Below, one piece after another: positions 1-64,000 of a stretch of 64,000 bases of DNA; positions within the stretch are counted from its first letter, which is position 1; the number at the start of each line of letters is the position of its first letter. The stretch is from Chrysophaeum taylorii. Taxonomy: Eukaryota; Sar; Pelagophyceae; Pelagomonadales; Pelagomonadaceae. The position numbers and the translations under genes were made by a program. The notes below the pieces were generated by a model that worked only from the letters and a program-made list of their open reading frames with translations, made no database searches and was not told where the DNA came from. Location: contig JAQMWT010000468.1 of NCBI GenBank assembly GCA_029834535.1, positions 62,001 to 126,000 on the forward strand. The letters run 5' to 3'.

Positions 1-343
1 GAGCGTCGGTCGCGAAGAGCACCGAACTCTTTGCCAGAAGGGCCTCGCCGCACCGCGTGTCGGCTGCGATAGCCTCGTCGATCGCTTCGAGGTCCTTGCG
101 CCCGAGACCTTCCCGGACCTTGGCGATCGCGAATCGCCGTTTCGCCCTCGCGGCCGCCCGAACCGCCACGAACTGCCGGATCCGCCGTCCGCGCCACACG
201 CGCTGCACGCGCCGCGCGGAGGCCGCCCACGTCGCCTCGTCGCGGTCCCAGGCCATCTCGATCCGCGCGAGCCGCCGCTCCGCCTTGCTGAGCCCGCGGA
301 GCCGCGCCCCCGTGACAGGCTCGTCGGGCCCCAAGATTCGCAT
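1..343 (-). CDS. IQ-motif protein, N-terminal part (runs off the window)
   Basis: An uninterrupted minus-strand frame starts at an ATG (343-341) and stays open for 114 codons to the window edge. It begins MRILGPDEPVTGARLRG. At about residues 45-60 it has VQRVWRGRRIRQFVAVRA, which fits the IQ calmodulin-binding consensus (hydrophobic-Q-x3-RG-x3-R). This is followed by a helical stretch with a TPR-like look (KDLEAIDEAIAAD...CGEALLAKSSVLF). Codon use is GC-rich like the host genes, and the opposite strand gives only arginine/serine-rich translation. The start faces IMP3 across 74 bases, so the two probably share a divergent promoter. IQ plus TPR-like helices suggests a calmodulin-regulated scaffold, but the rest of the protein is missing and no family can be named. 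Confidence 0.72.
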   Translation of the reverse strand, partial: MRILGPDEPVTGARLRGLSKAERRLARIEMAWDRDEATWAASARRVQRVWRGRRIRQFVAVRAAARAKRRFAIAKVREGLGRKDLEAIDEAIAADTRCGEALLAKSSVLFATDA

Positions 344-417
344 CGCGTCGTTAATATAACTAGGGTAAAGTTTTTAGAAATCGATAAGGGTTAGACGGAC
401 GAACGAAAAATCGCGAG
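344..417. promoter_or_regulatory. Divergent intergenic promoter region
   Basis: These 74 bases separate two divergently oriented start codons and must hold both 5' UTRs and core promoters. The stretch is AT-rich compared with the genes on either side and includes TTAATATAACTAGGG. No specific factor site was identified. The call rests on gene orientation only. Confidence 0.4.
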
Positions 418-966
418 ATGAAGCTCAAACACCACGAGAAGAAACTGCTGCGGAAGGTCGACTTCCTCGAGTGGAAGAAGGCCAACACGCTCCGCGAGGC
501 CCATGTACTTCGACGGTATCACGTCTCCGCGCGCGAGGACTACGTAAAGTACAACAAAATCGTTGGCATGGTCACGTCGTTGGCTTCCAAGCTCAAGTCG
601 TTGAAACAAGACGACCCCCAACGCATCCAAGTCTCCGAGTTGCTGCTCCGCAAGCTCTACGCGATGGGCCTTGTCGACAGCGAGAAGAGCCTCGCCAAGG
701 CGGACCGCGTCACCGTCTCGGCCTTTTGCCGCCGCCGTCTCCCGGTCGTTATGGTTCGCCTCAAGATGGCGCAGACTGTCAGGGAGGCTGTGGGCCTCGT
801 CGAGGCGGGAAACGTTCGGGTGGGGCCGCACCCCGTTACCGACCCGGCCTTTCTCGTCACGCGCGCCGCCGAGGACCACGTCACCTGGGTCGATCACTCC
901 CACGTCAAGCGCCACATCGCCCGCTATAACGACAAACTCGACGACTATGACCTCCTTCGTTTGTGA
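418..966 (+). CDS. IMP3: U3 small nucleolar ribonucleoprotein IMP3
   Basis: This 182-residue protein aligns end to end with eukaryotic IMP3, a component of the Mpp10-IMP3-IMP4 subcomplex of the U3 snoRNP/SSU processome that helps U3 pair with pre-18S rRNA in the nucleolus. The opening MKLKHHEKKLLRKVDFLEW matches the IMP3 N-terminus. FCRRRLPVVMVRLKMAQ, then AVGLVEAGNVRVGPHPVTDPAFLVTR, is the S4-like RNA-binding domain (about residues 105-150). The C-terminus EDHVTWVDHSHVKRHIARYNDKLDDYDLL is equally conserved. Length is normal for the family (about 180-185). It is a single exon with an ATG start and TGA stop, divergent from the IQ-motif gene. There is no sign of damage, and identification is firm. 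Confidence 0.95.
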   Translation: MKLKHHEKKLLRKVDFLEWKKANTLREAHVLRRYHVSAREDYVKYNKIVGMVTSLASKLKSLKQDDPQRIQVSELLLRKLYAMGLVDSEKSLAKADRVTVSAFCRRRLPVVMVRLKMAQTVREAVGLVEAGNVRVGPHPVTDPAFLVTRAAEDHVTWVDHSHVKRHIARYNDKLDDYDLLRL

Positions 967-1442
967 AAATAGACGAGGGGGCACTGCTTCTCCATATCGT
1001 ATGCGTCCCCCATTTTTTGTGTCTGTTGGGAGGAAGCCTCGGAGACTCTTGAAAATCCACGTAGTTCGCGATGCAAAAGCCCGTCGGACTTTCTTTAGTA
1101 TGATAGAAAAAAACGCCCACGCGTCGTCAAACTGTGCCGCGAGGCCTCGAGATTCGCCACGCCGACCCTGGGCTGATGATCAGCGCGATGTTGGTTTCCG
1201 AGAATCGGGAGGAAGACCGACCTTGGTAGAACGCTTCTTTTCTTCCTCCGCCCGACGCTTATCTTTTAATGTCCGAGCGTGTCCGAGCGTCCGAATGTGT
1301 CGGCTTGTGCCAGAGAAGTCCTCCGACTTTGTGTTGTTTTCGCGGGACAGCGCCATACTTGCTGGCACTAAACAAAAATCGCAGAGTTCGACTTTGTGAT
1401 CACGGACTTCCCTCCACCTCTCAGTCGTACACCGGCCAAGCA
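967..1442. other. IMP3 3' flank, no gene seen
   Basis: This stretch lies between the IMP3 stop and the 3' LTR of the outer retroelement. The open frames here are short, arginine/serine-rich and without family resemblance. No RNA gene or repeat was recognised. It presumably holds the IMP3 3' UTR and the host sequence at the left edge of the insertion. Confidence 0.5.
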
Positions 1443-1603
1443 GAGTATTCCGCGAGGCAGTGGTATAAAGTCACTGAAAACCATCCCGTCTCACCGTGTG
1501 AGTCTGGCAGGTTAAGTTCAGGGAACAGGTTAATAATTCCCCTAGCCTCAGCACACGACAGACGACACATAGGACAACACCTAGGTTAACCTGTAATCCT
1601 ACA
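1443..1603 (-). repeat. 3' LTR of outer element
   Basis: 161 bases that match 24708-24869 with about nine or ten differences by eye. On the sense strand it begins with TGT, as LTRs usually do. Both copies share the stretch reading CAGTGGTATAAAGTCACTG on the plus strand and a long common block rich in CAGACGACACATAGG. Confidence 0.8.
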
Positions 1604-2342
1604 TGGCGGGCAAAGGGGCAAGCGTTGAGTGGATTTTAGAGCCAAGCTTGCGATCGCTGTTCCGCAAATAGCCAAGATAGCGACTATGAGACAGGTGATA
1701 GTCTTCTAGGGCCAAAAAAATACTTGTCCTTAAAAGAAAATTGGTCGCGGGCTGAATCGTAGGCGACACAGTGCGGCATAAGAAGGTCACACTAAGTGAG
1801 AAGGTTTCGAATGGCAGGAAGGTTGCCATGATCCGTGTCGACCTGGGGATAGGCCTGAACAAGCTAAAGGTAGCCTTGGAAAGGGTCCAAATGAATAGAC
1901 TTGTCGGCTGGTTTATCGGAAGCTCTGAGCGTGTAGGTAGATCCAAATGGATCAATAGAGGCCTTTTACTTGTTGACCTTGTTCTCAACTAGGAGGTTTT
2001 CTTCCGAGTATTTACCACCAGAGAGAAAGTGGATGTTGTAGTTGGATGATGAGTTTGTAAGGAATAACCTATGCGCAGATTGGTTAGTTTCGCAAATCGT
2101 AACATAATAGGACACGGGAGTAGGTGAGATAGGCAAGAGCCTTGCAAACACATTGTAGAGAGTAACAAATGCCTTGAGGCGAACGGGATTGGATGATCCC
2201 AGTAGTGGTTTATTGATACCCAAATTGTGGTATGTGCATTCGGATGCGACTTACGGGTGGTTTGTTCGAGAGCTTGTTGAGAATGGAGTCTAAACACGAA
2301 ACAAGAGATTCAAGGTTTCAAGATTCAAGGTTTCAAGCTCAC
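1604..2342 (-). mobile_element. Degraded 3' internal part of outer element
   Basis: Sequence between the 3' LTR and the last recognisable methyltransferase block. It has the AT-richer composition of the element and only short frames (up to 130 codons), none with a family resemblance I can name. An integrase or other pol remnant may be hidden here, but no motif supports that. Confidence 0.4.
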
Positions 2343-2558
2343 TCATACTTGACCGAACGGAACCTGTGCGGGAGTATGGTGGAAATGTTTTATAGGTGAA
2401 GACACCAGAGGAGGATCCGGGTAGAGTCGGATCCAGTCCGTAGCAAGGTCTGTTGATAACCAGAACGACTTAGGAACAGCGGTGATAACATCAGTTATCT
2501 CCAGAAACCGTTTTGGGTGTAGATTAGGCCAGGAAAGCATATCAATGTTGCCCGTGTG
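2343..2558 (-). mobile_element. Outer element: C-terminal block of the methyltransferase region
   Basis: The sense translation contains GNIDMLSWPNLHPKRFLEI. It corresponds to GPLDLLSWPNKRVYSFLDI in the inner element (around 11,850-11,940), where it follows motif VIII of the methyltransferase directly. Here the block lies on the outer side of the inner element's 3' LTR, while the motif VIII side lies beyond the inner element's 5' LTR. That shows the inner element landed inside this domain. Confidence 0.7.
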
Positions 2559-2948
2559 GAGAGATTTGACCCTCTCCGGGTACATGGTAGAGACTGCGTG
2601 CAGTCTTAGGCGTGTACAGACCATTCCGCTTGCCACATGTTACTACACAAGGTAGGGATTTAATTTCCTTAAGGACATTAGGTCCCATAGAAGCGTTTAC
2701 ACTGACAACGAGGAACGAAGCCTCTGTTAATTAAACAGAAAACCCCGTACCTGACGGTACGCACCTGGAGGCCTACTCCATGTTGGAAAAGAGCTTCAGA
2801 CTGGGTTCTTCATAGTCATGAAAATATAATTGCGGAAGGGTAAGGAAGGAAGGAGAGAGGGAAGCCGTACTACGGAGAGAAAACCCTCGTGTAGAGATAG
2901 GTGTCAAAATGTTCCAGTGTCGCACACATAATAGTGTAGCTCTCTGGA
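2559..2948 (-). repeat. 3' LTR of inner element
   Basis: 390 bases matching 15554-15940 at about 96% by eye. The shared core includes CCCATAGAAGCGTTTACACT and a polypurine-containing block. On its internal side it abuts a polypurine tract. On its outer side the methyltransferase sequence of the outer element resumes. Confidence 0.88.
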
Positions 2949-2957
2949 CCCCCTCAA
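2949..2957 (-). other. Polypurine tract of inner element
   Basis: On the sense strand TTGAGGGGG ends exactly where the 3' LTR begins (TCCAGAGAGC). This is the expected position of the plus-strand primer for LTR-element reverse transcription. Confidence 0.65.
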
Positions 2958-3065
2958 CGTGTGGAAACGGTTTATGCATTTCAGACGTTCTTGAGGCGGA
3001 ACTTGTGCAATATACATGAAAACAGTGGACAATGGAACAAACAACAACAGAACAGGACAAATTAA

Positions 3066-3728
3066 TTATGATGTCGAGCGTGTTGTGATGTTACGCAAAG
3101 AAGCTGTATCAGTATCCACAACATCAGATGTGTGGTCCAATTCATCTTCGCTATTATCGTCCAGTTCCTTTAACTCTGGAGAAGACGAATTATGATCATC
3201 AGAGGGTAGGTCGTTAGCAGTGTTGGTATTGTGCGTAGTCATTGCATCACTCAAGGTGACCAAGGGTGATATGACAGACGAAAGGAAAGACATAGCAGCA
3301 TCGGGTGTAAGAGCGTGTAGATCCAATGCAGGAATAACACGATCATGTGCATCAGACATAGCTGTGTGGAGGTGATGAGCTGCTGCGTCGATTTGAACTT
3401 GCTGTGCCTCATTATACGTATCTGGAGGGAGCTGTCCAATAGATGAGATAAGCGACCGAGAAATGATATGGACAAATACAGCAGAGGACGGGACTATGGT
3501 GTCCTGATGCATCTGAAGACTTGACAAGATGTTGTCTAACAGAGACACATGCTTGATGTTCTCGATCACTTGAGTGTTTAAATTTTCGTAAGTCTCTTGC
3601 ATCTGTGTGAGAGACGTTAGTGCAAGCGATAGTTGTTGATCTCGCGCCATCAATTGCTGTTCGGTATTAGTGAGACGTAAGGATAAAGACCGAACCTCTT
3701 CTTTTAATTGGTGTAAAGATTCAGCCAT
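3066..3728 (-). mobile_element. Inner element: 3' frame Y, coiled-coil protein
   Basis: An open frame of 220 codons between RNase H and the 3' LTR. It starts MAESLHQLKEEVRSLSLRL and continues with heptad-like leucine spacing through about residue 60 (a predicted coiled coil). A helical middle follows, then an acidic serine/aspartate-rich tail (SPELKELDDNSEDELDHTSD). No homology recognised. Ordinary copia elements have nothing at this position, though some plant lineages carry envelope-like or other additional frames there. There is no signal peptide or membrane segment to suggest an envelope. Confidence 0.6.
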
Positions 3729-3822
3729 ATTGTCGTTAGCTTTATCTGGCGTGGGCTCAGCGGGTTGATTGTCGATCGGCGCTGGTGAAACATCTTCAGA
3801 AGAGGTATCATCTGAAAAGACA

Positions 3823-5103
3823 TCAATTATGTCCGAAGGGTAGCCAACCTGGATTAGTACATTCTAAAGGCAGTTTGCTGGTCAAGTGATAGTTGACGAA
3901 ATTAAGCATTGGCGGTAACGTCTCGGAGGATATTACGTCAAATTGGTGGGAAACATCATTAACGAAGCGTTCGACAAGTACGTTAAGTAGCTCATCAGGG
4001 TTGGTCACTACACATACTTTATCTTCAACAGACTGTAACAAAGACCGAGCTGCTACAAGAATCTCAAGATTTACACTCGAAATAAAGGGCAGCTGAAGTA
4101 ACAGTATGGCGTTATCGTCAAGGTTGACAATGATTTTAGAGGCATCAACTTTAAGGGATGTCGCAGTCTGCATGATTGCCTCTTTGAGCTGCTTGTTAAT
4201 AGCAATTGACTTTCCAAGGCGGAGGATTATAGCTCTTGTGTGGGCAGCCGGATCATTAAAACAAGAGAGTTGGAAGGGCTGCTGACTGTTGCGAATTAAA
4301 GCGATCCCATGGTGTGACCGATTGCAAAGCACACAAATCAACAAAAAGAAAGGGCGTGGTACGTCAAAGCAGTGCGATGCGTGTTGCTCAGACGCGAGAT
4401 GATCCTCTATAATTTGGCGAATCCTGTCAGTTTTAAGTTCATCTTCATTGCAGATGATGAGCACGACTGGTGTGCCCGGCATATCAGTTTTATTGTAGCA
4501 CTTTGTACACGTCACATGTACTTTGACAACCCCTTTAATGGGTGGGACGCGATGAAAACGTATCCCCTCATTAGCAGATATAGCGGGGGCGTTTCGAATG
4601 CGCTTTGCTTTGACGCACAGCAATGAACTAAGATATTGTACATTATCTACAAACTCTGTCTGTTGTGCTTCCGTAAGCAGCTGCTGCAAAGACTTAAGCC
4701 AGCACCGGGGATCCTTCTGTTGCGGAATGAGGAAATTGGGTGGCGAAGAACCAAGAGCAGTAACGTTCCCGGACATCATCGCCAGTACGTCAAACTTACA
4801 GTGTTTGAGCAGGAAATACTCAGACTTTGCTGCTTGCGATTTAGACTGTTGTTGGGCAGTTGCCTTGGGCGTCACGGGCGTAGATTGATGTCCTTGCGCC
4901 ACCGACAAATAGGTTTGATGTTTCCGATTAGGGGAACTAGTCGGTGCAACGCTTGGAGTTAGAGCATTAAAAGGTGGAGATAGTGACAGTGTACCACCGC
5001 GACCACGGTTCAGGGTAGAGTGGCGTCGTCTCGCGGCATCTTTGTTTTTAGTGGGATTCATCATGAGAGGAATCTCCACATCACATTTTTTATTGCATTT
5101 CAC
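3823..5103 (-). mobile_element. Inner element: 3' frame X, unknown protein with Cys/His clusters
   Basis: An open frame of 426 codons just upstream of frame Y in sense direction. The N-terminal 90 residues are basic and low-complexity (NKDAARRRHSTLNRGRGG). The middle part has CTKCYN and CVLCNRSHHG about 65 residues apart, which could form a zinc-binding unit. The C-terminal part is helical and hydrophobic with no clear membrane segment. It is not recognisable as gag, envelope or any pol domain. Its place between RNase H and the 3' LTR makes it an accessory frame of the element. Confidence 0.6.
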
Positions 5104-5177
5104 ATTTTAGCGAGCCAGTATTCCTTTACATAGTAGGGTTAGTTTAAAGTCATTTCGGACATAATGAAGGGTAATGA

Positions 5178-5594
5178 TTAACCATCTTGTTGAGCTCTGG
5201 GTTGTTGTAAGCCGAGTAACGTGCGAAATCTGCTGAAGAGTGGAGCTCCAAAGGGTTTGGTAAATCCATCGGCGATGTTATGGGTACCGGAAACATGATG
5301 TAGACGTATGCGTTTTAACTGTACGTAGTCGCGTATACGGAACCAGCGTGTGCTGATAGCTTTAGCCTTAGTCGCGCTGTCGGGGTTATTAGATAGATGA
5401 ATAGCAGAGGCCGAATCTCCAAGTATAGGACTGTTACGTATGAACGACATGTCCGATGGGAGGGGATTGTCGTGAGCATCATAATCTAGTAGCAGGTCTT
5501 TCCCTGAAGGTTGGCCGAGATAGAAGTGAGGATTTATAACGAATGCCATTTCCGTTAGCAATTTGCGTAACCAGACCACATCATCGACATACAT
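5178..5594 (-). mobile_element. Inner element: RNase H, C-terminal part
   Basis: The sense translation has the copia RNase H pattern: DVVWLRKLLTEM, then GDSASAIHLSNNP, then RIRDYVQLKRIRLHHVSGTHNIADGFTKPF. These match the D-x-S-A-I/L-x-L-x-x-N-P and the V-x-T-x-x-N-x-A-D-x-x-T-K blocks near the end of Ty1/copia Pol. A LINE insertion separates it from the N-terminal RNase H part. Confidence 0.88.
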
Positions 5595-5617
5595 AATAAG
5601 GGCGATAAGTTCACTCT

Positions 5618-5999
5618 AGCTACCGTTGGTTGCGATGGAGGACGGCGCCTAACACGCTTGCTCCCTGCGGCGGCCCCGGCCGTCCCGGAGTGAGACGGTG
5701 CCTGCTCGCCTCCCGGGCTGGCCGGTTAGCACCCGGAAAGTCCGCGCTGGGATGGGGTTCGCTCGGTTGGGCAGAACGCGACGGACAGGTCGATTGTTCG
5801 TGGACCAACACGTTTGCGGCCTGCGACGCTCTTGCACGACTTCGCACAAGACCGCGCGCAGTGGCGGTCCGTCATCAACGAGTCCTCGTCCTTCGCCTCT
5901 GCCCCAACTGCGTGATTTTCCTCTGTGATTCCGGATCGGCTCCTGCCTGTCCGGCCTGGCTCCCATGCTCGGGAGAGGTCTGAAGTTAGTTAGTTAGTT
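5618..5999 (+). mobile_element. 5'-truncated LINE tail inserted in RNase H
   Basis: About 380 GC-rich bases ending in (TTAG)n, flanked by the direct repeat AGTTCACTCT (5608-5617 and 6000-6009). That repeat is a 10-base target-site duplication. It matches the reverse complement of 34.5-34.7 kb, where a longer copy of the same LINE lies. The last codons of the LINE protein can be read as HDFAQDRAQWRSV on the plus strand, followed by the 3' UTR and the tetranucleotide tail. Short length, one-sided truncation and tail are what target-primed reverse transcription leaves. The LINE clade cannot be assigned from so little. Confidence 0.82.
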
Positions 6000-6378
6000 A
6001 GTTCACTCTCATGCGTAGAAGTAGCTGTAATAGGTTGTAGCTTAGACTTCCAAGTGATGAGAGAACCAAACGAAAAAATAGCGTAACCGGTTGTAGATTT
6101 GCGGTCTTGTTCACAAGAGGGTGCATTATCGGCATCAACGAATAAAAGGGTGCATTATCGGCATCAACGAATGCGACCAGTGGATCAAAATTACCTGAAT
6201 TAACATGTTCTTTAGTGTAGTCCAACATGGTGGCCATGTCAGTACGATTACCGATAAGAAGTCGAAGATGGTCCATTAGAGCGGAAGAACCAGAGTACTA
6301 CCAGAGGCGAAGATTGCGATTTTCGGGCTTGCGCAAGTAGCGGAGCGTTCCTGTTAGTACTTGAACAAGTGCAGGCCA
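6000..6378 (-). mobile_element. Inner element: RNase H, N-terminal part and RT-RNase H linker
   Basis: The sense translation contains TLRYLRKPENRNLRL followed by MDHLRLLIGNRTDM and later LVAFVDADNAP. This corresponds to the copia stretch 'LRYLKGT...GY.DADWA'. It is bounded on one side by the LINE tail and on the other by the Helitron remnant. Confidence 0.75.
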
Positions 6379-6690
6379 GTAAGTTCACCTAGTCCCAATC
6401 TCTAACCCCAGTAAGTTCACCTGGTCCCAGCAAGTTTCATATAAGTTCACCTGGTCAGTAAGTTCACCTAGCTCACACCAACTCCTTTGAGCTCGTCGCT
6501 CTCGCCTCCGCCAATCTAAGCTGCTTTGATCCGCACGCGCCGTCCACCTTTGAGTTTACTCTCAAAACCCTTTACTCTAAAACCCCAGTATGTTCACCTG
6601 GTCCCAGTTTCACCTGGTCACTCAGTTCACCAAGTCCCAATCTCAAACCCCAGTAAGTTCACGTGGTCCCAGTAAGTTCACCAATAGTGC
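6376..6690. repeat. Tandem degenerate repeats, core AGTTCACCTGGTCCC
   Basis: Two clusters (about 6376-6478 and 6584-6686) contain roughly ten variants of AGTAAGTTCACCTGGTCCC, separated by a GC-richer stretch. They lie at the sense 3' end of the Helitron remnant and may be its subterminal repeats. Confidence 0.7.
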
Positions 6691-7470
6691 GCGTGTAGAC
6701 GCCGGGAGGGGGCTTATCGGTATTGCGCAGCACGTGTGGGGTAGGGTGGAGTCGTCGACCCAGAAGAGCATATTCTCGGGGTTGCCGATCGACAGAGAGC
6801 CACGTAGAGCTGGACGTGACAGAAGACGGGCTTGTGGGCAAGGGGACGCGGACCTCGCGGGGCGTCTGGTCCTGGCTCTTGTTGATCGTTTGGCGTAGGC
6901 GGGCCTTAAGGGATACAGGTTGGAGGAGCCTTGGTGACAACGACACGATCGATCATGTATCTGGTACCGTTGCAGTGGCCGTGCGACGGGTCGAGGTTGC
7001 GAAGACTTTAAGCTCGCGATCAAAGTCAGCATGCCGTTGGTTGTCAGGGAGTTCAAAACTCGACTGTAAAGAGCGAGGCGTCGGCTTCCGACCCAACCTA
7101 GTCGGCCGAAAAGAACTCCGACGCCTCGTCTTCGGGAAAAAAAGGCCGCGGTCATGCGCGCGTTGTCAGCATCGACAACATCGTTTCGACGGGGCGTGAG
7201 AATGGCGCGCTGAAAGAGCCGCCGCGGGTCGTGGAAACAGTCTGCGAGGTCGCCGTAGACGGCTTGGAGGATCACTGCCTGGCTCGCGCGCCAATCTGAT
7301 CCTTACCCTAAATCGAGGGACAAACAGACAAACATCTTTCATGCTCCCCACACACACACACACACCCCTCTTAGCAGTCGACATTTAAAGACAAACAGAC
7401 AAACAAACAAACAGCCACACACACCTCCCTCTTAGCAGTCGACATTTAAAGACAGACAGACAAACATCTG
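6379..7470 (-). mobile_element. Helitron remnant (Pif1-like helicase C-terminus) inserted in pol
   Basis: About 1.1 kb of non-copia sequence interrupts the element between RT and RNase H. In sense (minus) frames it carries the end of a Helitron RepHel helicase: FQRAILTPRRNDVVDADNARM (7150-7240), then FLNSLTTNG-like sequence (about 7040), QTINKSQDQTPREVRVPLP (about 6830-6890), NPENMLFWVDD (about 6750-6790) and GVYTRTI (about 6690). The family pattern is 'RAIL.P.N..VD..N', 'FLNSL...G.P.H', 'MTINKSQGQTL..VG..LP..VF.HGQLYVA.SR', 'GVYTRN'. These pieces lie in different frames, so the helicase is decayed. Canonical TC and CTRRT ends were not found, and the boundaries are set by where copia sequence stops and resumes. 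Confidence 0.78.
7310..7465. repeat. 61-base tandem repeat with CA and GACA tracts
   Basis: CTCTTAGCAGTCGACATTTA occurs at 7368 and 7429, each followed by a GACAAACA-type tract and preceded by a CA run. A third, partial unit lies just upstream (from about 7315). It sits at the sense 5' edge of the Helitron remnant. Confidence 0.7.
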
Positions 7471-9684
7471 TCGATTAGTAGTTAGGGCATGTAGAAATGC
7501 TGGATTATGCATTCCTCGAGAGCAACGACTAAGGCTTTGGGATAAATCAGGGCGACAAGCTAATTGGACAAAACTAAGCATGCCGAGTAAGGCGGAGAAG
7601 GTATGAAGAATAAACTTGCCCATATCAGAAGATGGCTCTCCAGTTTTATACGTGGCTGATGGTGACATCGGTGTGGAAGTGGGACGTAACTGCATTAAAA
7701 TGGGGTACTCTGCGAACAATGCGTCAAGTTTAGCCTGACAGTCCAGTGATATAGAGCCATCAGTTGTACGCGTTATGCGCAAGCCTAGGAGAGTATGGAC
7801 TTCCTCGAAGGTGTCGACTGAGTATTCCTTTTTCAGGGCTTGCTGGAACTCACGACGTAGAGTTTCCGAAGTACAAGTAATGACGACGTCGTCTACTGAG
7901 AGCGTGCAAATTAGAAATGTAGCGTCAGCTTGGACTTTAGCGCAAATGCATGTGTCTGTTCGAAATCGTGTGTAGCCTAATGAATCAAAGAAGCCGTTTA
8001 TGGTTTGATTCCAAAGGGCAGGGCTCTGACGCAATCCATAGAGAGATTTAAGTAGCTTTGGGAGACTGCGGCCTTGGTATTTAGTATCTTCGGGATCGAG
8101 AAGGTAAATGCCTTGTGGCAGTTTAACGTAGACATGCGAATCGATGGGAGCTTGAACAAAAGCGATAGGGACGTCGACATGATAGACGGGGATTCGCAGA
8201 TGAGCTGCTAGCGCCAAAACACAACGGACGCCAGTAAGCTGTGCCATAGGGCTAAGTGTGTTGAAGAAATCGGTGCCCAGAGAGGCTAAGAATCCTCGTA
8301 GGACCAGGCGTGCTTTATGTTTAATGTACTGACCAGCAGCGTTGGTTTTTATACGTAGGACGAGACGGGTGTCAATAGGCTTTGAGTTGACCATTGGCAG
8401 CGCTAGTTTAAAGCAGCCAAACTCAACAATGTCAAAAATCTCTTTGGAGATGGCAGCATCATAAGCTTTGCGATCAGCGTCTGAGAGACCTTTGAGGCAG
8501 TTCAACTCATATTCATCAATTTTGATATCTTTGGCTTGAATCTTGTATTCGTCCGAACCAACCGAGCTGGGGTCTTGAGTCGTCGTCAGATGAGTAATTG
8601 CGTAAGAAGCGACATTATCGGGCAGATGAGCGTGATCAGGATCTTCGACGAGTTGAACGACTAGTAGAGGAGCATCACCAAGATGGGCCTCAATGTAATG
8701 CGATTGCACGGTGATATAGTCTTCGATGGCGGAGATATGAGGCTCGGAAGCACCATAAGAAGCGTCATTATGATCCAAAATGGAGTGGGGCGTGAACAAA
8801 GCATCAGCATATTGAGCGGGAGGAACTTGAACGGCGTGAGCATGTTCAGAAATTAAATGAACGAGAGCTTGAGGAAGGTGAAAGTCTGCAAGGTTGACGT
8901 CGTCGCAGAGGTGAACATGGGGGGCATCCGGCGATGGGTGGCTATGGCTCCTATGACACATAACTGAAGAGGACTGTGAAATCGCTTGGTGCACATGGTG
9001 ATGAAGGGATGGTGTAAATTCCCCCTCTGGAGGTATAGCCGTCCAGTGGATGCCATGAGCGAGATGAAGGGAGTGGAGGGTGGGGTCGCAGAACGTTATG
9101 TACTGCTTGGAGAGGTCATACTTGAAGTCGGCAAGCGCACCACCGGCTTGTTTATAAGCGGCAACAGTAGGCGAAGCAATACGAGTAAGAACATCCTTGA
9201 GATTGGTTTTGCGACGAGGCTGAGGGTGATGAGGACCACGGGTGAGACGGAGGACATCCTGGGAATAGAGAGACCGATAAGATGGTAAAAGTGGCAGAGT
9301 GTCGGGAGACACTTCAGATGTAGGTGTGGTGGTGGAAGTAGCGGTTGCAGGAGCAGCTGGGGCAAATGCGGGAGCGGGAGAGGGAGCATGGAGATGAGAA
9401 GAAGGAGTCCCCCTCTCATGGTCAGTGTCGGTAGGCATAGCATTCCCCCTCTGCGCCGCATCATTGGGGGTGCTGTGAACAGAGAAGGGAATGTCGGGTG
9501 AAGGTGCGGGAGGTGGATGCTGTTCATAATCAGGAGATTTAGAAATAAGATGAGGAAAAGTCAGTTTAGAGGAAACACGGACTTGACCGTTTTCAGGATT
9601 AAGGACAACATCGGCTAAATGATTAACATGGGGTGTTATTAAAGATTTTATAACGTTAGCACCGCAAGTAGCGTAGGACGACAT
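7432..9684 (-). mobile_element. Inner element: integrase tail and reverse transcriptase
   Basis: An open frame of 750 codons. The first 60 residues (VLNPENGQVRVSSKLTFPH) resemble the end of a copia integrase. A long low-complexity linker rich in Pro, Ala and Ser follows. The RT domain begins near residue 395 with KPIDTRLVLRIKTNAAG and KARLVLRGF. It continues with YHVDVPIAFVQAPID (catalytic-Asp block), LLKSLYGLRQSPALWN, the SVDDVV block (family YVDD) and LACRPDLSQSLSR. These are hallmark Ty1/copia RT motifs. The last dozen or so codons run into the Helitron remnant. Confidence 0.92.
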
Positions 9685-11694
9685 CGGGGTTCATATTTAT
9701 GAAATTCGTTAGGTTCCAAATGCAGATAACAAACAGAACCAAAAGTTAGTTTGAGGTAGTCTTGTTGGGGAACATTACATTGGTCTAACAAACTTGTTGG
9801 GGGCTTAGGACTTTATTGTAAAAGTACAAGTTCGGAAACGTTAGGGAGGAGATTATACGATTGGACAGCATGTATAACAGCCCACGGGTAGTGTGGTGCC
9901 GATCTGTTAGGGTGACCTTTATGGATACATAAGCATATGCCTGAGTCGTGTAGACGCGGCAGTGGCTATGTGACCAACAGCGGCTTCGACTCATGATTAA
10001 AGTCATGCCAGTAAGGGGGAACGCGGACATGTTAATACCATGCTCCACACGGAAGGGGGTTGTAACATGCTGAGATAAATAGGGTTTAAGGAATCACAAT
10101 AAATTTGTTTGCGTTGTACATGAACATAAGTAGAACAAAAATTGCGGACAAACTCAAGGGCGTTACAAATCCGCTGGAGTTAGTGCTACGACAAAAGTAC
10201 ACTAACAGAAATTTAGAAATGAGACAACTTGAAAACAATGATATGTCGAAAGGATCCCCATTCCGAGAGCACAGATACGTAACCACCGTCACATGCCCGC
10301 TTCACCAGGTTTTTTTTCGAATGATGGTTGCTTGATAGGTGGTGTGGATGAGGAAAGCGTTTTTATGAATCGTACAATCCACACAGAACTTACGGTAGGG
10401 TACGTCAGATGGTGGTGTCCAGGACTGGCAATAACCTGAACAGCTTTTATGGCTTGAGAATCACTGGAATGGTGAATGTTGTGAAAATTGGTAGCTCGTT
10501 GTTGCGCATCTCGAAATGCGAGGGTGCCCCTGGCATGGACTTTCTTATCGAAGGGCGCATGCTTCGGACTGTCTTGGCGTTATGAGGTATTTGTTTTTCT
10601 AGCATGATATATCTGTTACAGCATGTTAGAGAGGAAAGCGCTGAGTCACGAATCAATATGAAAAGAAGTTCTGTGGTAGCCATGTATCACAACATGAGAG
10701 TTTTTTATTGGATATGCAACATAGTAATGGAACTCTGGTGTAATGTTAAGGATGTATCTGTTGGGAAATATAGCCTAGAAGAAGTTGACCTATGTTTGGT
10801 TAGAGGAGCGTGATCAGGGTCAAACGATGGTGATAGTGTTAATATACGCAAGTCATAAACAAGCTGGATGTTTATAAATTGTATGATATGTTCCAGCTGA
10901 ATAGCATTTGCGATGATATCCACATAGGTCAGGGGACAAAGACAAAAGAAAATGATTTGGTACGCAGCAGTTATTGGCGCGTGCCAATTCGCGAGTTGAG
11001 TAGTGTCGAATGCGATCGAGTCGTGGATCGTAGACCAGCATACTAGCAAATCCACGAATGGCGTGAGTGTATGTATATAGAGTGAACTTTGGCACCCATC
11101 TTCCTATCGCTTGATGTTATAAAGCCCAAATATCTGCTTTGGCAAATGCATGTCACTTAAAGTCATTTTGTCGATAACCGAGACGATTTTCCTGAGGGAA
11201 GACAAAGAATCGTGAAATACAGGAGAAGTATAGGAAACCCAGCTTGTACTAGACGACGCGTGTCTTGATTTTCATTATTATGATGGCGCTTGGCAAAGCC
11301 AAAGAAAACGGTAATGGTCGAGAGAAGCCAGTCATCGATTCCGGCATCGTGTGTTAAAGGGCGCGGTTTCGCCAAGCTTATGTGTGCCTGGTATTTAGAA
11401 AGATTAGTTAAACCGTTATGTCTCCGCTCATGTCTTCCACCGTGATGTCGATGGATGAAGCTATGATTTATTTAAGAACCTGTGAGATGGTTGGTTAGAT
11501 CCGATGTTGTAATACGAAAGGACAGGTAATGTGATGGATTTAGGGAATAATCGTCCCATAATATTATAGAGGAGCAACGCTTTGAGTTCAATAGGGCATC
11601 CATGCAAAGTGGTTTTCTTGAATTAGTCAAGAATCCCAGGCGAAAGTTAGAAATGCCCTCCATTTCATCTTGACTGGGATGTTCGACTGTTTTA
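9685..11694 (-). mobile_element. Inner element: unrecognised stretch where integrase is expected
   Basis: In a copia element with this order the integrase zinc finger and catalytic core should lie here, between methyltransferase and RT. Only short frames (under 120 codons) are present, and I could not read a convincing HHCC finger or DDE core. The region is AT-rich and looks heavily decayed. Confidence 0.4.
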
Positions 11695-12489
11695 TTAGAG
11701 TGCAGACGAAGGACGCATAGTTAAGGTTTCAAGCTCAGTCACAGTTAAGCGCACGATCCGTACGACTGGTGCCGTAGGTTTGTGTGGACGATGGTATGTC
11801 AGAAAGACCTGCGTCCAAGGTTCGTCGACTATTAACTTGCGACTGATGGAATTAGCGTGGTCTGCAATATCCAGAAAGGAATAGACTCGTTTATTAGGCC
11901 ATGAAAGCAGATCAAGAGGGCCGGTGTTATATTTGCGAGCGACGAGGATCCATCTTTCTCTGGCTTGATAATCTCCACATAAATAGCATGCAGGTCGGTC
12001 ACATATGTCCACCGTATAGTGCATCGTTGAGAAGATGAGATTAGCAACTGTATATGATCTTCATACGATGCGGAGTGTGGTGTCATTTCCATGAAGAGAA
12101 CAAGCGGCTTTAAAAGCTCAAGTACACTTAGAGCACTTGGGAACCAGGAATCATCCATATCGCGCTCGAAGGTGGTGGATCTCCCATTGATTATGTTGCG
12201 ATTTGTGCATGGTGATGTCAATTCCACTATGTCAGTGTAATATCGTGCACGTTCAACGTCCGATGCTCGATGGCTACAAACTTAGGTAAGGATGGGAAAA
12301 CTTCGATGGAATTACCGTCGTCTTCGTAGTGTGCGTGATATTGTCGTCGCTCTCAACAAGAACTTTAACGTTGATGTTGATTTGCAAGTCATTAGAAGCG
12401 CAAGCCAAGAATGCAGGAGTGGACATCCCAGAGCAAAGTAAAGTTACTGGGTATTCGTGGGCTAGTAGATAAGTCGCTGTATGGAGCAA
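11695..12489 (-). mobile_element. Inner element: cytosine-C5 DNA methyltransferase domain
   Basis: The sense translation shows the ordered motifs of a C5-cytosine methyltransferase. Motif I is VTLLCSGMSTPAFLA (family 'hxLFxGhGGxxxxL'). Motif II is KVLVESDD. Motif IV, the catalytic-cysteine region, is ELTSPCTNRN (family 'PPC/SPC'). Motif VI is PLVLFMEMTP (family 'ENV' strand). Motif VIII is GDYQARERWILVARK (family 'QxRxRxxxxxxR'). Then comes a conserved block GPLDLLSWPNKR. The first two motifs and the remaining ones lie in different frames, so this copy is broken. The domain follows the protease and precedes the pol part. By family knowledge such a domain would methylate cytosine in DNA, and a role in protecting or regulating the element is inference. 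Confidence 0.75.
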
Positions 12490-12824
12490 ACGTTGTAACC
12501 TTGCGTCATACAGGAGGTGGGAATCTTGGTATGTAAGGCAGCTGCGAATGCATTGACTCCAGATGTTTTAAGCCATGGGACGTAAACGCCCGTTCCATGA
12601 GGGTGGAATATAGTTTTACATTTCGCGTTGTTCAAAAGAAGCCAGTCTGAACTGTAGTGAGCGAAGTTCCATTACGCGCTTTTGCTTGTTGTAGCGAGTA
12701 AATTGGTAGAGTTGGCAACAGGTTACGAGTCTAAACAAGTAATCTTGACATTATCATCAATTTTACTCTGATTATGATTGTCCTTTAAATTCAACCCATG
12801 TCATGTATACCGTCATCTTCCGAG

Positions 12825-13080
12825 TCATACTGATGATGTGCAGATCGGGATCGTTATGGTCGTTTTGCTTGGGTAGAAAAGCGCAACGTCTAGCTTTACA
12901 TATCCCACATTTGGATGCTTTGGGAGAGCGGGAATGACGGTCCTTATAATCATGCATGTGGATTCTCTGCGTATCCGCGCAGTCTGGATAGCAGGTGATA
13001 AGGACTCGGGTAGCTTTACGATGTGGATAGGATCAGCATAACGTTTAAAGATAACGCCGTTGAGAGCACACGTGTCCATA
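12825..13080 (-). mobile_element. Inner element: protease-region fragment
   Basis: The sense translation PAIQTARIRRES..., VIPALPKHPNVGYVKLDVALF aligns with the stretch after the aspartic-protease motif in the outer element (PVVQTATGQQQ..., VTPLPDHPGIGYVKIDYALF). The active-site block itself was not found intact here. Confidence 0.6.
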
Positions 13081-13599
13081 TCCTGGCGCTAGTCATTAGC
13101 GGCAAATTGTACTGTTGTACAGTTTCGCATTGTTGCATAACGGCATGTGTTGAGCTTTGACCACACGTACTGTGTCATGAAACTTTGCGTTTGTTCGGAA
13201 GGCACAACGACGAGTGTAAACCAGTGTTTAATTTTGGTAGCAACACAGGGGATCTGTACCATCTTCATTTTCTTCATTGGTTAGATTACTGGGGAGCTCA
13301 GAGTGCGAGGAAGTTTCCCGAGCTTGACGACGAACGATGCATTCTGAGCTTTAGCATTTATGTGCTGCAATAGCGGCTGAGGGATGTTATCGATTTCATC
13401 ATCTTTAATGGACAGTGTGGAAACATTTTCTCTGTATCAGCAGTCCTCTGCTCCGCATCACTGGGGACGCTTGGACAGATGTTTCAGTTTGATACTTTTC
13501 TTCTGAAACAAGAGATCCTTATCGGCTTCTAAGAGGTTCATATGGTATTGGACATATCAACTCGAGATAAGCGAGATGAACTTGGGTGGCTTCGTCAGG

Positions 13600-14900
13600 A
13601 TCTAGACTGTGTCGAAGCTTGAGTGCGGTTGTCCAGAGGGTACTCAAGCTTTTTCGCTCCTCCTGTACCATTTAGAGTCGAGGTTTGGTTGGATCGCTTC
13701 CTGTAATTTACCAAACAGGTGGCGAAGACTCAACTTGATAAGTAGCCCGGTCCATAAGACATTATTAGAGCGTGCATTACGGTTAGAGGAAGATGAGTAG
13801 ACAGGACGATCGAAGCTGGTACCTTTGACGTTATAATTTGAGGGTGGACGATAGCGTACGACGTCACGGGGAAATTGTCGATGCTTTGTCTTTGCATTAC
13901 GAAGCTTACGAGCGAAGCCCGACCGTCCAGCTACGCTAACAACGAGAGCGTTGTTTAGAAAGTCGTGGGATTGATGAATAGTATCCATCAATAATACCTT
14001 AGGTGGCTTTAGCGGTAGTACCGGGATGTAAGGGATCCAGGGCGGGTTTATCCAAGCGTCGGTTAGAAGAAAACTTTGTCTCATTGTATATCTTTAACGA
14101 TTCCAATAGTGGACGAACGTCGTTAGGATCAACTAGCTTTAAATTCGGATCGTGACTCGACTTGTTGTTACCGCCGTGTCTCGTGAGTTTACACCATTCC
14201 AATAAAGATTGAGAATGCGCTCGTGATCCGAGGGATTAGCATATAGACGGTAGATCTCCTCGTGAGCTAAGAGTGATTATGGAGTTATTAAATTGGATTG
14301 ATGCTTCATCATTATTTAATTGTTTTGCTGAGATTGAAAGGCAAGGATTGTTCGACAAATACATGGGCACCAATTAACATTTAGAGACATTCGATTAAAC
14401 TGAGATTTAAGCTCAGTTGCATCTGTACAAGACACTGTCCATAGTAATGGTAGGCTGCATTACAGCACGTAATTTATTGGGATGTGTGTATTGCATTTTT
14501 CTTTAGTTGAGGCCACATAGCGAGAGCGGGCTTTTCCTGGGACTCCAATAAAGAATGTGTACAAGAAACCAGCATAAGTTTCAGTGTTTGATCCAATCGG
14601 CATTAGAGAGACCTGTAAAGGATATGTTGGTTAAAGATGAATCATACGCAATTGATTTAGGAAACGGGTATCTATAAAGTGAGGACACGTTTGACATCCT
14701 TATTTAATTCAGGACGAACAAGATTACGCGACCTTGGTAGTGTCGTTCAAGATTATTACGGACATCAACTGTAGATTGATGAGTTGATGCCGTCTTAAAT
14801 ATTCGGGCAGGCATCTTCATCGGTAAGTTTAAATCGTTAAACTTGTTCAGCTTTCCATTGAGCGAAGATGATCTCAACTTCTTGTTCAAGGTTGATTATA
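13600..14900 (-). mobile_element. Inner element: Gag-like region (decayed)
   Basis: Pieces such as MEWCKLTRHGG, LKIYNETKFSSNRRLD, WIPYIPVLPLKPPKVLL and TSFDRPVYSSSSNR correspond in order to VEWCVIYETR, LDLYNSVSNDAEDKRRLD, WIPYVEGLSTHQKPKVLL and NDRPVYARSFDRSSR of the outer Gag. Similarity at protein level is clear but low (roughly a third), so the two elements belong to related, distinct families. Frames are broken in several places. Confidence 0.65.
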
Positions 14901-15537
14901 TTCCGACATTCGGGTGTAAGCTTCATGAATCGAAGCAGAATAACGCGTCCACATTGGACTTGTCATATGCCTGCGAAGCACCTCAATTTGCAAGCTCACC
15001 TTGGTTGAGTTATCTTGGCCCACCCTGCGTAATCTTATCAACGGATTTGTTCTTGTTTGCGTATCCGTGGTGGATATTTTTTTGTTTTGACATACATTGA
15101 CCTATTAAGAGATAGGTTATGGATTGATAGACATATTCACCATAAGAATGAGGGGTTTCAAGTGCGGGTTCTATGTACGCGTTATTTTAAACGGGCTTAT
15201 TGACAAGACCAAACAAATCAACATGCTATTTAAAACAGGGTGACTTGAGACTGAATGTGGATTAGTTCTCGAGCAGTCAGTCTTTGTTGGGGAATGGAAG
15301 GAAAACCCGTACAAGTTTCCGCGGCTTGTATAGCTTTTTTTAATTTTATTGGTTATGCGAGTGCATGTGACCAGTGACCGACCCAACTCGGTCACAAACC
15401 AAATTAACTGGTGGGCACATACCGTCACAACAAATATGTACATTAGACCACCGCCAAACACATTGTCGCATTGTACTCGTGATCGCGTAAATTGATCACC
15501 CATTTAAACGTACAACATTGGGCTGACACACCTACAT
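14901..15537 (-). mobile_element. Inner element: 5' leader
   Basis: Sequence between the Gag-like region and the primer-binding site, presumably the untranslated leader and Gag start. No motif recognised. Open frames are short. Confidence 0.45.
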
Positions 15538-15553
15538 CTGGGCCCATAACCTG
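15538..15553 (-). other. Primer-binding site, initiator tRNA-Met anticodon arm
   Basis: The plus strand reads CTGGGCCCATAACCT directly next to the 5' LTR. That is the anticodon stem-loop sequence of eukaryotic initiator tRNA-Met (…CUGGGCCCAUAACC…), so the element's sense strand is complementary to it. Drosophila copia primes with a 5' half of initiator tRNA-Met cut in the same arm. Confidence 0.82.
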
Positions 15554-15940
15554 AGAGATTTGACCTCTCCGGGTACATGGTGGAGACTGCGTGCAGTCTT
15601 GCGTGTACAGACCATTCCGCTTGCCACATGCTACTACACAAGGTAGGGATTTTAAACTCCTTAAGGACATTAGGTCCCATAGAAGCGTTTACACTGACAA
15701 CGAGGAACGAAGCCTCTGTTAATTAAACAGAAAACCCCGTACCTGACGGTACGCACCTGGAGGCCTACTCCATGTTGGAAAAGAGCTTCAGGCTGGGCCC
15801 TTCATAGTCATGAAAATATAATTGCGGAAGGGTAAGGAAGGAAGGAGAGAGGGAAAGCCGTATTTCGGAGAGAAAACCCTCGTGTAGAGATAGGTGTGAA
15901 ATGCTCCAGTGTCGCACACATAATAGTGTAGCTCTCTGGA
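15554..15940 (-). repeat. 5' LTR of inner element
   Basis: 387 bases, about 96% identical to 2559-2948. The primer-binding site lies on the inner side. On the outer side the methyltransferase sequence of the outer element (QSRERWICVARRYN) runs straight up to it. Confidence 0.88.
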
Positions 15941-16333
15941 CTGCGTTATACCTACGAGCTACACAGATCCACCTCTCTCGCGATTGGTAATCCCCACAGA
16001 GATACGTGGGATATCTGTCGACAACGTCAACCATGTAATCGAGGGTGGCATGCATAAGATTGACTGCGTAAACATGATCACGGTGCACCTGTTTATGCGG
16101 AGGGGTCATTTCCGATAGAAGAACGAGGGGCTTGAGCATTCTTGATGACGGTAAGCATGCAATCAAATAGAGCATCGTCGAGTAGGCTGACCAAATCGGA
16201 ACTTTTGGTGTTCTTCAGGAGATTCCGGTTTGTGCATGGGGGTGTGAAATCTATGACACCACAGTACAGTTCACGTCTCTCCTCCTCAGTGATAGAGTGA
16301 AGATAATGAAGGATGGGAGAGATTGGAAAATTA
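15941..16333 (-). mobile_element. Outer element: central methyltransferase motifs (IV, VI, VIII)
   Basis: The sense translation gives GVIDFTPPCTNRNLL (motif IV region), LKPLVLLSEMTPPHK (motif VI) and YLCGDYQSRERWICVARRYN (motif VIII), each matching the inner element's domain. Lengths and spacing agree between the two elements. The domain is split by the inner element on one side and by a small TIR insertion on the other. Confidence 0.75.
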
Positions 16334-17153
16334 CCGTCATTGGCCGAGCCGTTCCAACTAGGTGGCCGTTCCAACGTCCCGAAAAACTGCGATTCCAGAA
16401 AATCAAACTCAACCAATCATGCGAAATTTTTTGACCCTAGAAAATCAAACCCAACCAACCAGGCGAACGCGATCAACCTGAGCAATCCAACCAAACCAAC
16501 CGCCAAACTAGCCAAAACCAACATCCAGCGTACTCGGTCGCGTCGTCTTTTGGGGCCTGCAAGACACGCGCGCCGTTCCTTCCGACCAACGCGCATCATA
16601 GTGGCCAAAAATCTTCGCATGGAGATGACGAACACGTTCTCAGTTGCTCTCCTCCAAAAAAATAACGAAGTTCCAATAGAGGCTATGCATGTCGCTTTGC
16701 TGTAAACGGTGCAGCGGCTTCAGCCGGAGCCGCCGCCGCCGTTGTCGTCGCTGGTGCCGAGGCTGGTGCCGTTGCCGGTGCTGGCGCTTGCGGCGGCGCA
16801 GGCTCTGCAGCGTATTTCATTAGGATTTCCTCGACGGCAGCGTCGTGAATCTGGCGTGCAGCTCGAGCTGTCTCCTCCATGGTTCAGGAATGCGTCGGCG
16901 AAGAGACAAAAAAATAAAAATAATAGAAAAAAGGCGTGCGTCGGCGAGGAGAATGAATCAAACCAAACCAACCAAAAAAGCATACGTCGGCGAAGAATGA
17001 ATCTAACCAAACCAACCTGGAGACGCGTCGCGCCAAGATGATAATCCAACCCAACCAACTGCCTGCGAAGAATTATATCGAAATATCCAACAAAAACCAA
17101 ACTTACCCTTATTTTATTTTAATTTGAGATCAAACCAGGTTAGATCGGCTCGG
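16334..17153. mobile_element. Small TIR element with a Pro/Ala-rich reading frame
   Basis: About 820 bases bounded by inverted copies of a sequence of about 21 bases whose core is ACCGTCATTGGCCGAGCCG. The left copy starts at 16334. The inner copy at about 17135-17153 carries some changes. It interrupts the methyltransferase region. Inside are degenerate direct repeats of GCGTCGGCGAAGAATGAATC followed by CAAACCAACC. There is also a GC-rich frame on the minus strand starting at 16880 (MEETARAARQIHDAAVEEIL, then Ala/Pro repeats) that looks like a piece of a host exon. No transposase is present, so it would be non-autonomous. A target duplication is not evident, and the family is unassigned. Confidence 0.5.
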
Positions 17154-19095
17154 CCAATGACGGTCGCATATCTGTGGAATCGTCTACGTAACATACGAAC
17201 AAAATATCATCAGACTCGACAACAACTCTGACATTGATGTTCAAGGTAAGTCGTTATTAGCTTGTGACAGAAACGCGGGGTTGATAAACCAGAACAAAGT
17301 AAGATGACCGGTGTTTTGCGAGACTTGCCACGTTCAACAGATAAGAACACTGGTCGTGGCCGTGATACCGGTGTTGTATTGTTACTTACGTAGTCATTTC
17401 GCTTGCGAAGGTTAAGTAGTAAAGGACGGAGCCAGGGACGAGATGGAAGTTTAGTCATACGGTACGTGTAATAATGACCAAGGTTCCTAGTTATATCTTT
17501 TAAGCGGAAACGCCAACGACCGCGTGCAAGAGTATAAGGCAAACAAGGCAACGCAGGCAAGTCATGATCTACAAAGTGAATGGGCACCTTGACATCTTTG
17601 TCTATGAGACTTGTGATATGGGACAGACTTGGCTGATCGCAGCTATTAAACGTAAATGTCCGTTTAGCCTTGTTCCACTCTGGAGCAGAGGATAAAGAGG
17701 TGACGAGATTTAACTGCGAAAACAAGTAGTCAATTTTGACATAGCCTATTCCAGGGTGATCGGGCAATGGCGTGACTATGTTCTTGGTTAGCATTGTATG
17801 CGAGACCTGTTGTTGACCTGTGGCAGTTTGGACAACGGGGGCGATTTGGGATCAAGAGGTGCAACATGATTGGGAATCGCGAAGTCAAATGTAGTCATCA
17901 GGATATTGATGCAACTATCTAGGTAGAGGAATTGATAATGAAGAGGGAGGTTATGATCACTCATATACTTGGTTAAAGGCATCCTGCTATGGACACTAGT
18001 AGCGAATGCTCGCTGCAAACAAAACTAGGTTGACTCATGAGCTTTGATGTGACAATTACTCTGGTGAACCAGATAGGGGCTACCGGGCGAGTCGGTTCCC
18101 CATTGTCCTAACCCAACTAATTTCGATGTCGAATGGCGAGAGTCCAGTGTTCGTAGCTTGAGTTGGGGAAGGACTGTTCGACTGCGCCGCAGCTTGAGCA
18201 GTGCTGTGACGGCACATAGCTGCTGTCACACGAGACGAAAGCTGATTTAGCTGTTCCGGAGAAAGTTGGGCTTCAGAGAAGTTTACCGACTCAGTTGGAA
18301 CAGAAGTGGTGTTAGTGGGACCATCTGAGCCAGCAGACTTAGAAGTGCGTTCAGAAGCAGTAGGTTGCGCTGGCCCATAGTTTAACGACGTTTCGGTCGA
18401 TAGCAGATGTGTGTGAACATCAAGCATAATGCCTTCGGCATACTGAAGCTGATCGTTAATGCGAAAGACTTCAGTGTTATCGTCCGAAGAAGTAGTCGAG
18501 ATGATGGCGGCAGAATGTAATAACGTCTCAACCAGCTTATTAATGTTTTCCTGCAGTTGAACCGTGGTCGCGTTCTGCAAAGTATGCTGAGAGAGCTCTC
18601 TGCATTGATCCTTACAGGCATGCATATTATGTCTCGTGCGATCGAGAAACTTCATATCGGATCGAGAAGAGCGATCGAAGCTTCGTGCATACACAGGTCG
18701 ATCGTTGGATTGACCAGGACCACGTGGTTTGGTAACATACGAATCACCAGAGCGATAGTAACTCAGATCACGGTGAGAGAATGGTTGACTGGCGTCCTTA
18801 GTGTTTCGGGGGCGTCTGGCATTGAACTGAGGTTTAGACGGCCCAGAGGCTGCGGCAGTAAGTGAAGCGAACACATGGGCAGCATGGTCAGGCTCAGATT
18901 CAGTAGTATCCAGCAGCTGAGTTAGTAGGACCTTCGGTTTTTGATGTGTTGACAGACCCTCCACATACGGAATCCAGGAGACAGAAGGATCAAGGCGCCT
19001 TTTGTCTTCAGCGTCATTGGAGACGGAATTGTAGAGGTCGAGCGAAAATTCTAAGACATGTGATGAGTTAGACGGATGACAAAATCTGTCAGCTC
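17154..19095 (-). repeat. Copy A of the gag-protease-methyltransferase segment of the outer element
   Basis: Nearly identical to 21190-23180 over about 1.95 kb (with the TIR insertion, about 2.35 kb from 16735), in the same orientation. It contains the C-terminal half of Gag (18080-18964), the protease region and methyltransferase motif I. Compared with the other copy it differs mainly by small changes. It ends at 19095, where the sequence turns back on itself. Confidence 0.85.
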
Positions 19096-20745
19096 CAGGT
19101 TGAGTTTAAGATGTGTGTCGAGACACGTTATTCGAGTTGTTCGACCGATATTTTATCATCTGTCTAACTCATCACTGTTTTAGAATTGCCGATACGAGGG
19201 CGCAGTTTCGAGTAAAAGGTGGAGGGTCTGGTCATTAAAATCGAGCGTCCTACAACCAGCCGCTGATACTACCGACACCTGACATGTGTTCGCTCACTTA
19301 CGTCGTATTCTCTGGGCCACCAACCGTTCACTGGACGCTCGACGGCTGCCTTCTCCGCAATGATCTGAAGCCAGCCATGCTCTGGTGATTGTGGCGCACA
19401 AACCACGTGGGTCCTGGTCACAACGATCGACCTGTGTAGCGCAAGTTTCGACGTTCTCTCCCGATATGCTCTGATCGCACGACATAATATGGCTCGTGGT
19501 GATCAATGCAGAGAGTTCTCTCAGCGCAGAACGCGACCACGGTTCACAGAAAACATACGTTACTGGCGCATTGCTTGGCCGCCATTTCACTGAAGTCTTT
19601 CGCATTAACGCCAGATGCCGAAGGCATTGCGCTTGATGCATCATCTGCCCGATCGAAACGCCTGCAATAGCACCGCTTGTTCGCTACCAGATGGCTCACT
19701 CAACACACTTCTGCCCCACCGAGTCGGTACGCTTCGAACAGCTGTCTGTAGCAGTTATAGTGTTTACCAGCTATGTTGGCGTAGCCGAACACTTCTCAAC
19801 CGTTGTTAGATTTCTCCGCCATTGACATCGAAGGCGAGGCAATCGACTCCGCTCGGTAGCCTTTATTTGGCTCACCAGAGTATTGTCGCTATCAGCTCAT
19901 GTCAACCTAGCTTTGTTGTGTGTTATTCCTCTGCCAGTGTCCGCATGCTAATCATGCGGCGAGTGAATATAATCTTCTTCATTATCAACATAGCGCGCAT
20001 CAATACCCCATGACTATTTACTTCTCGCGATTCCCACCGTTGCACCCCGGTCACGGCCGTCACAAGAACCATGCCATGATCACCCGGAATATTGTCGTAT
20101 TGACATGCCTGTTTTCGCAACCAGTTAACTTGCTCACTTTCTGCCCACATTTCATGTTTACTGTGCTGTGATCAGCCGTCAGTCCCATATCACGTTCTCA
20201 TAGGTGCCCACCACTTTGCATCATGACTGCTACCCACTCTGTACGCGGTCGTTGCTTGTGCATATAACAGAAGAACCTTGGTCATTAATACACGTAATGT
20301 AGCGCCTACTGTTCTGGTCTCTTCGTTTCACCCCGCAGCGAACGATACGGGGTAACAATACACCACCACTGTTTCGACCGTCGTTCTGCCGAACGTGGAA
20401 ATACCGGTCACCTTACTTGTTCTGGTTTGATCACCCCGTGTTTGTCACAAGTTAATCCACGACTTAGCCTTGAATATCATCGATTGTTAAAGAGCCTGAT
20501 GATATTTGTTCGTATGCCATGTAGACGATTCCAAGATATGTTGTTGTTGCCGAGCGATTTGATCTCACTGAAATAGCCGTAAGTTTGTTGGACACGATAT
20601 ATCGCTGCAGTTTTTGGGCTGAGACGACGCGCCTCCAGGCTGGTTTGCCAGATCTCATCGGTTGTTCGTTTGGCCTGAGACGTTTTTCTATTATTTTCAT
20701 TTACTTCAACACGATCGAACAATAGGAGGCATGCATCGCCAAATT
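19096..20745 (+). repeat. Inverted, strongly diverged copy of the same segment
   Basis: On the plus strand this stretch follows the sense order of the outer element. Gag appears at about 19150-19700 (the segment around TCTAACTCATCAC and GATCAATGCAGAGAG). The protease part appears at about 20040-20150 (GTTTTCGCAACCAGTTAA is identical). Methyltransferase motif I follows at about 20440-20550 (TCTGATGATATT, TAGACGATTCCAAGATATGT), and then part of the TIR insertion up to about 20745. Similarity is patchy, perhaps 70%, with many scattered substitutions and small indels, unlike copies A and B, which agree closely. Confidence 0.75.
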
Positions 20746-21190
20746 AGACGCTGTCGAGGTCGCTGCTGACGCTGCAGAGCCCGCCGCCGCCGCCGTTGTC
20801 GTCGCTGGTGCCGAGGCTGGTGCCGTTGCCGGTGCTGGCGCTTGCGGCGGCGCAGGCTCTGCAGCGTATTTCATTAGGATTTCCTCGACGGCAGCGTCGT
20901 GAATCTGGCGTGCAGCTCGAGCTGTCTCCTCCATGGTTCAGGAATGCGTCGGCGAAGAGACAAAAAAATAAAAATAATAGAAAAAAGGCGTGCGTCGGCG
21001 AGGAGAATGAATCAAACCAAACCAACCAAAAAAGCATACGTCGGCGAAGAATGAATCTAACCAAACCAACCTGGAGACGCGTCGCGCCAAGATGATAATC
21101 CAACCCAACCAACTGCCTGCGAAGAATTATATCGAAATATCCAACAAAAACCAAACTTACCCTTATTTTATTTTAATTTGAGATCAAACC
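20746..21190. mobile_element. Second copy of the TIR-element insertion, truncated
   Basis: Matches 16735-17150 closely, including the MEETARAARQIHDAAVEEIL frame (20934 leftwards), the GCGTCGGCGA repeats and the inner terminal repeat. It ends in the GCC-rich stretch near 20785, where the inverted copy begins, so the outer terminal repeat is absent here. Confidence 0.65.
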
Positions 21191-21193
21191 AGG

Positions 21194-22102
21194 TTAGATC
21201 GGCTCGGCCAATGACGGTAACATATCTTGGAATCGTCTACGTAACATACGAACAAGAATATCATCAGACTCGACAACAACTCTGACATTGATGTTCAAGG
21301 CTAAGTCGTTATTAGCTTGTGACAGAAACGCAGGGGTTGATAAACCAGAACAAAGTAAGATGACCGGTGTTTTGCGAGACTTGCCACGTTCAACAGATAA
21401 GAACACTGGTCGTGAACGCCGTGATACCAGTGGTGTTGTATTGTTACTTACGTAGTCATTTCGCTTGCGAAGGTTAAGTAGTAAAGGACGGAGCCAGGGA
21501 CGAGATGGAAGTTTAGTCATACGGTACGTGTAATAATGACCAAGGTTCCTAGTTATATCTTTTAAGCGGAAACGCCAACGACCGCGTGCAAGAGTATAAG
21601 GCAAACAAGGCAACGCAGGCAAGTCATGATCTACAAAGTGAATGGGCACCTTGACATCTTTGTCTATGAGACTTGTGATATGGGACAGACTTGGCTGATC
21701 GCAGCTATTAAACGTAAATGTCCGTTTAGCCTTGTTCCACTCTGGAGCAGAGAGGATAAAGAGGTGACGAGATTTAACTGGTTGCGAAAACAAGGCGTAG
21801 TCAATTTTGACATAGCCTATTCCAGGGTGATCGGGCAATGGCGTGACTATGTTCTTGGTTAGCATTGTATGCGAGACCTGTTGTTGACCTGTGGCAGTTT
21901 GGACAACGGGGGCGATTTTGGGATCAAGAGGTGCAACATGATTGGGAATCGCGAAGTCAAATGTAGTCATCAAGGATATTGATGCGCAACTATCTAGGTA
22001 GAGGAATTGATAATGAAGAGGGAGGTTATGATCACTCATATACTTGGTTAAAAAGGCATCCTCGCTATGGACACTAGTAGAAGGAATGCTCGCTGCAAAC
22101 AA
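21194..22102 (-). mobile_element. Outer element: aspartic protease joined to methyltransferase motif I
   Basis: An open frame of 302 codons. LYLDSCASISL near residue 35 fits the retroviral/copia aspartic protease active site (family D-S/T-G-A, here DSCA). A beta-rich region follows (GIGYVKIDYALF, PVKSRHLFI). Near the end comes PVILLCSGLSTPAFLSQAN with NVRVVVESDD, which are motifs I and II of a C5-cytosine methyltransferase. Protease and methyltransferase are therefore translated as one polyprotein part. The frame ends at the TIR insertion. Confidence 0.75.
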
Positions 22103-22188
22103 AAACTAGGTTGACTCATGAGCTTTGATGTGACAATTACTCTGGTGAACCAGATAGGGGCTACCGGGCGAGTCGGTTCCCCATTGTC

Positions 22189-24171
22189 CTAACCTAAACT
22201 AATTTCGATGTCGAATGGCGAGAGTCCAGTGTTCGTAGCTTGAGTTGGGGAAGGACTGTTCGACTGCGCCGCAGCTTGAGCAGTGCTGTGACGGCACATA
22301 GCTGCTGTCACACGAGACGAAAGCTGATTTAGCTGTTCCGGAGAAAGTTGGGCTTCAGAGAAGTTTACCGACTCAGTTGGAACAGAAGTGGTGTTAGTGG
22401 GACCATCTGAGCCAGCAGACTTAGAAGTGCGTTCAGAAGCAGTAGGTTGCGCTGGCCCATAGTTTAACGACGTTTCGGTCGATAGCAGATGTGTGTGAAC
22501 ATCAAGCATAATGCCTTCGGCATACTGAAGCTGATCGTTAATGCGAAAGACTTCAGTGTTATCGTCCGAAGAAGTAGTCGAGATGATGGCGGCAGAATGT
22601 AATAACGTCTCAACCAGCTTATTAATGTTTTCCTGCAGTTGAACCGTGGTCGCGTTCTGCAAAGTATGCTGAGAGAGCTCTCTGCATTGATCCTTACAGG
22701 CATGCATATTATGTCTCGTGCGATCGAGAAACTTCATATCGGATCGAGAAGAGCGATCGAAGCTTCGTGCATACACAGGTCGATCGTTGGATTGACCAGG
22801 ACCACGTGGTTTGGTAACATACGAATCACCAGAGCGATAGTAACTCAGATCATTGCGAGAGAATGGTTGACTGGCGTCCTTAGTGTTTCGGGGGCGTCTG
22901 GCATTGAACTGAGGTTTAGACGGCCCAGAGGCTGCGGCAGTAAGTGAAGCGAACACATGGGCAGCATGGTCAGGCTCAGATTCAGTAGTATCCAGCAGCT
23001 GAGTTAGTAGGACCTTCGGTTTTTGATGTGTTGACAGACCCTCCACATACGGAATCCAGGAGACAGAAGGATCAAGGCGCCTTTTGTCTTCAGCGTCATT
23101 GGAGACGGAATTGTAGAGGTCGAGCGAAAATTCTAAGACATGTGATGAGTTAGACGGATGACAAAATCTGTCAGCTCCAGGTTGAGCTCTTGGAGATGTG
23201 CGTGTCTCGTAGATAACGCACCATTCGACCAAACCTCTGTCGTACCTGTTATTGCTGGTGCTGTTGGCGAAGTGCTTGTACACTTCATCATAGACCTTCC
23301 TGCACAACGTGGGTTCGTCGAATTGAAGATTAATCTCCAATTGGTTGAGTTGGTACGAAAGATGCCTGAAAGACTGGATACATTTAACGAAGACATGTAC
23401 ATACCAGTTAGGATTATACACAACAGCGTTAAAATGTTGTTTTAAATACGCGACATCGTTAGAAGAGACAGTTTCATAGAAATAAAATGCTATGAGCATG
23501 ACAGCGCGCGCTTTGTTAGGTAGATAGTGCATATTATACACTTTTGTTGCGGCTGGCCAGGCCGCGAGAGCGGGTTTGTTCATGCTCTCGTGATTGAAAT
23601 AAGTATACAGGAAAGTTGCATACGTATTTTGGTAAGTATGCCAGTCGGCATGTGTTAAAGTAAACATGGACGCTGGCGCGTTGATTCTGCTATCAAAGGC
23701 AAGTTCGCGAGGATAAGTGATGTTGAGGTTGCGTTCACCATCCCGCACTTCGGTATCATAGCAGACAGTGGCCAACTGTGCAACTTCATGATCAGGAAGA
23801 TGTGGGAACACTTCAGCAGTGAAATGCCAGACCAGGGATTCAGGAGGCAAATCTTCAACTGAATCAAGATTAAACCCCGCCACTCTTGCGTTTTGCCATT
23901 CCAGGAAGACCTGGTCAAGAATCCTATTGCGCAAGACTTCATAGTCAGCGCAGGATTTTGCGTAGGCTTCATACGAGTCGTACTCGAAGAGGGCCTCGGC
24001 GTGATGAAAGCGAAGCATCTGCCGAATCTGCCGCACTAGGAGTGACACTTTTCGGCTTTGCAATTGAAAGCAGTTTCCATCATTGAAAAAGTCAACAACG
24101 GGCGCTTCAAGATTAAGGATGTCTGCACCCGTGACTGCTTTGGGTGCAGCTCTTGCCGCTCGTTCTGCCAT
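22189..24171 (-). mobile_element. Outer element: Gag
   Basis: An open frame of 660 codons, the first part in sense order after the primer-binding site. The N-terminal 380 residues are helical (SRKVSLLVRQIRQMLRFHHAEALFEYDSY, YLPNKARAVMLIAFYFYETV) as expected for a capsid-type domain. The C-terminal part is basic and Ser/Thr-rich (RPVYARSFDRSSRSDMKFLDRTRHN). A CCHC zinc knuckle was not seen; HACKDQC is the nearest approach. The Gag call rests on position before the protease and on the partner region in the inner element. The frame looks whole. Confidence 0.7.
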
Positions 24172-24693
24172 GAGAACGGTGACGTGAACCTGTGGGTTCT
24201 GTCATAGCAGAGTTCACTCCTTCTAGACATTCTAGGGGGCTCTGTCTAGCGGTGTCTATGTACACTCATCGGTGTCTATGTACACTCATCGGTTTAGCGA
24301 TGGAAAAGCCTATATAGCAACTGCCCAAACTGTGATTCCAGTAAGTGTGAAGGTTAGCACTGACTGGCAGTTGCGGGTAAGTTGTGCTCTAATGAAAGAG
24401 CTGTTCGTGCATCATCGTGGAGTGCCCAGGTGGGCATACCCAAATATTCCATAGTGCGCGTGCAAACAGTACAGTTAAACAGAATAAACACACACCAACA
24501 CTCTCACGACAATGCGAAGACATATAAACAGGCACACAAGATTACGCAGTCTTAACGTCTGCGGTGTAGCTATGTACAGCCCATGTTAAGCATATATGAA
24601 CAAGCAGTGTTGCATGGCGAGACTAGACTGGCGCGGTAACAGTCCAATGCCCGACAGCTACGTGCATGGAACACATGATTCTTCAGGGCCCGC
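24172..24693 (-). mobile_element. Outer element: 5' leader
   Basis: About 520 bases between Gag and the primer site. It includes a perfect tandem pair of GGTGTCTATGTACACTCATC (about 24251-24291). No gene seen. Confidence 0.55.
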
Positions 24694-24707
24694 TGAGCCC
24701 ATAACCT
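24694..24707 (-). other. Primer-binding site of outer element
   Basis: The plus strand reads CTGAGCCCATAACCT against the LTR. It is again complementary in sense to the anticodon arm of initiator tRNA-Met, with one difference from the inner element's site (GAGCCC versus GGGCCC). Confidence 0.75.
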
Positions 24708-24869
24708 GGAGAGTATTCCGCGAGGCAGTGGTATAAAGTCACTGAAGAACCATCCCGTCTCGCCGTGTGAGTCTGGCAGGTTAAGTTCAGGGAACAGGTT
24801 GATTCCCCTAGGCTCAGCACACGACAGACGACACATAGGACAACACCTAGGTTAACATGCAATCCGACA
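24708..24869 (-). repeat. 5' LTR of outer element
   Basis: 162 bases matching 1443-1603. On the sense strand it begins TGTCGGATTGCATG and ends in CGGAATACTCTCC next to the primer site. Confidence 0.8.
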
Positions 24870-25618
24870 TACCTACGGGACGCGCTAGACCATGATGATG
24901 AGCGTGAGCACAAATCAGAGGACTATTGTTGAGTAGGTGAAATGGGAGAAGGAAGGGTAAGGGAGAGATAGCGTTCTCAACGGACGGAACAAGGGTCGGA
25001 GTCAGCAGATTTCTCTGCAGACCGTCAACTGGATCGCCAAGAATGATGAATGCCGAAGAGTAGATATCCGAGCGCGGTGGTTCGTGCGTCCGTCGTCGAG
25101 TCCCAAAGTAACAAGATGTGAAGCGTCCGATACCAAAGAGTGCCGTGGTTCTTCCTGTTATGGGAGCCGATCGTCATGTCATCCACGGTCCTATCTTCTT
25201 CTTTTCGAGATTGATGGAATGTGCACAGAGAGACACATCTACAATATACAATCACCTCCGAGGAAAGTCAATCGATCTCCGGAAGGTCGTGGGCGTCGGA
25301 GGAGGGGAAGTAGTATACCGTTATCATCCTCGGAGCTCCGCGCCTCATGTGTGAATGGGAAAAAAAAAGAGCCCGGGTCTTTGTTCAAGAATAATCCATC
25401 CCAGGATGATGATGCCCCCCCACCGAAAACGACGACGAACGAACAAAAAAAAACGACGAAGGTTGGAATCTTTTCCGACGTCACCAACTGCAAGCGTTGA
25501 AACTGCATCCCGCATTTTCTGACAGTTTCCTGTACCTACTGAAGAGAGTGGAAAATTCGCATCCATCCGTGTTTGCAGCAGCAGCAGCAGCAGCAGCGCA
25601 AGGAGGAACGCAGTAGTA
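24870..25618. other. Flank upstream of the permease, no gene seen
   Basis: Host sequence right of the retroelement island. Frames up to 138 codons exist but have low-complexity or frame-shadow character. A short CAG run (about 25577-25597) precedes the permease start and may be part of its 5' UTR. Otherwise nothing recognised. Confidence 0.5.
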
Positions 25619-27791
25619 ATGCGCGAGGAAATCAACTTGTCGCAGCAGCGGCCCGAGCGGAACTACTTTGAGTCGCCGGTCGCGTGGTGGGAGGGGACGC
25701 CGATCTTGCTGTGGAACTTTGACTATGGGGGCATTTTGGGTATTTGGTCGGGCATGGGCGAGATGGAGGCGTTGTCCGAGTTGTTCTTCGACAATCTCGC
25801 GTCCCTGCTGAGCATCACGGGGCTCATCCTGGGCTTTTTTCTAAACGTGTTGATCTTCAACGCGGCGACGGACGTCGTGGGCGACTCCGACCCCGATTTC
25901 GAATACGCGGAGACGATAAAGCGAGTATACACCACGTACTATTACGAGCGCGTTATCCCGGGCGTTGGCTTCGCGTTGCTCTTTGGGAATTTCTACTACG
26001 CGTACATGGCGGGTCGGCTGGCGCACAAGGAGAAGCGGGCGGACGTGACCGCCCAGCCTTACGGTATCAACACGACGGGCGCGTTTATCACGTTGGGAGC
26101 GATCAACCTCACGGCTCTCTTCAACGAGCTCTACAAGGAAAAGAACCTCGATAAGGGGTTCGGGGGGGACTGGCGCGGCGCTGGCCAGGACGTGGCCGAG
26201 GAAGCGTGGAAGGTCGCCGTCTCCGCGACGTTCGTGACGGGCTGCATGGAGGTAGCTGGATGCTTTTTGGGCGAGTTCATTCGAAAGGTGTTTCCCTCGC
26301 CGGCGATTTACTCTTGCCTCACGGGCGTCGGGTTCACCTACCTCTTCTTTTCCCCCATGCTGGACATTGCCGCCGAGCCCATCATGTGCTACCTCTCGTT
26401 GCTGGTCGTGCTGGTCGGCTTCTTCGGGAACGCCGTGTACCGCATCGGAAACACGGGCCTCACGTTTCCCATCGCGCTCTGCTCGATCCTCCTCTCGGTC
26501 GCCTTTGGGTGGCTCGGCGGATGCCGACACAAGAACGACGCGATCGGAATGTACGACTACGGCGACGGGACTCCGGGGTCGAAGAATTACTACTACGACA
26601 CGAAACGATACCGGACCTGCACGGGAACGGCCGCGCACGACGCTCAGTACGCTTACCGCGAGTACGCCGGCGAGCTCGGGTCTTTCGGCTCGGGCATCTT
26701 CGACGGCCTCGACGCCCTTACGGACACGCGCGCCTACGTATCGACCGCGATCGTCGTCGGCGTCGTCTCGTTCGCGGGGACCATGTCCTGCGTCGAATCT
26801 GCCTCGGCGGCGGGCGACGACTACCCCATGGCCGAAACCATGATCATCGACGGCATCGGCACCTGCATCGGCGCGTGCTTCGGGTCGTACTATTCCACCA
26901 CGGTATACATCGGACACCCCATCCACAAGCAGCTCGGGGCGCGCCGAGGCTACTCGCTCATCAACGGCATGATCTACTTCGTCCTCCTCATGTCGGGCCT
27001 CTTCGCTTCCTTGTATCAGACGATCCCGGGCTGCGCGAACGGCGCCCTCCTCGTCTTCGTCGGCCTCCTCATCTGCCGCCAGGCCGTCGAGGACAACCCG
27101 CCTCGCTACTGGCCGGCCATCTTCTTTGGCCTCTTTCCGACGCTCTGCAACTGGGCCAAACTCTACATCGACCCCGGCAACGCGACGCTCAACGGCGAAC
27201 AGCCCTCGTGGTACGACTCCGCGGACGCTGGCAACTGGGGCTCCACCGGCGTGGGTATCGAGATGGTCGGCCAAGGCGGCGGCCTCTGGGCGACGCTCTT
27301 TTTCACCGCCATTTTCTGCTACTGCATCGACCGCAAGTTCCGCAGCGCGGCCTTTCTCAGCGCGTGCATGTGCGTCCTCCAGGCTGCGCTCTCCATCCCA
27401 ATCCTCTTCAACGCCGAAACCGCCCCCGGCAAGGGCCCCGATAGCCACCCGCCCTACATGTGCTGCCTGCCCGGAGTCATTTTTCATTCGATCGACGACC
27501 TCCTCACCACCTTTTTTTCGCAGGGGTCCCGAGAAAGTTGGCGCCTATCCCAAGAAGCCGCACGACGCCAACTTTTCGTGGATGTGGTCCGTCACCTTCG
27601 CGATGGCCACCGTCTTCTTCCTCATCCACTATGGCATGCAGAAGATCGGCTACATCGACCCTCCCATCGACACAGCCGCCGAAGTCAAGGGCACGCCAGT
27701 CGAGACCACGGGCTCGGTAGCGAGCCTGAAGGAACTCGAGTTTACCGACAAGGCCGTGCCCGCCGAAGAAGACGCCGAATCCAAGGCCTAA
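25619..27791 (+). CDS. AzgA-type purine/xanthine-uracil permease (NCS2 family)
   Basis: A polytopic membrane transporter of the NCS2/AzgA branch, predicted to import purine bases such as adenine, guanine or hypoxanthine across the plasma membrane. The start is ATG 25619 (MREEINLSQQRPERNYFESP). The family core is present: FFDNLASLLSITGLILGFFLNVLIF, ADVTAQPYGINTTGAFITLG, FAGTMSCVESASAAGDDYPMAETMIIDGIGTCIGACFGS and the later membrane helices. The frame written straight through loses homology near 27,520. A 64-base intron at 27460-27523 (GTGCTG...TTTTTTTCGCAG) restores it, giving PPYM|GPEKVGAYPKKP and the tail FSWMWSVTFAMATVFFLIHYG, with stop at 27791. The coding parts are 25619-27459 and 27524-27791, 702 residues. 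Substrate is inferred from family only. Confidence 0.87.
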
Positions 27792-28701
27792 GAAGAAGGG
27801 TTTCTTTCTATACGATCGATCGAAGGAAAAGAAAAGAAAAGAAAAGAAAGAAACACCCTTTGTTTATTATTTGCTGTCGTTGCTTCTTTTCTATTCGCGC
27901 CGCCTCTTGCCGTCGTCAAGTTCTTCTCAAGTTCTGAAGTACTTCGTCGTCTTGACGCGCGATTCTGCTCGTTTTTCAAGCAACGACAATAACACCTCAT
28001 GGCCTGGGCGGCGTAGCTCGTCAACTCGGAATATATGTGCATACGTCCCGCTATAGACCTCTTCTTGCGATGCGCCCCACCCATTTCCTAGAGTCTGCAC
28101 AAAGTTCCCCCCACTGGGGTATCGGAGGGAGAATCTGCCTTCCCCACAGGAACGAAGGAGTTAATTAATTAATTAATTAATTAATTAGTTAGTTAGTGTC
28201 GTCGACCAAGATCGGAAGGTGCTGTCCTGAGCCACAATCCGGGAAAATAAACGACTCGGGGAGCTTCCTTCCCTTGAGCACACGTCCTCGAGGGGGAGGG
28301 GGAGTTTAATCCGCACGCCCCCAGGCGGGTCGGTCGGGCCTAGTAATGATTAAACGCCGCCTCTTAAGGACGACGACGACGACGACGACGACGACGAAAC
28401 AAAAAAGTGAACCGCGCGAAAATAAAAATAATTAAGACATTGAAAATCTATGCGAGAGCGCCAATCGTGCTCAGAGGACCTTCTTCGCCGCTGCGCCCCA
28501 CTCTTGGTCGTGATGATGGTGGTGGTGGTGGTGGTGGCAATCTTGGTGCGGAGGTCGCCCCATGTTCTCAAGAGAGAGAGAGAGCGTCCACCGCCGCCGC
28601 CGCCACACACAATGGAGGGAGAGCACGTTGGCGCAAGAAGGATATTGTGGGGATGGCGAAGAAAGAAACGTGGATGGTAAAAAAGGAAGAATGATAGCGA
28701 A
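27792..28701. other. Convergent intergenic region with simple repeats
   Basis: Between the ends of the permease and calpain genes. It holds GAAAA repeats (about 27828-27853), (TTAA)n running into TTAG (28161-28196) and (GAC)n (28369-28396). No coding signal. Presumably both 3' UTRs. Confidence 0.55.
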
Positions 28702-31137
28702 TCAAAGGTCGGCAATCAAGTCGACGCCGTTGCGGTCTGTAATGACGAGGCCACTCCTGCCGGGGGGGCCAGGGGTGAGGTTGTGCACCGGAGTGGGGTT
28801 GGCGGCTGGTCGGGACGACGACCTGGCCTTGGTCTTTGCGGCGGCGGCGGGGTCGCTGTTGTTCTTGGTCTTCTTGGAGGTGCGGAAGGGAAAGGAGTTC
28901 CCCAAAATCTTGGCGGGGCGGGTCGGTTCGGAGAATATCGGCTTGCGGGCGGCCACCCTCGGCGCGGGCGAAAGAGAGCGCGTACTCTTGCGGGCGAGCG
29001 CCGACTTGGCACGCGGGGGAACCGAGGTGGACGTCCGGGATCGAGCCCGACCGTCGTTGTTTTCGGGCTCGGCCCTGCCTCGGAAGTTGCGGTGGGGTGC
29101 GACCACCTCGGGTTGCTTTTTTGGTGGGGTCGCAGAGGCGCCAGCGCGGGGGGGAACGGCCGTGGGGGTTCCGAGCTCGTCTTTCGTCTCGGCGCTGCGC
29201 TCGGCGCTGTCGTGGTCGACGAGGGCTGCCGGGGCGACGACGGGGACGACCAGGCCGCGCGCATCTTCCTCGCGGGATAGGACGGCGGTCGTGGAGTCGT
29301 CCTTGGTCCCGTCGTCGTCGTCGTCGTCGCCCCTGAGGCTTTCCGGTTGGTGGAGGTCGTCCGGTCCGTCGACGAGCGGAGGTTCGAACCGCGATGGGCC
29401 GTCGACGTACGATATTTTCTTGCCTATCTCGTAGCGGAAGGCCAGGGAGTCGGGAGTCGCGACGCACAGGAGGGCCGCGTGGTTCGGGGGGACGTGGGAG
29501 ACGACGGCGGCGACGTGGTCCTCCTGGACGTCGGGGTGGGAATCCAGAGTCGGGCGCGACACCTTGTAGCCGCGGAGTTTAGTAAAATAGAGGATGACTT
29601 TGAGCCACTTGCTGCGGGCGCGGTTTTCGGCGACGACAAAGTACACGTTGCCGTCGGTGCGCGTGTGGAACTTGGCGTCTCCGATCGTCTTCGTCGTCGC
29701 CGCGTTGCGCGCGTAGGCCAAGACGGCGCGACGACGCGTCGCGGGCGCGGCGTCCACTCTTTCAACGTCGACCGAAGCGCCGCTGCGGACGACGAGCGTT
29801 GCCTCGGTGTCGTCCGAGTAGCCGCCGATAGGGACCACGAGGTAGGATGCTCCCGCCTCGACGCGACACCGACAAAAGGCTTGGGTCCCGACGCGCGCGA
29901 CCGTCTCCGCGACGGCACTCCTCGTAGTAGTAGTAGTCGCGGAGGACCCCGCGAAGACGGCGAGGGCTAGGGCCTCGCGCACGATTCCGTTCGGATCCGG
30001 CGGCGGCTGCGCGAGCTCGAGCGTCATGTCGGCGGCGGCGTCGGCGCCAGAGACGACGAAGGCGTCACCGCGCGTTCTTCCCGCGAGCCGGACCTCGCGC
30101 CATTCGTCGTCGCGGTACTCGCACACTGCTATCGTCGCAAAGTAGGTGCGGAGCTCTTGGGGCGTCGCGTAGAACGAGGAAACGTCCTTGGAGACACGCA
30201 GCAAAGGCCGATCCAAAGTTTCGCGCTCGTGCTCGGCGCGTCGACGCAACACGTCGCTCGTCCAGCTCGGCGACCCCTCGCGCCACTCGCCCGTCCACGA
30301 CTTGGACGCGCGAGGGTCGCACACCCGCACCAGCTGGAGGAGCTTCCCCTGCACGACCACTTCGAACACCGAAAGCACGGCGTACGCGTGCTGCGCGGCG
30401 AGCCCCGCACCCCCCACCAGCGCCTTGTCGGCCTTTGATCCCAAGCACGCGACGAATCCCGCCGCGACGGCGTCGGCGACGTCGTGGCACAGCGCCTCGT
30501 CGTCGGCGGGGATTTTTTTCTCGGTGCACGGCCACCCCGTGGCGGCGTACAACGCGCGCCCGATCGACGCCTCGGTCACCAGGGCGCCGTACCCCCCACG
30601 CAGCTTGGCGAACCCCTTCTCGGCCAAACTTAGCCACAGCTGCCGCCTCCGGCACATGGCGTACTTGAGCTGGATGCACGCCTTGCGTCCGTCCCCAGCG
30701 ACCGGCAGCAGCTCGTCCAAAACGGCCACGCGCCACGCCCCGCCGACGTAGAATCGCACGCCGTGCGCCCCCCAGTGCTGCTGCTGCTGCTGCTCGTCGA
30801 CCGACTCGACGAAGAGCCTCTCGACGATCTTTCCGTCGCAAAACGCGCACAGGCTCGCGATCGTCGACGTCAGCCACGTGAATCCCATGCGACCCCACAC
30901 CACGTCCTGCGGCCTCGGCGCCTCGCGGATCACCGTCCAACTTCCGCGCATGTTCAGCTCGATCCCGCGAATCTGTTTTTCCCCGTCGAACTGCAGTTCT
31001 TCGGGCCGCATCCAACTCGAATCCGACCACCTCACGTCCACGAACCACTTCCGCCGCGCCTCGCACTCGGCCCGCACCTCCCGGAGCTTCGCAACTCCTT
31101 CCTCCTCGCTCCAACCGTCGCCCTCGGCTGGCAACAT
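28702..31137 (-). CDS. Calpain-like cysteine protease homologue, catalytic residues lost
   Basis: 811 residues from ATG 31137; upstream in-frame codons lack an ATG. The N-terminal 400 residues follow the calpain protease fold: WMRPEELQFDG; PQDVVWGRMGFTWLTSTIASL, aligning with 'P.DV.QG.LGDCWFLSALA'; GVRFYVGGAWRVAVLDELLPV; LWLSLAEKGFAKLRGGYGAL; GLAAQHAYAVLSVFEV; LVRVCDPRASKSWTGEWREGSPSW. The nucleophile Cys is replaced by Thr87 (GFTW instead of GDCW) and the triad Asn by Asp274 (CDP instead of RNP). The His (His250) remains. A beta-rich calpain domain III-like part (about 390-590) follows, then a long disordered, basic, Ser/Pro-rich tail. It is thus probably a non-proteolytic, regulatory calpain. 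It sits downstream of the histidine kinase on the same strand and converges on the permease. Confidence 0.82.
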   Translation of the reverse strand: MLPAEGDGWSEEEGVAKLREVRAECEARRKWFVDVRWSDSSWMRPEELQFDGEKQIRGIELNMRGSWTVIREAPRPQDVVWGRMGFTWLTSTIASLCAFCDGKIVERLFVESVDEQQQQQHWGAHGVRFYVGGAWRVAVLDELLPVAGDGRKACIQLKYAMCRRRQLWLSLAEKGFAKLRGGYGALVTEASIGRALYAATGWPCTEKKIPADDEALCHDVADAVAAGFVACLGSKADKALVGGAGLAAQHAYAVLSVFEVVVQGKLLQLVRVCDPRASKSWTGEWREGSPSWTSDVLRRRAEHERETLDRPLLRVSKDVSSFYATPQELRTYFATIAVCEYRDDEWREVRLAGRTRGDAFVVSGADAAADMTLELAQPPPDPNGIVREALALAVFAGSSATTTTTRSAVAETVARVGTQAFCRCRVEAGASYLVVPIGGYSDDTEATLVVRSGASVDVERVDAAPATRRRAVLAYARNAATTKTIGDAKFHTRTDGNVYFVVAENRARSKWLKVILYFTKLRGYKVSRPTLDSHPDVQEDHVAAVVSHVPPNHAALLCVATPDSLAFRYEIGKKISYVDGPSRFEPPLVDGPDDLHQPESLRGDDDDDDGTKDDSTTAVLSREEDARGLVVPVVAPAALVDHDSAERSAETKDELGTPTAVPPRAGASATPPKKQPEVVAPHRNFRGRAEPENNDGRARSRTSTSVPPRAKSALARKSTRSLSPAPRVAARKPIFSEPTRPAKILGNSFPFRTSKKTKNNSDPAAAAKTKARSSSRPAANPTPVHNLTPGPPGRSGLVITDRNGVDLIADL

Positions 31138-31490
31138 TCTTCCTCTGCCACTACGACCGAGATGTGGCAATAAATAAACAAACAAACACCTCGTGCGTGC
31201 TTGTACTGTTGTCAGGCACCCACCATGTTCCGGGAATTCCCTATCTTCCCCTTAATCTGCCCGAAGGAGCCTTCTTGTTGTCCAGTGGTACATTCATTAT
31301 TGTACGACGACGACGTCATCCATCATCACAGAGTTCTAATGATAACCTCCTTAAAACCCCACGACTCTAGCGGGGCCCGCCCGTTATAACGAACCGTTTG
31401 CTGGGCTCTTAGTTCCAACAAGAAGGGGAGCCCCCGTGCGTGGGCAGCCACCCACCCCGGGGGGTTAGTTACCTTGGCCGTCGTTGACAC
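31138..31490. other. Intergenic region between kinase and calpain genes
   Basis: 353 bases holding the kinase 3' UTR and the calpain promoter. No motif recognised beyond AT-rich patches (TAAATAAACAAACAAAC near 31170). Confidence 0.45.
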
Positions 31491-34013
31491 TCACATCGAG
31501 GCGGGAGGCAGGGTGGGCGAAGCGGTACGCGTGGTCGTCGGAGAAGCCTCCTGCACCCCGTCGGGCCTCGGCACCCCCGGCGCGACACAGCCCCAGCGGG
31601 CAAGGCAGGTGCGGATCTGCGAGATGGTGGCGGGCTTGTTGAGGACATCGTTCGCTCCGCACTCCATGAGACTTCGGCGGTCCTCTTCGAACGCGTTGCC
31701 GGTGAGGGCGATGATGATCAGGACGTCCGGACCGTGGCCCGAGTCGCGGATCTCGCGAATGGCGACGTCGCCGCTTTTTATCGGCATGACGACGTCGGTC
31801 ACGATGACGTCGTAGGGCTTGCGTCGCGCGGCCGCCTGTTGGACCTTGTCCACCGCCTCCTGGCCGTTCTCGGCGAGATCCACGCAGAAGTTGAGCTTTT
31901 TGAGGATGTAAGCGCATAGCCTGCGATTGGATTCGACGTCGTCGGTAACGAGCGATCGCACGCTCCGGTCCTCGGAGACGCATTGTTGGTAGAGCGGCAT
32001 CGCCAGCGCGAGGCTGTCTGGTGTAGTGCTGCTCAAGGAATCGGCGAAAAGGCTGGTGGTGTTAGCGTCGGGTCTTGGCTGAAGAGCGGCACCGACACGG
32101 ACCTTGAACCAAAACGTCGAACCTGTGCCCTCGCCCGCGGAGAAGGCGCCGATCGTACCGGCATGACGCTCGATTATTTGGCGCGAGATCGCGAGCCCGA
32201 GGCCCGTGCCGCGGCCGGCTCGGACGTCACCTGGGCGGATCTGAAAAAATGGCTGGAAAAGCCGGGCTTGATGCGATTGCGATATGCCAACACCCTCGTC
32301 GGCAACGCTGACGAAGAGCTCGAGCTCTTCGGCCGCGAAGACGCGACGCAGTCCGTCGGGCGCGTCGTCCAAGTCTCGCGAGCCGCGTATCGAGAGCCCC
32401 ACCGGTCTCGCGGTGTATTCTATGGGCCACGTGACGCTCGTCGCCTCGGGGAGCTGTTGTTCATCTTTGACCTGCCGAAGACCAGCCGAGACTGTGATCG
32501 TCTGCCCGGAAGCCGAGAACTTGATCGCGTTTGATACGAAGCTGGCAATAACTTGGCGCAGCCGGACGCTATCGCCAACGAGTCTTGTGGTGGACTTGAG
32601 AGGGGAGTAGGGTGGCTCGACTACGTCGGCCGTCAAGATCGTGACGGCCTTATTTTTGGCCGCATTCTCGAGCGTCTTGACGACGCTACGGGTCATATCT
32701 ACGGGCGAGAACTCGAGCGCCACGAGCTCGAAGGCGCCCTCCTCAATTTTCTGGAAAGACAGGACGTCGTCGAGCGTTTCGCTCATATGTCTGACCGACT
32801 CCGTGATGTTACTCGCGACCTCCTTGCCTAACGACGTCAGCGTCTCGTGCTCGATCATCGCTTCGATGCCGATGCTAACCGAGTTCAATGGGACTCGCAC
32901 CTCGTGGCACACATATCTCAAAAACTGCTTGAAGCTTGAGTTGGCACGTTCCTCAGCCTGAAGTAAGAGATGCAGCAGTTTTTCTTGACTCTGAGTCTGC
33001 ATGTGCAATCGCGTCAACATTGTCGACAACATCAGCTTGCTCGCAGCGTCGACGATGAGCGTCATCGTCTCTTCGGCTGCTACGGAGTAAAGCTGCAGAA
33101 TGCCGGCGAACGTGGCCACCACGAAGACGGTCCACGTGATAGAGCACATTTTCGCCATGGCGGCGCTCATGAACAGCGTCGTGATATCCTGTTCCCAAAG
33201 TAGCTGGATGGCCGACGTCGATGCGTTCTTGGGGTAAATACGTGGCAAGCCCGGGAGCAGCGTTTTCGTTGCGGCGTCCTTACACCGCTCAATCTTGGAC
33301 GCGTGCTTTGAGTATACATTTTTTAGCTCGTAAATCCGCGCTGCCTTCCGCGTCCTGTCCGCGCTTATCTTGAAAGTCCAGCAAAACATGACGGTCGCGA
33401 CGCAGTTGCACGCGAGATACACAGGCTTGTCGAAAGGCAACGAGACGAACGCAAACACGAGCGATCCTTCGAGAACCGCGACACTCATCAACGTCTCGCT
33501 GCGGGAACGGGGCGTGTATTGCTGCCCCAGCGTCAGCATGAGGACGACGATGATGGGGAGAGTCGCGAGCCACTCGCCCATTCTCTCCCAACGCACCGGT
33601 CGCCCGTACGGCGACTCTGCCGGCTTGAATGCGCCCACCGCCGTCAGTATGTGCCCGACGCACGCGATGAAGGTACACACGGTTGCGCACATGATCGGCA
33701 AATGTCGATGCGGTGCGTGGATCGTGTCGATGAACGATGCGAAGTTCATCATTGTCGCCGCACAAAACATCGACGACGTCATCGAGGCGATCCACGATGG
33801 GTTCTCACTGCGCTTGAGCTTGAGAACTTGCCAGCACCATACCAACCACAACGCCATGAAAACTACGCCGTAGCCGCAAGCTGCGGGCGCATAGTAGCGC
33901 AGAGAGCTCGATAGCGATGCGTGGTTCACCACCTGCGCGTGCCTTTCCTGGTGTTCGACCGGTGACCTCTCCCCAACGTTGGGCACACTCCGCCCGAACG
34001 GCACGACCCGCAT
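31491..34013 (-). CDS. Hybrid sensor histidine kinase with seven membrane segments
   Basis: 840 residues from ATG 34013, the first ATG in frame. About six hydrophobic segments fill residues 40-215 and a seventh lies near 285-310. A helical linker leads to the HisKA domain with FLRYVCHEVRVPLNS (phospho-acceptor His370). The HATPase_c domain has the N box SFVSNAIKF (Asn495), G1 VADEGVGIS (571-578) and G2 GRGTGLGLA (600-608). A receiver domain at about 689-805 has the acidic pair in TDDVESN, phospho-acceptor Asp740 in VTDVVMP and the conserved Lys793 in LNKP. All catalytic positions are present, so a working His-Asp phosphorelay is likely. An output partner is not encoded nearby. The membrane part has no named sensor fold, and the signal is unknown. 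Hybrid kinases are common in algae, fungi and amoebae and absent from animals. Confidence 0.9.
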   Translation of the reverse strand: MRVVPFGRSVPNVGERSPVEHQERHAQVVNHASLSSSLRYYAPAACGYGVVFMALWLVWCWQVLKLKRSENPSWIASMTSSMFCAATMMNFASFIDTIHAPHRHLPIMCATVCTFIACVGHILTAVGAFKPAESPYGRPVRWERMGEWLATLPIIVVLMLTLGQQYTPRSRSETLMSVAVLEGSLVFAFVSLPFDKPVYLACNCVATVMFCWTFKISADRTRKAARIYELKNVYSKHASKIERCKDAATKTLLPGLPRIYPKNASTSAIQLLWEQDITTLFMSAAMAKMCSITWTVFVVATFAGILQLYSVAAEETMTLIVDAASKLMLSTMLTRLHMQTQSQEKLLHLLLQAEERANSSFKQFLRYVCHEVRVPLNSVSIGIEAMIEHETLTSLGKEVASNITESVRHMSETLDDVLSFQKIEEGAFELVALEFSPVDMTRSVVKTLENAAKNKAVTILTADVVEPPYSPLKSTTRLVGDSVRLRQVIASFVSNAIKFSASGQTITVSAGLRQVKDEQQLPEATSVTWPIEYTARPVGLSIRGSRDLDDAPDGLRRVFAAEELELFVSVADEGVGISQSHQARLFQPFFQIRPGDVRAGRGTGLGLAISRQIIERHAGTIGAFSAGEGTGSTFWFKVRVGAALQPRPDANTTSLFADSLSSTTPDSLALAMPLYQQCVSEDRSVRSLVTDDVESNRRLCAYILKKLNFCVDLAENGQEAVDKVQQAAARRKPYDVIVTDVVMPIKSGDVAIREIRDSGHGPDVLIIIALTGNAFEEDRRSLMECGANDVLNKPATISQIRTCLARWGCVAPGVPRPDGVQEASPTTTRTASPTLPPASM

Positions 34014-34479
34014 CGGCAACTTACGGAAGGAAGCGTCTTGGGGCTGGTCGCATCTACCCAACTTTTCTTTTGGGTGCACCAAAAACCGTTTCAACGCACG
34101 TGTTGCACTTTCACTTCAGAATAAACTTTGTTGATAAGCACTTATTATGAAACTTATTAGGCTGGTCGTTACGACAGGATCCTAACTTCTAAAAAGGAGA
34201 TGTTTGCAAAGTCCCCCCTTTACAGAGTCAACGAATAGAGTCAAATAACCTCATTCCATTTTATTTTATTTTACCTTACACTTTACACTGTCGCTCGCGG
34301 AGTCAAAGGTTTTATTTTACCCTTGTGGTGAGCTGGCGACGTGAGCTCCTCAGTAGTCGGGAGTTACGTTTTTCGTCGAGATCGGAGAGAATGGCTGGGA
34401 ACAAAAAAAGTGCCGGACCACCAGCTGCGGGAAGAAGGAGGAGGCGACGAGGAATCTCCGGTGGCCATCCCGGCGCATT
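34014..34479. other. Upstream region of histidine kinase, no gene seen
   Basis: Contains AT-rich tracts (TTTTATTTTATTTTACC around 34258-34275) and no frame with coding character. Promoter of the kinase is expected at its left end. Confidence 0.45.
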
Positions 34480-34481
34480 GG

Positions 34482-34526
<45 letters not shown>

Positions 34527-34995
34527 TCGGACCTCTCCCGGGCATGGGAGCCGGGCTGGGCCGGCAGGAGCCGGTCCAGGATCACAGAGCAAAATCACAC
34601 AGTTGGGGTAGAGGCGAGGGATGAAAAGGCGTTGATGGCGGATCACCACTGCGCGCGGTCTTGTGCGAGGTCGTGCCACGAGTTGAAGGGGATGTCGCAT
34701 TTCCGGAGTGCCTTGGCGAGCGTCCTCCCGTACGTCATCTGCGGAGCCCCCGGTGGGCGCTTGGAGCGGGCCCAAGACGAGAGCATCTTGCGAGGGAGTC
34801 GGGAGAAGGGCATGCGGGCGACGTGACCGGCCCAGCGGAGCTGGCGGCGCATTGGTACCGCGATAATACACTGGAAAAAGGCAGTCCCACTCCTCGAGGC
34901 GCGTGGTTGCATGTCAAGCGCTTGACGGGCGATCATCCTGAGTGCGCGAAGCAAGACACCGATCCAAGCACGACGATACGCGGCTGGGATCAGAT
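34480..34995 (-). mobile_element. LINE (non-LTR retrotransposon) 3' end with (TTAG)n tail
   Basis: On the minus strand the translation LRWAGHVARMPFSRLPRKML then KRPPGAPQMTYGRTLAKALRKC and SWHDLAQDRAQW is the typical C-terminus of LINE endonuclease-reverse transcriptases ('LRW.GHV.RM...RLP...L', 'G.P...+.D.L...L', 'W..LA.DR..W'). A 3' UTR and a (TTAG)n tail, seen as (CTAA)n at 34480-34523, follow. The UTR matches the insertion at 5618-5999, so this is a dispersed family. The RT core is missing (5' truncation) and the reading frame is disturbed upstream of LRWAGHV. Confidence 0.85.
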
Positions 34996-35385
34996 GGGAA
35001 AATGAGTTCGGCGAACTGAGGAACGTCAAGAAGCCGGATCTCGTCGAGCACCTCCTACCCCTCGACGTGGGCAAGCTCTGCAAGAAGATCGAGAAAGACA
35101 CCTAGTACGGCTTCCTCCCCAACCTCGCCAGATCTTCACGCGGTTAGATCGGCACGCTTCTTGCCGAAAGCTTCTGCGAACGAATCATCTCGGCCGGCAA
35201 CATCGTTCTGACCGAGGGTAACTCGCTGCTTGGCGGCGAAGAATGTGACATGCGAGTCCTCTTGCGCACGAACCGCGAGTTCATGGAGTGGGCCCGAGGC
35301 AAATACGGCAAGATCGCCGACGAGACCACGAACCCCGACAAAGAAAACCAAGAGGACGACCCAGACCCGCCGGAAGAGTAGGCAG
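34996..35385 (+). pseudogene. hAT transposase remnant (dimerisation domain)
   Basis: One plus-strand frame reads EFGELRNVKKPDLVEHLLPLD..., then FLPNLARSS, then LLAESFCERIISAGNIVLTEG, NSLLGGEECDMRVLLRTNREF and an acidic end PDKENQEDDPDPPEE before a stop at 35380. The pattern '..S..SERIFS.AG.I.....N.L.....E....LR.N' is the C-terminal hATC dimerisation region of hAT-family DNA transposases. Two in-frame TAG codons (35103 and 35145) interrupt it, and upstream transposase is absent, so it is a dead fragment. It abuts the LINE end directly. Terminal inverted repeats were not found. Confidence 0.62.
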
Positions 35386-36459
35386 GCGGCTTACGACGGC
35401 TTGCGAATAGATTCGCGGCGGTTACCAAAAAAATTGCAAGCCTACTTTACTTTACTTTACTTTACTTTACCCTCCACTCAGAGTAAGGGCTCTTTACTTC
35501 AGAGTGAAAGTGTAACGCTGAAATAACGGCGTTCGAGGAATGCTCTTGCGTGCACCCTTCCCCACCGGTGGCCGCAGGCCCCCCCTTTACCAGTAACTGT
35601 GTGGGCGTTGACTGTTCCGATTCGACGCTCCTGGTCGTCGCCGCCGCGCCCGCGAATGCTGATGAGCTACGGGTGTCAGCCGCTTGTCCTACCTCGCTCA
35701 CCCCGCTATGTTCTCTCGCCTCGTTCAGCGCTCTGTCCAGCCCCCCTTCTTCGCCGGTCAACACCTCGTCGCCATTCTGATCGACCGCTCCGAGCTGCCC
35801 CTCTTTCCCGCCCGCCCCCTGCCATTGAGTCTACTCCTTAACACCCCTCGGTCTAGAATAATGTGTAAGTAGTATAGAACCATTTCGTCGTCAGCGAGGC
35901 AGGCAGATCTAGAAAAAGTGGTAGGTGTCCGAAGCACGAAACTAGGAGATCATTCGAGGAGAAAACGGGCGCTGCTGCGGGCACGTCGATGTACAAGAGC
36001 CGTGCATTGAGAGAACCGGAGTATATAATGGTAATAATAATGTGGGCGATGTGCATGGGGGACTCGCGCTAAGAGCCCGAAGAGGAGGCGCAGGGTGCTT
36101 TTCACAACGGGCGCGAGGGGGCATGATACAAAGAGACGCCGCCGCCGCGGCCGTACGAGCGGCGCGCTTGTGATGGTGGAGGTGTGAGGAAGGAAGGAAA
36201 ATGATGACACCCGAGGATAATACGGCCGCTTTCCATCGTCGTCGTCGTCGTCGAAGCGAGAAAGTGCCTCCCTCGGCGAATTGCGAGGAGCACGTGATGC
36301 ATGCCAGTTGTTTGTTTGTGTGTTTGTTTGTGTGTTTGTTTGTTTGTTTGTTTGAAAAGTAGAAGACGATGCGGTCCTCGCATCGCAATAAGAAGGAATC
36401 CGACGACGAGAGAAGGCGGGGGAGGGTGGCGTAGGTCGCGAGGCGAGTACGTCTCGTCG
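35386..36459. other. Intergenic region with simple repeats, no gene seen
   Basis: Holds TTTAC repeats (about 35443-35470), GTC/GTCGTC runs (36236-36250) and (TTTG)n (36307-36354). Several frames of 60-150 codons are arginine- or serine-rich shadows. A Ser/Pro/Leu-rich plus-strand frame at 35550-35780 has no start context or similarity that would support it. Confidence 0.5.
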
Positions 36460-37251
36460 TCAGCGCTGCGGGGAGCGGAAGGGGTCGAAGGCGGGGGCGT
36501 CGTCGTTTGACGAGCGGGAGGGAAGGACGGGCGAGGCAGCAAAGGCGTCGGCGTAGTCGCCAGCGAGGAGGGAGGAAGGCCAGGCGTAGGGAGGGGTCGC
36601 GGCGTCGGGGGTGTTGTCTTGGTCGTCTCGGCGCCTAGGTTTGTTGGGCGGTCCGACGTCGCGGCGGAAGGCGCTGTTGGGTTCTTCGAGCTTTTGGAGT
36701 CGGCGGTCGAGGTTGGCGAGACGAGATTCGACGCGGTGGAGGGCGTCGGTGGTTCGGTTCGCGTCGTCGCGGCTGGCGAGGTTAAGCGCGGCGTAGGCGT
36801 CTTGGAGGGCCTCGCGGTGCGCGAAGTTGCGAGCTTCGTCCCGGAGCTCGCGAATCTCGTCGCCCTGGCGCGCCACGACGGTCGTGAGCTCCTGGAGCGA
36901 GCTGACGAGAAGCGCGAGGTTTGAGACGCCGCGCTCTGGAAGGGGCGCCGACTCGGGACGTTCCATGGGCGTCCAGAGCGCCTCGCCGGGGCGCGTGAAG
37001 GGCCGATACCCCAGGTCGGCCACGCGTTCCCCCAGCATCGAGTAGGGCTTGCGGCGCGACGGGTTCGAGCCCTGGCTGTCGACGCTCACGTCGTCGCGCG
37101 ACACGTTGTGGACCGACGAGGCCTCGTCGTCTCGCGGGACCGCGTCGGCTGGTGGCGCGAGGTGGAGGCCGCCCATCGGCAGGAATACCTCGCCGGGCTG
37201 GTAGACGCCGGGGGCGGGTGCCTCCTCTTGGAACCCGGGCGGCGACTGCAT
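36460..37251 (-). CDS. Hypothetical coiled-coil protein
   Basis: 263 residues from ATG 37251 (MQSPPGFQEEAPAPGVYQPG). An open frame extends further upstream but has no ATG in the host-like part and would overlap the PHD gene. Residues 1-110 are Pro-rich and disordered. From about 120 to 200 there is a clear coiled coil: LVSSLQELTTVVARQGDEIREL and later TTDALHRVESRLANLDRRLQKLEE. The C-terminus is disordered again. No family recognised. It is divergent from the PHD gene across 147 bases, which may therefore be a shared promoter. Confidence 0.65.
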   Translation of the reverse strand: MQSPPGFQEEAPAPGVYQPGEVFLPMGGLHLAPPADAVPRDDEASSVHNVSRDDVSVDSQGSNPSRRKPYSMLGERVADLGYRPFTRPGEALWTPMERPESAPLPERGVSNLALLVSSLQELTTVVARQGDEIRELRDEARNFAHREALQDAYAALNLASRDDANRTTDALHRVESRLANLDRRLQKLEEPNSAFRRDVGPPNKPRRRDDQDNTPDAATPPYAWPSSLLAGDYADAFAASPVLPSRSSNDDAPAFDPFRSPQR

Positions 37252-37398
37252 ATCAAGGTGCACTTGCTCTCCCCGCGGCGACGGTGAGAGGCGGAACGCT
37301 CGATCAACGGATAATTTTTCATCATCAAGGAACGGTACGCGAGAGTTCCTGTTTGTTGTTGTGGCGGCGGCGGCGTTTTTTTTTTTTGAAAGAAAAGG
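37252..37398. promoter_or_regulatory. Divergent promoter between coiled-coil and PHD genes
   Basis: 147 bases between two start codons on opposite strands. It includes a GGCGG-rich stretch followed by a run of T just before the PHD start. Called from orientation alone. Confidence 0.4.
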
Positions 37399-38475
37399 AT
37401 GGACGACGACGACGACGGCGACGACGTCTGGGGCACGCAGTGCTGCGTTTGCTTCGAGGGCGGTGAGCTGGTGTGTTGCGACGGATGCCCCTCGACGGCG
37501 CACCCGGGGTGCGTCGGGCTCGATTCGATGCCCGAGGAGTTTTTTTGCCCGTCGTGTTCGCGCGAGGCGTGCGCGGTGTGCGGAGAGGGGCGGTTGGCCT
37601 TGGATTTGCACGTGCTGTGCGGCTCGGAGACCCAGGGGTGCGAACGGGTGTTTCACCTAAGATGCGTCGGCCTCGAAGCGGTGCCCCCCGACGACTGGTT
37701 CTGCGAGAGTTGCGAGGACGCGAAACGATCTCTCGTTCTCGAGGCGCGCATCGCTCGGACCGAAGATGTCCCCGACGCGACGCGGGCCAAGGCGGCCCTC
37801 GCGGCCTGCGCCGAGGCGCGCGGGTCTCGCGCCGGCGCCGAGGCCTGGCTCGAGGCACGGGATGCCAAAGTATCTTTGTTCCGCGAGAGCGCGTCGGGAC
37901 GCGCGACGGGCTGGCCGACCCGCCTTCGCCTCGTCTCCTTCGCGCTCAAGGCTCGGCGCCGCCTTTCCTGGGCCCACGAGACCTGCGACCTCCGCGACCT
38001 CATTCGCCACCCCGTCTTCGAGACGGGCTGCCTCGCCGCCGCCGAACCCTCGCCGCGCTACCTTCGTTCCTGGGGGAGAACGACCGATGGATGCCGTCGG
38101 GTGGATGATGATGAACCGCGTCCGAGAGACCTCCTGGTCGCCCGCGCCCGCAAGCGCAGGCGCGATTTTGCAGCGAGCGTCGGGGAAGTCGCCGACGGCA
38201 CCGACCCTCGCGTCCAGGCGGCCGTCCGCGCAGACCCGGGCTACCGCGGTCTCGAGGCCCGCGCGGCCTACCTCCTCGACACCCAGACCCGCTCCCGCGT
38301 GCTGACCCTCGCCTACGCCGACTACCTCGGTATCCAGCGGTCCGTCGCGGTGGTCGAGCTCCTCGCCCACGACCTCCGCCACCGCCCCGGCCTCCGGATC
38401 GACAAGATCCACCTCAACCTCCGCGACGCCTACCTCGACCACTACCGCCACCGGCGACGGACATCATCAACTTGA
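37399..38475 (+). CDS. Double PHD-finger protein
   Basis: 358 residues from ATG 37399, opening with an acidic run (MDDDDDGDD). PHD finger 1 uses Cys15, Cys18, Cys27, Cys30, His35, Cys38, Cys50 and Cys53 (CCVCFEGGELVCCDGCPSTAH). PHD finger 2 uses Cys58, Cys61, Cys74, Cys81, His86, Cys89, Cys102 and Cys105 (VFHLRCVGLEAVPPDDWFCESC). Both have complete C4HC3 sets. The rest is helical and rich in Ala, Arg and Leu with no further domain that I recognise. Paired PHD fingers read histone H3 tails (K4 or N-terminus) in chromatin regulators, so a nuclear chromatin role is likely; the complex is unknown. It is followed by the PLAC8 gene on the same strand. Confidence 0.85.
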   Translation: MDDDDDGDDVWGTQCCVCFEGGELVCCDGCPSTAHPGCVGLDSMPEEFFCPSCSREACAVCGEGRLALDLHVLCGSETQGCERVFHLRCVGLEAVPPDDWFCESCEDAKRSLVLEARIARTEDVPDATRAKAALAACAEARGSRAGAEAWLEARDAKVSLFRESASGRATGWPTRLRLVSFALKARRRLSWAHETCDLRDLIRHPVFETGCLAAAEPSPRYLRSWGRTTDGCRRVDDDEPRPRDLLVARARKRRRDFAASVGEVADGTDPRVQAAVRADPGYRGLEARAAYLLDTQTRSRVLTLAYADYLGIQRSVAVVELLAHDLRHRPGLRIDKIHLNLRDAYLDHYRHRRRTSST

Positions 38476-38565
38476 ACATACATAGCCCGCTCGTGTGGGA
38501 ACAAAAAAAAACAAGAACGTTCTGGGCATTGGTTGGTGATTCTTGGCGACGAAGCCACGGTTGGG

Positions 38566-39075
38566 ATGGGAGAGGGTGATGTGGCCGAGGCGAGCTGCCT
38601 CACGGTCCAGCCCGCTTCCGAGGCGCCGCCAAGGGCAGAGGCGCTGGCCGTCGCCGACGCCGTCGCGGACCGCGGCGTCGTTGCAGAGCCCGTCCTCATC
38701 GCGCAGCTCGCGTACCAAACGAGCGTCGGCAAGTGGAGCTCGGGCCTCTTCGACTGCCGCGCCGACCTCCCCATCTGCTGCTACGTTGCGTGGTGCTACC
38801 ACTGCGCCTTTGGCCACGTCATGGCGGCGAACCTCGGCTCCAAGTGGCGCGACGAGTGCTGCTCGATCATCCTCTGGGACGTCTGCAATGGCTGCTTCGG
38901 GCCCTACTACCACGCAATCAAACGGGCCAAAATCCGGGCCAAGTACGGCGACCTCCCGGAAGAGCCCTGCGACGACTGCACGACAGTCTGCTTCTGCGGG
39001 CCCTGCGCCCTCTGCCAGGAGGCCCGTCACGCCAAGGCCGCCAACCCGAACACCATCAGCTGCCTCGGCATGTAA
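38566..39075 (+). CDS. PLAC8 family cysteine-rich protein
   Basis: 169 residues from ATG 38566. The C-terminal two thirds match PLAC8: KWSSGLFDCRADLPICCYVAWC, CAFGHVMAANLG, CCSIILWDVCNGCFGPYYHAIKRAKIRAKYG and CTTVCFCGPCALCQEARHAK. The family signature W-x-(T/S)-x-L-F-x-C, the Cys cluster in the middle and CxxxxxPCxxCQxxR at the end are all there. Related proteins act in cadmium resistance and cell-number regulation in plants. They are usually membrane-associated through the two Cys-rich hydrophobic stretches. The N-terminal 45 residues are Ala/Glu-rich. Function in this organism is unknown. Confidence 0.88.
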   Translation: MGEGDVAEASCLTVQPASEAPPRAEALAVADAVADRGVVAEPVLIAQLAYQTSVGKWSSGLFDCRADLPICCYVAWCYHCAFGHVMAANLGSKWRDECCSIILWDVCNGCFGPYYHAIKRAKIRAKYGDLPEEPCDDCTTVCFCGPCALCQEARHAKAANPNTISCLGM

Positions 39076-39103
39076 CATAATAGTCAGTCAGTCAGTCAGT
39101 CAG

Positions 39104-40267
39104 TCATCGCTCGTTTTTTTTCAGATCCAGGAGCGTCGAGAGGAGCCCGTGGGCCGCGAGCCCGTTCCCGTGCCACCCGAGCAGCGGCCGCACGGCCCGA
39201 GAACAAGAAGAAGAAGAAGAAGAAGAATAACCCCCGTCGTTCGGGCTTTCGGAGGCGTCGTAGACGAGGTCTGCAAAGCCGGGCGCTTCTCGTGACGAGC
39301 ACCACGCGAGCCTCGCGCCCGCCGTCGTCCGACTCTGATTATTATTGCGGGGGACGCAGTGCCGCCCGAAACCGGTGGCGAACCGCTTCTTCTTTCTCTT
39401 CGAGGACGCCTGCCCGATAGTCCGCATTCCCGAGCCGCACGGCGGGTGAAACCACGCGGCAGTCGCCGGGGCTGCCGAGCTGCTCCGAAAGCAGAGCTGC
39501 TCCCCAGACGTTTCTTCTTCGAAAACCACCGCGTCTTGGGGCTCGCCGTCGAGAACGAACCACCGCTTGAGCGAGCCGAAGAGCACGCCCCGATCGTCGA
39601 GCGCGACGCGATCCGGAAACGTCGCCGCGTACGCGAGCAGGAGGCCCTGGTCGTCGAGCTTCTCGGCCGTCTTGCCGCGACGCGCGCTCAGGACGGCCGG
39701 TAGCTCGCGGGGCAAGGCTTCGCTCGTCTTTATGGCCCAGGCGGTAAACGCCCGAACCGCCTCGCGACTCCCCGCGTACTGCCCAGAGTTGGCGAACGAC
39801 ATGTTGAGGCTCGGCGCGCGGCCGTACATCGCGCGCAAGAACCCATCGGCCTCCCGGGCCGAGCACGGCACCCCAATCCAGCAAGCTGGTTCCGCCGCCG
39901 CGACGACCACGTTTTCGCGCCCGCCGGTCGCGTCGCGGAGCGCGTTCCTCGTCGCGGCGACGCTCCCCGTGCCCGCGATGACGTCGGTCGCGTCGGCGAA
40001 CACCACCACATCGCACCCCGCCTGCCTCGTGTGCGCGCCCACTATCTCCAGTTTAAGCGCGCGATTCCTCATCGACGCGTCCCTTCCCAGCACGCGCACA
40101 TCGCGCCCCGTCGCCCGCCCGACGGCGAGGGCGCGCTGCACGAGCGGTGATGACGCCTCGCACCGCGGCGGTGCGCAAACCGTCAGGTACTCAACGCATT
40201 GTGTGCCATCGCGCGCTGGCCACCCCGCGGCAAAGGACACTACCAACACCAGGACCCCACCATTCAT
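39104..40267 (-). CDS. Secreted/Golgi glycosyltransferase, PLOD/procollagen-glucosyltransferase-like
   Basis: 387 residues from ATG 40267. A signal peptide or anchor opens the protein (MNGGVLVLVVSFAAGWPA). Fold landmarks of the glycosyltransferase domain of lysyl-hydroxylase-type (PLOD) enzymes follow: YLTVCAPPRC; CDVVVFADATDVIAGTG (metal-binding acidic strand, DxxD); SLNMSFANSGQYAGSREAVRAF (family 'NSGG/FIG'); KLDDQGLLLAY (family 'DDQ..Y'); VLFGSLKR; and near the C-terminus GWHGNGLA (family 'HxNG'). It lacks the hydroxylase (2-oxoglutarate dioxygenase) part, so it would be a stand-alone sugar transferase in the secretory pathway. Acceptor unknown. A (CCTGG)n repeat lies just upstream in its promoter. 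Confidence 0.75.
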   Translation of the reverse strand: MNGGVLVLVVSFAAGWPARDGTQCVEYLTVCAPPRCEASSPLVQRALAVGRATGRDVRVLGRDASMRNRALKLEIVGAHTRQAGCDVVVFADATDVIAGTGSVAATRNALRDATGGRENVVVAAAEPACWIGVPCSAREADGFLRAMYGRAPSLNMSFANSGQYAGSREAVRAFTAWAIKTSEALPRELPAVLSARRGKTAEKLDDQGLLLAYAATFPDRVALDDRGVLFGSLKRWFVLDGEPQDAVVFEEETSGEQLCFRSSSAAPATAAWFHPPCGSGMRTIGQASSKRKKKRFATGFGRHCVPRNNNQSRTTAGARLAWCSSREAPGFADLVYDASESPNDGGYSSSSSSSCSRAVRPLLGWHGNGLAAHGLLSTLLDLKKNER

Positions 40268-40287
40268 TCATTCATTTTCATTCTTCG

Positions 40288-40328
40288 CCTGGCCTGGCCT
40301 GGCCTGGCCTGGCCTGGCCTGGCCTGGC
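40288..40328. repeat. (CCTGG)n simple repeat
   Basis: About eight uninterrupted CCTGG units between two minus-strand genes, next to a CATT run at 40261-40275 that overlaps the glycosyltransferase start codon. Confidence 0.85.
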
Positions 40329-40525
40329 GGCGCCACCTCCACTCTGACGGCTGAGCTGGCGCTCTGCCGCCCTCTGCGACCTCTCCTCGGAAGGCTCGCA
40401 CGCTGCCGTCCGCTACGCGTCTTCATTTCCTCCCTCCCTCGCTCACTTGCTAGAGCCGCGCTCGCCTCTTGGTCTCTCGCGGCGGATTCAGTCCGGTATT
40501 TCGAAGAAACTAAAGCAAAGCGCAC

Positions 40526-41067
40526 TTACTTGGCCTCGATGAAGGTGCGCGAAACTTGGGTTTTCGTGATCCAGCCTTCGACGGGGGACTTGATCCTGAA
40601 GCGCTCCTTGCCGTTGGGTAAGGTGGCCTCCTCGACGACGTGGCAGACGGAGTCCTTCGGGATGATCTGGACCTGGTCCGACTCGAGCTCCTTCTCCGCA
40701 CGCACGATCGTGCCCTTCTTGCCCGTAACCTTGTAAAATGTGACGCCGTCCTGGACAAGCTTGTAGGTGGCCTCGGTGAGCGCGACGCAGGTCTTGGGCC
40801 CGCGCACGGGAGCGTATATCCAACCGCCAGCATTAGGTTCCTTGAGTCGCCAAATAATTTTGTTGTCTGGGTCAAAGGTCTCGGCGTCGGCCTCGATGAC
40901 GTCGCCAATCTTGACGTCCCCGACCTTGGAGGAGTGAATTCCCGAGGGCCCCTCGTAGATCCCTCCGTCCTCGCAAACCATCCACTTGTTCATAAACCCC
41001 TTGGTGTAGGCCTCGCGCTACAAACACACGAGTCACGCGCGCGCGGATGATCGCTACCGACCTGCAT
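40526..41067 (-). CDS. Small protein with SH3-like beta repeats
   Basis: The main exon encodes MNKWMVCEDGGIYEGPSG and about 140 further residues, ending at 40526. Two or three similar beta-rich units are visible, with GGIYEGPSG / GDVIEADAETFD, NAGGWIYAPVRGPKTCVAL and VEGWITKTQVSRTF, reminiscent of SH3_3/SH3-like modules. The reading frame is open upstream of MNKWM to REAYTKGF. A canonical 44-base intron at 41018-41061 (GTCGGT...GTTTGTAG) would connect it to ATG-CAG at 41062-41067, giving 165 residues (MQREAYTKGFMNKWM). The alternative is the ATG at 40993 without an intron. No catalytic residues are known, so a binding role is likely. It is divergent from the ankyrin gene (129 bases between starts). 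Confidence 0.65.
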
Positions 41068-41196
41068 TTGGTTCCTGCGGCGACAAAATCAACATGGCGA
41101 TACAAGGCGGCGGCGGCGGAGACGCACGTCATGGCGGCGGCGGCGGCGGCGGCGGGAGTTTCCGATTCTCACTTCCTTGAGGAGAAGAACGAACGA

Positions 41197-42436
41197 ATGG
41201 AGTGGTAAGCGTTAGGCCATTGATTGCCCCATTGTGGTCAGGATGGTTGTCGTCAGCGACAAGCGGCGCCAAGTCTTGCGGCTGCTCACCAAAAGGAACG
41301 CTCGCGTATTCCTCAACAGCATCGTCGACGACGACGAAGAGAACGAGGACGACGATCTGAGGACGAAGCGCGAGCTGGTGTACAAAATGGTGGATTCCGG
41401 CGAGGAGTGGTTGTTCGGGTTGCTCGACGGCGTCTCGGAGGCGGCTCTGAACGCGCTCGTCCAGAAGCGCATCGCGACGCAGCAGGACCTCGTCGAAATC
41501 TCAAAGCTCTTCGACAAAGTAGGCGTCGACAACCACATCCGCGAGCTCCTCGCTTTGATGGTCCCCGGAAATAAGTACAACCACCGGATCGACGATAACG
41601 TCCGGTTGCCGCGCGGTGTGCGGTCGGACACCCTCCACGACGACGACGATCTCAAGGCCTTCGTCGAGCTCGGCGCCATCAACTGGATCGACTGGTTTCT
41701 CCGCAAATATAGTCATCTGCGACGTTCGGTGTGCAAGTTCGCCGCGCAGACGGGTCAACTCCAAGTCCTCCAATGGGCGCGCGCGATCGGGTGTCCGTGG
41801 GACGAATGGACGTGCGTCGCTGCAGCTCGTGCCGGCCACCTCGACGTCCTCAAGTTTGCGCACGCCAACGGGTGCCCCTGGGACCAAGAAACGTCTTCGT
41901 GGGCCGCGCGAGGCGGGCACCTCGAGCTCCTCGATTGGGCCCGCGCCAACGGGTGCCCTTGCGACGAACGAATCTGCACTATTGCAGCCGAGAGTGGTCA
42001 CCTCGAGGTCCTCAAGTGGGCGCGCGCCAACGGGTGCCCGTGGAATACGTGGACGTGCGCCCAGGCAGCTTCGGCCGGCCACCTCGAGGTTCTCGCCTGG
42101 GCACGCACCAACGGCTGCCCTTGGGACGACCTCACGTGCTCGTGGGCAGCTCGAGGCGGCCATCTCGAGGTCCTCCAGTGGGCGCGCGCGAAGGCGTGCC
42201 CGTGGAAGCCTGACACCTGCTGGCAAGCCGCTCGAGGCGGCTACTTGGACGTTCTCAAGTGGGCGCGCACCAACGGGTGTCCGTGGAACGAAAACACGTG
42301 CTCTGAGGCAGCTCAGGAAGGCCACCTTGACGTCCTGAAGTGGGCTCGCGCCAACGGATGCCCGTGGCGCAAGGCCGAATGCGCTGGTTCAATCCACGCC
42401 GACGTCCGCGACTGGGCGCAAGACCAAGCAGACTAG
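41197..42436 (+). CDS. Ankyrin-repeat protein of the 'ANGCPW' type
   Basis: About 400 residues. The N-terminal 150 residues are helical and unlike any domain I recognise. From LRRSVCKFAAQTGQLQVLQWAR onwards there are about eight repeats of 27 residues with the consensus C-x-x-A-A-x-x-G-H-L-E-V-L-K-W-A-R-A-N-G-C-P-W-x-x-x-T. This ankyrin variant is common in stramenopile, haptophyte and amoeba genomes and in some giant viruses. An in-frame 37-base intron (41205-41241, GTAAGC...GTCAG) would join ATGGAGTG at 41197 to the main exon (MEWMVVVSDKRR). Otherwise the start is ATG 41243. Presumed protein-binding scaffold; the partner is unknown. A decayed relative may lie at 45.2-45.6 kb. Confidence 0.85.
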
Positions 42437-43442
42437 GGGATCATGTGCCGAGCGCTTCACTTTCAGATTAAATTAAACGTTCGTAGTTATTATTACTTTA
42501 AGTATGTGAATATCTTCGCCTCGGACGGACACAACCTGGGGTCGCAACAAAAAACAACGAGCTCCTCAACTTCGCGCGCGTCCGTCATAACACTTGTGTG
42601 CACAGCAGCTACCCCTGGCCAGTACCTGGCACCTTTTACGGAGCATCGTGTTTAGCCCTCCCTCGTATAAGAAACGAACGCGCGGGTCTGGTGCCGCCGA
42701 AAATAAACCCCCAAGGATGAGCCCGGATTTTTTGAAGGACCCTGAATGAAATACACCCGAAATCGCCCGCCCCGATCTACCTTTTTGGAACGATCTCCGT
42801 CTAGTTGCCAAATTCAGAAAGTAAAGTCGGGGGCTTCCGTGTTATTGCCGGCGGCGTGTGGGTCGGAATGATCACGTAATAATATGAAAGAGGGAGCGGT
42901 CTGCACGCTCGAAGGAGGTCAACACGACGTCGCTCGCGTCGAACTGTGGCCAACTGGCCTGGTGACCGCGGGACATCCGTGGCAGCCGCCTCGTCAATCA
43001 ACGGCGTCATTCATCCACCCATTCATTCTAAAACCCGCGAGTCCCTCGTCGTTGTTCCCGTCGATCTCCTCGCTCTTCTCGTCCCCGCCGTTCTTATCAT
43101 CGTATTCGTTGTCGGCCGACTCAAAGCGCCAGGATCCGGGCTCGGTACCATTTAAGAGCGTTGGACCTTGAGCCATCCAGCGAAGCCGTCATCGAAATTG
43201 ACAAGCACTCAGCCCAGCCCCATCTTCCAGCGTCCGCCTTAAGAATTCACCGTCGAGATCGCCTGGGCATCTAGTAGGCGCCTGGGTGGGCAGCCAGCTC
43301 CCAGAGAAGCTCGACCCGCGTACGAACCAACGCAGCATCGATCGTCGGAAGTTGTGAGCGACGATTCGGTCGTTGCCACCGTTTCTTCGTCGTGCGTCGC
43401 GCTCCTCGGCGCGGCGCTCCTCGGCGCGGCGCTCCTCGTCGC
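42437..43442. other. Intergenic region, no supported gene
   Basis: Only frames of 60-95 codons. One plus-strand frame near 43040-43155 encodes a single hydrophobic segment (VVVPVDLLALLVPAVLIIVFVV) but has no ATG in good context and no start can be chosen. Composition resembles host intergenic DNA. Confidence 0.45.
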
Positions 43443-44700
43443 TCACGAGCCGCCGAGACACGAGGTCAAGGCGCTGTGCCGTCGCAGTACCCAGGATTGG
43501 TAGTTAACGTCTGCGTCCCATAGCTCGCGGCGCTCCGACTTAATGACGTCGTAAACGCGCTTCAGGTGCGCGGTCAAAAAGTCCACGCGCCGGCCTTGGC
43601 GACGATAGTCGCGTCTTGAGTGAAAGGACTCGGGCTTGAGGCCCTCCATACCCATGCCAAAGTACTGTTCAAACTTCGGCTTGAGCTCCGTCATCCACAC
43701 CACGTAACTGGGCAGCGATGTTGAGGGTCGAGGTCTTCGTCTTGTTGCCCGGGCGCGAGCGCGGCGTCGTCGAAGACGGATTTGACGCGCGTGGCATCGC
43801 GAGCCTTGGCGGAGTCGGCGATATGCCGCTCGAGAACCTTTTCGACGGCTTTGGCGTGTCTGACATGGTGTGGCTTTCCGACGCGCATCGGCCTCCTCCA
43901 TGTATTCCGAGCGGTCAAGACGAGCTGCCTCGACGACGGCCAGCCCGACGTCCAAGCCGATATCGTCGAGACGTCCCGCTTTATTCTTCGCCGTCGCGTC
44001 GCTGGCCTCGGTGTCGGAGACACTTTTCTGACGCTTCACGGCATAAGTATCGGCCGCCGCGACCGAAGTCACTGTCGAGCTGACGCGAGACGACGCCGCT
44101 TTCGACAGGCACGTTGGAGAACATCCCGGCGTAGTAATTGAGGGAGTTGAACTCGCCCTCTACCCAAACACAGCGCGAGCTCTTGTGTCTTATCGGTCGC
44201 GGCGAGGTCGCCTGAGCATGGTCTTGGTTTTCGGATTCTCGTCCGCGTCACGTCGAACACCGTAGAGCCGCGAACTCACGGCAGCGACGTCGGAGATCTT
44301 CGTCCGACCGTCGACCGACAGTCTGATTCGACGCCGCCCGCCGCGCGAGAAACTTGGCGTAGGCATCCACGGACACGTCCAACGGCTCTCACTCTGCAAG
44401 AGCCACGATCTGCGGGTCGTTTTGGCAAGTCTGGAATAACGCGCGCGCATGCTCGTTCATCCATTTCGAGGATGGACCAGTTGCCGAGGTCGTGGGAGGC
44501 GGCGAAAAAGCGGAAGCGTATAATGAGCCCCGGCCTAGTAAGGTGCCGATGACCTCATTTGCCGTGAGCGTGATAACTGCGGCGCCTTCCTCCTCGGGCT
44601 CCTCAATGCGCTCGAAGCCGCTCGATTTCTTCGTCAAGGGCCTAGAGGTGGCCCTTGGCAGCGGCGAGTTTGAGTGTCATTCGCTTCGCGCTGCGATTGA
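43443..44700 (-). pseudogene. Decayed gene of unknown family
   Basis: Several minus-strand pieces in changing frames have protein-like composition: MTKKSSGFERIEEPEEEGAAV with ITLTANEVIGTLLGRGS (44637-44389), LDVSVDAYAKFLARRAAS (about 44390-44330), CVWVEGEFNSLNYYAGMFSN (about 44170-44110), HVRHAKAVEKVLERHIAD (about 43870-43810) and WMTELKPKFEQYFGMGMEGL to the stop at 43443. Their order and spacing suggest one gene of 350-400 codons with a stop and at least two frame changes. I do not recognise the product. A transposon-encoded protein cannot be excluded. Weakly supported. Confidence 0.35.
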
Positions 44701-45867
44701 CAGCAGCGTCGCAGTCCTCGAGTCCACTGTGCTTGGCATATGGAGGGAGGGTGGGGGCAAGTTTTTAAGCTCATTTGTTCGATCCTACCCTTATTATTAC
44801 TTGTAGTTGCGGCATCTGCCAGGAAAGAAAGAAAAAAAAAAGTGACTTAGTCATCTCGTACGAACTCAAACCCTTGCAGACGTGAAAATCATCCGAAACG
44901 AGTGAAGCGTCCGCGGATGTCATGGCCCGCGACCAGTCGTACTCGCCGCTCCTCGACGAGGTCCTTCGGGGCACGGAGTGGCGGAGTGGGCTATATATAT
45001 CCGATTTCGATATTGTTTTCGACGCCGACTTCAGCAGCTGCACCGCCGCAACAGATACAGAACCACTACGTTACAGCCATTACCCCGGCCCATTATTAAA
45101 GGTATTAGCGCTAGGATGGGATGAAAAGAAATCAGAGGAAGAGACGTGCTCTGCGGCAACTTCCCGCGGCGATGGGAGAACACGAATGTTCGCGCGGGAG
45201 AAGCAGGAAGCGTGGACCATACCAATATCCCTTAGGACCGACGAAGGTGCGTTGCCTCAGCCATTACCCTTGCGTCGTCTCCGATTGGGAAGGCCAATGA
45301 TGGTTTCTGTGGGGCGAAGGGGCCGTGCGCCGCGGCAGATACTTCCGGCCACCTCAAGATATTCACGAAGTGGGCGCATACAAAAAAAAACGGATGACGT
45401 AGCCGCGTGCTCCCGTGTATTTATTTTGAGCTGGCAAAGACCACTTCGTCTTCAGTAAAACACGGATGTCGGTGGGAAAATGCACGTGTGGCTATGTAGC
45501 TTACTTGAGAAGCGGGTTTCCGTGGCAGGATTGACTGTATACGCCACTGTCGGAAACAGCAAAATAGTCCGTGCGAAGGTTCTGCAAGAACGACAGGCTA
45601 TATCGCACGTGTCGACACTACGAACCAAATATTATGATTATAGCGTTTTCGCGCGGTAGGGTCGCGTAGAAAAAAGCAAGAGGCCTTTATTTATAACCGA
45701 GCAACAGGTCGAGGAGAAGGGCGCAGCCAAGAAAAGAGAAAATAAAAGCAAAGCACCACCGCTTTTTGTTTGTTTTTCCAGAGATCTTTTCTTCCTGATA
45801 ACGCCGCCGCCCAGGAACCACGACGTGGCAACTTGAAGTGGTGACGCGCCAGAACACAGAGTTAGTG
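44701..45867 (+). pseudogene. Decayed region with ankyrin-like fragment
   Basis: Between 44922 and about 45640 there are fragments in different plus-strand frames. MARDQSYSPLLDEVLRGTEW to about 45150 reads well for 70 codons, and around 45330-45395 a frame gives CAAADTSGHLKIFTKWAHTKKNG. The latter fits the ankyrin unit of the gene at 41.2-42.4 kb ('C..AA..GHL.VLKWA...G'). The rest is broken. Probably a dead paralogue of the ankyrin gene; its extent is uncertain. 45641-45867 shows no feature and presumably contains the promoter of the next gene. Confidence 0.4.
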
Positions 45868-46947
45868 ATGATGCTGGTGGTCGGGGTGATGATCGGGGTG
45901 GTGTCCGGACTCGAGACGTGGACCGGGGACCCGCGTGCGTACGTGCGCGTGCGCTTGTGCGGCATGGGGTCATTTGGCGAGGGACCCGCGTGCTTTGTGA
46001 CGACCGACGGGTCGCGCGCCACCGCCGTGGCGCTCAGCCCCGAAAGCGCTCCGGCGTTGCGGAACGAGCAGGCCGGGCGCGGGCGGGGGTCGGCGCTCGT
46101 AGATCGCGACGGCGGATTCTACGACAACGCCCCGTGGGATTTTTTGGGCGGGGGGAAGCGCGAGTGCTTCGACAGAGCCAAGTACGGGCGGATGGGGTTC
46201 GCGTCTCCGTACTTGCGACTCGTGACCGCGCTCGAGGAGCAGGAGATTCAAGTGATCGAGGCGCTCGTGGAGGACGCCTGGCCTCTGCGGGGACGCGTCG
46301 TGTTCGAGGGGGCGGTGCGCGTCGCGCGCGGGGACGCGGACTTCGTCGTGGATTGCGCGACCGACGAAGCTGTTGGGCTCTCGCTCGCTTCGAAATGCCC
46401 GCTGCTCATGGCGCGCGAGATCTGGGCCCTCACGGCAGCGCCTTACCGCACCCTCGAGGACGGCGACCTTGCCGTGGATGCGGCGCCTCTCGAAAAGGGT
46501 GAGGGTAAAGTGCTCTCGCCGTACGACAGCATAAAGACGTCGGCCGAGTACCTCCGCATGAGTCTCGAGGAGCGGCTCGGGGTGATCGTTGCCGCGGGTC
46601 TCAAGCCCCCGCGGCCGCGCAACGTCACGGAGGCTACCGTTGACGCGGTGCTCCTGCCCAAGGTGGACGAGATCGTGCGGCGCGAGGTCCTGATCGACCG
46701 CGCGCTCGGTGCCGGGGACGTCAAGCTCGCGAACCAGCTCGCCGCCGGCAAGTCCGAGCGGCACCGGGCGGCGGACGAGGCGCGGGAAGCGAGCGAGTGG
46801 GGGGACATCGGAGCCGAGGCGGGGGCGAGGGCCCGGCTCGCGGTCCTCGAGGCCGTCCGCGCCGACCCGACCCAGGACGTCGGGAGCTACGACCCCTACC
46901 TCGACCAGGATCCGTGGTACGAGGAGCAACGCCGGCGCCTCATGTAA
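45868..46947 (+). CDS. Hypothetical secreted protein
   Basis: 359 residues from ATG 45868; earlier in-frame codons are not ATG. The start MMLVVGVMIGVVSGLETW is a good signal peptide with likely cleavage after SG. The mature part has a beta-rich first half (RAYVRVRLCGMGSFGEGPACFVTTDG) and a charged helical second half, ending DPYLDQDPWYEEQRRRLM. No named family. A GTAAGAG overlaps the stop codon and a good acceptor (CCCTCCCAG) occurs 70 bases on. Splicing there would only replace the last residues with a short tail and stop, so I keep the unspliced end. Host-like GC-rich codon use on the strand supports it as real. Confidence 0.65.
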   Translation: MMLVVGVMIGVVSGLETWTGDPRAYVRVRLCGMGSFGEGPACFVTTDGSRATAVALSPESAPALRNEQAGRGRGSALVDRDGGFYDNAPWDFLGGGKRECFDRAKYGRMGFASPYLRLVTALEEQEIQVIEALVEDAWPLRGRVVFEGAVRVARGDADFVVDCATDEAVGLSLASKCPLLMAREIWALTAAPYRTLEDGDLAVDAAPLEKGEGKVLSPYDSIKTSAEYLRMSLEERLGVIVAAGLKPPRPRNVTEATVDAVLLPKVDEIVRREVLIDRALGAGDVKLANQLAAGKSERHRAADEAREASEWGDIGAEAGARARLAVLEAVRADPTQDVGSYDPYLDQDPWYEEQRRRLM

Positions 46948-47049
46948 GAGGAGAGGAAAGGAAAGGAAAGGAAAGAACCCCCCCCTTCCTCCCTCCCTCC
47001 TTTGGCCCTCCCAGGACGGGAGCAAAAGAAACTGGAGTTCGATGACACG

Positions 47050-47820
47050 ATGGGCACCAGTTGTCGCGTCGGGGGGTTGCTCGACCAGCGGGACGAAGAC
47101 TGGCGCGACACGCTTTTTTATTGGCACGGAAAGCTGAGCTGGGTGGGCGGCGAGAGGCACGTCATGTCGTGGCGCGGGACGTGGCTGTCGAGCGTCGCCA
47201 ACTTTCAGCCGTCAGCGAGCGACTTCGCGAGCAGTTTCAACTTTTTCGAGTTGAACTTCGACGTCGAGGACGATCGCGGGAAGTTCATCGCCCAGGGTCG
47301 GTGGGACCTCGAGGTGTTCGTCGGAATGACGGGCAAGTTTCGCGGGCATTACCTGATGGAACCTCCCGACGGCGCGGGGTATCGACGGGCCTACCGCGAC
47401 GATTCGCACGACTTTGTCTTCGACGACCGCATCGACCCCAACGGTCCCGTGGGACCCTTCGTCGTGTGCGCGGCGCGCGGCGCCAACGAATTCGGCCGTT
47501 TCGTTTCGCTGGGCCACGCGCGAAGGGCGAGAGGTCCCGCGTCCCTCGACGACTCGGTCGAGCTCACGCTCGCGCGCCGCTATGTCCGCGACGACGACTC
47601 CCGCTGGACCTGGCCGATCGACCACCTCGTCCGCTCCGTCATGCCGCCGCCCCCTCAACCCCGATTCGCTCCCTGGGAACACTCTCTCCCCTGCCGCCTC
47701 CCCTGCGACGTCATTGCCGAGGCGAATCGCGACGCCGCCCAAGGCGCCTTCGAGCCCCCAAAGCCCCCGCCGAAAAACGAGTACGAGGCCATGATGGCGC
47801 GCAAGCGACCCCGCGCCTAA
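47050..47820 (+). CDS. Hypothetical conserved-looking protein
   Basis: 256 residues from ATG 47050, the first in-frame ATG. It follows a C/T tract and CAG (to 47030) that looks like a splice acceptor, so a 5' UTR intron or trans-splice site is possible. The sequence has repeated W/G-rich beta strands (FYWHGKLSWVGGERHVMSWRG, FNFFELNFDVEDDRGKFIAQG, FVGMTGKFRGHYLM), reminiscent of a small beta-barrel. A Pro-rich C-terminus ends in the basic MMARKRPRA. No family identified. It runs in the same direction as the secreted-protein gene 100 bases upstream and converges on the SET gene. Confidence 0.65.
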   Translation: MGTSCRVGGLLDQRDEDWRDTLFYWHGKLSWVGGERHVMSWRGTWLSSVANFQPSASDFASSFNFFELNFDVEDDRGKFIAQGRWDLEVFVGMTGKFRGHYLMEPPDGAGYRRAYRDDSHDFVFDDRIDPNGPVGPFVVCAARGANEFGRFVSLGHARRARGPASLDDSVELTLARRYVRDDDSRWTWPIDHLVRSVMPPPPQPRFAPWEHSLPCRLPCDVIAEANRDAAQGAFEPPKPPPKNEYEAMMARKRPRA

Positions 47821-47901
47821 ACGTAGGTGTAAGTAAGTATACGACGTATGGAGTGGAATGGAATGAAATAAAATAAAATGCTCCGGACACCACACAGTCC
47901 A

Positions 47902-48357
47902 TCACCTTGATGCCTGTCGCCAGAGGGTGAGGATGTGGGCCGGAAGCATCCCCCGGCTCTCGAGGTCTCGCTTCCGCGCATCGTCGAGATGTTTGAAGCC
48001 GAGGCACTCGCGGCCCGTCGCGGCGTCGCGAAACGGCGCATCGAGCTCCCACTCGGTCGCGTTGTAGTCGATGGCGAGGTCCGCGCCCGCGGAAATGCGT
48101 GTCGTCGCCTCGACCCGCACGAGGTCCCCATCCTCGATCCGAACGACGCAATTTGGCGTCTCGGAGTGCGACAAGAACCGCCCGTCCCCCGCGATGTCGC
48201 AGTGTCTCGCGACGCCGACCTGAATCGAGTGCATCGACGGCTGCGACGACACCCTTCCCCTCTCGGCGGCGAACACCACATCGGCGCGACGGATCTCGCG
48301 CGCGGCGACGGCCTTAAACCCCACCAGCGTATCCTTGACGATCCTGTACATAACCAT
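47902..48357 (-). CDS. Small SET-domain protein
   Basis: 151 residues from ATG 48357. GRFLSHSETPNCVVRIEDGDLVRVEATTRISAGADLAIDYNATEWEL corresponds to the second half of a SET domain: 'NHS..PN' pseudoknot strand, then 'A.+.I..GEEL..DYN'. It is followed by a post-SET-like ECLGFKHL with a single Cys. SET domains transfer methyl groups from S-adenosylmethionine to protein lysines. This minimal form resembles short SET proteins of bacteria and fungi with the same DYNATEWE and GFKHL signatures. The substrate may be non-histone and cannot be inferred. The start lies only 23 bases from the start of the divergent methyltransferase gene. Confidence 0.75.
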   Translation of the reverse strand: MVMYRIVKDTLVGFKAVAAREIRRADVVFAAERGRVSSQPSMHSIQVGVARHCDIAGDGRFLSHSETPNCVVRIEDGDLVRVEATTRISAGADLAIDYNATEWELDAPFRDAATGRECLGFKHLDDARKRDLESRGMLPAHILTLWRQASR

Positions 48358-48380
48358 TATTACCCTTGTTGTCAGATAGA
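48358..48380. promoter_or_regulatory. 23-base spacer between divergent start codons
   Basis: The SET gene (minus) and the methyltransferase gene (plus) begin 23 bases apart. Their 5' UTRs and promoters must overlap each other or the neighbouring coding region, unless upstream exons exist for one of them. Confidence 0.45.
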
Positions 48381-49391
48381 ATGCGCCTTCTCCTCCCCCT
48401 CCTCCAGCCCGTCGCGCGGAACATGATGATCCGCACCGCCGAGGCGAACGATGTGCCCTGGTGCGACGCCCTCGCCTGGATCCAGGCCTCTGGACCCTGG
48501 CCCGAGATCCCCGACGCCGAGTACCCCGCGTACTACCGATCGCCGTTCCACGCCTACCCGCTTGGAAACCTGTGCTGGGAGGCCGCGTGGGAACAGGAGA
48601 TCGCGAGCGCGGCGGTCGGGGCGCGGAACTACCCGGCGTTCGGCCGACGTGGCGAGGACGCCTTTCGCGGCTCCTTCGACGCGGCCCTGGACGCCCTCGG
48701 GGCGCGCGTCGACGACGACGAAAACGGAATAGTCCTCGATTTGGGCTGCGGCACGGGGAGCTCGACGCGGCGTCTCGCGGCGAGATATCCCGGACCCAGC
48801 AAGATCGTGGGCGTCGATTTGTCGCCGTACATGATCCATGTCGCGAGGCGACTCGTCGATATCGACTCGAGCGAATTTTGGGTCTGCGAAGCTCGTTCCG
48901 ACCCTCGACTCGAATTTATGCAGGCCGACATTCAGAACTTGCCCTTCTCCGACGATTCGGTTTCGATCTGTTCCCTCAACCTTGTTGTCCACGAAATACC
49001 TCCCGACGTCACGCGCGACGTCCTTGTCGAGTGCGCGCGCGTCTTGAAGCCCGGCGGTGCCTTGTGGTTAACCGAGATGGACTTTGACACCCCCGGCTTC
49101 CGACGCCTCCGCGGAAACCCCCTCCTCTTCTCCATCATCCGCGCGACCGAGCCGTACTTGGACGACTACGCCAACTACAACGCCGAGGGCATCGCCTCCG
49201 ACCTCCTCACCCTCGGCGCCTTCGACGCCGTCCACCTTCGGGCCGCCACCGGCAGGCACTTCGCCCTCATCGCCACCAAAAAAGAATCCTCGGACGACGA
49301 CGCAAAACCCACGCTCCTCGTCGACGACCGCGCCGCCACCGCGTTGCCCGACACGCACCTCGCCACCTGGCAGACCTCCTCTCGAAGATAA
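48381..49391 (+). CDS. Class I SAM-dependent methyltransferase
   Basis: 336 residues from ATG 48381. An N-terminal extension of about 100 residues (PEIPDAEYPAYYRSPFHAYPLGNLCWEAAWEQE) precedes the Rossmann-fold core. Motif I is VLDLGCGTGSSTRRLA. The acidic loop is IVGVDLSPYMIHVARR. Motif II is LEFMQADIQNLPFSDDSVSICSLNLVVHEIP. Post-motif is VLKPGGALWLTEMD. This is a Methyltransf_11/25-type enzyme, as in ubiquinone, sterol and many small-molecule methyltransferases. The substrate is not evident. Similar N-terminally extended forms occur in algae and bacteria. Divergent from the SET gene. Confidence 0.85.
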   Translation: MRLLLPLLQPVARNMMIRTAEANDVPWCDALAWIQASGPWPEIPDAEYPAYYRSPFHAYPLGNLCWEAAWEQEIASAAVGARNYPAFGRRGEDAFRGSFDAALDALGARVDDDENGIVLDLGCGTGSSTRRLAARYPGPSKIVGVDLSPYMIHVARRLVDIDSSEFWVCEARSDPRLEFMQADIQNLPFSDDSVSICSLNLVVHEIPPDVTRDVLVECARVLKPGGALWLTEMDFDTPGFRRLRGNPLLFSIIRATEPYLDDYANYNAEGIASDLLTLGAFDAVHLRAATGRHFALIATKKESSDDDAKPTLLVDDRAATALPDTHLATWQTSSRR

Positions 49392-50179
49392 TATTCATTA
49401 TTATTAACTCGTCGCCGCCCCGCCATTTTCTTCGTCGTAACAACAACAACAACAACAACAACAACAACGAAAAGCCCGTGGGTAGCAAAGTGGTCGTGCC
49501 AACTTCTTCTTCGCCGAGGCCAGGGCGGTATAAGTTCGTCGTCGCATCCATCTACCGCGAGTAGGGGATCGATCGCCAGTCAGTCCCTCTGCGTCACCGC
49601 CGCCCTCACTCACGTCGCCGCCTCCGGCAGGATCGCCAGTCAGTCCCTCTGCGTCACCGCCGCCCTCACTCACGTCGCCGCCTCCGGCAGCCCTGGACCC
49701 CAGGCCGCCCGCGCCCAACAGGACTTTACACTCCGTACGTCCGGCGGCAGACCGTGTACGACCTGCGGACAGGTCCCTCCTCTCTTCGCCCAGCAAGGCG
49801 ATGACCCCGATTAGGCCCCTGGGCACAGCCGCTCTCCAGGTACCACCCACTAAGCACCTTGACCAACTCAGCTACTCCACCTTCCCAAATTACGACGACG
49901 ATCAAATCCTTCTCGCATACCACCGCCGCACTCCCGTTCCTAGCACTCACAACAACTCCCATCTCTCGTTTTTTTCGCAGTCACGACGGTCGACTTATCA
50001 CCACACAACACCCCCCCCCCTCTACGCGGTCGGCCGACTTGCACAACACCCCTCATTTATGGCGATGACACCCAGCAGCACTTGTCAGCGTCCAATGAGC
50101 ATGTCGAGGCAATCATCTTCCAATCCGGCACTCTCTCGCCTGGTGCCTGGTTATCCACACGCCTCGAAGAACGATTGTT
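49392..50179. other. Intergenic region with (AAC)n and a 60-base tandem repeat
   Basis: Contains (AAC)n at 49438-49468 and the tandem duplication described separately. Frames of up to 150 codons are shadows or repeats. Upstream part of the VMA21-like gene may extend into its right end. Confidence 0.5.
49571..49690. repeat. Perfect 60-base tandem duplication
   Basis: 49571-49630 and 49631-49690 are identical over 60 bases. The unit begins GATCGCCAGTCAGTCCCTCT and ends CGCCTCCGGCAG. The lack of any difference indicates a recent duplication (or an assembly artefact). Confidence 0.95.
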
Positions 50180-50738
50180 ATGGTTAGCGGCTCGGGCGAC
50201 CGTGTCTGTCTTTCTGTCGCGCGCGTGCCAGCCAAAGTTAGTTGTTGCCCGCGCCGACATTCCCACGCAGGTAAGGTCCCGAGCGATGAAGTAACCAAGC
50301 TCCCTCTTCTGATTGAAAAAATATGCTGTCGCGCGCGCATCCGGAATCACTTATGCATTACTGAGCTCCCAGGTGACCAACGTCTGAGACGATGGGGCCC
50401 GGTCGACATCCTGACCGCCAAGGACAACCGCGCCGTCGTTCTCAAGCTCCTCAGGCATATGGCCGCCGTCGCCGTTGGCCCGGTCGGGACGTGAGTCCTT
50501 TCTGTCGTCGGGTGAGAACCGAAGCGAGCCTGCCAGGTTTGTTTTGGTCAGGGACCTCCAGCCGCCGGGTATCCCCCACCGCGACGCCCGCGCCGCCGTC
50601 GCAGCCGTGCTCGTACTCAACCTGCTCATCGCCCTCTACGTGATCATGGCCTTCCAGGAGCCCGAGCCCTCTGGTGGCACGACACCACCTGTCGTCGTCC
50701 GGCGTCTCGGCCGCTGGAAGGAACGACGAGCGGAGTGA
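50180..50738 (+). CDS. VMA21-like V-ATPase assembly factor (spliced)
   Basis: Proposed coding exons are 50180-50270, 50373-50490 and 50537-50738 (136 residues); introns of 102 and 46 bases have canonical ends (GTAAGG...CCCAG and GTGAGT...GCCAG). The recognisable part is KDNRAVVLKLLRHMAAVAVG (first membrane helix), a short loop, DARAAVAAVLVLNLLIALYV (second helix) and the charged tail RRLGRWKERRAE. This is the two-helix pattern of VMA21, the ER chaperone for V-ATPase Vo assembly ('RAV..KL...T..M...P...F' ... 'A...A..VV..L..YV..A+.E'). A second acceptor 15 bases downstream (TTGGTCAG) is also in frame. The first exon is the weakest part, since its composition is not clearly coding. It converges on the Mpv17 gene with 55 bases between stops. 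Confidence 0.5.
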
Positions 50739-50793
50739 TACGTGTACTATGTTTCTTACCAACGATGAATGATCCCACCCACCCATCATCACG

Positions 50794-51348
50794 TCACCCC
50801 GACGACGACGGGTGGTCTCCACGGAAATGGCTCAGGAGCGAGACCCAGACGACGCCAACGCCGACGAGAAAAGGGACTCGGAGGTGGGGCGGGTTGACGG
50901 CGAAGTTGAAAACCTGCGCGGGCACGAAGATGGCGGCCTGGAGGCCTACGTCCTCGGCAAAATTGTGGCGCCAGCTGCCGAGCGCGACGCTAAGAAATTC
51001 CCCGTAGTTCCCATGCGCGACCTCGCGGACCGTGTAGAAGACGGGCAGATACACGAAAGGGATATGACCAAGATTGTCGACGAGTGTCACCGCCGCGACG
51101 CTCCCGGGCCTTCGTGACGCCAGTCCGGGTAATACCCAGGGATAGATGCGATTAAAGAGCCAGTACTGCCCCGCGCCGACCCAGCCAACGCCAAACACCG
51201 CGAACGTCGCGTTACGCCGAAAGTCGAACCTCTGCTTCTGCTCACACAACTGCACGACGGCATCGCACACCGAGTTCTTTGCGCCCGCGACAACACACGC
51301 AGTCACCAACGGTGCCGCGCGCATCCATGCGTTCACCCCCTGGAGCAT
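50794..51348 (-). CDS. Mpv17/PMP22 family membrane protein
   Basis: 184 residues from ATG 51348. NSVCDAVVQLCEQK, TFAVFGVGWVGAGQYWLFNRIYPWVLPG, VDNLGHIPFVYLPVFYTVREV, WRHNFAEDVGLQAAIFVPAQVFNFAVNPPHLRVPFLVGVGVVWVSLLSHFRG follow the Mpv17/PMP22 pattern: four membrane helices and the ending 'W..WP..Q..NF..VP...R......V...W...LS'. Members reside in the inner mitochondrial or peroxisomal membrane and are proposed to form channels. Which organelle applies here is unknown. An N-terminal exon upstream is possible because the first helix is short. Confidence 0.85.
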   Translation of the reverse strand: MLQGVNAWMRAAPLVTACVVAGAKNSVCDAVVQLCEQKQRFDFRRNATFAVFGVGWVGAGQYWLFNRIYPWVLPGLASRRPGSVAAVTLVDNLGHIPFVYLPVFYTVREVAHGNYGEFLSVALGSWRHNFAEDVGLQAAIFVPAQVFNFAVNPPHLRVPFLVGVGVVWVSLLSHFRGDHPSSSG

Positions 51349-53228
51349 CGACGTTCTTCGCTCTCTCGGAGGGATTTACACAACCTGCACCGCACCACCG
51401 TGGCGAGCGACGTGCAAAACCGCGACCACCGCCGCGCCCGCGTCAGTTTCTAGTCCCCATCCTTTACCCCTTGGGCCCTTAGGCTCGAGAGCCTAGGCCT
51501 TCGATAAGGTCGCCGAACAGTTCGTCACGAGGCCAAAGGCCGCAGCAGTTTTTTTTTTCCGCGCGTCCGCGCCGCCACGCCTTGGTTATCCCTTGCCGAA
51601 GCCACTAGCACCTCCCTCTTCAGCCAACTTATTACAATGCAACGTCTGGTCCATGCAGTGGTACCGAGTCTGTCTTCCGCTCGAGCTTGGCGACCGCCAC
51701 ACGGAAGAAGATCACGTCTACCTGATTGCGCGCCCTGACCATGCACTTCGCCGCACACCATGCACCGAGCGTTTTGATTGGTCTCCAGTCAGTCTGTCTG
51801 TCACCAGCTCATCCATCACTTCTATCGGGATCCACGAGCATATTAAGGCGGAGATCGAGCGTGTCATTGCGGCGCTCTTGGGCCGCGACGCCGACTCTGG
51901 CACCCATCGCGGTTGACCGTCCTAACACTTACTGCGAACATGGCAGTGAAAAAAGGTCTGCCGCGCGAGGTGCGCCAGGCGGCACGCGAGACGGCGGAGC
52001 AACAGCAAGACTCCGGCGTCCGTTCAACTCGTTGGATCCCCGTCTAGTCCCCCAACCACACGCACTATCGTGTGTGTTGTTCGTCGTCGTTGTGCTCTCG
52101 GGGGCTTGGAGCCCCGCGCAGCGTCCGCGTTGTCATTCAGAGGCCGTCGATTGCGCTCGGACATACATTCTAGCGACAAGCCGTTCACTTGACCCGCGTT
52201 GCTTGCAAAAAAGATGGCGGTTCATCGTTGTGTGTTTGTCGGTTAGTGCTGGCAGCAGCCTCGTTCGCGTGTGCTTAGCGTTTTACCCCAGCGTCGTACG
52301 CTCCGAGCTTTGCGGAAAATGAGCAGCACCAGAAGAGTGTCGTTTTGAAAGAATGGAATTTGACGAGTAACTCCCGAAGAGCCGAAATCGAGATCCGCAA
52401 AGGAACAGAAAAAAGACCGTGGCTGAGGAAGGCGAAGAAAGAAAAACCTGAGAAAATGCAGTCCTGACACACCTGGGTAAAGGCAGCTGCCAAGCTCAAA
52501 GCGCCAAGAGTGAGAGGTCGCGAGACCGGCAGAAATAGAAGCACGCCGCTGCGTCTTCGTATTGCCGGTGAGGCAAATTTCGAGGGGGGGGACTCAAGTT
52601 CCTGCGTATGTAGGCTATAGATTAAAGACGTTTGCACGACTTAGAGTAGGAAATGCGATTCCGGGACAACAAGGTTCGGAGGCAGGGCCGCTACGACCGA
52701 CGCTATGCCGTCTTACGCCCACCGAAAGCGAGGTGTTTGTTGTTATTAGCCGCGAGGTGTTCGTTATTAGCCGCTCGCGACAGCCCTCCGTTGCAACGAA
52801 AGCGCTCTTGGGCTCAAATGCCAAAACGGAATCAACTTCTTTGTCTAATGTCCAACGCCCACGGTCGTCCGAGAAGGTAGCTGCCCAAAAGTTATTCAAG
52901 TCGCAGGACATCGAGGACAACCGCACATGGATCTAGAGCAAAAACTACTGCTGCCGGCGTGGACATCGGAGGCAACCGCAAGTGGGTGACCCAATTAACA
53001 ATCTTGTTTGGCTTCGTTGTTGTCGCTACAGAAACGTCGATCGCCGTCAGCTCGGTTTGACGTTAAGCCCCTTTTACCAGAAGACTGGAGGTCCTCCTCG
53101 AAATCCTTTCGCACGTCCGAGTCGGCGTCGCGCTAGTGCAAGGCCTTCCTCACCAAAACCATTCTTCTACGGTGCGACCAGCCCGTAGTAGTCAAAAAGT
53201 CCAGTTAGTTAAAAGAGGCGTGGTTTGG
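51349..53228. other. Long region without a supported gene
   Basis: About 1.9 kb with lower GC than the genes around it. Frames up to about 200 codons occur on both strands, but their translations are Ser/Arg/Leu-rich, lack domains and start without ATG in good context. A multi-exon gene with short exons is possible, given the spliced neighbours, but I cannot build one. Confidence 0.4.
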
Positions 53229-53801
53229 CTATGAGGCCACACTATGAGCATCAGATGGTCCTCCGTCACCTTGAGGCGAGTGATCGGCAGCGCTGATGAG
53301 CGTACAGCGGTCTTGGGGGTCGATCTGGGATTGGGGGACGAGGATGAGGTCTTGTTCCAGAGGCCTAGGTATCCACTTGGCGACAAGATCTGTCTCGGCG
53401 TGGCGCGGTATGATCGTAGGCTGCGTTCCAGGGTTGTCGTAAGTCTCGGCTGGCCAGACGCCAAATCGATAGGTGACGGCCTGCGCCGGCGGCCAGCCGT
53501 GCGGATTCGGGAGGTCGAGCATGACCGCGAGCAGTTCCTGGAACAGCGAGGTGCGCCTGTTCATGCCCCGGTCATTCTGGACTTCTATAGGCACGCGCAG
53601 GCGCTCGAGCGTCGTGCGGTCGGGCTCGAAGGGGATGACAGTGGGCAACCGCGAGGACAACCCTCCGAGGTCGTACGTGCCCGCAATGTACGAGTGTTTC
53701 TCCGCCGCCGAGACGGGGTGCCGCCACACGCGCAGCGTGAGCCGGCTTTTCGATGGAGCCGGCGCCGGCGCGAACACATCGTACGTTTCGATGTGGCTCA
53801 T
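53229..53801 (-). CDS. Hypothetical protein
   Basis: 190 residues from ATG 53801 (MSHIETYDVFAPAPAPSKSR). The antisense frame is of similar length but reads as Arg-rich shadow. This strand has balanced composition and proline-containing beta segments (LTLRVWRHPVSAAEKHSYIAG, LRVPIEVQNDRGMNRRTSLFQ, VTYRFGVWPAETYDNPG, WIPRPLEQDLILVP). No domain or family recognised. It is divergent from the gene at 53861 with 59 bases between start codons. Confidence 0.5.
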   Translation of the reverse strand: MSHIETYDVFAPAPAPSKSRLTLRVWRHPVSAAEKHSYIAGTYDLGGLSSRLPTVIPFEPDRTTLERLRVPIEVQNDRGMNRRTSLFQELLAVMLDLPNPHGWPPAQAVTYRFGVWPAETYDNPGTQPTIIPRHAETDLVAKWIPRPLEQDLILVPQSQIDPQDRCTLISAADHSPQGDGGPSDAHSVAS

Positions 53802-53860
53802 CGGATAGGGTAAGGGTATAGAGGTAAGGGTCGAGCGTTGAGCGAGTGTGATTCATTCAA

Positions 53861-54548
53861 ATGGCAAGGCATCACTTTGATGATCACACTGCGCGGCGGA
53901 TCCGCGAGGCACTCGCGGGATGCGAGGCTGCCGTCGACGCGGACCCGCGAGCGCTTGGGTGGGTGAGGGCGGTGCGCGCGGGGATCGAGGCCACGTGCGC
54001 GGCGTCGACGCCGACCCGCGAGGAGCTCCTGTTCTCGCGCCGCGCTGCGCTCGCCCACAGCATCGCGGCCTCGCAGTCGCGCGAGAGTCTCGCGTGAGTG
54101 GGGCACCACCCTTGAATTTTATGATATCGTGCCTCGCAGGCGCGCGCGCGCACGGCGGTGCGCGGCGCGCATACTCGAGCTCAGAGCCGAGGAGGCGCGA
54201 AAGCTCCAAGGTGAGATCGAGGCCATCTCGCCCCGACGCCGCGAGACGACGGCGGCCGTCAACGACGCCCTCGTGGACATCACGCCCTACGCGGCCAAGC
54301 TGCAGGCGGCCGCGGACACCGTGGTGAAGGCCGCCGACGCAGCCCCTCCGAGGCTGGCGGCCCTGGGCTCCCTCGTCGAGACGGCCACACAGGCGCCAAA
54401 AAGGCAACGGCGCGACGACGGCGCCCCTTCCGATCCTGCCGACCTCCTCGCCAACCACCTGGCGCAGCCCGACGTCCTCTCCTCATTCCTCTCGCCCCCA
54501 CAACCTCCCAAAGACGCCACCACCACCACCACCAGCACTAGCCTCTAA
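53861..54548 (+). CDS. Hypothetical helical protein, one intron
   Basis: Start ATG 53861 (MARHHFDDHTARRIREALAG). The first frame ends just after ESLA. A canonical 46-base intron at 54094-54139 (GTGAGTGG...GCCTCGCAG) joins it in frame to ARARRCAARILELRAEEARK. The coding parts are 53861-54093 and 54140-54548, 213 residues. It is largely helical with a coiled-coil stretch (LELRAEEARKLQGEIEAI and onwards). A basic APKRQRRDD stretch could be a nuclear localisation signal. The tail is Thr-rich. No family recognised. The stop codon lies inside a long palindrome. Confidence 0.65.
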
Positions 54549-54583
54549 TTAATTAATTAATTAATTAATTAATTAGAGGCTAG
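54538..54583. terminator. 46-base perfect palindrome with (TTAA)n core
   Basis: The arms CTAGCCTC / GAGGCTAG flank an alternating TAAT core, giving a complete 46-base palindrome that includes the stop codon of the upstream gene. It lies between convergent genes (54548 and 54798). It could form a hairpin in either transcript and may mark 3' ends. That role is inferred. Confidence 0.5.
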
Positions 54584-54797
54584 AGGGTGGTGGTGATCAT
54601 CATCTAGGAGGAGGAGGAGGAGTACGGACGGACGGACGGACGGACGGACGAACGACGACCAGAGAGAGTATTTTGGATGAATTCGTCGGCGAAACCTCCT
54701 CATCATCAGTTGGTTACAAAACACAAAAACCGGGAAAAAAAAACGAGTACAAGCACGCGGGGTTGTTGTTCCGTCCGTCCCGTCGTCGTCCTACCGA

Positions 54798-56795
54798 CTA
54801 GACGAGGTTCTGGAGGGGGGGACCCACCCCGAGGTCATTTTCGAGCGCGGCGAGGAGGTCGCCCGCCCAGTCCGGGAAATCGAGGACGCCCTCCCTCCCC
54901 GCGTCGTCGTCGTCGTCGTCGTCATCCCAGTCGGCCCAAGGAGTGTTCGGCGGCGGCGGCGGCACCACCGGGGGTGGTTTCGGGTTCTGGACGATGGTAC
55001 GCCGCCGGAGTGCGCGGGCGCACTCGGTCGCGACGCGGAGGACGAGAGGGTCCCTTCTTAGAAGAGGCCTCGCGTCGACGGGCGAATGTTGGTCGACGCC
55101 CGCGGAAAGGAGGAGAAGGCTGGTCATGGAAAAAGCGCAGGCAAAGACGAGGGCATGGAGGAGGGGCGTCGAGGCGGGGGCGGCAGCGATCGCGGAAGCG
55201 ACGGGACCGCACGCGCGGCGGGCGTTCTCGAATTCGTCGCGCGTCCAGGGCGCGCAAGATACGGAAACGACAATCGTTTGCGCGTCGAGGAGGCGGTCGA
55301 GGCTCGCAACGAAGGCCGGCGGGAGACGGGTCGCGGAGAAGGCCGCCGTCCCGAAGGAGGGCGAGGCGAGCCTCGAGCGTTCCAAGGCCGCCCGGAGCGA
55401 GACCGCGAGAGCGTCGGCCGAGTCTCGCCTCGCGTGTCCCGGGGATCGCGCGAGACACGTCGCGATCGAGAGCGCGGCGTCGGCGCGGCAGGCGGCCACC
55501 GCGCACACGTCGGGAAGGAGGGGCTCGAGTTTGGCATCCTGGAGCGCGGCGGTCGGCCAGGCCGCGGCGCGGAGGCGCCACGCGGTCGCTTCGTCCTTGG
55601 CGTCGGCGGCGCGCCATCGCTGGTGGCGTCCGCCCGAGGCCGAAGACGCGAGCAAGGCGACGGCCCGATAGTAGGCGGAGCCGTCGACGTCCTCGAGCGA
55701 CGAGGCGGCGAGCGCGCGGCACCGGCGGACGATGTCGCGGAGGATGCCGGGCTCGGCCTCGCGCGCGGCCTGCTCGCGACGTTGCACGATATCGGAATCG
55801 TCGCCCGCGCCGTCGTGGGAGGCACCCCAGCGCGGCCGGCAGTCTCCGAGAACCTCGAGGCAGTAGCGGGCAAACCCGCAGGCCGCGCCGAGCATGAAGG
55901 CCCCGAGTGGTCCGCGGCGAGGGGTTCGCGCGCCCGAGGACGAGCACAGCTCGGAGATCGCGACGGTCGCCGCGAGCTGGCGCGCCGCTCGCCTCACTTC
56001 AAACTGCTGGTGGCCGAAAAAGGGAGCGAAAGGCGCAGGTCTGGCCGTCGGCGGTGCGCGGCCGCCCCCGAGGCTCGCGACGATATCTTCGCTCGCGATG
56101 GCGTCCCGGGCGACGAGGCACGCCTCCGCGACTTCCCATTCCGCGCCGCCTCGGATCAGCTCGTCGTCCATGGTCGCCGCGAGGGCGGGGTCGCGCGAAA
56201 GGAGGGTCGCGGCGGCGAGCCGCACCGTCGAGGCGCGGTCCCCAAGGAGCGTCCGGAGGGTCGGGGCATCCAGGGGGGGGACGCCCTCGAGTCGTTCGAG
56301 CGCCGCGAGCGGTCCGGCGAGCGCTGCCGCGCGACGCTCGGGGTCCGCTCGCGGGGCCGCCATCTCGCGCCGGAGCGTCGCGACCACCGCGGGGGCGCTC
56401 TCCTCGTCGAGCGCCGCGACGGCGGCCGCGCGCACGGGGGCGCTCGGGTGGACGAGCGCGCACGTCGCGACCGCGTTTTCGAGCGCAAACTTTGTCGACG
56501 TCAAGCCGCGCAGGGCGGCGAGCGCGAGGCACAGGCCCTCGGCGCGCCGCCAGTCCGTCTCGGCAGCGCAGGCCGCCACGAGCTCGGCCGCCCACCCTTC
56601 CACAAGTTGGGCTCGCGTCGAGTCGTCGAGGCTCAGGTCTGCGAGGCCCCGCGCGCAGGCGCGGCGGACCTCGGACCAGGGGTCGCCGAGGGCCCCGCAC
56701 ACGCTGCGGACGCCCGCGAGGTCGTCGGCCTTGGTGACCTTCGCGACTGCGTCGAGGAGTTTCGCGAGGCGCTCGCGCGCAACGTCTCGCGTCAT
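54798..56795 (-). CDS. HEAT/ARM-repeat protein
   Basis: 665 residues from ATG 56795 (MTRDVARERLAKLLDAVAKV); the frame upstream continues without a better ATG in host-like sequence. It is built of alpha-helical repeats with the HEAT pattern, e.g. GVRSVCGALGDPWSEVRRACARGLADL, HPSAPVRAAAVAALDEESAPAVVATL and LGDRASTVRLAAATLLSRDPALA. It ends with a Pro-rich linker, an acidic run (DWDDDDDDDD) and a last helix LDFPDWAGDLLAALENDLG. HEAT arrays are scaffolds for transport, chromatin or translation complexes. I cannot place this one in a family. Very GC-rich, which is why long antisense frames overlap it. Confidence 0.75.
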   Translation of the reverse strand: MTRDVARERLAKLLDAVAKVTKADDLAGVRSVCGALGDPWSEVRRACARGLADLSLDDSTRAQLVEGWAAELVAACAAETDWRRAEGLCLALAALRGLTSTKFALENAVATCALVHPSAPVRAAAVAALDEESAPAVVATLRREMAAPRADPERRAAALAGPLAALERLEGVPPLDAPTLRTLLGDRASTVRLAAATLLSRDPALAATMDDELIRGGAEWEVAEACLVARDAIASEDIVASLGGGRAPPTARPAPFAPFFGHQQFEVRRAARQLAATVAISELCSSSGARTPRRGPLGAFMLGAACGFARYCLEVLGDCRPRWGASHDGAGDDSDIVQRREQAAREAEPGILRDIVRRCRALAASSLEDVDGSAYYRAVALLASSASGGRHQRWRAADAKDEATAWRLRAAAWPTAALQDAKLEPLLPDVCAVAACRADAALSIATCLARSPGHARRDSADALAVSLRAALERSRLASPSFGTAAFSATRLPPAFVASLDRLLDAQTIVVSVSCAPWTRDEFENARRACGPVASAIAAAPASTPLLHALVFACAFSMTSLLLLSAGVDQHSPVDARPLLRRDPLVLRVATECARALRRRTIVQNPKPPPVVPPPPPNTPWADWDDDDDDDDAGREGVLDFPDWAGDLLAALENDLGVGPPLQNLV

Positions 56796-58008
56796 CACGA
56801 AAACGCCCGACCTATCGCCAAAAAACGGCGGCGGTGGCGTAGTAGTGAAAAAGTGGGATGGGTTGTTTCCTTTCCAAGAACGGCGGGCGGCAGGTCTACT
56901 ACGTCCACCTCGGCGTGTGTAGCCCTTGGTGTCGAAGCCTCCATGCATTCTCGAGCGCCGCCGGCACCCGGAGGAGACAAGGCGGAGGTGCGTGCCGACG
57001 GCGCATCTCGTTGCCGATGATGGGCAGAGTGAGCTCTCATCTTTTAGAGAGCCGCGTGGATGAGGTGTTGGACGTGTCGGGGGGGTCTCGACGAGGAGGC
57101 CCATCACGCACTTGTCGTCCACGGGGAGTTCATCGCCTCTCGCAGCTTGGATGATGTCACGGACCGAGAGCGCTGATGGCCGATTCTAGAGAGAGGTGCG
57201 AATGCCGAGAACACACAGCGTCTGCGGCTGTTATGGACCAGCGTGAGGAGAGCGACGAACAAGAACCTCGAAGGTTGCTCTCCCACGGTTGTCGTCGATT
57301 TTGTCCATCACCGAACGTGGCTCGACGTCGCTCGGGTGGGGGACGGGAATTCATTCATCCATTCATCCATTCATCCATTCATCCATTCATCCATTCATTC
57401 ATTCATTCATTCATTCATTCATTCGTTGAGGGGCCCGCACCCGCCTTTGGACGACGGACCGTGTGGTGGTAAGAAAACCGTAACTGCGGGTGAGTGGGAA
57501 AAAGGTATTAAGTTCCTCCTGCGGAATGCTTGGAGACGAGCTGGTGGCAAAGACGACGGCGATGCTGGTAAGAAGAACGCGGCATATGCCCGAGAGAGAG
57601 GGACACCAGATTCTGCGAGGCGCGCAGAGAGTGCCTCATTGTCGTTATCGTCCGGGACGGGGCGCACGTCAGGGGAATGCACGCGAGACGCGTCGGGGGG
57701 GGCGAAAAAAAAAACAACAGGGGGGGCGAAAAAAAAAACAAACTAAAGTCGTGTAGCCAGCCGCCCTCCCAGGCGAAAAATAGTCTGTGAGCACCCCACG
57801 GGTACCGCCTCGCGGCGTCCGCCGCCGCCGCCTGCGCCGAAGGTATAGGAGTAGGGTCATTGATTTAGAGCAGAGCACGACATCGCAAAAAAATCCGAGT
57901 TCTTCGGGAATTTAAAAAACGCGTCTGGAGGAAGGAGAAAGAACTACAACACGAAAATGAAGCAGCCGAAGAAGCAACGGTCGAATTTGATCGAGAAGGA
58001 AAATTGTA
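56796..58008. other. Divergent region between HEAT and SMC3 genes
   Basis: 1.2 kb with a CATT/CATCCATT simple repeat at 57350-57425 and GGGGGGCGAAAAAAAAAACAA doublets near 57695-57742. The plus-strand 'IHPFIHSSIHPF' frame is just the repeat. Nothing else supported. Promoters of both genes are expected here. Confidence 0.5.
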
Positions 58009-60253
58009 ATGGCGTCGTGCGTTCACATCAAGGGGGTGTCGATGAGCGGGTTCCGGTCGTTCCGGGAGGTAGGGTCGCTCGGGCAGGAGCTGAGCGCGGG
58101 TCACAGCGCCGTGGTGGGTCGTAACGGGAGCGGGAAGTCAAATTTGTTCGAGGCGATCGAGTTCGCGTTGCTGAGTCCGCGGTTCTACAGTTTGCGGGCG
58201 TCGGAGCGGCAGAAGCTGCTGAGCGACGACGCGCAGGTGGTGTCGGCGTTCGTGGAGGTGGTTTTGTCGAACGGGTCGCGGCGGGTGCCGGTGGAGAGCG
58301 ACGAGGTGGTTGTTCGGCGGTCGATCGGACTTAAGAAGGACGAATTCTTCGTGAATCGGAAGCGGGTGACAAAGAAGGAGGTCGAAGGCCTCCTCGAGCA
58401 CGCGGGGTTTTGCTGCGCGGCGCCGTACTACATCGTGCAGCAGGGCAAGGTGAACGCGTTGTGCGGGATGCGGGACGCCGAGCGGTTGGAGGTGCTTAAG
58501 GAGGTGGGCGGCGCGGGCGCGTACGAGGCGAGACGAGCCGAGGCTCTCAAGCAGCTGGAGTCGACCGAGGGGGATGCGGGGGCGGTCGCGAGCGCCATCG
58601 CGTCGATCGAGGAGCGGCTGGGCGAGCTCGAGGGCGAGAAGACGGAGTTGCAGGCGTACGACGTCCTGGACCGGCGGTTCCGGGCGTTGTCTTACGCGCT
58701 CCACGACGCGAGGGCGAGGCGGGCGACGGCCGAGCTCGAGGAGCTGCAGAAGGAGCCCGACATTTCGGCCGTGTGGGTTTCGAAGCAGAAAGCCGAGGAG
58801 CGGGTGGCCGCGTGCGGCGCGCGGCTGGAGGAGGCGCGACGAGCCAAGGCGCGGCTGTGCGAGCGGCGCGCGGAAGCCGACGAGGCCAAAGCGAAACTCC
58901 TGACGCGCGAGGCGCGACTCGGGGCGGAGCTCGCGGACCTCGAGGGTCGCGTGTCGCGCGACCGGCGGTGCCGAGGGCGTTTGAAGCGCGAGCTGCGGGC
59001 GGCGACGGCGGCGTTCGAGGAGGCGCGGGCAGAGGCTCGGAGCGTCTCGAGTCGGCGGCGCGCTCTTCTCGCGGCTATCGGCGAGGAAGAAGCGCCGCGG
59101 GAGGAGGGGTATCGCGGCGGCGGCAAGGAGGAAGAGGAGGAGGCTCGTCGCAGGCTGGAAGCCCACCGCGCCGAGGCCGAGCGGCTCTCGGAGGAGCGGC
59201 GGGACCTGGTGTCGCGCCGGGCCGAGGCGTCGACGCGCGCGCGGCGCGCGCGGCTCGAGGTCGAGGAGCTCGAGGAGGAGGCGGGGAAGGCGCGCGCGGC
59301 GCGGCGGCACGCGATCCACGGGGTCCGGCGGCTCGCACCCCCGGCGGTCGCGGCGGGCCTTGGAGCCCTCGACGAGATCCTCGAGGCGCACCCCGAGCTT
59401 TCCTCCGAGTGTCGCGGCCCGCTCGTCTGTTCGCTCCGGCTCGCCGACGACAAATACGGCGCGGCCGTCGAGGCGGCCGCGGGGGCCCAGCTGTGGCACG
59501 TGGTGGTCGACACCGACGAGGCGGCCGCCGCGATCGCGTCGGAGCTCGAGCGCAAGCACGGCCGGCTCACGTTTTTGCCATCAAACCGGCTCCGCCCGCC
59601 GGCGCCGGCGCAAATCCTAGAGGACGACGTCGTCGCTCTCGCGCCCGCGGCGCTCGACGAAATCGACGAGGAAGTGCGGCTCGCGGTGAGCCTCGTCCTC
59701 GGGGACAAGCTCCTCGCGCGCGACCTCGAGGCCGCCACGAAGCACTCCGCGCGCCTCCGGCTGGACGCGGTGACCCTCGACGGCGACGAGGTCTCTCGTT
59801 CGGGCGCGATTCGCGGCGGCGCGACGCGCCGGTCGCCGCTGGCCGCGGCCTCGCGGCTCCGGGATGCGGAAGCTGTCCTCGAGGAGGTGACGGCGCGGCT
59901 CGCTGCGCTCCGCGACGCCAATCATAGCGAGGAAGCGTTGAGGGTCGAGGCGGCCCTCGCGGACGCGGACGCGCGCCGCGCCGCCGCGCGGGACGCCGCG
60001 CGCGAAGCTCGGCGAGACGTCGACCGCCTCGCCGCCGCGCGCCGCGCCCTCGAAGCCCGCGTCCTCGACCCCCCCCAAGAACCCGACGACGAACCCGTTG
60101 TTGTCGCCGACGACCGGAGCGCCGCGGAGGCCGAGCTGGCATCCCTCGACGACCGCGCCGCGCGCCTGAGGGCTGCGATGATAAGGGCAGCCGAGTTTCG
60201 CGACCGCCTCTCGGCGCGCCTCCTCGGGGGAAGAAGCGACGAGGAAGAAGATA

Positions 60254-60290
<37 letters not shown>

Positions 60291-61314
60291 TTTTGCGGTC
60301 GCGGCCGACGAACGGCTCCAACGAACGGCAGATATCCGGACGGAGCTGGGCGCCGTGTCGCGCGAGCTCGAGGAGGTGCCCGCGACGCAGCAGGACGACG
60401 AGGAGGAGGCCGCCGTCGCGGCGGCATCGAGGGACCTCGACGAGGCGCGGGCGGAAGAGACCGCCGTCGATGACCAGATCGCCGCCCATTCGCGGCGGGC
60501 CGAGCACGCCGCGACGCGGGCCGCGGCTCTCGCCGCGGAGCGCGACGAAAACGTCAGGAAGATGCGCCTCGTCGGCACCCTCCCAGCCTCGGAGCTCGAG
60601 GGCATCGCTCATCTGTCCGAAGACGACCTCCGTGCCCGCCTCGACCGCTGCGCCGAGGAGCGCGGCCAATTCGACCACGTCAACAAAAAGGCCCTCGACC
60701 AGTACGTCGCGTTCGCCGACCAGCGTCGACGTCTCGTCGAACGAAACGAAGATCTCGATGCCGCGAAGGCCGCCGTCGGGTCCCTGGTCAAAGACCTCGA
60801 CCGCCGCAAGGACGAGACGGTCCTCGACACCTTTGAAATTGTCAAACGCCATTTTGCCGACGTGTTTGCCCATCTCGAGCCCGACGGCTCCGCCGACCTC
60901 GTCCTCCAACTCGAAAATAACGAGCCAAAGGGCGTCGCGATCAACGTCAAATTCCCCGACTCGCCCCACGCCGTTCCCATGGCCTCCCTCTCTGGCGGCC
61001 AAAAGGCCCTCGTCAGCCTCGCCCTCATATTTGCCATCCAGCGCGCCGACCCCGCGCCCTTCTACCTCCTCGACGAGGTCGACGCGGCCCTCGACGCTTC
61101 CCACCGCGCAAGACTCGCCGCCCTCGTCCACCACCTCGCCGACGACACCCAGATCATCACGACCACATTCTCCCGCGAACTCGTCGACGTTGCGACCGCC
61201 CACTTCGGCATCTCCGCGCGCAACGGCCTCAGCTCCGTCGAGCCCATCTCAAAGCAAAACGCCCTCGCCTTCGTTTGCGCCAACGAAACTGCAGCAGCAG
61301 CAGCAGCAGCATAG
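58009..61314 (+). CDS. SMC3: Cohesin subunit SMC3
   Basis: 1101 residues, single exon from ATG 58009. The N-terminal head has FRSFRE and Walker A GRNGSGKS (37-44). VVRRSIGLKKDEFFVNRKRVT contains the Lys-Lys pair (109-110) that Eco1 acetylates in other SMC3 proteins. YYIVQQGKVNAL...DAERLEVLKEVGGAGAYEARR is the SMC3-type sequence after it. Coiled coils flank the hinge at about 430-600, where glycines and DTDEAAAAIASELERKHG occur. A run of about 18 Asp/Glu residues lies in the second coil (around 60240-60293). The C-terminal head has the ABC signature LSGGQKALVSLALIFAIQRADPAPFYLLDEVDAALDA and TTTFSRELVDVA, diagnostic for SMC3. SMC3 with SMC1 and kleisin forms the ring that holds sister chromatids. 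It is about 100 residues shorter than animal SMC3, in the coils. Tail of seven alanines. Confidence 0.95.
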
Positions 61315-61390
61315 TAAATAGAAGCTTGCTTATTATTGTTGTTTCGATGGCGATGGCATCAAAGGAGGGTCGCGGAAACAAACGCCATCG

Positions 61391-63247
61391 TCATCCCCGA
61401 GACTCTAACGAGGAGGAGGCGACGGCGCCCTCGAGGCGCGCGACGTCTGACGCGAGCCGCGCGACGTCCCCTTCGAGGCTTCGGAGGAGCGCGACGTCGG
61501 AGAGAACCTCATCATCATCATCCTCCTCCTCCTCCTCCTCTTCTCGCGGCGGGTTTCGTAACATACACTCGGGAGGCGGCGGCGGCGGCGTCGTGACCAC
61601 GGCGACCAGGTCGTCGTGCTTCGCGACGGTCGAGTACGCGGAGACCCTGAGCTCGTCGGCGACGAGGGGGTGGCGTTCGAGATTGAGCGCGGGCTCGGGG
61701 ACGATGTGGAGCTCGGACCAGCCGCGCGACACGAGCGGCCGGAGCCAGACGGCGTTCAGCAAAAAGCCCTCCTCCCCGAAGTGACCCCCCCGCTGGACGG
61801 CGACTCGAGTTCCCCCGCTGCTCCGGAGGAGGAAAGGCGTCGTCGTTGTTTCGCCACCGACGCAGCAGGCGCCCCGAACCACAAAGTGGAGGGAGCGCAG
61901 GACGGTGCCCGCGTGGACGACGGGCTCGCCGGGGCCCGCGGCGTAGCTCCGCATCGCGACGACGCAGTCGACGACGAAGGCCCACGGCTTGCGGTCGAAG
62001 AAGTTGATCGCGCGGAGCTTCTTTCTGTAGGCGTGGAGGGCGAGGGCGCGGAGGAGTCGCGGGGGAAGCTGCTTGACGATCCTCGAGACCCCGGGCTCGC
62101 ACCAGGCATGCTCGACTTCAAAGTGGCGCCGGAGATAGGTCTGTACCTCGGACGACAGCTTTAACGGAACCTTGTGGTCGTACATGAATTTAACGAGGAC
62201 TTTTTTTGAGCGACGGCGCTTCGAGGAGGAGTTGTCCTCGTCGTCGTCGTCGCGGGTAAAGATATCGTTCTCGACCGACGAGACGAGGCCCGCGAACCAT
62301 ACGACCCCAACAAGCATGCAGCAGCACGCGAAGGCTTTCTCGGGAATAGTGTTGGGAGTGATGTCGCCGTATCCGACGGTCGCGAGGGTCGTCAGCGACC
62401 AGTAAAAGCACGAAACGTACGCGTACGCGATGGATGAAGATTCGTAGCCTCGAAGCTGCGTCCACGTGCACCGCTCGCGGAGCTGTCGTTGCGAGGGCGG
62501 CGACGTCGCGCAGCGGTCGTCGAGGTTTCGCGACCGGTACCCGTGGCCGAGGGCGAACCATCCGCACGCGAACCAGTGGTTGAGGAGGAGGAGCCAGGCC
62601 CCGAACCGACACAATGTTTCGAGGATGGGGTGGACCATCCCCGTCGCAGGCATCGTCTCGTAGAGCGCGCGGGCCTTGCCCACCGTCGAAGCCCTCCAAG
62701 CCCGTAGCGAAGGGAGCAAACCCGCGAACAAACGCAACAACCTGTTGCGGTTATTCGCGGGGCACGCGACTTCCCAGGGCACGGTCGAGAAAACGTCGAG
62801 GGCCAAGTAGCCCTTCGCGTAGTGGGCCGCGATCTTCGAGATATCGTAGACCTCTTCGCCGTCGTTGCCGGGGAAAGACGTCGCGAACGATAGAGCGACG
62901 TCGAGGCTGAACCACGCGACCCAAAACAGACGCATCGCGACGATGATGAAAGCGTAGTCCGTCTCTCCGGCCTCCCGATATAATGCTGTCCCGCTGCTGC
63001 TGTTGGGGGCGAAGGCCATGACGTAGGGCTCGGCGAGGACCGACACGAACACTGCCGCGATCGACACGAGGTCCCACCGCCGCCGCCACCCCGCATCGGG
63101 GTCCACAACGTACCACGGTCGCTGCCTCCTCGACGTCGAGAAGCTAGAGGGTTCCGGCGGCGGCGGCGGCGGCGGCGGCGGCTCGACGAGATCGTCTAAA
63201 CACAACATCGAGACGGAGACGTCCTTCTTGTGGTGGGAGAGGGACAT
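61391..63247 (-). CDS. Voltage-gated K+ channel of the cyclic-nucleotide-binding (EAG/CNG-like) type
   Basis: 618 residues from ATG 63247. A Pro run and disordered N-terminus precede six membrane segments: RRRWDLVSIAAVFVSVLAEPYVM (S1), YAFIIVAMRLFWVAWFSLDVALSF (S2), LALDVFSTVPWEVA (S3), an S4 with only a few basic residues (NRNRLLRLFAGLLPSLRAWR), LETLCRFGAWLLLLNHWFACGWFALG (S5) and LATVGYGDITPNTIPEKAFACCCMLVGVVWF (pore and S6). The filter TVGYGD (290-295) predicts K+ selectivity. A C-linker and a cyclic-nucleotide-binding-like domain follow (LRALALHAYRKKLRAINFFD, ... VVHAGTVLRSLHFVVRG, ... GGHFGEEGFLLN). An acidic/coiled tail ends the protein. Whether it binds nucleotide is unclear. It converges on SMC3 with 76 bases between stops. 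Confidence 0.9.
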   Translation of the reverse strand: MSLSHHKKDVSVSMLCLDDLVEPPPPPPPPPEPSSFSTSRRQRPWYVVDPDAGWRRRWDLVSIAAVFVSVLAEPYVMAFAPNSSSGTALYREAGETDYAFIIVAMRLFWVAWFSLDVALSFATSFPGNDGEEVYDISKIAAHYAKGYLALDVFSTVPWEVACPANNRNRLLRLFAGLLPSLRAWRASTVGKARALYETMPATGMVHPILETLCRFGAWLLLLNHWFACGWFALGHGYRSRNLDDRCATSPPSQRQLRERCTWTQLRGYESSSIAYAYVSCFYWSLTTLATVGYGDITPNTIPEKAFACCCMLVGVVWFAGLVSSVENDIFTRDDDDEDNSSSKRRRSKKVLVKFMYDHKVPLKLSSEVQTYLRRHFEVEHAWCEPGVSRIVKQLPPRLLRALALHAYRKKLRAINFFDRKPWAFVVDCVVAMRSYAAGPGEPVVHAGTVLRSLHFVVRGACCVGGETTTTPFLLRSSGGTRVAVQRGGHFGEEGFLLNAVWLRPLVSRGWSELHIVPEPALNLERHPLVADELRVSAYSTVAKHDDLVAVVTTPPPPPPECMLRNPPREEEEEEEDDDDEVLSDVALLRSLEGDVARLASDVARLEGAVASSSLESRG

Positions 63248-63586
63248 CGCTCTAGTAGCCTTACCCTGAGTTAGTTGTTCGAGAGAGGTCAAGGTTCATC
63301 CGCGCAAGTCGCGGGCGACGCACATTGAAGAACTTCAACCCGTTTTGCGATCCGTTTAGTATCCAAAACATACTGAAAAAAAACTGAGCTGCTGGCGACG
63401 ACGACGGTTTTCGCCAACGCATTACAATCACCCGAAGAGCTTTGGTCAACACCTTCTCTTCGAGAGAGCCGTGCACTTTTCTAATAGGTGGGTGGGTGGT
63501 TCTCCCTGGAGTGGTGGAAGGGGGAGGATACTATTTTTTTAGGAGCTCGAGTGCCCATGGCGTGTCGTTCTTTACCACCACCACCT

Positions 63587-63618
<32 letters not shown>

Positions 63619-64000
63619 AGAAAAAAAGTCGCGGGCGGTCATCAGCAGAGAACTTGACTGCAGGGCACAGAGAAGGAGGTGTCCGTATTATTTTGATAAT
63701 GTTCTTGGAAGAAGAATGAGTTGATTTTCAGGACACAATAGTACATGATTTTATGTCATTTCCAGAGTCTCTCACCGGTGGCGAGGGTCAGGTAGTCTTC
63801 GAGTTGGCCTGTCGAGGCTATGAGTTTGTGTTTCGGCGAAGAAGGTGCAAGATGAATATTTTGATCACTCTCAAGGGCGGGCAAAGAGAGCCTCAGTACC
63901 CGCAAATCGTCTCGGCCCTACACCTCGCTGCAACCGAAAAGAATGAAAATAAAAGGCACCTTCTCCGACGGATAGGAGCACACCGCCTCGGCACGAAGGT
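63248..64000. other. Right end of window, no gene seen
   Basis: Contains the 5' flank of the channel gene and (CAA)n at 63587-63616. No frame with domain or host-like coding character. An exon of a gene beyond the window cannot be excluded. Confidence 0.45.

Follow-up and report, generated by a model that had tools for sequence, protein, structure and literature searches.

Copia elements in the genome of the pelagophyte Chrysophaeum taylorii carry a real C5-cytosine methyltransferase (MT) domain that is under selection, and they belong to a wider assortment of long terminal repeat (LTR) retrotransposons with an MT in the same genome. Four families of such elements, spanning the Copia and Gypsy superfamilies, are present in hundreds of copies, many of which have long open reading frames. 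Beyond the architecture, the mechanism that we infer is that of a Ty1/copia element which has captured a C5-cytosine MT, makes it by readthrough of a UGA-C stop, packages it with reverse transcriptase (RT) and uses it to methylate its own cDNA, a reading that on balance we think probable. Retrotransposons that encode the class of enzyme used for silencing them are a puzzle, to which a further lineage is added here, and this genome is a good place for asking why mobile elements capture the silencing chemistry of their hosts.

The DNA analysed, referred to as the window, is a stretch of 64,000 nucleotides from a C. taylorii assembly of 70.8 Mb in 697 contigs. A preliminary description of it, made from the sequence alone, had guessed at a stramenopile host, and C. 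taylorii is indeed a stramenopile. The published C. taylorii genome (71 Mbp, 702 contigs) draws on Illumina, Nanopore and PacBio reads, and a word search of the main text of that paper finds zero words starting with 'repeat' or 'transpos' (PMC10366177).

Organization of the Family-1 Elements

The window holds one whole element of what is here called family 1, inserted into an element of family 2 (Table 1). The start of its 5' LTR is common to L013, L015, L018 and L024, copies of the same family, and this LTR aligns with 2559-2949 at the other end of the element over 393 columns, at 95.7% identity and with 11 substitutions. The flanks of the element were set out for a target-site duplication, one end lying within a noisy stretch. 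RT is of the RVT_2 type (PF07727), at 1.7e-42 in L015 and 7.7e-42 in the family-2 copy L050 as well as in the window. An integrase lies upstream of RT: in L011, rve (0.011) and SH3_retrovirus (9.1e-5) both match below the Pfam cut-off, and the same order is found in L050, where a 1691-aa frame runs from MT through integrase (rve 0.0076) to RT. A putative protease motif stands at the expected place, reading D-T-C-A-S in family 1 (YADTCASQHV in L015) and D-S-C-A-S/T in family 2, and Pfam gives no protease match in the upstream frame of L015 (ORF1). Thus the preliminary description was right to call the element Ty1/copia in type, given the RVT_2 match in L015, the order protease-MT-integrase-RT and the LTR pair, and right to place the MT between protease and integrase, with Gag-protease upstream and integrase and RVT_2-type RT downstream. 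Where an aspartic protease has D-[ST]-G at its active site, the motif of both families (L015 ORF1; window 21197-22105) reads D-[ST]-C-A-[ST].

Table 1. Elements, domains and motifs located in the window (positions are those of the window).
Feature	Position	Strand	Basis or remark
Family-2 MT, later part (NTGNIDMLSWPN..., motif IX region), far side of insertion	1969..2556	-	sequence match
Complete LTR element of family 1, carrying later insertions; domains in Copia order, Gag-PR-[UGA]-MT-IN-RT-RH	2557..15940	-	LTR pair; colinear with L015, L018, L024
3' LTR	2557..2948	-	match to 5' LTR
RNase H piece	5993..6297	-	phmmer with L015 RT-RNase H frame
Open 752-aa ORF, reverse transcriptase RVT_2	7432..9690	-	PF07727, 1.2e-39
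Spacer and integrase region, frames broken	9651..11471	-	phmmer pieces
C5-MT domain, motifs I-IX and possible X, frames broken	11464..12505	-	phmmer with L015 MT, 1.4e-55, and further pieces
Motif IX, VRLTVTE	11754-11734	-	after motif VIII
Motif VIII, YQARERWILVARK	11970-11932	-	place checked
Motif VI, FMEMTP	12095-12078	-	place checked
Motif IV, SPCTNRN	12215-12195	-	place checked
Motif II, LVESDD	12360-12343	-	place checked
Motif I, LLCSGMSTPAFL	12441-12406	-	place checked
TGA then CGC, between protease and MT	12506..12508	-	conserved in families 1 and 2
Gag-protease region with broken frames	12509..14703	-	phmmer with L015 ORF1
Putative primer binding site, GGTTATGGGCCCAG	15538..15551	-	directly after 5' LTR
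5' LTR	15552..15940	-	start TCCAGAG, end CTCTCCA in other copies
Family-2 MT, part up to motif VIII, interrupted by family-1 insertion	15942..16416	-	sequence match
Noisy repeat of 20783-23203, a probable assembly artefact	16729..19118	-	17 gaps in this copy vs 1
Family-2 protease (LDSCAS), continuing into motif I (LLCSGLSTPAFL) and ESDD of the MT	21197..22105	-	sequence match
Family-2 Gag ORF	22192..24201	-	sequence match

Family 1 is abundant across the genome. A 149-aa piece gives at least 151 matches (150 scored of 845 candidates), with some copies counted twice because they match in two pieces, and the signature of the junction upstream of the MT is found at 168 genome places. Such numbers speak against a chance origin of the motifs. 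Sixteen family-1 stretches were taken, and the MT was aligned in 14 of them (L021 and L022 were left out), with 89-99% identity to the first aligned copy. In L011, MT and integrase share a single 1464-aa frame that reaches into RT; in L015, a 769-aa upstream frame is followed by TGA, a 993-aa MT-integrase frame and then an RT frame.

Sequence Motifs of the Methyltransferase Domain

The five C5-MTase motifs first pointed out in the window are all present, on the minus strand and in the right order, between 12.57 and 11.46 kb. They are spread over two frames there because this copy is broken by frameshifts; elsewhere, 13 of the 16 family-1 stretches have the four motifs I, IV, VI and VIII together in a single open frame, 778-1464 aa long, and in L023 (721 aa) motifs I and IV alone passed the motif test. 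The catalytic PC is kept in all 14 aligned family-1 copies, as is QxRxR apart from one R, which, like the E of motif VI, is kept in 13.

In C5-MTases in general, motif I follows the pattern FxGxG, and motifs IX and X follow RxLTxxE and GNxV. The element domain departs from the family in several places: motif I reads LCSGMS or LCSGLS in families 1 and 2, with the final G changed to S; ENV reads EMT; and motif X is just NIMGRLFP-like, with no clear GNxV. Motif IX is present as RLTVTE. Activity of the MT is not assured given these departures in motif I, ENV and motif X, which would also suit an inactive relative of C5-MTases kept as a DNA- or RNA-binding or structural part of Pol. Such a role is very unlikely in our judgement, since families 1 and 2, with MTs that are 51% identical, have both retained the catalytic PC, E and QxRxR.

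Profile Evidence for C5-Methyltransferase Ancestry

The Pfam DNA methylase profile PF00145, by which the domain was initially expected to be recognized, gives no significant match in family 1, where 2 of the 14 copies match below threshold (best E 0.28) and the unrelated Beta_helix_2 also matches 3 of the 14 (best 0.14); for a family-2 copy the value is 0.073. It does recognize related elements, those of family 3 (2.4e-8, in L044) and family 4 (7.2e-6). The preliminary description had named as refuting the lack of a significant PF00145 match in this or any related copy; that lack holds within family 1 itself but not once related elements are counted. A phage profile named DNA methyltransferase, phrog_116, matches residues 40-213 of the family-2 copy L028 (2.1e-6), and matches L050 (0.01), L030 (0.078, family 2) and L009 (0.21, family 1) in the same register as L028; L020 has no match at E<=1. 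It matches 7 of the 9 members of an MT alignment (A2) and, weakly, 9 of the 14 family-1 copies (best 0.064), for which it is the sole family matched of 38880. The DNMT2 gene of the host matches the same profile at 6.6e-22.

With hhalign, alignment A2 against 60 DNMT2 sequences scores 28.5, where column shuffles have a mean of 16.5 (sd 2.8) and 1 of 300 reaches the score; the reversed alignment does not reach it, and the profile alignment pairs motifs I-VIII. The program's own probability for this comparison is 6% (E 0.0059). In the same test family 3, which Pfam certifies, scores 28.1, reached by 0 of 300 shuffles. An HMM of DNMT2 gives no positive score to single sequences of families 1 and 2, a result that is uninformative here because the HMM also misses the certified family 3. 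Among other sources, NCBIfam profiles do not match the MT; a PDB sequence search with the MT found no MTase; a protein-database search with families 1 and 3, confined to candidates of limited length sharing exact words, turned up no relative at E<=1e-3; and a search of viral contigs gave nothing useful.

In principle, the motifs could be a product of chance or those of a different protein family, as the lack of a significant PF00145 match in family 1 might suggest. This is so improbable as to be close to negligible in view of the phrog_116 match in family 2 with its same-register matches in family 1, the DNMT2 shuffle test and the two further MT-bearing LTR families that pass PF00145, and chance motifs were rejected on the shuffle count and the phrog_116 value. 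On these comparisons, we take C5-MTase ancestry to be established for family 2, and family 1 to share it through its kinship with family 2 along the entire domain, and the original assignment of the domain to the relatives of C5-MTases is upheld.

Families 2, 3, and 4

In the window, the family-1 element interrupts the MT domain of an element of family 2, with junctions after motif VIII (15942) and at 2556. Family 2, as represented by L050, is 51% identical to family 1 in the MT (345 residues), 61% in RT and 52% in integrase, and a search of the genome gives at least 150 matches (150 scored of 616 candidates).

Two further families came to light in a PF00145 search of the assembly, which returned at least 124 matches (123 scored of 474 candidates). 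In a sample of family 3 (L035-L047), an LPCQH motif is present in 13 of 13 copies and a protease-like DGGAS motif, read by eye, in 10 of 13; Pfam gives no protease match for the latter. The family is of Copia type, the RT of a further copy (L052) being 33% identical to that of family 1 (4e-42). Its MT and those of families 1 and 2 may stem from one capture or from separate ones: the hhalign score between them does not stand out from shuffles, 66 of 300 of which reach it, and is lower than that of the reversed alignment, and a pairwise BLAST of the family-2 and family-3 MTs gives E=0.002. In family 4 (L049; G000:C5:524469-525338), whose domains were read in L049, the PF00145 match lies just upstream of a Gypsy-type RVT_1 and RNase H; there are at least 135 matches to this family (135 scored of 997 candidates), with open frames of up to 3067 aa.

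Selection and CpG Content

The MT is under strong purifying selection, with the same mean as integrase. Across 13 family-1 copies (78 pairs), the mean dN/dS is 0.046 for the MT and 0.125 for the spacer that follows it, and for integrase it is 0.046 (21 pairs long enough). The pair L015-L011 has an MT dS of 1.28 at a dN/dS of 0.034. Single pairs vary, the integrase of L015-L012 reaching 0.304.

No mutational trace of CpG methylation is seen in families 1 and 2, by either CpG depletion or transition ratio. CpG observed/expected is 0.91-1.02 in these families vs 1.32 in the half of the window that carries genes, and CpG transitions exceed other C transitions 1.23-fold in 155 close pairs and 1.18-fold in all 231, the pairs sharing copies and hence being non-independent. 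Absent CpG decay neither supports nor excludes present-day methylation.

These measurements bear on a role in silencing, in which the MT would not protect cDNA and would instead mark inserted copies or competitors, so that copy number or damage to the host is limited. Many copies do coexist, and a host C5-MTase, presumably DNMT5-like (L034), could maintain such marks. We regard this role as improbable: the equal mean purifying selection on MT and integrase suggests that the MT is needed in the element's own cycle, and a mutational CpG trace is lacking.

The UGA Junction and the Putative Primer Binding Site

In family 1, TGA precedes the MT in 24 of 24 distinct copies (25 rows, of which L001 is the window copy) and at 168 of 168 genome places with matching flanks. 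The second count was rejected as decisive on its own; it is weak alone because a control codon beside the UGA is nearly as fixed (98 of 100 among the matches listed, of 164). The stronger argument for readthrough is that the stop and the C after it persist between families whose MTs have diverged to the extent given above: in family 2, TGA followed by C is found in each of the 6 copies that could be read beyond the window (L026, L027, L028, L030, L032 and L050), L029 and L031 being unreadable, and both family-2 copies in the window are without the UGA. In those family-1 frames that were read out in full, the MT frame has its first Met within motif I, which argues against reinitiation. UGA-C is a leaky stop context. 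Taken together, the UGA-C between Gag-protease and MT-Pol suggests stop readthrough. RNA folding after the UGA is ordinary in the 4 usable sequences (z -0.5 to 2.0), in a test that does not cover pseudoknots.

After the LTR end, the 14-mer GGTTATGGGCCCAG occurs in family-1 copies and in L050 of family 2, and it may be complementary to initiator tRNA. As a separate observation, L053 contains at 1501-1523 a stretch resembling a tRNA, with a CAT anticodon stem-loop of initiator type, which has 4 exact genome places and in which neither ARAGORN nor Rfam calls a tRNA.

Possible Role of the Methyltransferase

In the favoured reading, Gag and protease would be produced first, and occasional readthrough of the leaky UGA-C would add the Pol extension, with the MT first and then integrase, RT and RNase H. 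As the first domain of this extension, the MT would be packaged alongside RT at Pol stoichiometry, and would most likely methylate new element cDNA, or DNA at the insertion site, before or at integration.

The substrate might instead be RNA, either the tRNA primer of the element or its genomic RNA, as with DNMT2 on tRNA. The profile comparison with DNMT2 is above shuffles, the MT of the Gypsy family 4 matches the DNMT2 HMM at 34.9 bits, a primer-binding-site-like 14-mer adjoins the LTR, and the DNA is without a CpG signature. Nevertheless, DNMT2 is the only large reference set compared, so the resemblance is not specific, and neither family 1 nor family 2 scores positively with its HMM; moreover, MTs of retrotransposons in Symbiodinium (SymbioDIRS) act on DNA in yeast (PMC5890265). 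Action on RNA thus seems unlikely to us, and methylation of the cDNA is the reading retained.

Several distant LTR lineages, namely families 1/2 and family 3 on the Copia side and family 4 on the Gypsy side, each have an MT upstream of integrase or RT, which raises the idea that the host attacks or rejects unmethylated cDNA, much as in restriction-modification. We consider this doubtful; if true, carrying an MTase would be close to a condition for the success of an element in this host. C. taylorii is in culture (NIES-1699), and the purpose of the MTase therefore becomes testable.

Comparison With Known Elements

Capture of C5-MTases by retrotransposons in dinoflagellates and a charophyte had been mentioned in the preliminary description, and correctly so: MT-bearing LINE and DIRS elements of Symbiodinium and Gypsy elements of Klebsormidium, two lineages, were described in 2018 (PMC5890265). 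A later article speaks of 'LTR Copia and DIRS' for DNMT3 elements, citing that study, where Gypsy is described (PMC12344493). KnitGypsy-Dnmt3 of Klebsormidium nitens is, like the present elements, an LTR element with a C5-MTase in its Pol polyprotein and under purifying selection; it is Gypsy and of the Dnmt3 class, whereas families 1 and 2 are Copia. Family 4 resembles it in class, having a Gypsy RT with the MT upstream, and its MT matches a DNMT2 profile, DNMT2 being the class compared. SymbioDIRS-Dnmt3 and SymbioLINE-Dnmt likewise represent hundreds of retrotransposon-borne MTs in an alga, and the SymbioDIRS MTs methylate CG in yeast (PMC5890265); those elements are DIRS and LINE, in contrast to the LTR Copia and Gypsy elements of this pelagophyte.

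For the stop codon, the nearest parallel is Tca2 of Candida albicans, in which Gag and Pol are likewise split by one UGA stop. Tca2 has a potential 3' pseudoknot and the sequence flanking its UGA is insufficient alone, whereas folding energy is ordinary here in a test blind to pseudoknots; the abstract mentions no MT domain (PMC2194720). Among stramenopiles, Sola1-1_Ec32 of Ectocarpus is also a transposon with a DNA MTase domain, but it is a DNA transposon whose predicted N4C or N6A methylase is a separate gene on the opposite strand (PMC12477816). A literature search for Copia elements with a C5-MTase or for pelagophyte elements (including PMC6338049, PMC9998398, PMC12477816 and PMC9033089), with most subscription papers and bioRxiv outside its scope, returned no other case. 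As far as searched, the Copia setting, the position of the MT between protease and integrase and the presence of four families in one genome are new.

Host Genes and Assembly Quality

The genome of C. taylorii also has C5-MTases of its own, which differ from those of the elements in giving clear PF00145 matches and in having no element domains in Pfam scans of both frames. A DNMT2-type gene (L033) is 100% identical to CTAYLR_008533 of C. taylorii, and the further C5-MTase L034 matches PF00145 at 7.9e-18 and has a weak RING match.

The frame breaks of the window copy look like read noise rather than decay, given that comparison with L018 shows 182 deletions between 9.5 and 15.5 kb (with 18 insertions and 221/5966 mismatches) and 0 between 7.5 and 9.5 kb (with 6 insertions and 48/1993 mismatches). 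In other copy pairs, gaps number 5-20 per aligned piece of 2.8-8.8 kb. Parts of 19.35-20.54 kb are an inverted repeat of parts of 21.2-22.9 kb. The simplest reading of the assembled sequence is that the contig was probably patched, at 9.5-20.7 kb of the window, with a read that had been left unpolished and is folded back in part.

Two other repeats occur in the window. One, of up to ~380 bp, is inserted in the element at 5618-5999, part of it recurring inverted at 34507-34676 and in L014, L037 and L047. The other is an exact 60-bp tandem repeat at 49571-49690, in the gene-rich half.
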